Shown here in pieces: positions 1 to 40,679 of a stretch of DNA of 40,679 nt. Made by a program: the position numbers and the translations under genes. A model generated the notes under the pieces. The model saw only the letters and a list, made by a program, of their open reading frames with translations, was not told the origin of the DNA and ran no database searches. Source of the stretch: Chrysophaeum taylorii (taxonomy: Eukaryota > Sar > Pelagophyceae > Pelagomonadales > Pelagomonadaceae); contig JAQMWT010000645.1 in NCBI GenBank assembly GCA_029834535.1, forward strand, positions 1 to 40,679, read 5' to 3'. Positions within the stretch are counted from its first letter, which is position 1; each line of letters starts with the position of its first letter.

Positions 1-429
1 GTGTCTCCGATGTGGCCGACATAGTCCGCGTAAGTGCGACGTGCTTTGGACATAATGAGTCCCTTGGGGTCATCGAGAGTAATTCGCCCTCGTGAGTCGA
101 TCGCGGCGAAGCCAGGATGCGAACGATTCATATAGTGGACCCGAGTGGACGGGCGCGAGCAGCTGTGAGCGGCGGCCAAGGAGTGGTGTAGTGAGCCACG
201 ACCAGAAAGGCGGTGCCCTTGGGAACATCCAGGGAAAAGGCGTGCGTTGGGGAAGACTGGCGGGTTGATGGGGACAGTCCAATATCTGAGGGCCTGGAAT
301 GTAGGGTGAGGGAGGCGCGCGGGAAGTAGCCACATGCGACGGCAGTAGCGGCGGTGCCGGTGATGGCCCATCCAAATGGTAAGCACATTGAGACTCAGGC
401 ATGAAAACAGCGGTGGTGTTCCAAGCGGC
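1..429 (-). pseudogene. Element A, unassigned region after the methyltransferase
   Basis: This matches 29990-30420 of element B, including a stretch around MDVPKGTAFLV (from about 230 to 195 here) and the segment up to YADYVGHIGDT at the window edge. In B the region lies between the methyltransferase and the integrase and I recognise no domain in it. Here it is split over at least two frames. It continues off the left edge. Confidence 0.6.
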
Positions 430-1300
430 GAGTGGGGTGTTGCGACAAATGGTTGTGCGTAATGTGAAAACCAGAAGGTGGGAAATGGACGCCATGGTGG
501 CGTAGGGGTGCCGTCGGCATCTAGACCGAGATCCGTGAAGGGCTTGGTGGCGTGCGAGCATTTGGCAGATGCGGGCATTCTCGAAATCGAGTTTAGAGCG
601 TTGGCGGGCGCGTAGAAAAGGTGGCCTTGTGTTGGTAGTAGGTCAAGGTGGAGCGGGGCACGGTGCCACGAAGGGCGGGGTTGGCGATCCAGAGATCGTC
701 GGGGATAGTGTTGCTGGGGTCCAGAAGGGGGACCATGCTCGGAGGAGATGTTAACCAAGGAGAAGCGTTTTTCTCGAGGTTGTACTCGGTGAGCGGGTGC
801 CGGGCATAGACAGAGATAGCGGGTCTTGCTGATGACGTCACCAAAAGCGGAGGCATTGTAGACACCGGAGTGTCGGAAGTAGCCTAAGCGCTGATAGCAT
901 TTGGCGAGTTGGGTGTACTCGTGATGAGTTCGGGGGTTTGGAGGGACGTTCTCGACAATGGCGTAGGTCGGGAGCGTGCAGCGAACAAAGCGGATTTGTT
1001 CTGTGACAAAAAGGTCGGCTGTCACCGGAGTGGCGTAGCCGTCATATTCTTCATTACACTCAAATGTTTGACATGGCAGTGTGAAACCGCTAGAGTCAAA
1101 ATGGGTAGTCGATTTTGCCGGTTTGTAAAGCGGCATTGAGTTCCTGAGGTCCGCATAATGCTGAGCATGCGGGAAGGTTTGCGCGCGAGCGCGCATAATA
1201 GGGTGAATTTCGCAGGTGACCACGACAGTAATACGGTTGCGTCAGCGTCGCGAAAGAGTAAAACCTTCTGTGAAGTCCACCTGCGAGAATAGCTGTTTTT
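430..1300 (-). pseudogene. Element A C5-cytosine DNA methyltransferase domain, broken
   Basis: The motifs run in the order of a C5-cytosine methyltransferase, which transfers a methyl group from S-adenosylmethionine to cytosine in DNA. A motif I-like glycine loop (TAILAGGLH) is at about 1271-1300. Motif IV LPCQ has its catalytic Cys codon at 1071-1073, followed by EYDGYATPVT. Motif VI is IVENVPPNP, with the ENV codons at 945-953. Motif VIII (SKTRYL) is at about 812-830. A motif IX-like stretch follows PALRGTV, and the motif X region (ASISHLLVFTL) is at 455-500. Indels after motifs I, IV and VIII put the parts in different frames. From ENV through the next 40 residues A is in one frame where B is shifted, so the two copies were damaged separately. 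Confidence 0.75.
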
Positions 1301-1639
1301 GGCGGAGGGGGGTGTGCTTGCACAGATAGATCCGCTGTGGTAGTAAACGCGTAGTGGACGACCGGACGCGGGAGGCGAATGAGTTCAGATAAAAAGACTG
1401 AGTGATGCTGGAGCTTTGCAAAATCCAACATGTGAGATTGCGAGCGTGTCTGCTGCATGCTGTGTTTGCGAGTTCATCCTCGAGTGACATTCGTGTTCCA
1501 GTGTGAAACTAACCACAGCGCGGAGTGTTTGGATGAGACTGCAGGGAAAAGGCCATTGGTTTGGCGATTGGCGAGAACATAGCGGTTTTCCTATAAGTGT
1601 TTGTAATCGTTGGATCAGCCGTCGACGCGTTCATTAAGC

Positions 1640-2179
1640 TCATACAGGGTATGGTTCATGGCAATGGAGGGTCGTTGCTTGTACATTCAGAGCTTTGAGA
1701 GCTGAGATGTCGCGATAACCTGTAGTGCGGAATTGCAGGACGACCAGAAATACGAGATAATAAGCGTAACCGGTGGATCGACGTCCTTGAGGAGAGCTGC
1801 GCGGCCTGCAAGTACAAATGTTTGACACCGATGAAATGGCTGGTCAAGGTGCCTCTTCCCATACGTGTGGTGTGTTCGGGAATCCGGCGTATGGACTCGG
1901 GAACAAGTGTTGAATTGTGCGTGTAAAGCAAAAGGATGCGCTGCCGTCAATTAATGAAGTTCCAGTGCCGGGTCCATTGCATCCGTGCAGGTAGTCTTTC
2001 TTCGATGTCTTTCCTGGAGTGTAAGTGGCACAAAGAAAATCTACGACTCTGGGTGAGATGGTTGATGATGTCGGGAAATTTGTCATCGTGAGGCTTGGTG
2101 CCTGATTGAGTAAGATGTGGTTGGCGGCACAGGCGTCGTCGGCAACCATCAGCGAAGCTGACTCTGGTGGAGCACGCAT
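1640..2179 (-). pseudogene. Element A retropepsin-like protease
   Basis: The 2179-1844 frame contains SLIDGSASFCFTRTI, matching SLIDGGASFCFTRTI of element B. The LID-G-[GS]-A pattern is a variant of the aspartic protease signature D-[ST]-G-A; the Asp codon is at about 1946-1948. Downstream residues continue in overlapping frames to about 1640, so the domain is broken by indels. Order after gag and before the methyltransferase agrees with B. Assignment as protease rests on this motif and on position in a copia polyprotein; a structure prediction would settle it. Confidence 0.6.
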
Positions 2180-2220
2180 GTAGTCATGTGACGTTGTGCG
2201 TGATCTTCGGCGGAATCATC

Positions 2221-5200
2221 TCATCGTGGACTTCGGGGATGGTGTCGTCGTAGAGCTGGGGTGTCCGTGGTCATCATAGAAACCGATATGGGCTTGGTCA
2301 TCTTTGTCGTCAGTTTCGCCCTCATCAGGTTGATCTTCCGGAGGATCGGACGATAGCACCTGAAGAATAACGGCATCGTTATCGGCTTCGGAGATGGTAT
2401 CTCGTCGGAGATGGTGGTGATGAGGTTGATTAGCTTGCTCATGCGCTCGGAGCTGGACGTGTGTTGGCGACCGGCTTGGCTTAGATTGCGTATAGTTTGG
2501 AGCTTGCGACGGACTTCACGAAGGGGGACCTTGAATCGCTGGTCAGGAGTAGATGGTTTGGGTGGATGCGGTTGTGTGGGGAAGTTGACCTTGCGAAGAT
2601 GCGGGTGCTCGCGTTTGTCGGGGGTGACAGGAGCAGCACGGGGATTGTGCTTGTTCTTCGTTGGGGTGACAGGGGTGGCTTTGGGCTTTGGACTGTCATT
2701 GATGTCATAGTACGACGGAGAGCGAGGATTGTGAGGCTTTTTTGGGGGGGGCTTATTGGGATGTCGTGTAGCCTGTTTCTTTCTATCGGCGCGTAGATGT
2801 TGGATGAGATCGTTGTCGTCATCTTGATCGAGGTCGGCCTCAGTGAGAAAAACAGCAACAGGGTCGGTGGCTTCAGTGGGGTCCGGAGGGATTTCATCTT
2901 CAGAGGGAGAGGTGTCATCATCGTCTTCGGCGAGGTGGAGACCATGACGGCGGGAGCGAAAACGTGGATGGTCTTTGTCTTTAGTCGGCAGACGACCAAA
3001 GTCAGTGACGAAGCGCAAAGGCTTGAAGTTGAGAGTTGGGCGAGGCTCGAGGTGAGCCCAAAAGCTGCGCTCAAACGTGGAGATGAGACTGTGATGCGAG
3101 CGATGAGCTTGGGAAGGTGGTTTATGGCTTCCTTGTCTTCGTCGAGTAACAGCGAGTCGTTTGGAGTGCGCAAACAGGTAGCAAGACGCGCCAAGCCCCT
3201 GATGTGTGTTGGGGCGCGGGAGTCAAGTGAACTTGGATGGTACTTAGAGCGAAGCAGTTGGTGGATTTCCTCGAGAATCTTGTCGTCGGGAAGTTGGAGT
3301 GAACCATCGTTTGTAATTTGGCGGAGTTGCTGCTGAACGTGACGCATATAATAAATGTAGTGCGCGGGCTCGTGGATCTCCGGGTTGAACGGCGTGTCCA
3401 GGAAGGCATTATAGACATAATGCGCATGGTGGACGTGGTTCTGGCCCGTGTGCTTGTCAAGTGCTAGGCGAACTTGAAGCACGAATTCGACTCCTATCGG
3501 ATGGGAGGATCCGAGTGCATCGATTTCGTCGTATGCTGGGTGTTTGACGGAGTCGCTACCGGCATGTAGGAAACGGCGAAATAGGGGGTGCACGGTCTCG
3601 CGGAGGTACACGGTGAAGTCGGCTTCTTTTCCTTGGAGATGAGGTTGGGTGATCGGATACAACTTGCCTTTTGTCATATCTGTCGGGTCCTTGTCTAGAT
3701 CTTCAAGTTCTTGGAGCTTTGGCTCGTAGACGTTCTCCAAGAAGTGTTTGCCGAATTTGCGGTAGGTGCCCTTGTATTAGACGTAACGGCCTTGGAAATC
3801 GTGCGTGTTTCCGGCGGTAGTGTGGTTGTCGGGATCTTTATCGTATTCTTTGATGCAGTGGCTGAGAAGAGCGTCAGCGAGATCATTAGATCCGCGCAGG
3901 ACGGATTCCCACGTATAGAAGCCCTGCATGAAGTATTGGGTTTTGCCTAGCGCGGGAATGTAACTTGTATGCTTCAGCGTCGGACTTAAAATGTTCACAG
4001 GCGTAAGAACCGCAGCTGAAGTTTGACGCGATGCACGTGCTTCGCGAGATCATCGTATTGTTCAAGGCAGAGAGCATGTGTATCTCACACCCCCTGGTGT
4101 GCGGTTTGCATTGCACCTGATTATTAAGGTGAGCTGTATGCATGTCGTGTACAGGGACGAGGCAGTGTGTTTCAATTCGACTCTGTAATCGCTTGTAAAC
4201 GCGTTGTAGGTGAACTTGGTGGTGAGAATGTCACGCGATACCATATCTGTGTGCAGGGTGAGTAAGGCGTTCATCGCGGCTTCAGCGTCTGTAGAGCCAG
4301 GTACTGCATTTGTACGCTGACAAGTGTCCTCATAGGTCAAGTGATCATGCTGGTGAAAGTCTGTGGGTTCCAGTTGTCCACGTATGAAGTTGGTTTGCTG
4401 CGCCTGCGTGTATGCAGGGACTACAGGTGTCGAAGGTTGCGTTGACATCCTGATCTCGTTGGCGGTGAGGTCTAGCTTGGAGAGCTGTTTCTCACGGGTG
4501 TTACACAGGTCAGCTGTTGTGCCTTCGAGCGGCAAGAACTCGGACATGCTTGGAGTAGGCGGAAGCGCGTGGGGCTGCGGCGCGGCTTTGGCGTTGGCAA
4601 CGTCTGCGCGATCATTGGAGGAGTCGGAGGTACACGTAGCGCTGTGAGTATTGTGAATTACTTGTGTGTGACGATGATGCAGGCTTCACCCCCTCGAGTT
4701 GAGCCTCTTGGGAGAGGGGCGACTCGCACGTGGTGGCGACAGCAGAGGTGATCCTGGTGTCTGGCCACACGGGTGTGGAGACCGGATGAGCGGGGCTAGG
4801 GTGGCTGGCGATGTCCGGCACGTTGGTTTCACCAGGGGCTGGTTCATCGAGAGCTGGACCGTCGGCTTCATCGGGAGGAAGAAGACCGGTCGCGTCATAC
4901 GGTCGTTTCTCAGCAAGAAGAGGCGACTGCGGAGGTTGCGAGGCTTGCGGGATCAACGTATTGCGCGGCAGTGCAGTGATGCTGGGTTGACAATCACTGT
5001 GGGGTGCCGTTTGGGTGTACGAGTCGGACGGGTCATGGTCGTGGACGTGGCCGTCGGACCGAATGCATGGATCGGGACTTGGGTGGAGGGGGGGGTGGAG
5101 CTGCAGCAGCGACGGCAGGTGGTGGTGCTTGCGTTGCTTGCATTTGGTTCAGCATGGCGCGAAGGTCTTGAGTGTCTTGTTTTTGGGCTGCCATCTCCCT

Positions 5201-5314
5201 TTGATGCCGAGCTTCGTACACTTGAGCTTGTTGTTGCATGTCTCTTTGGTACTTGGCTTCTAGGCGAGCTTCTTGTTCTCGCATCTCCTTTTGGAGTTCT
5301 TGATTGGTTGGCAT
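2221..5314 (-). pseudogene. Element A gag, frameshifted
   Basis: The first ATG that makes sense is at 5314 (MPTNQELQKEMREQEARL), opening a charged coiled-coil of about 60 residues followed by a proline-rich stretch to 5033. The frame then changes: 4956-4612 and 4547-4062 hold about 300 residues that have no counterpart in B. From 3998 onward the sequence matches B closely: QGFYTWESVLRGSNDLADAL, then a long helical core at 3740-3018, then an acidic and basic tail at 3018-2221 (DDDDTSPSEDE; PVTPDKREHPHLRKV). This is the expected layout of a copia capsid region, but no CCHC knuckle was seen. At least four frame changes break it. The extra 1 kb relative to B is either an insertion in A or a deletion in B. 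Confidence 0.75.
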
Positions 5315-5399
5315 TTTGCTTGGGTTCAGGAACGTCAGTGAGCGGGACTCGTCTGGAAATCCCGAGGCTCTGCTGATACCGGGACTGGTGCCCAATACC

Positions 5400-5596
5400 T
5401 AGAGAACAGTAATTTCAACTGTGTTACCCTTCAGCGGAGCGTGAGAACTGTGGTAGTCTGTCCTCGGAACTGTCTCCTAAAACCAGGACAGCCGGTGTGA
5501 ATAACACAGCGTTTTCTTAAATCAAAGGGTGCTAAAATTAAGGGAACTAATCATAGAATAGAGGGTACTAACCCTATTTCCGATTTTCTATCTCTA
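5400..5596 (-). repeat. 5' LTR of element A (197 bp)
   Basis: On the minus strand the LTR starts TAGAGATAG at 5596 and ends TTCTCTA at 5400, followed by GGTATTGGGCACCAGTCCC, the same leader that follows the 5' LTR of B. It aligns with the 195-bp 3' LTR of B over its whole length, including the segment missing from B's 5' LTR. The ends were set by comparison with B, where a target duplication fixes them. A tRNA-iMet-like primer site (GGTATCAGCAGAG) lies about 18 bases into the leader; its use is inference. Confidence 0.85.
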
Positions 5597-6421
5597 TCAG
5601 ATTCAGCTCCCATCGCCTTGTATGACGTCATACGTCATATTCCGATTACAGCCCAGACACCCCACAAACCCATCCACATCCTTCATGCTCCCCACACACA
5701 CCCCCCTCTTAGCAGTCGACATTTAAAGACAGACACCGCACAGGCTCCTACGCACTCGCGACGGCACGCTCACCGCCCCTCTCGGTTTAGACTACCAACA
5801 TTGCGCCATCCCCATGGTACACTCACAGTCAACTGATATGCACGCTCGCTTGTCGCACAGTACGATGCCCGAACACCTTTTGGTTAAGGATAAGCAGAAT
5901 ACTGTCGTCTCAGTTACCGCTCACGCGCCCCCTCCGACCACCGCCCGGCTCTGCGCTCGTTCCGCAACCACGGTCTCTCCGCCTCACCGGCAATTCGACG
6001 ATTCCACCCAGTTCAAATTACGAGGGCGCATTGTTTTCCACCGCTGACAAGATCTGTTTCGATTCGTATCCGTCACGTCTCCTATGGCTACTCTGGCTAC
6101 ATCGGAACTCACTTCAAGGCACGTACCGAAGTCCATCTTCCTAAGGACCTCTGTCACACGACATGACCTGATGGGCTCTCGTCGTTCCTCCCCGCTTCGA
6201 CGCGACTCCCGACGATCCAATTCCCGACGATTTGTGATGCCACTAAGATCCGTCATCAATGCAATTCCGAGATCCCACGCTCTTCCGTCAGTCTCTTGCA
6301 GGACACACCCCCCAAGTTTCAGCTCGCTCGATTTCACCCTGAATGCTGCCATATGCACACGAAGTTCTGTCATGCCAACGCCACATGTCGCAGTTATCGC
6401 CAGTCTCGCGCAGCAAATGCC
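5597..6421. other. Flank of element A, no recognised gene
   Basis: This is the sequence into which element A inserted on its right side. At 5621-5640 it holds a CRE-like palindrome, TATGACGTCATACGTCATA. Short open frames occur on both strands (plus 5814-6047, 6084-6512) but they overlap, have no recognisable domain, and none stands out. A histidine- and cysteine-rich stretch at about 6330-6400 (CCHMHTKFCHANATC, plus strand) is odd, but stops lie close upstream in its frame. I cannot assign a gene here. Confidence 0.4.
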
Positions 6422-6580
6422 CACAACGCGGTCTCCTCGTCGCATGGCGACAAGCTTGATGGTCACTCTCCGCCGACCGACCTTTCGGCGCTCCTCGTCT
6501 ACAGGCCCGTGATTCCGGACTGGCACCTGTCGGTCCGGCCTGGCTCCCATGCTCGGGAGAGGTCTGAAGTTAGTTAGTTG
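6422..6580 (+). mobile_element. Short TTAG-tailed retroelement copy S1, 5'-truncated
   Basis: The plus strand carries the 3' end of a family found five times in the window: it ends GCATGGGAG-type sequence read in reverse complement (CTCCCATGCTCGGGAGAGG), TCTGAAG and the tail TTAGTTAGTT. Homology to S2 begins near CACAACGCGGTCTCC at 6422, so about 215 bases of the 5' end are missing. The tail abuts the broken gag of element C at 6581. I found no clear target duplication, so a deletion may have followed insertion. Confidence 0.75.
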
Positions 6581-7570
6581 AGCTGGGTGTCCTCGAGATG
6601 GAGTTCGGCGTGGGTGGAGACCAGTTCGCCGGCTTGGATGGCGAGCTTGGCGGTGGCGGAGGCTAGAGCAGCATCGGTTATGGTGAGTGTAGTGGTGGCG
6701 GAAGCCAAGGCGTTATCCGTGAGAGTGAGCGCGGCCTTGGTTGCGGCCAAGTCGGCGGTTTGGAAGTCGAGTGCAACTTGTGTGGCGGCCAACTGCAGTT
6801 GGAGCGCGGACGGAGGTGCATGGGAACTTGGAGAAGGAAGGTTGAGTGATTCTTGGGTGGTGACGGGAGAAGGGTCGTAGCCGTGGAGAGCGTAATCACG
6901 CGGGTGGAGGTGAAAATCGGGGGGACAGCGACTTTCGAAAGATGATGAAGATCGGACAGGAGGGTCCGATGATGAGGCGGCAGGAGCTTGAGCCGCGGAA
7001 GGGGCTTGGGTAGGAATGGAAGTGCAGGGGCCGTCGTGGCCGTAGGTGGCATGGTCTTGTCGAGGAGAGTTGTTGTCGTGGCGAGTAGATGGGAGCGGGT
7101 GACGGGGAACTTGAGAGGGAAATGGTGGAGAGGGAATCGCCGAAAGTGGGGAGTAAGGCCCCAGTGAAGGAGGTGGAGGCTCCGGTGGAGTAGGTGGAGT
7201 GAAGGGGGGTATGGAAGTCGGTCTTGGTGGTGGGGTATTCGTGTTGGACAGCAGGAGGGGGGGGGACCATGGAAATGATCGGGTCTTGGGTCGCAACTTC
7301 TACCGAAGTGTGCTCGAGAGGGGCTTTCGTTATAACGGCTGGGGTGGAATCTTGTCCAGATCCAGGTTGCACGTCTTGGTCGAGTTGCTCATGCATGGCT
7401 TCGAATTTTGCGGCGAGCTTGTCGACGGCAGATTGGAGGTTTGCTCTTATAGCGTTGTTTTCGGCTTGGGTTTGGTCGAGCCTTTGCCAGATCCAGGGAG
7501 CGTATTCGTGTGGTGTTGCGAGTTGCTTCGCGAGTTCCAGACTCGTGACGTTGGGGTCGTGAGTCGCCAT
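6581..7570 (-). pseudogene. Element C gag, N-terminal part, frameshifted
   Basis: The ATG at 7570 follows the LTR leader directly. Residues 1-65 (MATHDPNVTSLELAKQL ... AENNAIRANLQSAVDKL) are helical and coiled-coil-like, as expected for the start of a copia gag. A proline/serine-rich linker follows. Near 7290 the coding frame changes. The last 80 residues, coded at 6600-6800, consist of repeated heptad-like units (LTLTDNALASATTTL, LTITDAALASATAKL, LAIQAGELVSTHAEL). The frame runs out in the S1 tail. Assignment rests on position after the LTR and on the start resembling B. Confidence 0.55.
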
Positions 7571-7771
7571 GTTTGTTGCGGTTGCGTTTTGCGTTGCTCT
7601 CTCACTTTTTCACCAGTAGCAAGCGAGGAGACTTGACTACGGTCTTATAAGTCTCAGGAACTTCAGGAGATTGCTCTACCTGGAAATCATGTGCCTTTGT
7701 CCGAGACTCGAGCGAGGTCGATGTCTTTTCGGAGGGACGTTTCTCTACCAGTGCCGGACTGGGCCCAAACC

Positions 7772-7947
7772 TAGAGGACAGCAAAAATCACTGTTCCTCT
7801 GGTAGAGAATGATGGCAGTGGTAGTGCCACTCTCAACACCCTGTCTCTAACGACACAGAGAGCGGCAAGGTGATCGACACCGCGATTATTGGTGATTTGG
7901 GTGTGGGAGTGTGAAAAGTATCCCCAGAAAGGAATTTTCTATATCTA
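7772..7947 (-). repeat. 5' LTR of element C (176 bp)
   Basis: On the minus strand it starts TAGATATAGAAAATTCC at 7947 and ends CTGTCCTCTA at 7772. Both ends resemble the A/B LTR (TAGAGATAGAAAAT ... TCTCTA) while the middle is diverged. The leader that follows contains CCAGTCCGGCACTGGTAGAG, in the place of CCAGTCCCGGTATCAG in B. Ends were set by this similarity; no target duplication is available. Confidence 0.65.
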
Positions 7948-8404
7948 GTTCTATTTCGGCATCCCCAGGCTTGGCGACAGCCGCATCCGAGGGGGGGGGG
8001 GTGCGCGCGAGAACAGCGTTTTGCTGGGCGGGGGGGCCGCCAACCCCCAGCGCTACAGTTTTGTGCCCGGGGGGGAGTCTGCGACGTCCCAGCACGAAAG
8101 TTTCGTGCTAGGTGGTAGTCTGACCACCGACTACTAGACTCTAGAAGAGGCCTTGCATGCTTCCGAGCGCCCAGGTGGTCAGCATAGCTATAGAACTACG
8201 GACGGCCACGGACTGGGTGCCGGCGACACGGCCGAGAGGGAGCGCCTCTGCTAGCCTCGCGCTCTTCGCGGGCATAGGCGTAAAAAGGACCAGAGGGAGC
8301 GCTGCTGCAGGAAACCACTGTGCCGTCGCCATACGCGCGACTCCGAGCCGTAAAACTTGTCGGAGTATTGTACGCGTCCTGTCCTCAAGGCGACGATGAT
8401 GACG
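7948..8404. other. GC-rich flank between elements C and D
   Basis: It contains runs of G (about 7991-8000 and 8030-8037) and a block at 7970-8028 (GGCTTGGCGACAGCCGCATC ... CGCGCGAGAACA) that recurs inverted at 19090-19148. At 8091-8109 there is a perfect odd palindrome, AGCACGAAAGTTTCGTGCT. From 8157 a plus-strand frame of 80 codons reaches the edge of element D, but I recognise nothing in it; see the acidic ORF at 18455 for a possible continuation. Confidence 0.5.
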
Positions 8405-8409
8405 ACAAC

Positions 8410-8733
8410 TATGGCGGCACAGAAAAACACTCCCAACCCCCGGGTGACAAAGGGGGTACTCACCGACTCGCCCTAGACCTCACTGAACGAGGCAAACACG
8501 GACTCGGGGTCGGATATGCTCGCCACACACCCTGCTCACGCTCACCAAGCCTCTCAACAAGATGGAGAGATGGTACATGATAGCAAAAATGCTACAATGA
8601 CGCTGCAAGATACGCTTCTCACGAGGGAGAGGTGTGATGTCACTAGGAAAGTAGGAAAAGACGACCCGTTGAACGGGGGTATCAAGCCTCGAGAAGGGAG
8701 GGCAAGCCTTAGCGGTCAGGAGTTGCCGCCACA
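8410..8733 (-). repeat. 3' LTR of element D (324 bp)
   Basis: It pairs with the 5' LTR at 18129-18449 and has the same TGTGGCGGCA start and CCGCCATA end. It is preceded by the polypurine-like tract and followed by acaac at 8405-8409, the second copy of the target duplication. Confidence 0.92.
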
Positions 8734-8745
8734 GGACCCCCCTGG
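8734..8745 (-). other. Polypurine tract of element D
   Basis: CCAGGGGGGTCC lies directly before the 3' LTR on the minus strand, where the plus-strand primer of reverse transcription is expected. Only the G-run is purine, so it is a weak match accepted on position. Confidence 0.5.
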
Positions 8746-8763
8746 AGAGAATACGAGCTGCCC

Positions 8764-9231
8764 TCAGCGAGTCCGGCGAAAATCACGAGCCTTGGCTGAA
8801 TGAGCATCTCGGGAACGAATCTTCTTGTATACGCGTTCAACGACAGGCTCGGGAACGCGTCCACTACGCAAAGTGAACTTAGGAATCAACACATCGATCT
8901 CGTGCGAGGCGAAGTCGGTGACACAAGGAGTGGTACTGTTGTTGACCTTGGACTTGTCGGTGAAACTGCGACCGTCCACGTCCCTGTATTTCGGCTTAGG
9001 CTTGCGAGTAGAGAGATGTGAGGTAGGCTTGTATTAAGAAACCTTGTCATGGGGACCGAGATCAGCATAAAAATGCAGAGCGACTCGATCATTCACAAAA
9101 TCATAGGGCTCATAAACTTCAGCTACGTAAATCTTCTTTCGCCAATCGGACCGTTTGTTATCGGGAATCCGAAAGACATCGAACTTACCGTGCTTGTAGT
9201 CATCCCGAAAGGTCTCCCTGGGCTTGGGCAC
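8764..9231 (-). pseudogene. Element D integrase C-terminal tail
   Basis: Two frames, 9231-9034 (FRIPDNKRSDWRKKIYVAEV; DRVALHFYADLGPHDK) and 8979-8764 (FASHEIDVLIPKFTLRSGRV; VYKKIRSRDAHSAKARDF). Together with the GPF end upstream they form the tail of the polyprotein up to the polypurine tract. The place is where chromoviruses have a chromodomain, but I see no aromatic cage residues, so I do not call one. Confidence 0.5.
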
Positions 9232-9344
9232 AGCTCGATCGACCCTTGAGAAAACATCACACGGGTGATCTGGCTAACATGAACACAACGGCGTTGAGGA
9301 GGAGAATCAATAGACTCGATCCTGGAAGTGACCGGAGACAAGCG

Positions 9345-10603
9345 TTACAAAATAACGAATGGACCGCGCCATTCCGGTCGAAGCTTTTTCTGAAGAAAAG
9401 GGATGTAGAGCAGAACATGTGAACCTTCTTCATACTCCACATCGACATGGTCCGCATTGTAGGCGAGACGTTGTTTACGAAGAGCCTTCTCGCGAGCATC
9501 GTTTACCGTAGCGGTATAGAACTTCAGCCTCTCGCGAGTCTCTGCCACAACATCGGAGCGAGTTTTCGGCAGGCGGCGGACATCAAGATCCATGATCGTA
9601 TAATCGGTTGGCAATAAAGGCTACCGGTTAAGACGAAGCATGAAAGGTGAGATCCGAGTTCCCGGAATAAACTTGCGATTGTAGCAGAAAGCAATGTACT
9701 CCGCGAATTCGGGCCATTCCGCGATCTTGCGGTTTTGTAGGCACGCACGGAGGAAAGCCTTGATAAAGCGGTCGACCCTTTCCGCAGGATAAGCCTGAGC
9801 ATGATACGGAATCGCGGTACTATACCGAACATCGTCGACGAGATGACAAAACTCTTCCATCGATTTGTTGACGAGCTCGTTCCCGTTGTCGGTCCGAATC
9901 CTCTGAAGTAGATAGCCTTTGAGTGATATATTCGCGACAAAAGACTAGAGGATTGACTCAGCTTCTGGTGTAGTACGTCGAGAATCAAGAAATGAGAAAA
10001 TGGATCAAAAAATATGATCAGATATGCCTCGGGACCAGCACTGGGCCAAGGCCCGAACAAATCCATACAAAGGACGGCGCAATCAGCATCATACACCGGT
10101 TGCTGAAGAAGACCGGCTCTCTTTGGTTCAGGCGTGCGAGCTTTCTTGCACACTATGCAACCAGCAATATAAGCACCCACCTCATTAGACATGTGGGGCC
10201 ACCAAAAACGTTCAAGTATCGAGTGCACTGTACTATGACGACCCATGTGACCACCATTGAGAGGTGTGTCATGGTACAATCGGATGATGCGCGTCCGTAA
10301 AGTTCGGGGTGCGACTATCATCGGGTGCAAGTCAGGTGCGGCACGGTAGAGAACTCCTTTCACCACTTGATAGCGATAATTGGCTCCGTACGGACGAAGA
10401 GAATGGCCTTGAGCCATGCGATAACGAATGTCCTCGCAAGTAGCATCAGTGATCTGTTCTTTGGCTATCTCTCCCAAAGTCAAATTATCCGGTATCTTGT
10501 CGATGTACTCTTGGTAATCATCGGCATCACGGAAAGTACTAGGCTGGGTCTGCAGACGTAGCTTCTGACGTTGTCTCGTAGCATGAGACGTGACCAATTG
10601 CAT
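9345..10603 (-). pseudogene. Element D integrase
   Basis: The zinc-binding HHCC region is at about 10300-10140 (HDTPLNGGHMGRHSTVHSIL and AGCIVCKKAR). The catalytic core gives the first Asp in CMDLFGPW, the second in RTDNGNELVN (about 9898-9870) and the Glu in AERVDRFIKAF. There are 35 residues between the second Asp and the Glu, the D-35-E spacing of retroviral-type integrases. The frame changes between first and second Asp (about 9960) and again near 9620. The end of 9614-9345 has the GPF module (LRPEWRGPFVIL) typical of gypsy integrases. Confidence 0.88.
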
Positions 10604-10681
10604 CGGATCGTCGAGACCCTCTTCTTATTCCTCCACAGGCAACTCAGTCGTAACAAACGACAGAATGACATGGCACCCATG

Positions 10682-11464
10682 TTAAGGTACTCCTTCATCA
10701 TCAACAGGGCGAGGAATTTCTTGGCACACTAGGTACGAGTGCTTCGAGGGTTCACCAAACTCATCCGTCTCGATGACATGATCGATAGGATTGCGAGAGA
10801 GGCAGTCAGGGATACTCATTCCCGGCGACTTTCCTGGTTTGTAACCCAATTCAGGATCAAAATTGGCGAGCCGCATCGCCCATCGAGCCAACTGTCCAGA
10901 CGAGTACTTCGCCTTTCGTGAAAACGTCAAATTGCGATGATACGTCTCAAGGATCGTCTTGTGACCTTCAATATAAGAGCGAAAGTGCTCAAGAGAAAGA
11001 ACAAGTGCCTGTAGCTCTAGCCGGCGAGGCTCATAGTTCCGCATCTCTATCGGCACAGCTCGGCTCCAATACTCAAGCACTCGTTCCTCTCGTGTCACCT
11101 TGCCGGTTTCGTCCTTGACTTCCACGAGCTGAAAAAGATACGCGCCCAGACAATCCTTGGAAGCATCCGAGCGAATCTGAAAAGGAAGATCGTAGTCAGG
11201 ATGATAAACTCCGCGAGAGTCCACCAAAGCTTCGATGATTGTGTTCCACGCCTTTTGGCACTCAGGCGTCCACTCAAACTTAACACCTTCAAGACACAAT
11301 CGCCTCAGCGGCTCCACAATCTTCGAATAATTCTTCACATATCGGCGGCAATAGTTGCCCATGCCGATGAAAGATCGAATCTGGGTCTTCGGGGACGTGT
11401 TCGGCAACGTACCGGGAATCGGCATCTGCTGCAACGCTTCTAACGTCTTGGGATTCGGCTTCAA
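10682..11464 (-). CDS. Element D RNase H (with RT connection)
   Basis: In frame with RT after a TAA at about 11466. It opens with the usual connection (IRSFIGMGNYCRRYVKNYSK; EPLRRLC; FEWTPECQKAWNTI) and continues with the gypsy-type RNase H: IRSDASKDCLGAYLFQ (first Asp), EERVLEYWSRAV, MRNYEPRRLELQALVLSLEH (catalytic Glu) and the ARWAMRLANFDPELGYKPGK segment leading to PDCLSRNP. It removes the RNA strand during reverse transcription. It ends at a TAA (10682-10684); the same reading frame resumes into integrase after a second TAA near 10628. Confidence 0.9.
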   Translation of the reverse strand: MKPNPKTLEALQQMPIPGTLPNTSPKTQIRSFIGMGNYCRRYVKNYSKIVEPLRRLCLEGVKFEWTPECQKAWNTIIEALVDSRGVYHPDYDLPFQIRSDASKDCLGAYLFQLVEVKDETGKVTREERVLEYWSRAVPIEMRNYEPRRLELQALVLSLEHFRSYIEGHKTILETYHRNLTFSRKAKYSSGQLARWAMRLANFDPELGYKPGKSPGMSIPDCLSRNPIDHVIETDEFGEPSKHSYLVCQEIPRPVDDEGVP

Positions 11465-11467
11465 GCC

Positions 11468-12520
11468 TTACGGAGTCGAAATGTGTCCTAGAAACTCGAT
11501 TTCATCTTCGAGGAGGTGGAACTTCGAAGTTCGTCCACTATATCCTCGCTGCGCTAAATGGCACAGCACTTCAATCAAGACTTGCAAATGACGGTGGTGT
11601 TCATCCGATCCCATCATAATATCGTCGACAAACGCGACCAAGTCCTTATACATCCATGTGGACAAATCGCTAGCCATCTGCTTACAGAAGAGAGCTCATG
11701 CTGTTTTCACTCCCAGAGGCAAGCGCAAGAAACCATGGGCTCCAAGTGGACTAACCATCGTAACGGCGTCCTGAGCGGCGGCGTCCAAACGTAGGTTATG
11801 ATAACCCCATCGAATATCAATGCACGTCCGCCAACGGCGCATGGCAAGAAAGGCCAAAGCATCATCTTGACGAATATTCGGCCAACTGTCATCGACCAGC
11901 TGATCATTGAGCTGACGCAAGTCAACTGCAGCACGAAAAGCATTCGACGTCCCGGCCTCTGCTCCCTTCTTAGGCAGCATCAGTACAGGGAATCCCCGCG
12001 GAGAGTTCGCCGATCGGATGACTCCATCGCGACACCACTCGGTGATCTGCTTTCTGAGACACTCGGGCTCTGCTGGCGTCAACCTATAAGGCGTCATCTT
12101 GATCGGTCGTGGGTTTGCGTCTTTAAATCGCAGAGAAACCGGTGGCGAGTCCACGGGTCTCATAATCGGATAAAAAAAGGCCCACGCGTATTGCACGCAG
12201 TGGCTCAACATCATCTTCGCATCCTCATCCAGATGCGGGTTGTCGGGAATTCGCAGTTCTCGAACAACCTTCTCGACTTCTTCCTTCGTCGGAGTTGCGA
12301 CTTTCATCGCCTCATTGTCCTTTACGTGCTCCGGAGTCTGCGGTAACGGTGCACCGTCCGCGTCGCGCGGCGCATCTTTCCATGGCACATCGAACTTTCC
12401 TTCGTATTTGAACCTCACCTCAGGGTGGCTCTTGTTGATCTTTTCGCCTTTGACGCGCACATTCGGTTCGCTCCTTACTTTCGGCTCCTGTTCAGGTTCA
12501 GGATCCGGCGGAACGTCCAC
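11468..12520 (-). pseudogene. Element D reverse transcriptase
   Basis: The frame 12520-11696 begins with a proline/glutamate linker, then the RT fingers and palm: YRLTPAEPECLRKQITEWCR, the SPRGFPVLMLPKK motif, AFRAAVDLRQLND, CIDIRWGYHNLRL (first catalytic Asp) and GAHGFLRLPLGV. A TGA follows at about 11695, and the same frame goes on with LFCKQMASDLSTWM and the catalytic box FVDDIMMGSDEHH (YxDD variant with Phe), then FHLLEDEIEFLGH. The RT has about the usual length for a Ty3/gypsy element. Only the stop near 11695 and a TAA near 11466 interrupt it. Confidence 0.9.
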
Positions 12521-12800
12521 GTTCGATTGTCGGGGGGGGGGGCAGCAGAAAAAGCATTAGCCGTCCCCGGCGCATCTGTTGGAAGCGGAAGCATAGGAAC
12601 TTCTGGCGGTTCCCATTTAGTGGGATCCTGGAGATCATCTTTTGACACCCACTTAACGACACGAGTACGCGCATTTAACAGCGGAATCTGTACGTGACGA
12701 AGGGTGGTGTCGGCAATTCGCAAATACTGCTCAAAAGATCGATCTGTCGGGCTCAACGCGGTCGGCAGGACTTCGCCACTTTGGCGGAAACCGTTGGTCA
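12521..12800 (-). CDS. Element D pol, linker between methyltransferase and RT
   Basis: About 95 residues after motif X, in the frame 13218-12475 (SGEVLPTALSPTDRSFEQYL; VVKWVSKDDLQDPTKWEPPE), ending in a proline/alanine stretch. A run of ten G at 12533-12542 (plus strand) marks the point where the frame changes into the RT frame. No domain recognised. Confidence 0.45.
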
Positions 12801-13640
12801 CGGAGTTGTACAGATCGACTACTAAAATAGCAAGAGTGTCTGGAGGGACAACAGACGCCAAGTGCTTGGACGAATCTGTCTTAGACAAGCCAGCCCAATC
12901 ATGGTCCTGCGGCATCGTGAGCAAATCGGCCGTCATCTCGAGAGTCAAAGGCTGAGTGTCCGAGCGGTGCGGTCCCAAGCGAAGAGGAACTCGCGTAACG
13001 GTGTAAGCCGCATCCGTTGCTTCTCGGGACGAGCCTAGATTATTCAGCTGGAGCAGGTGTCGTTCATCCGCGTAACCTAAAGCTGCAGCGAATTTTTGTT
13101 GCATATTCGCACATGTATTCGGAGCCTCTTGCAGGTGCAGTGGGTGACTGGGAACCATCAATCGCACGCGAGAGCTCATCAGAGTGGGCGTGATATCATG
13201 AAAATTGACGACGCACACGTAAGGGTGTAAGCGCGCTATATAATAAATAATGGACGCCTCCTGTTCGATCAGTCACATCATGAAGCCAGCCATTTTGCAT
13301 AGCTCCATCGTCCAATTAGTGGCCGTAACTCCCTGCCAACATCGCTGGACGTCAAGTTGCAGAGTGCTGAATGAACGCAGGGTGGAGACGCGATACACAT
13401 CGACGATGACCATTCCGCTTCAGGCAAATAAGCCTCGATCAATCGGAGGGTCGTGTCATATCGTCCGCAGAGCGTGTGTTGAACCACAGGTATCTTCGGA
13501 AAATTCTTCTGATGAATCTTGTTGGCAGCTGTTGAAGAGTCAAGAGCAAGGACGACTCGAAAAGACGTCCCGCACAACTCATGCGCTCGTTGCAGTCCTA
13601 AAGTACTGCTCCCGGCACCGCTAAATAGCACCACAACCTT
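12800..13640 (-). pseudogene. Element D C5-cytosine DNA methyltransferase domain, frameshifted
   Basis: All main C5-methyltransferase motifs occur in order. Motif I is VVVLFSGAGSSTLGLQRA (13635-13589, SAM binding). Motif II is RVVLALDSSTAANKIHQKNF. Motif IV is CIASPPC, with the catalytic Cys codon at 13377-13379. Motif VI is LIEQ (Glu codon 13264-13266), motif VIII SRVRLMVPS (13173-13147), motif IX PLTLEMTADLLTMP (12951-12910) and motif X LASVVPPDTLAILVVDLY (12865-12815). AYTVTR before motif IX fits the usual T-x-T-R. Directly after the catalytic Cys the frame changes by one base; in the other frame SFS follows at the spacing of PPCxxFS. A TGA at 13273-13275 lies just before LIEQ. Length, about 280 residues, suits a bare catalytic domain with a short target-recognition region. 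Confidence 0.88.
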
Positions 13641-14580
13641 GCGATACGTGATCGGCAGCCATTGGACTTTTTCAAACCTTAGGCGAATCTCTCCTTCTGT
13701 AACTTCTCGGCACTTCTTTTTCTCCTCGTCGGTTCGTCGGTCGAAAGCGTCGTTATCGACCGATTCTTGACGATAGTTCTTATCCTTATCGGCAGAAGAA
13801 GACGCCTTCTGCGCCGAGCTCAAAAGCATCGGTTCAGGAGCCGCATCGCCTCGAGTCAGATGGCTTGCGACCGAAGCAGTGAACGATAAGATAGCCTTGT
13901 CAGATTCGGCTTCACCATCCTTCGTTAATTCGTCGACCGTTTCAACATTCAGCTCGTCATCAAGACAAACAATATCTCCCAAAGCGAGAATTTCACCTTG
14001 AGTAAACACGGTCGGCACATCCTGGATAGAGGAGATCGCCACTCGAGCTGCGAACTTGTCGTGATCATCAGGAGAAGAACACATTCCATCGACAACCCCA
14101 AGTAGCTCGTATCCAGAAGACGTAGCAACGAAAACCTGCCCAGTTTCCATGGGCTCTGAAAGAGCGACTGGCACGCAGCAAGTGCGCCCAGGCTCGACCT
14201 TCATCGTGCGCGCAGCATAGGCTACCAATTCATAGGCATCGCTGTTCGAACTTCGAGAATGCGCAACTGTAGGGACTTCCCGAGTCGTCGAAGCTGCCGC
14301 TCGTTTCGGCGGTGGACGCTGGAGGTCTTCTATCTTGCACAAGCGAGCGTAAACGCGGTTCTCAACTGTGATCAGGTTCTTTTGCATCGCATGGTGCTGT
14401 TGCCCATAAACCTGAACTACCACGGAGTTGCGCTCGTGATAAGTTGTTATGAACGTCAAAATCGGAGAATCGACACGTCGATCCTGCACCTTTAACTTCT
14501 TGCGCCCATAAGCGACTTGTGTGCGGAGAAACGCATTGCGATTTCGCGGGTAGTCCACTATGGCCCCCAACGCCCGAATA
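13640..14580 (-). CDS. Element D pol, spacer between protease and methyltransferase
   Basis: Part of the long frame 14702-13278, about 310 residues between the protease end and motif I of the methyltransferase. It includes a stretch resembling the beta-rich region often seen before RT in gypsy pol (RTCCVPVALSEPMETGQVFV) and an acidic, lysine-rich linker (DAFDRRTDEEKKKCREVTEG). No domain is recognised with certainty. Confidence 0.5.
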
Positions 14581-15487
14581 TCGCGCGCTCCCAGCAGAAA
14601 CATGTGATTAGTATCGGCCACAATGGCTACCACTGGGACTGCCACGTCGTCCGCGAGCACATTTCGCAATGCGACCCATTTGTGGATAGTCGTCTTATTC
14701 AATCCTGACCGTACAGGGTGCGCTCGACTGGGAGATCGCCTCGGTCAAGGATTTTATTATCCTTTGCCAGTTTTTCGACCATCCCACGACAAATATAGGA
14801 GACATCAGCCATTCCATCAACGCCTAATGTCGCTGCGAACTTCGGCCCGTCTCGTCGTCTGTAAATATGTCCAACTATGAACGTAAGTGTGCCAGGGTCC
14901 AGACAACCGATGGTGATGAGGTCTTGCTCGATCTTTTCCCCATCGCTCGGCGAAAGTGCATTGTGATGACATCGTATATCCGGTTTCGCATCGCCCGGCA
15001 TCTGCATCGTCACCGCGGCCATATCTTGCGTCCCATGTCTCGCCTCGGAATCTACATTGGCGCTCGCCGCTTCGGCTGCTTCCTCATTCCCAAGTTTCGC
15101 TGGCAACAAACTCTGACACTTCTCAATCGGAGGCACATATACTTCCTCCTTTGTCTCCTCTGACAATTTTCGTTTCTCGTCCATCAAATCGGACATTCCC
15201 GTCCACTTCTCCTCCATCGGCGCCGCTGTGGTCTGCTCTGCTGCGACCAAAACTGTATCGGCTAAAACATCGGCTAAAACCGTTTCGGGGGGGGGCGTAG
15301 GAAAAGAAGACGTCGTCCCCGACGTCAACTCAAAAGGTCTAACGTCATCATCGTGAACTGCCCTGCAAGACACACATTGACGAATGGGGGGACACTGGAA
15401 CCTGCGGCATGGGCTCGTCGGTCTCCGAGTCAGATTCTCCCCAGTAGCGCGGACAATCCAAAGCTGTATCTGATATTGCTTCCTCAT
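14580..15487 (-). pseudogene. Element D retropepsin-like protease, split by a frame change
   Basis: The frame 15487-14699 has an acidic linker (EEKWTGMSDLMDEKRKLSEE) and then FAATLGVDGMADVSYICRGM at about 14860-14800, in which VDGMADVS stands where retropepsins have LVDTGA.xS. The C-terminal half continues in the next frame, from 14702, with VALRNVLADDVAVPVVAIV and FLLGARDIRALGAIVDY, which matches the [IL]-L-G-x-D closing motif of this fold. The two frames overlap by four bases at 14699-14702, so the join could be a programmed shift or a mutation. Both halves together make a domain of normal length. The T-G to G-M change at the active site is unusual. Confidence 0.65.
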
Positions 15488-15947
15488 ACGATGTAGAAGG
15501 CCACCGAGCGATATGAGCGTCGGTGGTATTTTGCTCCTGTTGCAAGCGACGGCTGCTCGTCACAGCGGCATCGGCAACATCATCGGGGACTCGGGCGGGG
15601 CGCGCCTTCGGGTAAAAGACAACACCCGACGATGGCTGCGCTTCGCATAGAGATTGGAACGCGAAAGTTGCGCTCGAATGTCCCGAACTGTCCTGATATC
15701 GGCCTCCGTCATATTCGTCATCGCGCTGTCGATGACGTCTGCGCCGGCGCGAATTGAGACTCGAGCCCCGGCTATGGCGGCGACGGCGGGGGCTCGGGCT
15801 GGATGTAGGACTATTGGCCTTTTGATCAAGGCTCTTACTTCGGTGTCGGCGCGACGATCGTCTAGAAGGTGATCGTCCATCTCGCTGTCGTGTAGAAGAC
15901 GACTTGCTATCTTTGATGCATCTGACCTCGCTCACCATGGTCGCCAT
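15348..15947 (-). CDS. Element D arginine/serine-rich segment between gag and protease
   Basis: A 199-residue frame. Residues 15-75 are rich in SR and RR pairs (RSPSRRSSRRHRSKS; SPSPRRRRHSRGSS; SRRRRRHRQRDDEYDGG), like the RS domains of splicing factors. The second half is acidic and ends near SPHSSMCVLQG. It overlaps the following frame by about 140 bases. In a retrotransposon polyprotein such a basic region could act in RNA binding or nuclear import; that is inference. It may be one protein with gag in the original element. Confidence 0.5.
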   Translation of the reverse strand: MATMVSEVRCIKDSKSSSTRQRDGRSPSRRSSRRHRSKSLDQKANSPTSSPSPRRRRHSRGSSLNSRRRRRHRQRDDEYDGGRYQDSSGHSSATFAFQSLCEAQPSSGVVFYPKARPARVPDDVADAAVTSSRRLQQEQNTTDAHIARWPSTSYEEAISDTALDCPRYWGESDSETDEPMPQVPVSPHSSMCVLQGSSR

Positions 15948-15995
15948 TGTGGTTCCAAGCTCGGTGAGGGCCGTTTGGATTTCAGTAGTAGGTTC

Positions 15996-16890
15996 CTATC
16001 CGCACGTGGCGTGCGCATTAGATGCATCGTCACGCTTCTCCCAATCGGAGCGTGATATGGGTTGCTTTTTGTGTTTCCGAATGCGCGTCCACATCGCACA
16101 GTGACAACGGTCCGGATCGCGGTTGCAAACCACGCGATTTCCGTGTTCATCTTCATCGTGGGTGGACCAGAAGTACCCGCACTCCTTGCACGTCCTCGTA
16201 CACCACCAAAACGGATCTCGCAAGATCAGCGGAACCGTATTCCCAGACGGCTTATCCGCATCTTGCTTAGCTTGTTGATCGGAGGCCATGGCTCGACCTC
16301 CCCGCCCTCGCGGCGGTTTATTCGGTTTCGGATTGGAGGGTCCCTGGTCTTTTTCCTCCTCCATCAACTTCCGAAAGTCGTTCTCAAGTCTCGTAATGAG
16401 CGCCACCGTCGACGTAAAAGTAACGTAACTATCCGGGTGACCACTCCTCATAGTCCGCACACGGGTCCGTAAATCCTTGGACGCCAAACCACCGATAAGC
16501 TGGTCGACGATATCAACGTCATCCATCGTGCGGCTGGGCTCGGTACAAAAGGCTAAGGCCTCATTCTGAAATTTGGTACAATAGGTTTGTACGTGCCTCT
16601 CTCCAGTCTTCTTCGGAACCGAAGACTGAGTGACCATCCGCAGCTTATCGAGCAGCTCCTGCTTGCGTGATCGGAGGTCGGCAAGTTGATATAAAATAAT
16701 CCAAAACCTTATCACAGTTAGTCTTGTTGAGACGACGGATGCGCCGAATCGAGGCTCCATGCTCTTCGTCGTCAGCATCCAATTTCAAATAAAATGACGG
16801 ACCGTGCAGTAGCTCATCGGAGAGCTCCTCGTATTTCCGCAAATGCTCCTCAAAAATTGGTGCAGCGGTATCGCGCAAATGCACCGGCAA
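15996..16890 (-). pseudogene. Element D gag, capsid and Cys-rich nucleocapsid part, frameshifted
   Basis: Two overlapping frames: 16890-16645 (MPVHLRDTAAPIFEEHLRKY) and 16778-15996. The second has a helical capsid-like stretch (YCTKFQNEALAFCTEPSRTM; DVDIVDQLIGGLASKDLRTR), which resembles the retrotransposon gag core where a short helix precedes a leucine-rich L-x-GL segment. It then has a basic glycine-rich linker and a cysteine cluster (CTRTCKECGYFW ... CNRDPDRCHC). The cluster would bind zinc or nucleic acid but is not a standard CCHC knuckle. The frame change is at about 16680-16700. Confidence 0.65.
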
Positions 16891-17082
16891 TTAACATCGC
16901 AATTTCTCGACCGGGTAATGGTCATCTGCCAAAGTATGCATCACCGCTGCCGAATCCAGATCGAATTGCCGTTGATCTCGGCCGTCGATGGCGAGTTTGA
17001 AATTGTCAGCCTCCAAACTGAAAGTGGGGCGACGAGATCGGCTCAAGTTGGCCTTCTCGAAGGCGTCCGCAAACGTCTGCGA

Positions 17083-17682
17083 TTATCCCCGTAACAAGTT
17101 CGCACCTTCATCTTCAGTTTCCGCCCTACCCTCAGTCTCCGTATCGACTCGGGGCGGAGGTTCATCCCCCGTTTCAGTGCTCCTTTCCGGTTCAGGCCGC
17201 CGCACGGGCGTTTCCGGTTCGGGCCGACTCACGGGTCGTTCGCGGCTACTCTCACGACGCGCACGTTCGGCTAACAATTCATCTCGCTCACGACGAAATC
17301 GTTCAACCTCCTCACGTAGGGCCCTCGTTGTCTCGAGCTCTTGCTGCAATGCGTCATTCAGCATATTGAGTTCTCGTTGAGCCGCTTCTTCCTTAGCATC
17401 AGCCCTTTCACGGGCAAATCGCTCAGCTAATCGTTCATTTCCGCGACGTCTCCGCTCGAGGTCTTCACGAAGTCGACTTCGCGTTACGGATCCGCGCTCA
17501 ATCGCAACACGCTCGCCGCGGTCCGGGGTCGTTGGACTCAACGGCGAAAAAACTGCGGCATATGGAGGCACGTCAGGGGGCAAGTCAGCAACGTCGACTG
17601 CCTCGGCCTCTCGTAATTCACCTTCCTCGCGGCCTATCGCAGGGGCGGCGGGAAGCACTGGAGGAGATCCTTCCTCGCGCAC
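17083..17682 (-). CDS. Element D gag, N-terminal coiled-coil
   Basis: About 200 residues without an ATG at the start; the left coordinate is the stop and the right end is the first possible start, a GTG. After an acidic, proline-rich opening, residues 65-145 form a long charged coiled-coil (SRLREDLERRRRGNERLAER; LREEVERFRRERDELLAERA). The tail repeats PEPETPVRRPEPERSTETG-like acidic and proline units. First frame after the LTR leader, hence gag by position. Coiled-coil ends are common in gypsy gag proteins, but I cannot match it to a named capsid family. Confidence 0.6.
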   Translation of the reverse strand: MREEGSPPVLPAAPAIGREEGELREAEAVDVADLPPDVPPYAAVFSPLSPTTPDRGERVAIERGSVTRSRLREDLERRRRGNERLAERFARERADAKEEAAQRELNMLNDALQQELETTRALREEVERFRRERDELLAERARRESSRERPVSRPEPETPVRRPEPERSTETGDEPPPRVDTETEGRAETEDEGANLLRG

Positions 17683-18110
17683 GTCTGCGTCTGTATCCGT
17701 ATTGTATCAATGTCGATGAAGAATCTCGAAACAAGTCCGGATTCGATCACTCGAAGTAATGCACGTTGATCACAACAACGCTATCTGTCGCTGTTAAAAC
17801 AGCACTCACGGAATTCTTATCCGCTGGCAATCCAAAAATGCCCGTGGGTAGCGATCCCACTCGCTAACAGCTTCCGCCGTTCAGCTACACCAAAATCAAT
17901 TCCCGGGTGAATGCGCTGCGATTTCCAACTCGCACGCGTGTTCGTCGTCTCTCGGGACGCACGAACGAAACAAAGTCCGCGTATATTCTCAACGCAAACC
18001 GGCCCACTGGAACTCCGCGTGCTTGATCAGGGCACGCGTGCAAATCCGGACCACGTAATGCAATACGTACGGCGGCACTCGTTCGTCGGCGACCGATATA
18101 GTCGCACGAT
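17683..18110 (-). other. 5' leader of element D
   Basis: About 430 bases between the primer-binding site and the first long gag frame. I see no convincing ATG in the gag frame; the frame is open from about 17708 and meets a TGA upstream, so the true start was lost or lies in another frame. No gene is supported here. Confidence 0.5.
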
Positions 18111-18126
18111 CTCATATCCTCCACCA
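18111..18126 (-). other. Primer-binding site of element D
   Basis: Two bases after the 5' LTR the minus strand reads TGGTGGAGGATATGAG. Its complement ends in CCA as a tRNA 3' end would (CTCATATCCTCCACCA). The position and the TGG start are as expected for a gypsy element; I cannot name the tRNA. Confidence 0.6.
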
Positions 18127-18128
18127 CG

Positions 18129-18449
18129 TATGGCGGCACAGAAGAACTCCCCCAACCCCGGGTGACAAAGGGGGTACTCGCCGACTCGCCGTAGACCTCT
18201 CTGAACGAGGCAAACACGGACTTGGGGTCTGATATGCTCGCCACACACCCTGCTCACGCTCACCACGCCTCTCAGCAAGATGGAGAGATGGTATATGACA
18301 GCAAGAATGCTACAAGAACGCTGCAAGATACGCTTCTCACGAGGGAGAGGTATGATATCACTAGGAAAGTAGGAAAAGGCGTCCCGTCGAACGTGTATCA
18401 AGCCTCGAGATGGGAGGGTGAGCCTTAGCGGTCAGGAGTTGCCGCCACA
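18129..18449 (-). repeat. 5' LTR of element D (321 bp)
   Basis: It starts TGTGGCGGCAACTCC at 18449 and ends TGTGCCGCCATA at 18129 on the minus strand; the first and last ten bases are inverted repeats with one mismatch (TGTGGCGGCA against TATGGCGGCA). It aligns with the 3' LTR over its full length. The outer flank is acaac at 18450-18454. Confidence 0.92.
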
Positions 18450-18454
18450 ACAAC

Positions 18455-18636
18455 GAACCGCCCCCGGTGAACATGGCGAGGCCAACGAGCCAGACTCCGT
18501 CGACGAGCCCGCCCTCGAGGAGGAGGAGGTTGAAAGCCTAGCTCCCGAGGAGAACCTCCGCGACTACCTTATGGACCTCGGAGACGCCGCATTCTACCAT
18601 GAGGCCGCCACATTCCTTGCGACCCATTCAGCGTAG
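18455..18636 (+). other. Acidic ORF tail split from its 5' part by element D (possible gene)
   Basis: After element D the plus strand carries an open frame of about 60 codons ending at 18636, rich in Glu and Asp (EPALEEEEVESLAPEENLRD; YLMDLGDAAFYHEAATFLAT). On the other side of D, up to 8404, a frame ends in five Asp and an Asn (GDDDDDN). Joined over a single acaac, the two would give one acidic segment if one C is added in the run at 18462-18468. So D may have inserted into a coding region, but I recognise no protein. Confidence 0.35.
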
Positions 18637-18723
18637 CCAAAACACCCCCTCGAAATCCAATTTCCCTGCCAAAGTGTAGCCTACCTTGTAGAGTCACTCA
18701 GGTGCTGCGGTGCCCGTCGTCCT

Positions 18724-19148
18724 GGGGGGGGGGGGGGGTACCGATCCCCCAGCGCGATAGGAGAGGCCTAGGACCTAGGGTCGGATAAGAAAACAAGACT
18801 AGCCCGCGCCGCAACGACGGGTGCTGCAACGCGTGGGCTTTTTCCTTTTTTTGCGTGAGGGGACGAAAGGATGCCGACTTCACTATGGGGACTAGTTCCA
18901 TCGCGACGATCTCGCAGCGTGGCGGCACATACTGCTTGAGTACAAATGAACATAGCTCAGCGATCCGTTGAGTATGTCTTAGTACAAACTGAAACATAGT
19001 TAACGGCTCGTACGAACTTTCTTATCCGACCCTGCCTAGGTGAGGGGACACCGACCCCCCAGCGCTAAGCTTTCGTGATGGGGGTGCGCTCTCTTCGTGT
19101 TCTCGCGCGCCCCCCCCCGGATGCGGCTGTCGCCAAGCCCCGTCCCCG
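18724..19148. repeat. Repeated GC-rich blocks around the MITE candidate
   Basis: CCGATCCCCCAGCGC at 18740-18755 and CCGACCCCCCAGCGCT at 19051-19066 are direct copies, and a third copy (CCAACCCCCAGCGCT) is at 8040-8054. The stretch 19090-19148 is the inverted partner of 7970-8028. These lie outside elements C and D and may be the ends of an older DNA transposon, now split by D. A run of 14-15 G at 18724-18738 may be unreliable in length. Confidence 0.45.
18778..19032. repeat. MITE candidate with 15-bp terminal inverted repeats
   Basis: GGGTCGGATAAGAAA at 18778-18792 is matched exactly, inverted, by TTTCTTATCCGACCC at 19018-19032, bounding 255 bases with no convincing gene. CCTAGG occurs close to both ends outside the repeats. 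A non-autonomous DNA transposon is the simplest reading. The family of the terminal repeat is unknown to me. Confidence 0.5.
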
Positions 19149-19149
19149 A

Positions 19150-20290
19150 GTGGGTTTCGGACGAGGCCAATCGACGTCGAACCTCGAGCACGATCTGCTA
19201 CAAGTCCGAGGAGAGCGCACGAGCTGTACGCGCCAGGCTTTTGAGTGCGCATACGCCCGCAAGGATGCACGGGCGGAAGCGAAGAAGGCGAAGCGTGAGC
19301 AACCAAGCTCCCAATGTTTGCTTGAAATCCGTCGTGCTGAGCCTTTGCAACAACTCAGACGACAAGCATGACAAGCCCTGCCAAGTAGCAACCAACGTGC
19401 CGGATCCCGACGTTTACGACGAGGAGGAGGAGGAGGACGACGACGTGGTCGACCTCACGATCGATCCGACACTCAAGCGCCCATTTGAAAAGTCTTCCTA
19501 TTTGAGCGCGGCGGAATCAAGTGGTTCCAGTCTCCGGCTCTCCAGACGCTCAAGGTTGGCAAGCAGCACCAAGGCCTCTGGGACTCGGAGAATTTTCTTC
19601 TTCAGGTCGAGGACGTCTCGATGTCATGGGGATTTGGTTTCCTCATCACCATTTCCTTATTGAGGTTGACCACTTGTCTGGACACGACAAGTTCAAACTC
19701 GACGGCCTAAATGTCAACAACATGTCCGCCAGCGTCGGCGGCAAGACGCAGCGCCTCCTCCGAACCTCGACGAAACTCGATGCGGGCTGCATCGGGCCCC
19801 ATCCGGCCATCGTCGAACGCAATGTCGGCAGCGGCAAGGGCAAGCTGCGGAAGGTGGTCCAGTCATGGAACGTCAAGCTCGAGCCCGGCCAAGACCAGCA
19901 CTTGATATTCCAGCCGGGTGATCCGTAGCCATTCAAGCACCCCGACTGGAAGCCCGATGCCTACGTCGGCAAAGCGAAGGGCATCGACAAAATTATCTTC
20001 GAGCGCGGCTGGTTTGATCCCGAGAAGCCGCTGTCATATTACTCGCACCGTGGCCAGCTCGACAAGCTCGGCGACGTCGTTCCGGGGACCTCAGCTAACT
20101 AAGGAGATCATCGGGAATTGCCCTGACTTCAAGAACGAACTCAACCTCCTCCAGCAGCTCGTCCTTGACCGTGGCTACATCCTACTCTCGTCGCCGAAAT
20201 GCCACCCAGAGCTCGCCGGCGATGGCGTTGAGTATGGCTGGGGCCAGTCAAAGCGGCACTACCGCCGACATGACACCGGAGATGGCGCGC
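19150..20290 (+). pseudogene. Decayed DDE transposase (oomycete/fungal type)
   Basis: Coding traces lie in three plus-strand frames. 19150-19371 is a basic region (ARKDARAEAKKAKREQ). About 19385-19500 is an acidic block (DEEEEEDDDVVDLTID). At 19640-19930 is VDHLSGHDKFKLDGLNVNNM followed by SASVGGKTQR. After a stop at 19926-19928 come AYVGKAKGIDKIIFERGWFD and, in another frame, CPDFKNELNLLQQLVLDRGY and SPKCHPELAGDGVEYGWGQS. The order D-H-x-SGH, GK-KG-ERG and PK-HPEL-G-EY-WG is that of a DDE transposase common in fungal and oomycete genomes; the Asp of VDH and the Glu of PEL or EY are likely catalytic residues. Two stops and at least two frame changes make it a relic. Confidence 0.7.
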
Positions 20291-20337
20291 CGACAACGGG
20301 AGCGCGTCTTCGACAGCATTGTGGCGGGAACTACCGC

Positions 20338-20401
20338 TACTTAGGGCCTACCCTACTTCCTAGGGCTTACCCTGCCTCCTTAGGCATACCCTACTCCCTT
20401 C
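20338..20401. repeat. Minisatellite, three units of about 20 bp
   Basis: Three imperfect copies of TTAGGGCCTACCCTACTTCC follow each other (TAGGGCTTACCCTGCCTCC; TTAGGCATACCCTACTCCC). The last unit supplies the target duplication of S2. Confidence 0.7.
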
Positions 20402-20775
20402 CAACTAACTAACTAACTTCAGACCTCTCCCGAGCATGGGAGCCAGGCCGGACCGACAGGTGCCAGTCCGGAATCACGGGCCTGTAGACGAGGAGCGCCG
20501 AAAGGTCGGTCGGCGGAGAGTGACCATCAAGCTTGTCGCCATGCGACGAGGAGACCGCGATGTGACTGACAACCAACTCGTCGATAACCTTCCGTCTTCG
20601 CCCCCGGCCATACCCCGTCCCACTGCGAACGTTCCGGCTGCCAACCGGCCCGCCCGGGAGGCGAATAGGTGCCAACCTACGCCGGGAGGGCGGATGCCCT
20701 CGCAAGGCTCAGGATTCATGAGGCACCGTCCTCCATCGCAACCGCAGTCGGCGATCAGGGTAAGGGTATTGTTTA
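20402..20775 (-). mobile_element. Short TTAG-tailed retroelement copy S2, full length (374 bp)
   Basis: It is flanked by a perfect 12-bp duplication, CCTACTCCCTTC (20390-20401 and 20776-20787). Its 3' end, at the left, is the tail (CTAA)n followed by CTTCAGACCTCTCCCGAGC; its 5' end, at the right, holds AGGGTAAGGG. Direct repeats of varying length and a simple-repeat tail point to target-primed reverse transcription, as in LINEs and SINEs. An open frame of about 55 codons before the tail (minus strand, ending RPGSHARERSEVS) is kept in several copies, but I cannot link it to a protein. No clear pol III A and B boxes were seen. Confidence 0.8.
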
Positions 20776-20787
20776 CCTACTCCCTTC

Positions 20788-21512
20788 ACTCTGACGTATA
20801 TGCCATCTGTCTTGGCGACGTCAGTCCCTTCAGGACTTTCTGTTCTTCATCAAGAGTATCTTTATCATAAACCAAATCCCAGCCTCGAGTTGAGAGGCTT
20901 GGCGAGCGAATTGTGAGTGGCTACGAACGGCGGACCCTTCGCCTAGCGCCGGCCTCGAGCTTGGAGGTTCCCGGAGTGTCGGCGAAATACCCCTGAGCGA
21001 GGCCGGGTGCCGTTTCTACTGCCACAGGTGGTGGAGGACACTAGATACCGGCGACCATGCCGTCGCTGCTGAGCGAGTGTCTGCTGTTGCACTTACCGTA
21101 CCTCACGGTTACTAACCGAAAAAGTGAATAACCGGGATAAACCGGTTATTAACCGGTTATTTTATGTGACGAACTCAAGGGGTTAATGTTTTTCCTCGCC
21201 ACGTCAGCTTACCGCCCTATTTTCACGACCCCACTGGACAGTGTTTTCGATGAGTGTGCTGTACAGAATGCTCTCTCAGAGTGGGGGTGTACTTCAGGTG
21301 CCGATTTTTAGGCCACTTTGCACGTTGGTACCGCTCGCTGTACAGATCGGGCCTTATGGTCGAATACAACGTTGTGCTTGTGTTCGAAAAATCCTTTGGT
21401 TGAAAAACTAGCCCTCTCGAAGAGAAGTTGTTGACGACATATGAAATCGTCCAGCCACAAATAGAATCGCCTCCACCTTGTGGTCACTCCGATAGTGAGG
21501 CCACGGTCTTTG
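20788..21512. promoter_or_regulatory. Region upstream of APC2
   Basis: No gene seen. At about 21130-21165 the sequence AACCGGTTATT occurs twice next to each other, after a degenerate third copy (AACCGGGATA), and each contains the palindrome AACCGGTT. It lies some 350 bases upstream of the APC2 start and could be a binding site or a short repeat. No TATA box is evident. Confidence 0.35.
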
Positions 21513-23629
21513 ATGGCTCAGTCAACGATTGCAAGGCAAGATTCAACTTATTCAGATAGAGCTCTACTTTCTCGTGCCAAGAATGTTGCTTCCAAGTTCT
21601 GGGAACTATGTTCGAGCGATAAATCTTCCGGAAATTGTTGCGAACCCGAGGTCCAAGCTTGCTTGATTAAAGCAGTTGATTTCGCCTGGGGCGAGATGCT
21701 AGAAATGGAGCATTTTATACCAGATGAATATGTTTCGTCCTTCCGTTCGTTTTTTGCTGCGCTTGTTTTTGCACGCCCACCTGACAAATTTAGAATAGGG
21801 GTGGATCAATTCTTGCGCGATACCTTGAGTGCCATGAATGACGCTTGTTGGCTGCACAGGGAAGGAGCAGAAGTTCCGCTGGGTTGTGAACTATTCTGGA
21901 GTCGCATTCACTACCTCAACTGGTTCCACATCTTCGAAGATAGCCTCTTAAATGCTTTTGTTCATGGCATCAAACAACAAGTCCGGAATGTCTGCATGTC
22001 TAAATTTGACCACCCAGTACTCGAGGAGATCTACTCATGGAAACACGACGTCCTCTTTCCGTGGCTACGACTTGTTGCAGGAGGTAGCATTGACTCCAGT
22101 AGTGACGTGAGGATGCTCCAACTGTCTGTAGACTTTGTTGTTGAACAGAGCTACGTTGACACGCGCTTGATTGAGCTCTATGATTTAATCACGGACTTCC
22201 CTGAATCTATGTCCGCTGCAGTCGAGCTTCGTGAGGTCCTGTTCGGAAGCCACCTATACTCTCTCTTCGCTCGATCCATCCGCTTAGTTTTGCAAGAACG
22301 ACTTTTGCATGCTGGAGCCAACACATCTCAAATAATCGACGTATACGTTGCGGCAGTGAAATTTTTGCATGTTATCGATCCGTGCCAGCTATTGGTCGAC
22401 AGTGTGGGGCGTCCCGTGCGTGCCTACCTGCAAACTAGACGAGATACTGTGCGGTGTATTGTCGCGTATCTGACGGAAGACAATTCAAACGAGCTGCAGC
22501 ATCCGGATTCCTGTCTTAGTGGATCGGGAGAAGAATCTGATTGTAGTGGGACTGCAGCACCTTCGTCGCCGCAGGCCATTGGATACTCACGTCTATCCCA
22601 CCCAAACGTTGTTCCTACACTGATGTCAATTTATGGGTCTAAAGACATATTTGTTAATGAATATCGGGTGGTGCTAGCTGAAAGGTGTGTGACGGCATCC
22701 TGATCATGCAACATGCGTGTTTTAAGTTAGGTTGACATCACCTTACTTAATTAACCTGGACCGTGAGGTCAAAAACTTGGAGCTACTGAAGTTGCGGTTT
22801 GGCGACTTATCATTTCACGATTGCGAAGTTATGATTCGTGATGTTCAAGACTCCAAGTACATGACCGCCCACGTGATAAACCATGCAGTGCTTCATGTGA
22901 CCGTCATATCGCATATATTCTGGCCAGCCTTCCCAGTTGACGAAGTTACACTCCACGAGTGCGTAGATGATTTCTCATGCCAAGTCAATCTGATTTGGTA
23001 TTAGGCGTCTTGCATGCTTATTGAGTGAATATGCGAAATTGTATCATAGACTTAAGGCACCGCGCCGGCTCGAATGGCAGGCACTGCTTGGTAAGGTAGA
23101 TGTTGAGCTGGAGTTCGTCAGCGGGATGGTAAGGAATTTTGTTGTGTCTCCATTCCATGCTTCCTTAATACTTCACTTTGACGGGAAAATGTTGGCATCT
23201 CTTCGAGACCTGGCTATGTGTAGCAACACATCAGAAATAGTAGTCCGTAAAAAGATGAGTCGGTGGGTGAGCCACAATATTGTTGAAGAAGTCAAACCTG
23301 GAGTGTACGCTGTCACACCGGATCAGGATTTTACTGCTAGTGCCACTGATGCAATCAAGTTCAATGACGACGATGATCATGTCCATGGCCACTGTTTATT
23401 TTCCGACTATACGCAACTTTACAAGTCATACATATTGGGCATGCTCGCAAACTTGGGGGGTCTTTCTGCTGACAAAATCGACAACATGTTGAAGATGTTT
23501 GCGAGTCAGGAAGAGCACAAGTATGCGCTGACCAAAGGTGATCTGGTCACATTCTTGCAACAGTTGTGTCATAGTGATGTCATCGAATTTGTGAATGGTA
23601 GTTATCGTCTCCCAGCACAAGGATCATGA
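21513..23629 (+). CDS. APC2: Anaphase-promoting complex subunit 2 (cullin-like), three exons
   Basis: This is the cullin scaffold of the APC/C ubiquitin ligase, which with the RING subunit APC11 directs cyclin and securin destruction in mitosis. Exon 1 ends at 22684: cullin repeats with LIELYDLITDFPESMSAAV, RLLHAGANTSQIIDVYVAAV, RREDTVR-type RRDTVRCIVAYLTED, and the hallmark SIYGSKDIFVNEYRVVLAER. Intron 1 is 22685-22730 (46 bp, GT..AG) and joins AG|G to give AER-LTSPYL. Exon 2 has VKNLELLKLRFGDLSFHDCE and HIFWPAF. Exon 3, from about 23020, has LKAPRRLEWQALLGKVDVEL, the winged helix (ASLRDLAMCSN) and the C-terminal APC2 domain (LSADKIDNMLKMFASQEE; GSYRLPAQGS). I chose the ATG at 21513; a GTG at 21480 is in frame. 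The total of about 690 residues is shorter than the human protein (822), mainly at the N-terminus. Confidence 0.95.
22685..22730 (+). other. APC2: APC2 intron 1 (46 bp)
   Basis: It starts GTGTGTGACG and ends TTTTAAGTTAG. Splicing restores the frame (AG|G, Arg) between VVLAE and LTSPYL, and the joined protein follows the family pattern across the join. Confidence 0.85.
22970..23022 (+). other. APC2: APC2 exon 2/3 junction, splice sites unresolved
   Basis: The frame of exon 2 stops at a TAG at 23002-23004 and exon 3 resumes near TTGAGTGAATATGCG in another phase. No GT..AG pair gives the length expected from the family (ECVDDF directly before LSEYAKLY). The only phase-correct GT..AG pair removes just 28 bases (GTATTAGGCG to CTTATTGAG). 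A non-canonical intron or a single-base error are alternatives. Confidence 0.4.
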
Positions 23630-24403
23630 CTTCCCGACGATTTTGCCGCGACGATTTGTAGGTGTCGACCGGCTTTGGCTCTCACATCCGAGTCTGAAAT
23701 GTGGCCATAATGCTGTTTTCGTACGTGAAGCTCTCGCTGTCCCTGTCACGACACGCGCCCAAATACAAGTTGTTGACATGCCCACTGCGAATCCTGAGCT
23801 CTTTCATGAGAGTCCTACTTTCTAGATAGGGTGAACTCCGACAATGCGAAGGATTGGTGAAGGAGCAACGGCTGAGTAGACCCCCAACCCTTGATAGCAC
23901 GCCAACCCTGTTTGGCCTTGATAAACAGACCATGATGGGGCTTGGGCTGTACAAGCTGCCAGTCCTGGGCACGCCGCGGATGCCCTGGACACCCTGAGTG
24001 CCCTGGATACTATGGGTGGGACATTCACACCCTGGATGGGCTAGATATCCTGGGTGCCCTTTATCCCCCTTGCATCCTGGATACTCTAGATAGGCTGGAC
24101 ACCCTCCGGGCATACGGGGTGGGCGCCTGGTACTACAACCTGTAAAGATGCTCAAGGAACATAGTCGTTGAAAGCGGAATGTGATCCATGAAACGGCCAT
24201 GAATCCCCAAAACAGGGCCCTGGTTTTATAGCGCGAGCTCTAGAAATTCTATTGTTTTGGTGTGCGAAAAGACAGAAGAAAGAAGTTCATCCTCGTCTCG
24301 ACGCTGATGGGTCGAGCTCGCACCTCGCACTCCCGCGCCCTATCTAGCTTGCACACTATGTATCTTCAGTCAATGCGGCAAGCGCGAGCATTAGCACTAA
24401 GTG
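23630..24403. other. Intergenic region between APC2 and the OTU-like gene
   Basis: The genes converge here. A minus-strand frame at 23682-24200 looks collagen-like only because the underlying DNA is a CCTGG-rich minisatellite. I see no gene or polyadenylation signal that can be called with confidence. Confidence 0.5.
23960..24115. repeat. Imperfect CCTGG-based minisatellite
   Basis: Units of 9-15 bases around GCCCTGGATACT and CCTGGACACCCT repeat about ten times with much variation. Read in reverse the repeat codes for Gly-x-y-like triplets, which explains the long minus-strand frame. Confidence 0.55.
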
Positions 24404-25406
24404 TCACTCGTTGCGAGCGCATAACCAGGCTGCGGGTAGCCATATATGTACGGTGATGGCAGCCTGCTCAAGTTCGACGCTTACACAGGATGTGTAGTGA
24501 ACTCTGCCGTCTTGCTCAAATACCTGGTCATCCAGACTCGGTGTCCAGCGACTGATGGCCACGTCTTCGAAGGTCCCATCAGCGTTGAATCTCTGAACAG
24601 CGATGTCCAAAAGCGATGTCGAGTAAACATTGGCCTGGGACTAGACCTTCCATCGAGTCGGTGCCGGCGAACCAGTAATGGCGGTCGCAGGGCTGAGTGC
24701 AGTCGACGGCACGAAGATCCGATGGCCTCCTTGCAACGTGCTCCGCGAAGTCGGGGTCGAGTGACAGCTTGACGATGGCGTCAGGGTTGTCCTCCAATCC
24801 TCTTGCAACCACATCGCGACATCTCGACGTGCGCGGCAGTGATTGAGTCGACGCTATTACCGCGCTTCAGGAGAACCTGCCGCACGCTACCGCGGTAGCC
24901 ACAGTGCCCGTCGCCCATCTCGTTCTGCCGTCGGCGTGCGCATTCCGTCATTTGCTCGTCGATAAGACTGCGTATCACATCGGCGAAATCTGCGTTGCGT
25001 ACGATCCGAAACCAAGGGGGCGGTTCCGAAGCCGCGACGCCAAGCCCATCCCTGTAGTACGACGGGGCCAACAAGAGGTCGACTACCGAGTTACCCATTC
25101 GCACCGAACAGAGCGTCGTGTCGGCTTCCGCAGGACGGAGGACAATTCCTTGGGGCCAAGAGCGACCGCCGTCAGCCGAACGAGACATAAGTGTCCATCC
25201 GCGCAGGAGCTCGCCCGGGATGACGCCTTCGGGATCGAGTGCTGTCGGTACAAAACCCGACGCTAGAGCTCTGTACTCTTGCAGATCGAAGGCGCCGAGC
25301 CCACACAAATTGCTTGGATTCACATCGGTCACGTCGACGTGGAGGTCACTCGGGTCGGTACTTCCAAGAGTTGGCCTGACCGTTCTGCTTCTGACATCAC
25401 CTCATT
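24404..25406 (-). pseudogene. OTU-like cysteine protease gene, main part, cut by element B
   Basis: On the minus strand an opening segment (LCGLGAFDLQEYRALASGFV) leads to EMGDGHCGYRGSVRQVLL, which fits the OTU signature D-G-x-C with the catalytic Cys. A middle part follows (LSLDPDFAEHVARRPSDLRA), then LLDIA/VQRFNADGTFEDV and DGRVHYTSCVSVELE, where the His-Tyr fits the catalytic His near the end of OTU domains. These enzymes remove ubiquitin. The frame is interrupted near 24800 (single-base change) and near 24600 by a 13-bp tandem duplication (GACATCGCTTTTG). The 5' coding end lies at 35163-35225, separated by element B. Gene or old pseudogene; the family call is tentative. Confidence 0.5.
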
Positions 25407-25411
25407 GTGTA
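25407..25411. repeat. Target-site duplication of element B, left copy (gtgta)
   Basis: gtgta at 25407-25411 and at 35163-35167 flank the two LTRs exactly and fix the LTR ends. Confidence 0.85.
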
Positions 25412-25544
25412 TAGAGATAGAAAATTTGAACTAGGGTTAGTATTCACACCGGCTGTCCTCGTTATAGGAGACAGATACGAGGGCAGAGACTACCACTGCT
25501 CTCACTCTGCTGAAGGGTGACACAGTTGAAATTACTGTCCTCTA
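25412..25544 (+). repeat. 5' LTR of element B (133 bp, internally deleted)
   Basis: It starts TAGAGATAGAAAATTTG and ends CTGTCCTCTA. Compared with the 3' LTR (195 bp) and the LTR of A (197 bp), it lacks about 64 bases between GGGTTAGTA and TTCACACCGG. The two LTRs of one element are made identical at insertion, so the deletion came later or arose in the insertion process. Confidence 0.88.
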
Positions 25545-25610
25545 GGTATTGGGCACCAGTCCCGGTATCAGCAGAGTACCAGGATTTCCAGATGAGTTCC
25601 GCTCCCGGAC

Positions 25611-25710
25611 GTTCCTGAACCAACAAAAACAAGATGGCCACTCGCAATCAAAGCAACCAAGTTCCTGAACCAACAAAAACAAGATGGCCACTCGCAATCA
25701 AAGCAACCAA
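25611..25710 (+). repeat. Perfect 50-bp tandem duplication over the gag start
   Basis: 25611-25660 and 25661-25710 are identical (GTTCCTGAACCAACAAAAAC ... AAAGCAACCAA). Each copy holds ATGGCCACTCGCAATC. The upstream ATG (25634) runs into a different frame after one unit because 50 is not a multiple of three, so the functional start is the second ATG at 25684. Confidence 0.9.
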
Positions 25711-28213
25711 GATCTGCGACAAGAGATACAAACTCTGAGATCAGAGATGGACACTCGCATCGCAGCCGCGGTCGCAGCTGCTGTCGCCGCACAGATGTCA
25801 GCCAACACACCACCACCTGCCGTCGCCGCTTCGACAGCTCCTCCCACGGCTCCACAAGACCACAAGACCAAGCCAAACACCTTCACTGACCCCCCTAGCG
25901 CCGTCCTCAAGTCAATGGACTCCGCTCAAGTCACACCCCAAATGCTCTCGTTTCGCGTTATGCAGTTGTTCGTCGAACATCTGATGCCTGAAACAGGCAT
26001 AACGCAGTACTTCTTGCAGGGCTTCTACACGTGGGAATCCGTCTTACGCGGATCTAATGATCTAGCTGACGCTCTTCTCAGCCACTGCATCAAGGAATAT
26101 GACAAGGACCCCGACAACCACGCTACCGCCGGGAACACGCAAGATTTCCAAGGCCGTTGCGTCTACTACAAGGGCGTTTACCGCAAGTTCGGCAAACACT
26201 TCCTGGAGAACGTCTACGAGCCTAAGCTCCAAGAACTTAAAGACCAAGACAAGGACACGACCGATATGACGAAAAGAAAGTTGTATCCGATCACACAACC
26301 TCACCTCCAAGGAAAAGAAGCCGACTTCATCGTGTACCTCCGTGAGACCGTGCATCCCCTTTTTCGCCGTTTCCTGCATGCACGTAGCGATACGTCAAGC
26401 ACCCAGCATACGACGCAGTCGATGCACTCGGGTCCTCCCATCCGATAGGACTCGAATTTGTGCTCCAAGTCCGCCTCGCACTTGACAAGCACACGGGCCA
26501 GAACCACGTCCACCATGCGCATTATGTTTATAATGCCTTCCTGGACACACCGTTCAACCCTGAGATCCACGAGCCTACGCATTATATCGATTATATGCGC
26601 CACGTTCAACAACAGCTTCGTGAAATCACCGACGATGCCTCTCTCCAACTTCCCGACGACAAGATCCTCAAGGAAATACACCAAAATTTACGGTTCAAGT
26701 ACCCTCCAAGTTTGCTTGACTCCCGCGCCCCAACGCACATAAAGGGCTTCTCTCGTCTTGCCAACTGCCTTCGCACCCCCAACGACTCGCTGTTACTCGA
26801 CGAAGACAAAGAAGCGATAAATCATATTTACAAGTTGATCGCCCGCATCACGGTTATCTCCACCTTCGAGCGCAGCTTTTGGGCTCACCTCAAGCCTCAT
26901 CCAACTCTGAACTTCAAGCCGTTGCGATTCGTCACTGACTTTGGTCGTCTGCCGACCAAGGACAAAGATAATCCACGTTTTCGCTCCGCCGTCATGGTCT
27001 CCACTTCACCGAAGATGATGATGACACCCCACCCTCTGAAGATGAAATTCCTCCAGATCCAGATGAAGCCTCCCCCGAAAACGACGCAGTTGCAGTGTTT
27101 CTCACGGAAGCCAACCTCGATCAAGATGAGGACACCGATCTCATCCAACACCTACACGCCTACCGGAAGAAACAGATGTCCCCCCACCAGAAGAAGACCC
27201 CCCCGAAAAGCCGCCAAATCCTCGCTCCCCGTCGTACTACGAATCAATGACAGCCCTAAGCCAAAGGTCACCCCGGTCACCCACACAAAGAACAAACACA
27301 ACCCCCGTGCTTCTCCTGTCACCCCAGACAAACGCGAGCACCCGCACCTTCGCAACGTCACTTTCCCCACTCAAATTAACTAACTAACTTCAGACCTCTC
27401 CCGAGCATGGGAGCCAGGCCGGACAGGCAGGAGCCGATCCGGAATCACAGAGGAGAATCACGCAGTTGGGGCAGAGGCGAGGGACGAGGACTCGTTGATG
27501 ACGGACCGCCACTGCGCGCGGTCTTGTGCGAAGTCGTGCAAAAGCGTCGCAGGCCGCTAACGTGTTGGTCCACGAACAATCGACCTGTCCGTCGCGTTCT
27601 GCCCAACCGAGCGAACCCCATCCCAGCGCAGACTTTCCGGGTGCTAACCGGCCAGCCCGGGAGGCGAGCAGGCACCGTGTCACTCCGGGACGGCCGGGGC
27701 CGCCGCAGGGAGCAAGCGTGTTAGGCGCCGTCCTCCATCGCAACCAACGGTTAGCGATAAGAGGGTTAGGGAACTCAAACGCATCCACCAAAGCCATCTA
27801 CTCCTGACCAACGATTCAAGGTCTCTCTTCGTGATGTTCGTCGCAAGCTCCACAACACACGGAACCTGAGTCAAGCCGGTCGTCAACTCACGTCCAACTC
27901 AGAGCGTATGACCAAGCTCATCAACCTCATCACCACTATCTCCGATGAGATACTTCTCTCCGAGGCCGATTCTGATGCCGCCGAGTTTCTTCTGGTGCTA
28001 TCGTCCGATCCTCAGGATGATCCACCTGATGAGGGCGAAGCCGACGAAAAAGATGACCAAGGCCACCTCGGTTTCTATGATGACCGCGGACAGCTAGGCC
28101 TCTACGACGACACCATTCCCGAAATAGATGATGAAGACGACTCCGCTGAAGATTACGCACAACGTCACAGCGACTACATGCGTGCTCAGCACCAGAGTCA
28201 GCTTTTACGCTGA
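25684..28213 (+). pseudogene. Element B gag, frameshifted and interrupted by S3
   Basis: It starts at the ATG at 25684 (MATRNQSNQDLRQEIQTLRS), with an N-terminal coiled-coil and alanine/proline linker. The conserved core follows: QGFYTWESVLRGSNDLADAL, YKGVYRKFGKHFLENVYEPK and LYPITQPHLQGKEADFIVYL. The frame changes at about 26390, and the core goes on in the frame 26448-27000 (YVYNAFLDTPFNPEIHEPTH; SRAPTHIKGFSRLANCLRTP), then changes again near 26990. S3 splits the tail at 27376-27772. After it the gene ends in an acidic region (27908-28213, DDPPDEGEADEKDDQGHLG). It matches A closely from residue 115 on. Confidence 0.75.
27376..27772 (-). mobile_element. Short TTAG-tailed retroelement copy S3 nested in element B gag (397 bp)
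   Basis: It is flanked by actcaaa at 27369-27375 and 27773-27779, and element A has the uninterrupted site (CCCCACACAACCGCATCC), so this is a clear insertion into B. The tail (TTAACTAACTAACTTCAGACC) is on the left; the 5' end on the right reads AGGGTTAGGG. The inner part is diverged from S2 and S4 but keeps GCCTCCCGGG and GGAGGACGG landmarks, so it is a different subfamily. Confidence 0.85.
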
Positions 28214-28219
28214 TGGTTG

Positions 28220-28830
28220 CCGACGACGCTTGTGCCGCCAACCACACATTAACAAATCAGGCACCACGCCTCACGATGAAGAATTCCCGACCTCATCAAC
28301 CCTCTCCCCCAGAGTCGCAGATTTTCTTTGTGCCACTTACACTCCAGGAAAGACCCCCACAAAGACTAACTCGCTACACGGATGCGATGGACCCGACACT
28401 GAAATTTCTCTAATTGACGGTGGCGCATCATTTTGCTTCACTCGCACAATCTAACATTTTGTTCCCGAGTCCATCGCCGGATTCCCGAACACACCATTAT
28501 TCGAATGGGCAGAGGCACCTTAACCAGCCACTTCATCGGTGTCAAACCGTTGTATTTGCAGGCCGCAGGTCTCTCCTCAAAAGATATAACAGACTCAACC
28601 GGCTGCGTCCTATACCTCGTCTTTCTGGTCGTCCCGCGCTTCAGACCAGGTCTGCAGGTTATAGCGACATCTCAGCTAAAAGCTCTGAACGTCCAAGCAA
28701 CAGACCCGCCGCTGCCGCACGAACCATACGTATATGAGCTTCTGAACACGCCCACCTCTGATCCCCGCGATTATAAGGTGCTGCTAGGCAAAACCGCAGT
28801 AGTTCTCGCCAATCGCCAAACTAATGGTCT
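28220..28830 (+). pseudogene. Element B retropepsin-like protease
   Basis: DTEISLIDGGASFCFTRTI at about 28398-28452 gives the active-site-like LIDGGAS, corresponding to SLIDGSAS in A. A stop follows at once, and the region goes on in the frame from 28433 (GRGTLTSHFIGVKPLYLQAA; QVIATSQLKALNVQ) to about 28830. Upstream, FLCATYTPGKTPTKTNSLHG is the conserved lead-in. D-G-G-A in place of D-[ST]-G-A is the same kind of active-site change as in element D. Position between gag and the methyltransferase supports the call. Confidence 0.6.
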
Positions 28831-29089
28831 ATTGTCCCTGCCATCCCATCCAAAGCAAACACTCCGCGCTGTACTTAGTTTTCACACCGGAACGAGAATG
28901 CCCCTCGAGGATGAGCTCGCACACATCACACAGAACGTCGCAAAGACACGGTCGCAATCCCACATGTTAGATTTCGAAAAATTACAGAGTCATTCTATAT
29001 TTTTGACGGGACTCATCAGCCTCCCGCGTACTGTCGTCCAATATGCATTCACTGGCCCAGCGGACCTCTCTGTGCAAGCACAACCCCCT

Positions 29090-29980
29090 CCGCTAAACAC
29101 AGCCATTATTTCAGGTGGACTCCACCAATAAGGCTTTGGCTCTTTTCGCAAACGCTTCGACAAACGCATCACAGTCGTGGTCACCTGTGAAATCAACCCT
29201 ATTATGCGCGCCCGCGCGCTACAACTCTTCCCGCACGCTCAGCATTATGCGGATCTAAGAAAGCTCACTGCCGCTGTGCCAACCGGCAAAATACGACTAC
29301 CTCAACTTGACTTGGCAGTATTCACCTTGCCGTGTCAACATCAGAGTGTAATGAAAGAATATGACGGCTATGCCACTCCGGTGACCGCCGACCTTTTCGT
29401 CAAAGAACAAACCGCTTTGTTCATTGCACACTCCCGACATACACCATTGTCGAGAATGTACCTCCCAACCCCGAACTCATCACGAGTACACTGAACTCGC
29501 CAAATGCTATCAGCGCATCGGTTACTTCAGACACTCCGGTGTCTACAATGCCTCCGCTTTTGGTGACGTCATAAGCAAGACCCGCTACCTCGCTGTCTAT
29601 GTCCGACACCCGCTCACTGGCTACAACCTCGAGAAAACCGCTTCTCCTTGGTTAATATCTCCTCCGAGCATGGTTCCCCTACTGGACCCAGTCACACTAT
29701 ACCCGACGATCTCTGGATCGCCAACCCCGCCCTTCGTGGCACAGTGACCCGCTCCACATTGGACTATTACCAGAAAAAGGCCACTTTCTCATACAAACCC
29801 GCCAACGCCTCCAAACTCTCGATTTCCGATAATGCACGCATCTGCCAAATGCTCGCGCGCTTGAAGAAGCCCTTCACAGATCTAGGTCTCGACGCCGACG
29901 GCACCCCCTATGCCTCGATGACCAATATCTCCCACCTCTTGGCATTCACATTGCTGCACAATCACTTGTCGCAACATCCT
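29090..29980 (+). pseudogene. Element B C5-cytosine DNA methyltransferase domain, frameshifted
   Basis: Motif I-like TAIISGGLHQ (29099-29128) is followed by a TAA (29129-29131) and, in the same frame, GFGSFRKRF. Motif II is VVVTCEINPIMRARALQLF. Motif IV is LDLAVFTLPCQHQS, with the catalytic Cys codon at 29333-29335. Motif VI is TIVENVPPN (ENV at 29452-29460), motif VIII DVISKTRYLAVYVR (29564-29606), and a TVTR-like GTVTRS leads to motif IX (KLSISDNARICQMLARLKKP) and motif X (ASMTNISHLLAFTLLHNHL, 29913-29968). This is the full order of a C5-methyltransferase. One base appears lost just after ENVPPN, where A has an extra C, and there are further shifts after 29500 and 29640. It differs from the D domain in motifs IV and VI. 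Confidence 0.85.
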
Positions 29981-29989
29981 ACTCTCGCC

Positions 29990-31101
29990 GCCTGGAACAC
30001 ACTCCGCTGTTTTCATGCCTCAGAGTCTCAATGTGCTTACCATTTGGATGGAGCCATCACCGGCACTGTGCTACTGCCGTCGCATGTGGCTACTTCCCGC
30101 GCGCCTCCATCACCCTACATTCAAGGCCCCCTCGGATATTGGACTGTTCCCACCAACCCGCAGTCTTCTCCCCAACGCACACCTTTTCCATGGATGTCCC
30201 CAAGGGCACCGCCTTTCTGGTCGTAGCCTATACCAATTCTTTGGCCGCCGCTCACAGCTGCTCGCGCCCCTCCACGTGGGTCCACTACATGAATCGCTCG
30301 CATCCCGGCTTTGCCGCGATCGATTCACAAGGGCGAATCACACTCGATGACCCCACGGGACTCATAATGTCCGAAGCACGTCCCACTTACGCGGACTATA
30401 TCGGCCACATCGGAGACACGCTTCAGAAAAGCACCAAGTGCTACTCGGTCACTGGCTCGTACCCAACCAACACGAGCTACTCCAATGCACTACTGCTGAT
30501 CTCTCCCGACCACATCCGATATGCGACTCCCAATGAAATCGCAAAGTTCGGACACCACTCGGACCCGGAACTGCTCCGCCTGTTCCAACAGCACCCGCCG
30601 TACTTCGCGTTCAAGGCACTGGCCAACGCCGTCCCGCACAACATGCTGCAGGCTAAGTACAGCGCTGTCCTCGCACTCCACGAATCGCATCACCATGTGA
30701 ACCTTCACATCGAATGGGCAACCATACGCAATGGCATTCCCAGCCCCGGAGACATCAACCAGGTTGCAGAATTCTTCTTGAACATCTCCAGCCGTCTTCT
30801 GGCAGAGGAAGACCTTAACCTCACCTCCCTCTTCAATGCTGTTGCAGATGCTCACCGTGCTGCGATCCGTAAGCCAAGCAAATCGAAAAACCTCGAGACG
30901 CTACTCGCTGAGGCTACAGTTTTGCTAAAGTCCGAGTTGACAAGCGACCCAGCCCCCCTAGCGCTTCGACTGCCGTTCTGCCCCCCTTGCACAAGCCCGG
31001 CACCATTCAGCACGCGAAAAGAGTGCTTTTGGTCACTCGCTGGCCCCGCATACACCACCAACAACCAGAGATTCTTCGCCGCGCGATTGCCGCCAATGTA
31101 A
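29990..31101 (+). CDS. Element B, unassigned region between methyltransferase and integrase
   Basis: One long frame (30031-31101) reads MDVPKGTAFLVVAYTNSLAA, STWVHYMNRSHPGFAAIDSQ, NALLLISPDHIRYATPNEIA and then a helical part (VNLHIEWATIRNGIPSPGDI; FFLNISSRLLAEEDLNLTSL). The counterpart in A is present at 1-430. Usual copia elements go directly from protease to integrase here. It may be a recognition or accessory part of the methyltransferase or a separate captured domain; I recognise no family. Confidence 0.5.
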
Positions 31102-31103
31102 CG

Positions 31104-31760
31104 AATCTCCTCCCAGGTGATGATCGGTATCTGCAAGACTGCATCGAAAGCAAGCGCTGTCAATCGCATGTCAGCTTTCGTCACAGGAACACTTCCTGGT
31201 CACAGGATGAACTAGCCTATGCTCCTGGCCAACATCTCCACATGGATGTCTCACACCCGAGCATCAGGCATCAGCAAATGCTATGGTGGCTTTCGTCACA
31301 TCACGCATTTTGCGTGTGTTATTTCGGCACACAGATGGGTATACTTCCTGAGGAAACTAGACGCGCAGGACGTTCTGGCTGGCATCCTCTACGTGGTCAA
31401 TGTGATTAAGGTCGAATTCGATGTAAGTGTGAAAATCATCCCATCTGATGCCTTTTCCACTCTCCACTCCGAAGCTTTCCACCCGCTCAAGGCGCAACTC
31501 GGTATCCAGTTTCAAATCATTGGTCGCCACCTACACCAGCGGAACTTCGCGGAAAACATCATTAAGGAAAACACACGAGGCACTGTAGTCCGCCTCCTAA
31601 ACCTTCGCAGTGTCCGCATCGAAGGAAAGCCTATTGCCGCCGAGTATTATCACCCGTTTGCGCTGCTGCATAAGATCCAAGCAGACAATCAGCGCCCTCA
31701 TGGACTGCCCTCGCGCACTAACATGACCTGCACCGTTCCCCGGCGCATCATGCCACCCAC
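31104..31760 (+). pseudogene. Element B integrase
   Basis: A Cys pair (DCIESKRCQSH) precedes PGQHLHMDVSHPS, the first catalytic Asp, in the frame ending at 31409. The frame from 31219 carries VKIIPSDAFSTLHSEAFHPL (second Asp) and RNFAENIIKENTRGTVVRLL (Glu), with 34 residues between them, close to the D-35-E spacing. GDDRYLQDC just upstream is the end of the zinc region. The frame change falls between first and second Asp. The domain inserts the cDNA copy into host DNA. Confidence 0.75.
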
Positions 31761-33113
31761 GGCACCGCTCCTGAAGCTCCTCCCCTTTGGCGAACCTGTC
31801 ACCTTTGTCTATCCTCAAAGTCACAAACTGGAACTCTCCAGCGTCCCCGCCTCTTATTTTCATAGCAACAATTACCTCCCGAACCTCCCCGGCGCGGACC
31901 GATTTATCCGTGATGTTCATAGCTCTATCCTGCTTGTACATCAGGGGCGATATGGAAAAATCGTCACTTCGAACGACTTCCACGTTGATGCAGACATGCC
32001 AGTCAACCGCAACAAGGAGATCGAACGGACCAGAGCACTCACGCAGATCCCAACAGAGGCACGGCATGAGGACCCGCTCCCAGCTATAAGCGAACAGCAA
32101 GTGCCAGAAATTAGACAGGAATCGCAAAATGAGGGCGAGACTCATGATGACGACCAGGATGATAAACCCGACGATGACGACGAGCACAAAGAACCGGATC
32201 CAACCTCTGCTGCTGATCCAAGTCCCGTCAGCGACGAGACACCTGAACAGGATTTTTCGTTCCTCAACTGGCCACCTCGGACGGTAGCATTCCGATGCCC
32301 AAACGAAAGGATCGCCTAGAGGTTGTTATCGATGATTCAGGTTTTACTCCAGTCCTCGTGCATCGCAATCAGAGTGATAAACTAAAGGCAGATCTCATGG
32401 ACGAGCGCGGATTCCGCATTCCCAAGGATCAACTCTATATCGTGAAGCGTGTCGACGATGGAAAACTTTTCACCAGACGCATTATCGCTTCAGAGTATGG
32501 TCGCAACTGGAAATACCAGCAGGAGCAACCCGCAGCTCGCGCCACAGCCAGCATGTCCAGCACATTGATGGTCCTCACCAGTGTCCGCGCTCTGCACCAG
32601 GGCCATGCCGCCAGCATCGCATCTGATCTCAACATCAGAAGGGACGCTAAACCGCCCGATGATGTTCCGAAAGGATGTCTCCTAGCACATACCACACAAG
32701 ACTATGGTATCATGGGCGGCACTGCACTGGATCTGCAGAGAGAAACCGACGCAGAACTATTGTACGTCGACTTCCCAAGGAAGCCGTACCACTCATCTGT
32801 ATTGGTCGACCACCTGGACAACGACAATTATGTTCTCGAGAGCCATGTGTGCCACGACGAACTGTCATCGGCAGAGTATTATGCGCGTCAATGGAACCAA
32901 GAATTCTGTTGTATGAGCTCCTCTCTTTCATGGGACACCTCAGCGCATCAGCACTACCACTTAGCTTCTCGTCACAGACATGCCTTCATGCATGATTCTG
33001 GCGAACTCGGACACCTCTTCCTCAGTCAAAATGATCCGAATCAAGATATTCTCCTAGAGGTCATGGGCTATGACTTGCAGCACATCGACCATGTCGCGTG
33101 TTACAACTCGTGA
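31760..33113 (+). CDS. Element B pol, spacer between integrase and RT
   Basis: The end of frame 31219-32319 is an acidic tail (DDDQDDKPDDDDEHKEPDPT). Frame 32295-33113 follows with MPKRKDRLEVVIDDSGFTPV, an integrase C-terminal-like basic part, and an RT lead-in. The two frames overlap by 25 bases. No separate domain is recognised. Confidence 0.5.
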
Positions 33114-34390
33114 CTGCTGAAGATATAGTCTACGAACCTGAGAAGATTGTCGAACTCAAAGGACTCAGCGAAGAAGATAAGCTCAAGCATATTGCTTCGC
33201 TTCGCAATGAAATTGAAGGCTTATGCTCCAGCGGCGTCTTTGAGCTTGAACCTTTACCGCCAGACCGTTCGTCTATCTCGACGAAACTCGTGCTGAAGAT
33301 CAAGTATTTTGCTGACGGCACCCCAGACCGCTATAAAGCTCGTCTAGTTGCCCGAGGTTTCTTGGCACGTGTAGGCATTGACTTTTATGCCACATCTTCA
33401 CCGACCGCGATGCTCGCTACCAACCGGCTATTGCTCGCCATCGCTGTAAAGCACAGGCTCCCGGTCGCGCACGCAGACATTCCCCAGGCATTCATCCAAT
33501 CGGCACTCGATCGCCCAGTATGGACAGACTTACCTCGAGGAATACGTGTCTCGCACAACCTTATCCAGCAGATACAGAAAAACCACCCAGAGTCCAGGTT
33601 AGCTCTCCGACTCGTCAAGGCTCTCTATGGTCTCAAACAGTCAGCCTTATTGTGGAAAATTAAGCTCGACTCGTTTATTCGACAACACGAGTTCGAACGC
33701 CCGCAGGTCGATACTTGCCTCTATATCAGTTGGGATCGATCTATCAACAGATGGGTTCTCCTATCCGTCTCTGTCGATGACCTATTGATCACTGGTACCA
33801 ACACTGCCAAAATCACGTCTCTTCGCACCGCTCTGGAGAAGGAATATGGCAAAGGTACATGGCACGATAACATTCGACCCTTCCTTGGTATCGATGTACA
33901 CTACAACGCCTCTGCTGGTCACCTCACTATGAATGTAGCCGCGAAGACAAACAAGATACTCGCCGAGCATAAACTCAACCTCCGTACTACTGACGTCCCC
34001 TACTCGGACATTCTCACTCAAAAACCTTCTGCTAAGCTTCTCTCCGACTTGGCTCCCACTTTAGAAATATTACGCAAGCATTTTCCTCACTACTGTGGCA
34101 CTAGTATTTACTTGTCTGTCACATGTCGCCAAGATATCACCACTATGTGCAACAAATGCTGCAAGGGTGTGCACAATCCTGAGCAGGCCCATCTTCTACA
34201 CTTGTGTGTTTTACTTCGCTATTTGAAGGGTAATCCGAATGATTCTCTCGACTATTCATCCGACAGCCCCTCTATTACGCCCTTTATTCAGCACCTGATC
34301 GGCAACTACCCAGAATTGCATCACCTTCGTTCGCCCATTATTTGTTTTAGTGATGCCAGTTTCGCTGACCGTTCTGACCCTCGCTTATGA
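33098..34390 (+). CDS. Element B reverse transcriptase (copia type)
   Basis: This is an intact copia-type RT: RYKARLVARGFLARVGIDFY, the DIPQAFIQS box with the first catalytic Asp, LVKALYGLKQSALLWKIKLD, the catalytic LSVSVDDLLITG, and the FLGIDVHY thumb segment. The end (YLSVTCRQDITTMCNKCCKG; LLRYLKGNPNDSLDY) leads to IICFSDASFADRSDP, the start of RNase H. The frame overlaps the preceding one by 16 bases. It starts with TTG in the listed frame and is part of the polyprotein, so no start codon is expected. Confidence 0.92.
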   Translation: MLQLVTAEDIVYEPEKIVELKGLSEEDKLKHIASLRNEIEGLCSSGVFELEPLPPDRSSISTKLVLKIKYFADGTPDRYKARLVARGFLARVGIDFYATSSPTAMLATNRLLLAIAVKHRLPVAHADIPQAFIQSALDRPVWTDLPRGIRVSHNLIQQIQKNHPESRLALRLVKALYGLKQSALLWKIKLDSFIRQHEFERPQVDTCLYISWDRSINRWVLLSVSVDDLLITGTNTAKITSLRTALEKEYGKGTWHDNIRPFLGIDVHYNASAGHLTMNVAAKTNKILAEHKLNLRTTDVPYSDILTQKPSAKLLSDLAPTLEILRKHFPHYCGTSIYLSVTCRQDITTMCNKCCKGVHNPEQAHLLHLCVLLRYLKGNPNDSLDYSSDSPSITPFIQHLIGNYPELHHLRSPIICFSDASFADRSDPRL

Positions 34391-34830
34391 TCTCATTCTG
34401 TGCATGTATTTTCGTCTTTGGCAATCTCGTATTCTGGTCTCGCAAACGCCAAACTCTTACTGCCAAAAGCACCATGGAAGCCGAACTCATCGCCGCTAGC
34501 GCAGCCGCAGATGAATGTCAATGGTTTCACAAGATCTTCTCCTCTCACCCTTATCTGTTTTCACGTGATCAAGCTCACGCTATTCCCCTGCTTATTGAGA
34601 CGCTAGCGCATTACATGTCGCTAATCACCCTAAAGTCAGTGCTCCTTCTCGTCATATCAACTTACGATAATTTCGCATTCGTGACTACCAAGCCAACTCG
34701 GTCATTCGTCCCCTCTGGTGTCCTACTCACTACCAGATTGCCGATCACTTTTCCAAGCTTCTCCCCCGCAATTTATTCCACAAGTTCAAGAACGCCTACG
34801 GTGTTCATTCTACATCTTCTTCACCACCAT
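34330..34830 (+). pseudogene. Element B RNase H (copia type)
   Basis: SDASFADRSDPRL ends the RT frame at a TGA at 34388-34390. The next frame carries FCACIFVFGNLVFWSRKRQT and TMEAELIAASAAADECQWFH with the catalytic Glu. The end lies in another frame (ANHPKVSAPSRHINLR, then IRDYQANSVIRP and QIADHFSKLLPRN) after a stop at about 34667. This is the normal C-terminal RNase H of copia elements, with three lesions. Confidence 0.75.
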
Positions 34831-34967
34831 CTCATCAAGTTACTCTTTCTGATACTCTTCCACCGTACGACTCCGTCCAGAACACTCTCTATGTTCTTGT
34901 CGATGGCAAGTCACTTCCTGCTTAGTTTGCTCCAGATTTCGCTCACCGAGTTCATTCTGTGAGGGCG

Positions 34968-35162
34968 TAGAGATAGAGAATCTGAATTATGGTTAGTACC
35001 CCCTATTCTAGGGTTAGTTCCCTTAACGTTGCCAGTCTTTGATTTAAGAAAACGCTGTGTTATTCACACCGGCTGTCCTCGTTAAAGGAGACAGATACGA
35101 GGGTAGACTACCACTGCTCTCACTCTGCTGAAGGGTAACACAGTTGAAATTACTGTTCTCTA
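34968..35162 (+). repeat. 3' LTR of element B (195 bp)
   Basis: It starts TAGAGATAGAGAATCTG and ends TACTGTTCTCTA, followed by gtgta at 35163-35167. The termini TAGAGA and TCTCTA are a perfect 6-bp inverted repeat in place of the usual TG..CA. A short purine-rich stretch (GTGAGGGCG) directly before it may be the polypurine tract. Confidence 0.9.
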
Positions 35163-35225
35163 GTGTACGTCGTCCTCGTTGTCACGCACTCCACCGTTGT
35201 CCCTGACGGACTTGGCTCTTTTCAT
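35163..35225 (-). pseudogene. First coding segment of the OTU-like gene, on the far side of element B
   Basis: An ATG at 35225 opens 21 codons (MKRAKSVRDNGGVRDNEDDV) that run exactly into the target duplication. With element B and one gtgta removed, the frame goes on without a stop for 25 more codons at 25406 downward (NEVMSEAERSGQLLEVPTR). It then needs a shift or a short intron at about 25345-25365 to join the main frame. CCAAT and CRE-like motifs upstream fit a promoter here. Confidence 0.5.
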
Positions 35226-35890
35226 CGCAGCTGGTCGCGGCGGGGAAGAAGGCCCTTCGAGCCTCTCAAACGTCGCCTTTGTTTCACAGCTACCTGCTGT
35301 TCCTCAGCACGCTTGTCGCGATGCGCTTTCGCTGCTGAAGGCCCCTCCCCCGAGGCATCGTACGGTCAGGGTCAGTGTTCGGCCGATGCTGCTTGCTCGT
35401 TCAGAAATCTTGAGCAGCGCGCCGCAAAATGATGACGTATGATGACGTGTGACGACATATTCTGGCCTCTCATTGGCTGGTGCTGAGTCACTGCTGACAT
35501 GTGACTAGCTAAACGAACCAATCAGCGTTCAGATTAGCTAGTCATAGAGCTCGCAGTGCAAAATCAGTCCCCAAAGCAGCTCTCGACGCCGAACACCGAC
35601 TTCGCTGGGCGCAGGAGCGCGTTCGCAGTGGTTCTCCACTGCTTCATTTCTTCTCTATCGGCCTTCGGGCACCCCATCCGACGTCGAGTCATTTACCACA
35701 GTGGGGAGTGGAAAGCGGACGCCCCACGGAGCGCGTCGCCAAGCGGCCTGTCAGGATGGCTGCGGAGCGCTGGAACGACCGAATCCGCGAGACCGCGTCG
35801 TAAGTTTGCACGGCGGGACGCTGTGTCGCTGATTGGGACTTCGCGGCCCTTGTCTCCGAGCACCTGCCAGAGTCCATCTCCCGCATCGGG
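35226..35890 (-). promoter_or_regulatory. Upstream region of the OTU-like gene with CRE- and CCAAT-like motifs
   Basis: On its plus strand, 35428-35458 repeats TGATGACGT-like units (ATGATGACGTATGATGACG, GTGACGACAT). CCAAT boxes occur in both orientations (CATTGGCTGG at 35471; ACCAATCAGC at 35517). An 11-bp perfect inverted repeat, TGACTAGCTAA / TTAGCTAGTCA (35502-35512 and 35534-35544), encloses the second CCAAT. These lie 200-320 bases upstream of the ATG at 35225. Beyond about 35560 I see no convincing gene. Confidence 0.4.
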
Positions 35891-36259
35891 CTCTAACTAA
35901 ACTAACTTCAGACCCCTCCCGAGCATGGGAGCCAGGCCGGATCGACACGAGCCAGTCCAGAATCACGAGTCTGTAGACGAGGGGCGCCGAAAGGTGGGTC
36001 GGCGGAGAGTGATCGTCAGGTTTGTCGCCATGCGGCGCGGAGACCGCGATGTGACTGACAACCAACTCGTTGATAACGTCCCGTCTGCGCCTCCCGGCCA
36101 TACCCCGTCCCACTGCGCACGTTCCGGCTGCCAACCGGCCCGCCCGGGAGGCGAACAGGTGCCAACCTACGCCGGGAGGGCGGATGCCCTCGCAAGGCTC
36201 AGGATTCAATGAAGCACCGTCCTCCATCGCAACCATGCGGTCGGCGATCAGGGTAAGGG
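35891..36259 (-). mobile_element. Short TTAG-tailed retroelement copy S4, full length
   Basis: It starts on the left with CTAACTAAACTAACTTCAGAC and ends on the right with GGCGATCAGGGTAAGGG, the same ends as S2, and is similar to S2 along its length. In this copy one minus-strand frame stays open through nearly the whole element (LNPEPCEGIRPPGVGWHLFA to GSHAREGSEVS). Target duplications are unclear (GCTCTAAC against GCTCAACC at best). Confidence 0.8.
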
Positions 36260-36264
36260 TCGAG

Positions 36265-36513
36265 CTCAACCAGGTCTTTGGCAAACAGCCAGTGACACGA
36301 AACGGCACGACTACCAACGCGATGGAATCAGGTACTGGGGCTACAACAGCAACCCTGCCAAGTTCCAGGGTCGCTGCGCCTGCACCTTACGCGGCGGCTG
36401 CGCGTGCACTTTGCCAGCCGACGCCGATGCCATTGAACACCAGTTCAGCTGCCGCCTCTGGGACCAGCACCGGCTCTCCGGCGCCGATGCTGGACGGCTC
36501 GCGATGTAACTTT
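36265..36513 (+). other. Possible coding fragment, cysteine-rich
   Basis: A plus-strand frame reads DYQRDGIRYWGYNSNPAKFQ, then GRCACTLRGGCACTLPADAD and HQFSCRLWDQHRLSGADAG and ends in a TAA at about 36511. It has a gene-like composition but no start or known domain, and it directly follows S4, which may have cut it. I cannot name it. Confidence 0.25.
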
Positions 36514-37375
36514 TCACTAACTTCCCCTCCTCACCCACTTATGGGGGATTTGGAAAACCGAGTTCGATCCACACGCGCTGAGCTTGCTCCTGAGTGGGAG
36601 CTGCTTTTCGCGTGCCTGGTTGGCTGCATGGGATGGTGTCACTCTCGAAGGCAGTAGCTCGCCGCCGTCATCGTGGTTCGCATTTTCGCACGGTGTGTTA
36701 CGGCGCACTTTTTATAGGTGACGCGGTTTCGGTGGGTTGCCCGGTCTAAGGCTTCGTACAGCGGCACCAAAAATGCTAACTAACTAACTACCCATAGTTC
36801 TCCTTGCTTTGCAGACAAACCCCCAGCGTTGTGCATTTACTCGAACGTTACATGCTATTATACTCTTTGTAGTAAAATTGTTACCAAATTCCTTTACTTT
36901 ACCTTGCAGAGTATTCCGCAAGGCAGTGGTATTAAGTCACTGAAGGACCATCCCGTCCCACCGTGTGAGTCTGGCAGGGTATAGTTCAGGAAACAAGGTT
37001 AGGTTCCCCTAGCCTCAGCACACGACAGACGATATATAGAAACACACATAGGTTAACATCTGATCCTACATACCTACGGGACGCGCTCGACCATGATGAT
37101 GAGCGCGAGCACAAATCAGAGGACTATTGATTTGGTGAAAAGGGGAGAAGAAGGGTAGGGAAGAGGTCGCGCTCTCAATGGACGGAATAAGGGTAAGAAG
37201 TATCCGGTTTCTCTGCACCCCCTCGAGATGTCGTGAGGAAGAGCAACACGATATCTCTTGGGAAATGTGATAAGAAGGACGAGATCGGGATGAACAAGAA
37301 GTGCACCTCCGATGTCACATAAAGTGGCACAACAGGTTCATCATCAGAGAAGAAAGTGTTGGGACTTGCGCTTGG
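36514..37375. other. No gene seen; includes a (CTAA)n tract
   Basis: CTAACTAACTAACTA at 36776-36790 looks like the tail of the short retroelement family, but no body follows it. The rest is AT-richer than its neighbours and has no open frame of note. Confidence 0.4.
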
Positions 37376-38411
37376 TCAGAGAGGTAACACTCCGAATACT
37401 CTTTTGGCGAGAGAGAAAGGAGCTTTGAAAGAAGGAAGCGAATGTGAGGTAGAAGGTAAAGGTGAGGAGATAGTTTGATCCTCACGGATCTCACATATAG
37501 CGGGAACGTCATCACCCTCAGGGTGTTCAGAAGAAGGATTGACGCTCTTGGCGGAACAGTGTTGACGTATAAGTCGGTGAGTAAGAGCGAGGAGTTGATT
37601 CAAAAAAATCGGTGGGTTGAGACTGCTCAATTGCAGTTCAGCTAGGTGATCTTCTATGAATTGAGGTGTAGTAAAAGGGTCTTGAAGCGACTCAGCTCGT
37701 TGCAAAGATGGGTGGTGAGTTGTGCGAATTAACTCATCCCTGAGTTGAATGAGAGCATCATCGGGCACTCCAAACGTTAAAATCATGTTGGTCATCCAGA
37801 GCGAGAATGAGCCTGGTGAGTAGCTCGCACACTTTGAATAGGGTTACCAGAAGAATATTTGTGTTGGAAGTTGCTGGGAATAGCCGATTCTCCATGTCAC
37901 TAATATTTGTGACAGCCTTATCCAAATCTGATCGTAGTTTGGTATTCTCGGTTGTTAGGGCATGAAGTCGTCGAGTATGCTGATCGAGTGACATCTGTGG
38001 CGTCTCAACCTGCTGTGTGAGATGTGTCACACGGGATGATAAGATGTCTGAGGAGGAGGTTGTAGCTGGTGCCGGGGCAATAGGTGCCGTTGGCGGGTAG
38101 TTTAACGACGTTTCGGTCGAAGCAGCAAGTTCAGCATGAAGCTGAGGGTATTTGGAGGATAGCAATTTTGCAAAGCCTTTTCACACAGTATCGATGAATG
38201 TAGTAGTAGATTGCATCTCTTCAAAGACCGAAGGGGGCTTTTCTTCATCAACAAGTGAATTGCAGTCGGATATTGGAGAGATTTGACCCTCTCCGGGTAC
38301 ATGGTAGAGGCCGCGTGCGGTCTTAGGCGTGTACAGACCATTCCGCTTGTCACATGCTACTACAAGAGGTAGGGATTTAGGCCCTAACTCCTTAAGAACA
38401 TTAGGTCCCAT
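37376..38411 (-). pseudogene. Tandem family gene P1, unknown function
   Basis: It starts at the ATG at 38411 (MGPNVLKELGPKSLPLVVAC; DKRNGLYTPKTARGLYHVPG). An in-frame TGA at 38181-38183 follows FIDTV, after which the same frame goes on (KGFAKLLSSKYPQLHAELAA) with a Ser/Pro linker and a coiled-coil (LTTENTKLRSDLDKAVTNIS). Near 37790 the frame changes and ends with VPDDALIQLRDELIRTTHHP to 37376. The first 45 residues and the 350 bases upstream are nearly the same as in P2, but the C-terminal part is unrelated to that of P2 and P3. No domain recognised. Confidence 0.55.
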
Positions 38412-38770
38412 AGAAGCTTTTACACTGACAAGGAGGAACGAGGCTTCTGCTAATTAAGCAGAGGACCCCATACCCGACGGTACGCACCTGGAGGATTTCT
38501 CCTTGTTGGAAGAAAGCTTCAGACGTAATTCTTCATAGTCTTGAAAGTAATAATTGCGGAAGGGTAAGGAAGGGGGGGGGGTGTGAGGGAAAGCCGTATT
38601 ACGGAGAGAAAACCCTCTAGTAGAAGGAGTGTGAAAAGAGGTGCGAAGAACTCCAGTGTCGTACACATTAGTGTGTAGCTGTAGCTCTCTGGACCCCCTC
38701 AACGTGTGGGAAAGGCTTTATGCCTTCCAGACGTTCTTGAGTGTGAAGCTTGTGTACGATACATGAAAGC
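38412..38770 (-). promoter_or_regulatory. Conserved upstream region of P1
   Basis: It aligns with 39698-40050 upstream of P2 over about 350 bases (shared GACGGTACGCACCTGGAGG, GCCGTATTACGGAGAGAAAA and CCCCCTCAACGTGTG), so promoter and 5' leader were duplicated with the gene. TTAATTA at about 38448-38455 lies near the start. No TATA box was identified with confidence. Confidence 0.5.
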
Positions 38771-38790
38771 ATCGAGTAACTTAAACAAAA

Positions 38791-38988
38791 CTAACTAACT
38801 AACTAACTTCAGACCTCTCCCGAGCATGGGAGCCAGGCCGGACCGACAGGAGCCAGTCCGGAATCACGGGCCTGTAGACGAGGAGCGCCGAAAGGTGGGT
38901 CGGCGGAGAGTGATCATCAAGCTTGTCGCCATGCGACGAGGAGACCGCGATGTGACTGACAACCAACTCGTCGATAACCTTCCGTCTG
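38791..38988 (-). mobile_element. Short TTAG-tailed retroelement copy S5, 5'-truncated (198 bp)
   Basis: The tail (CTAACTAACTAACTAACTTC) is on the left. Homology with S2 ends at GATAACCTTCCGTCT, so about 175 bases of the 5' end are missing. It is flanked by CTTAAACAAAA (38780-38790) and CTTAACCAAAA (38989-38999), an 11-bp duplication with one difference. Loss of the 5' end with a target duplication is typical of target-primed reverse transcription. Confidence 0.85.
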
Positions 38989-39037
38989 CTTAACCAAAAA
39001 CAACAACATAAACGATGAGGCTACATTACAATTAACA

Positions 39038-39697
39038 TTAGGAGGAGGAAGTTGGACGTGTTGTTGCGTTACGTAACGAGTCAGCATCCACAGTGTCTGA
39101 TGTATGGTCCGATTCATCATCACTATTGTCTTCACGTTTCTTTAATTCTGGAGAGGGAGTGACATGGTCTTCGAGATTGTCGTTAGTTGTAGCGTTGTTC
39201 ATAGTCGTCGCGTCACAGAGATCAGCAAGTGGGGACATGACAGAAGACAAGTAGGACATAGCAGCAGCAGGTGGTAGAGTACGCAACTCTGTTGCAGGGA
39301 TGCCACGGTCCTGTGCATCAGACATAGCTGTATGTAAACCAACTTCTGTATTTCCGATTATAAGTCGTTGCGCCTCCTCAAAGGTGTTTGGAGGTTCAAC
39401 TGAAGCGACAAGTGACTTTGAAATAAGGTGAGCTAAAACAGCAAGGGTGGGCAATGTGACATCCTGGTTCATCTGGTAGCTAGAAAACAAATCGTCCAAG
39501 AGTGACACATGCTTGGTGTTGTCATTTAATTGCGCGGTGAGAGCATCGTTTGCACCTTGTGGAGAGATTTGGCCCTCTCCGGGTACATGGTAGAGACTGC
39601 GTGCAGTCTTAGGCGTGTACAGACCATTCCGCTTGTCACATGCTACTACACAAGGTAGGGATTTAAGCCCTAACTCCTTAAGGACATTAGGTCCCAT
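39038..39697 (-). CDS. Tandem family gene P2, unknown function
   Basis: A complete 219-residue frame from the ATG at 39697. Residues 1-45 match P1 (MGPNVLKELGLKSLPCVVAC; YHVPGEGQIS). The rest matches P3: HVSLLDDLFSSYQMNQD against HVSLLDNILSSFQMHQD, HTAMSDAQDRGIPA against HTAMSDVHGRVIPA, and AMSYLSSVMSPL against AMSFLSSVMAPL. It ends in an acidic, Ser/Asp-rich tail. No signal peptide, membrane helix or known domain. It is likely a member of a lineage-specific multigene family. Confidence 0.7.
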   Translation of the reverse strand: MGPNVLKELGLKSLPCVVACDKRNGLYTPKTARSLYHVPGEGQISPQGANDALTAQLNDNTKHVSLLDDLFSSYQMNQDVTLPTLAVLAHLISKSLVASVEPPNTFEEAQRLIIGNTEVGLHTAMSDAQDRGIPATELRTLPPAAAMSYLSSVMSPLADLCDATTMNNATTNDNLEDHVTPSPELKKREDNSDDESDHTSDTVDADSLRNATTRPTSSS

Positions 39698-40050
39698 AGA
39701 AGCGTTTACACTGACAACGAGGAACGAAGCCTCTGTTAATTAAACAGAACACCCCGTACCTGACGGTACGCACCTGGAGGCCTACTCCATGTTGGAAAAG
39801 AGCTTCAGACTGGGTTCTTCATAGTCATGAAAATATATAATTGCGGGAGGGTAAGGAAGGAAAGAGGGAAAGCCGTATTACGGAGAGAAAACCCTCTTGT
39901 AGAGATAGGTGTGAGATGTTCCAGTGTCGCACACATAATAGTGTAGCTCTCTGATCCCCCTCAACGTGTGAAAACGGTTTATGCATTTCAGACGTTCTCG
40001 AGGCGGAACTTGTGCAATACACATGAGAACAGTGAACAATGGAACAAACA
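39698..40050 (-). promoter_or_regulatory. Conserved upstream region of P2
   Basis: The duplicate of 38412-38770. Conserved landmarks include GACGGTACGCACCTGGAGG and GCCGTATTACGGAGAGAAAA. It is bounded at the right by the end of P3 at 40073, so the repeat unit is gene plus about 350 bases. Confidence 0.5.
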
Positions 40051-40072
40051 ACAACAAAACAGGACAAACTAA

Positions 40073-40679
40073 TTATGATGTCGAGCGTGTTGTGATGTTG
40101 CGCAAAGAAGCGGTATCGGTATCCACAACATCAGATGTGTGGTCCAATTCATCCTCGCTATTATCGTCCAGTTCCTGTAACTCTGGAGAAGACGAATTGT
40201 GATCATCGGAGGATTGGTCGTTAGCAGTATTGGTATTGTGCGTAGTCATTGCATCACTCAAGGTGACCAAGGGTGCCATAACAGACGAGAGGAAGGACAT
40301 AGCAGCATCTGGTGTAAGAGCGTGTAGATCCAATGCAGGAATAACACGACCATGTACATCAGACATAGCTGTGTGTAAGCTGTGAGCTGCTGCGTCGATT
40401 AGAACTCGCTGTGCCTCATTATACGTATCTGGAGGGAACTGTCCAATGGACGAGATAAGCGACCGAGAAATGATATGGACAAATACAGCAGAGGTCGGGA
40501 TTATAGTGTCCTGATGCATTTGAAAACTCGACAAGATGTTGTCTAACAAAGAGACATGCTTGATGTTCTCGGTCACTTGAGTATTTAACGTTTCGTAGGC
40601 CTCTTGCATCTGTGTGAGAGAAGTTAGTGCAAGCGATAGTCGATGTTCTGGTGCCATCAATTGATGTTCGGTGTTAGTA
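40073..40679 (-). CDS. Tandem family gene P3, unknown function, cut by window edge
   Basis: A frame of about 200 residues open to the right edge; the first in-window Met is at 40657 but the frame extends upstream. It is homologous to P2 over the whole C-terminal part (TENIKHVSLLDNILSSFQMH; EAQRVLIDAAAHSLHTAMSD; AAMSFLSSVMAPLVTLSDAM) and ends in the same acidic tail with SLRNITTRSTS. The start would lie outside the window if it has the P1/P2 N-terminus. Confidence 0.7.
   Translation of the reverse strand, partial: TNTEHQLMAPEHRLSLALTSLTQMQEAYETLNTQVTENIKHVSLLDNILSSFQMHQDTIIPTSAVFVHIISRSLISSIGQFPPDTYNEAQRVLIDAAAHSLHTAMSDVHGRVIPALDLHALTPDAAMSFLSSVMAPLVTLSDAMTTHNTNTANDQSSDDHNSSSPELQELDDNSEDELDHTSDVVDTDTASLRNITTRSTS

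Follow-up and report, generated by a model that had tools for sequence, protein, structure and literature searches.

The window analysed here, a stretch of 40,679 nucleotides from the alga Chrysophaeum taylorii (contig C645; GenBank JAQMWT010000645.1), raises the question of whether a retrotransposon of this species carries a C5-cytosine methyltransferase (MTase) and which role such an enzyme may play for the element. A sequence-only reading of this DNA had described a gypsy-type element, termed element D, with an MTase between its protease and its reverse transcriptase (RT).

Element D was located on the minus strand at positions 8410-18449. It is bounded by direct long terminal repeats (LTRs), namely the 3' LTR at 8410-8733 (324 bases) and the 5' LTR at 18129-18449 (321 bases; in its own sense starting with TGTGGCGG and ending with CCGCCATA), which are identical at 297 of 321 aligned bases. 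Comparison of both flanks revealed the target-site duplication acaac at 8405-8409 and 18450-18454, confirming the element ends proposed previously. Two bases past the 5' LTR, a primer-binding-site-like stretch (TGGTGGAGGATATGAG, 18111-18126, minus strand) was noticed, for which exact pattern matching returned no fitting tRNA.

In the element's own direction, gag-like, protease-like, MTase, RT, RNase H and integrase parts follow one another, all on the minus strand. The gag-like frames (15996-17706) were assigned by position only and matched no Pfam family above its cut-off. The protease-like stretch (14550-14821) extends over two frames and comprises VDGMADVSYI (14792-14821) and LLGARDIRALGAIV (14556-14597), which resemble protease signatures; no protease profile was matched by the scanned window pieces or open-copy frames. 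The RT (11369-12268) is broken by one TGA and one TAA inside the matched stretch, includes an FVDD motif (11609-11635) and shares 95% identity over 300 aa with the RT of the genomic copy L043. The L043 frame matched RVT_1 (1.2e-13) directly downstream of its MTase, whereas the window RT piece alone gave no Pfam match. RNase H (10682-11467; PF17917, 7.7e-22; PF17919, 9.9e-22) and integrase (9524-10624; PF17921 Integrase_H2C2, 2.3e-17) follow. These features identify element D as a Ty3/gypsy LTR retrotransposon with RT, RNase H and then integrase in its pol region. The MTase indeed lies upstream of the RT, while the protease that had been claimed on its other side is represented by motif-like stretches without a profile match.

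C5-MTases are defined by a series of conserved motifs, canonically including ENV in motif VI and GN-VP in motif X. Motifs I, IV, VI, VIII, IX and X, reported earlier in this order, were all found on the minus strand between 12841 and 13625, represented by FSGAGS (13608-13625), SPPC (13377-13388), LIEQ (13261-13272), SRVRL (13159-13173), PLTLEM (12934-12951) and VVPP (12841-12852). They are distributed over two frames, one of 488 aa (13278-14744) harbouring motifs I to IV and one of 265 aa (12475-13272) harbouring motifs VI to X. The N-terminal half of the domain (13347-13718) includes motifs I (LFSGAGSSTLGL), II and IV and matched PF00145 with an E-value of 0.014 and 15.3 bits, i.e., under the Pfam cut-off of 22. 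The C-terminal half (12703-13272), with a short target region between motifs VIII and IX, was assigned by its position in open copies and gave no MTase match in the Pfam scan. Since a frameshift separates motif IV from motif VI, the window copy, which contains several breaks in all, is unable to make the whole domain. Judged from this copy alone, the MTase claim is weak.

The assembly (70.8 Mb, 697 contigs) was searched for further copies. At least 91 matches to the 488-aa piece and at least 144 to the 265-aa piece were obtained; with the second subfamily's MTase domain as query, at least 110 scored matches resulted from 1104 candidates. The copies represent two subfamilies, mostly 73-89% and 63-65% identical to the 488-aa window piece. 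According to our own count, 86 of the 110 scored matches are devoid of stops, and open frames through the MTase region reach up to 3067 aa. The best 25 of these 110 matches, query included, are stop-free and 97-100% identical to the query, and the second subfamily has therefore probably been active recently. Among the matches listed, 80 of 131 RT matches feature an MTase match directly upstream, as determined by comparison with all 110 domain matches and part of the 144 matches to the 265-aa piece. For four of the other 51 (contigs C357, C311, C569 and C117), an upstream match to the 488-aa piece was recognised by eye; MTase-free members of the gypsy lineage may exist. The domain thus recurs in this genome, open copies of the kind the sequence-only reading proposed to look for are present, and a late insertion into the window copy only is ruled out.

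Some copies (L019) encode the MTase and the start of the RT in a single frame, and others (L043) split them between two. Runs of G were noticed in the window at 12532-12542 (11 G), 15287-15295 (9 G), 7991-8001 (11 G) and 18724-18738 (15 G), and the run between MTase and RT coincides with a frame change, which could reflect slippage, an assembly error or a programmed shift.

For alignment, 17 rows were picked by an open frame containing FSGAG and a motif-X-like string; three of them (L043, L045, L046) repeat L023, L032 and L014, and 14 copies at distinct places were aligned. While FSGAG is invariant by construction, the PPC cysteine (P111 P112 C113) and R-x-R are likewise invariant in all 14 copies from both subfamilies, and the motif VI glutamate is kept in at least 90% of them. 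All 14 matched PF00145 at E <=1 (best 1.8e-6); L040 (25.4 bits), L042 (24.3 bits) and L043 (23.6 bits) exceeded the cut-off of 22 bits, and L047 (21.1 bits) remained just below it. In the profile search suggested earlier, open copies thus passed the cut-off, and the window pieces alone gave a match below it or no MTase match. Weak matches to TIGR00675 were obtained for 13 of the 14 copies (best 1.5e-3, far under the cut-off), and L040 matched two PHROG DNA methyltransferase families (2.7e-7 and 3.8e-7). Moreover, hhalign aligned the gypsy profile at 90.7% probability (E 1.3e-6) over 130 columns, from motif I to motif VI, with a set composed of three plasmid C5-MTases and the DNMT2 of the host. 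In Pfam, NCBIfam, PHROG and the PDB, the aligned part of the gypsy domain is limited to some 60 residues starting at motif I, most profile matches ending after motif III, and the later motifs are putatively assigned based on position and conservation. The best match to any PDB chain is weak (E 0.093). A loose motif-and-spacing pattern, composed with the sequence already known, matched the natural open copy L040 and none of 200000 shuffles of L040, which speaks against chance motifs; a stricter pattern did not match L040. Protein database searches, which need shared 5-residue words, recovered no relative of the gypsy MTase at E <=0.01 among 7998 scored sequences and, in another search, none at E <=1 among 5674; none was found in IMG/VR.

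Selection on the domain was evaluated by Nei-Gojobori counts using 10 of the 14 aligned copies. Between the subfamilies, dN/dS ranged from 0.059 to 0.078 in nine comparisons, with dN of 0.11-0.14 and dS of 1.8-2.1, i.e., near saturation; these comparisons are not independent, because L047, the one subfamily 2 copy included, takes part in all of them. For pairs inside subfamily 1, mean pN divided by mean pS was 0.243 (36 pairs). Comparing L043 with L047, the MTase (0.072) is more constrained than the upstream stretch (0.138). The gypsy MTase is under purifying selection, a pattern not expected of a functionless domain. Taken together, the comparisons show that the polyprotein of the D lineage includes, directly before the RT, a domain of the C5-cytosine MTase family that is maintained by selection.

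A second MTase-bearing family is also present in the window. One copy (about 1-5600, minus strand, ends from the repeat table) is cut by the window start; its C5-MTase part was located by tblastn to L048 at 3-1679 and its gag part at 2155-3959, and frame 3-1241 matched PF00145 at 4.6e-4 and 20.1 bits, below the cut-off of 22. Another copy (25441-35163, plus strand, ends likewise from the repeat table) contains gag (25867-28210), the C5-MTase part (28682-30492; tblastn to L048/L052), integrase (30490-32083) and RT (33206-34171), with RVT_2 matched at 4.1e-39 by 33074-34390. The family encodes, in this order, a gag-like part, a protease-like motif (LIDGGAS in L006, LLDGGAS in L007), a C5-MTase (1.1e-9; TLPCQ as motif IV and ENV as motif VI), an integrase-like frame (matching rve below the cut-off, at 0.093) and an RVT_2 RT (2.5e-41 in L052). 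The integrase-like frame preceding RVT_2 corresponds to the Ty1/copia order. A short repeat family of up to about 400 bp was also observed in the window (20403-20767, 27375-27772, 35893-36260, 38793-38989 and, inverted, 6422-6583). Its member at 27375-27772 lies inside gag of the plus-strand copia copy. The minus-strand copy aligns across this site without a break and with 6 bases of overlap, the pattern expected of an insertion that creates a short duplication.

Scanning the genome with PF00145 yielded at least 57 matches (123 of 474 candidates scored), two of which are host genes. All six fetched matches among the 55 others (L003-L008) belong to the one copia repeat family. In total, 29 of the 57 matches overlap copia pieces (69 of 79 pieces compared); the 28 non-overlapping ones comprise the host DNMT2 and DNMT5, three copia matches recognised by tblastn (L003, L005, L008) and 23 remaining ones. 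The copia MTase part is under purifying selection as well (dN/dS 0.106-0.230; 10 pairs of five copies). It resembles DNMT2 and plasmid MTases (84.7%) as well as M.HhaI (E 0.033), and no protein database relative was found at E <=0.1 among 7997 scored sequences in a search needing shared 5-residue words. The copia and gypsy MTases aligned in hhalign at only 0.3% probability, ruling out a recent common origin, and direct sequence comparison showed no relationship between them either. The simplest reading of these comparisons is independent capture by gypsy and copia elements, and one very old capture ancestral to both MTases is possible.

With regard to the host's own enzymes, a DNMT5 gene (L002, contig C621; 3e-143 to the 7r76 chain, deposited as DNA repair protein Rad8) and a DNMT2 gene (L001, contig C634; CFT signature in SCFTKSYGRY) were identified. 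The PDB entries 7r76, 7r77, 7r78 and 7t02, deposited as Rad8, presumably represent Cryptococcus DNMT5. DNMT5 and the gypsy MTase are both C5-MTases of the same genome; DNMT5 differs in being a host gene with a full-length MTase profile match. No third host-type C5-MTase was recognised among the 123 scored of the 474 PF00145 candidates, and a host DNMT1 or DNMT3 is possible among the remaining candidates or the 23 remaining matches. A search for BAH domains, which would point to DNMT1, gave none, and its controls gave no match either. In Cryptococcus, DNMT5 performs maintenance without de novo activity, its preferences elsewhere being described as undetermined in PMC9246332. For the light-harvesting family PF00504, 84 matches were recorded in the genome, indicating a photosynthetic host. 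Between the elements of the window, positions 21465-22703 (plus strand) encode ANAPC2-like TPR repeats (PF25773, 1.5e-27), a host gene piece apparently derived from the gene for anaphase-promoting-complex subunit 2.

MTase-bearing retrotransposons are known as KnitGypsy-Dnmt3, SymbioDIRS-Dnmt3 and SymbioLINE-Dnmt from dinoflagellates and a charophyte (PMC5890265), in agreement with the capture by algal retrotransposons mentioned in the sequence-only reading (de Mendoza 2018). KnitGypsy-Dnmt3 of Klebsormidium nitens resembles element D in combining a gypsy-type pol with a C5-MTase in several copies and in showing purifying selection (Ka/Ks < 0.2, compared with 0.059-0.243 obtained here by a simpler method). 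Based on its description in PMC5890265, it may differ in its Dnmt3-related domain, the gypsy profile studied here having matched no DNMT3 chain in the PDB at E <=10, and it differs in its DIRS-like repeat arrangement, whereas element D has plain direct LTRs and a 5-bp duplication. Symbiodinium resembles the present genome in harbouring many retrotransposon-borne C5-MTases in one alga; its carriers are DIRS and LINE elements instead of gypsy and copia elements, and its LTR Copia superfamily is described in PMC5890265 as devoid of any DNMT domain, unlike the copia family found here. DIRS elements with a Dam-type MTase also combine a retrotransposon with a DNA MTase, but are of the adenine type and the DIRS class (PMC6338049). 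For stramenopiles, charophytes and red and green algae, the same source mentions retrotransposons that encode Dam or Dcm, treating both types together. PMC12344493 restates the existence of MTase-bearing retrotransposons, naming LTR Copia and DIRS families, and the passages of PMC9998398 available to us report DNMT5 in diatoms and other algae and no element-borne MTase beyond citation. A literature search by known element names, covering few subscription journals, returned only PMC5890265, and no other report was recognised in the results of broader searches.

Based on these results, the reading considered probable on balance is that the MTase of the gypsy polyprotein methylates the element's own cDNA and that host DNMT5 then keeps the mark. 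As part of the pol polyprotein, the MTase would probably be delivered together with the RT and the cDNA. Within the particle, it would methylate cytosines of the double-stranded cDNA by the time of integration. Each new insertion would thus carry the mark from the start, and DNMT5 would subsequently maintain it. The element would gain protection of its cDNA, and each silent insertion would be cheap. Self-methylation of retrotranscribed DNA has also been proposed by the authors of PMC5890265. In their yeast assays, two SymbioDIRS domains performed de novo CG methylation, and the SymbioLINE and KnitGypsy domains did not methylate, a result the authors call inconclusive. The KnitGypsy-Dnmt3 outcome somewhat lowers confidence in the proposed mechanism.

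Traces of past methylation were sought in the gypsy copies. Element D shows no CpG depletion (CpG observed/expected 1.23, compared with 1.04 for the window, 1.26 and 1.46 for two host-gene loci and 1.04 for L048). Moreover, no excess of CpG transitions was detected between gypsy copies (0.0695 at CpG vs 0.0834 at other C/G positions, ratio 0.83), as counted for all pairs of 26 copies after leaving out three unorientable ones of 29 (L010-L038). Rates by context were 0.046 for CpA, 0.064 for CpC, 0.062 for CpG and 0.074 for CpT; CpT, not CpG, is highest, likewise in the copia family (six copies). The missing CpG decay speaks against long-standing CpG methylation of these copies, or for their youth, repair or another sequence context. 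In PMC5890265, CG depletion was seen in only one retrotransposon kind, SymbioLINE-Dnmt, from which element D differs in this respect, and the absence of CpG decay is thus not decisive.

An RNA m5C methyltransferase acting in a DNMT2-like manner on the tRNA primer or the element RNA would agree with DNA free of 5-methylcytosine decay. Furthermore, the only MTase chains matched by the gypsy profile in the PDB at E <=10 are three DNMT2-type chains, i.e., tRNA C38 methyltransferases (E 0.093, 0.099 and 1), besides four unrelated chains, and the window piece likewise matched DNMT2-type chains at E 0.47-0.62. The matches to these nearest PDB sequences are, however, restricted to motifs I to III, which are common to C5-MTases, and the PHROG families matched are DNA methyltransferases. 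A CFT tripeptide in the target region is the signature of DNMT2; it is present in the host DNMT2 and occurs in none of the 14 gypsy rows, excluding the domain from DNMT2 membership. An RNA substrate is considered unlikely.

A retained MTase fold without catalysis, serving as a structural or nucleic-acid-binding part, e.g., in particle assembly or integration, would also leave no decay signature in the DNA. It would be in line with the departures of the gypsy domain from canonical motifs, EQE replacing ENV in motif VI and ASVVPP replacing GN-VP in motif X, and with the inactivity in yeast of the nearest published gypsy case, an outcome inconclusive to its authors (PMC5890265). Yet the PPC cysteine and R-x-R have remained invariant in all 14 copies across two subfamilies separated by a dS of about 1.8-2.1, and a non-catalytic role therefore appears quite unlikely.

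Methylation of host chromatin or competing elements instead of the element's own cDNA could be suspected from the many copies with long open frames and from the second element family also equipped with an MTase. Location of the domain in the pol polyprotein, where it would probably accompany RT and cDNA, argues against such targets, no sign of a role in trans was recognised, and this reading is regarded as very improbable. The score of the window copy below the Pfam cut-off would suit motifs arisen by chance or a host fragment present in this copy only, but both are practically excluded by at least 110 genomic matches, 80 of 131 listed RT pairings, purifying selection and 0 of 200000 shuffles.

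Methylation of the element's own cDNA followed by maintenance through DNMT5, the reading preferred here, leads to a broader and doubtful proposal, namely that retrotransposons act as the de novo methylation writers of this alga. Two LTR superfamilies would each have captured a C5-MTase beside the protease and methylate their own cDNA, the host supplying only the maintenance enzyme DNMT5 in addition to DNMT2. The census behind this proposal includes 23 of 55 non-host PF00145 matches that were neither fetched nor overlap listed copia pieces. The proposal resembles the loss of native Dnmt3 after capture that was suggested for Symbiodinium by the authors of PMC5890265.

MTase-bearing retrotransposons as such were already known; new here is a divergent MTase and the presence of such domains in two LTR superfamilies of one genome. 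Since both superfamilies carry a selectively maintained C5-MTase after a protease-like part, capture of MTases has probably been recurrent and advantageous. The findings suggest that retrotransposons of this kind may put methyl marks on their own fresh copies, and a host with DNMT5 permits a direct test of whether mobile elements write marks that the host maintains. If retrotransposons were indeed the de novo writers, methylation of the host would be seeded by its parasites.
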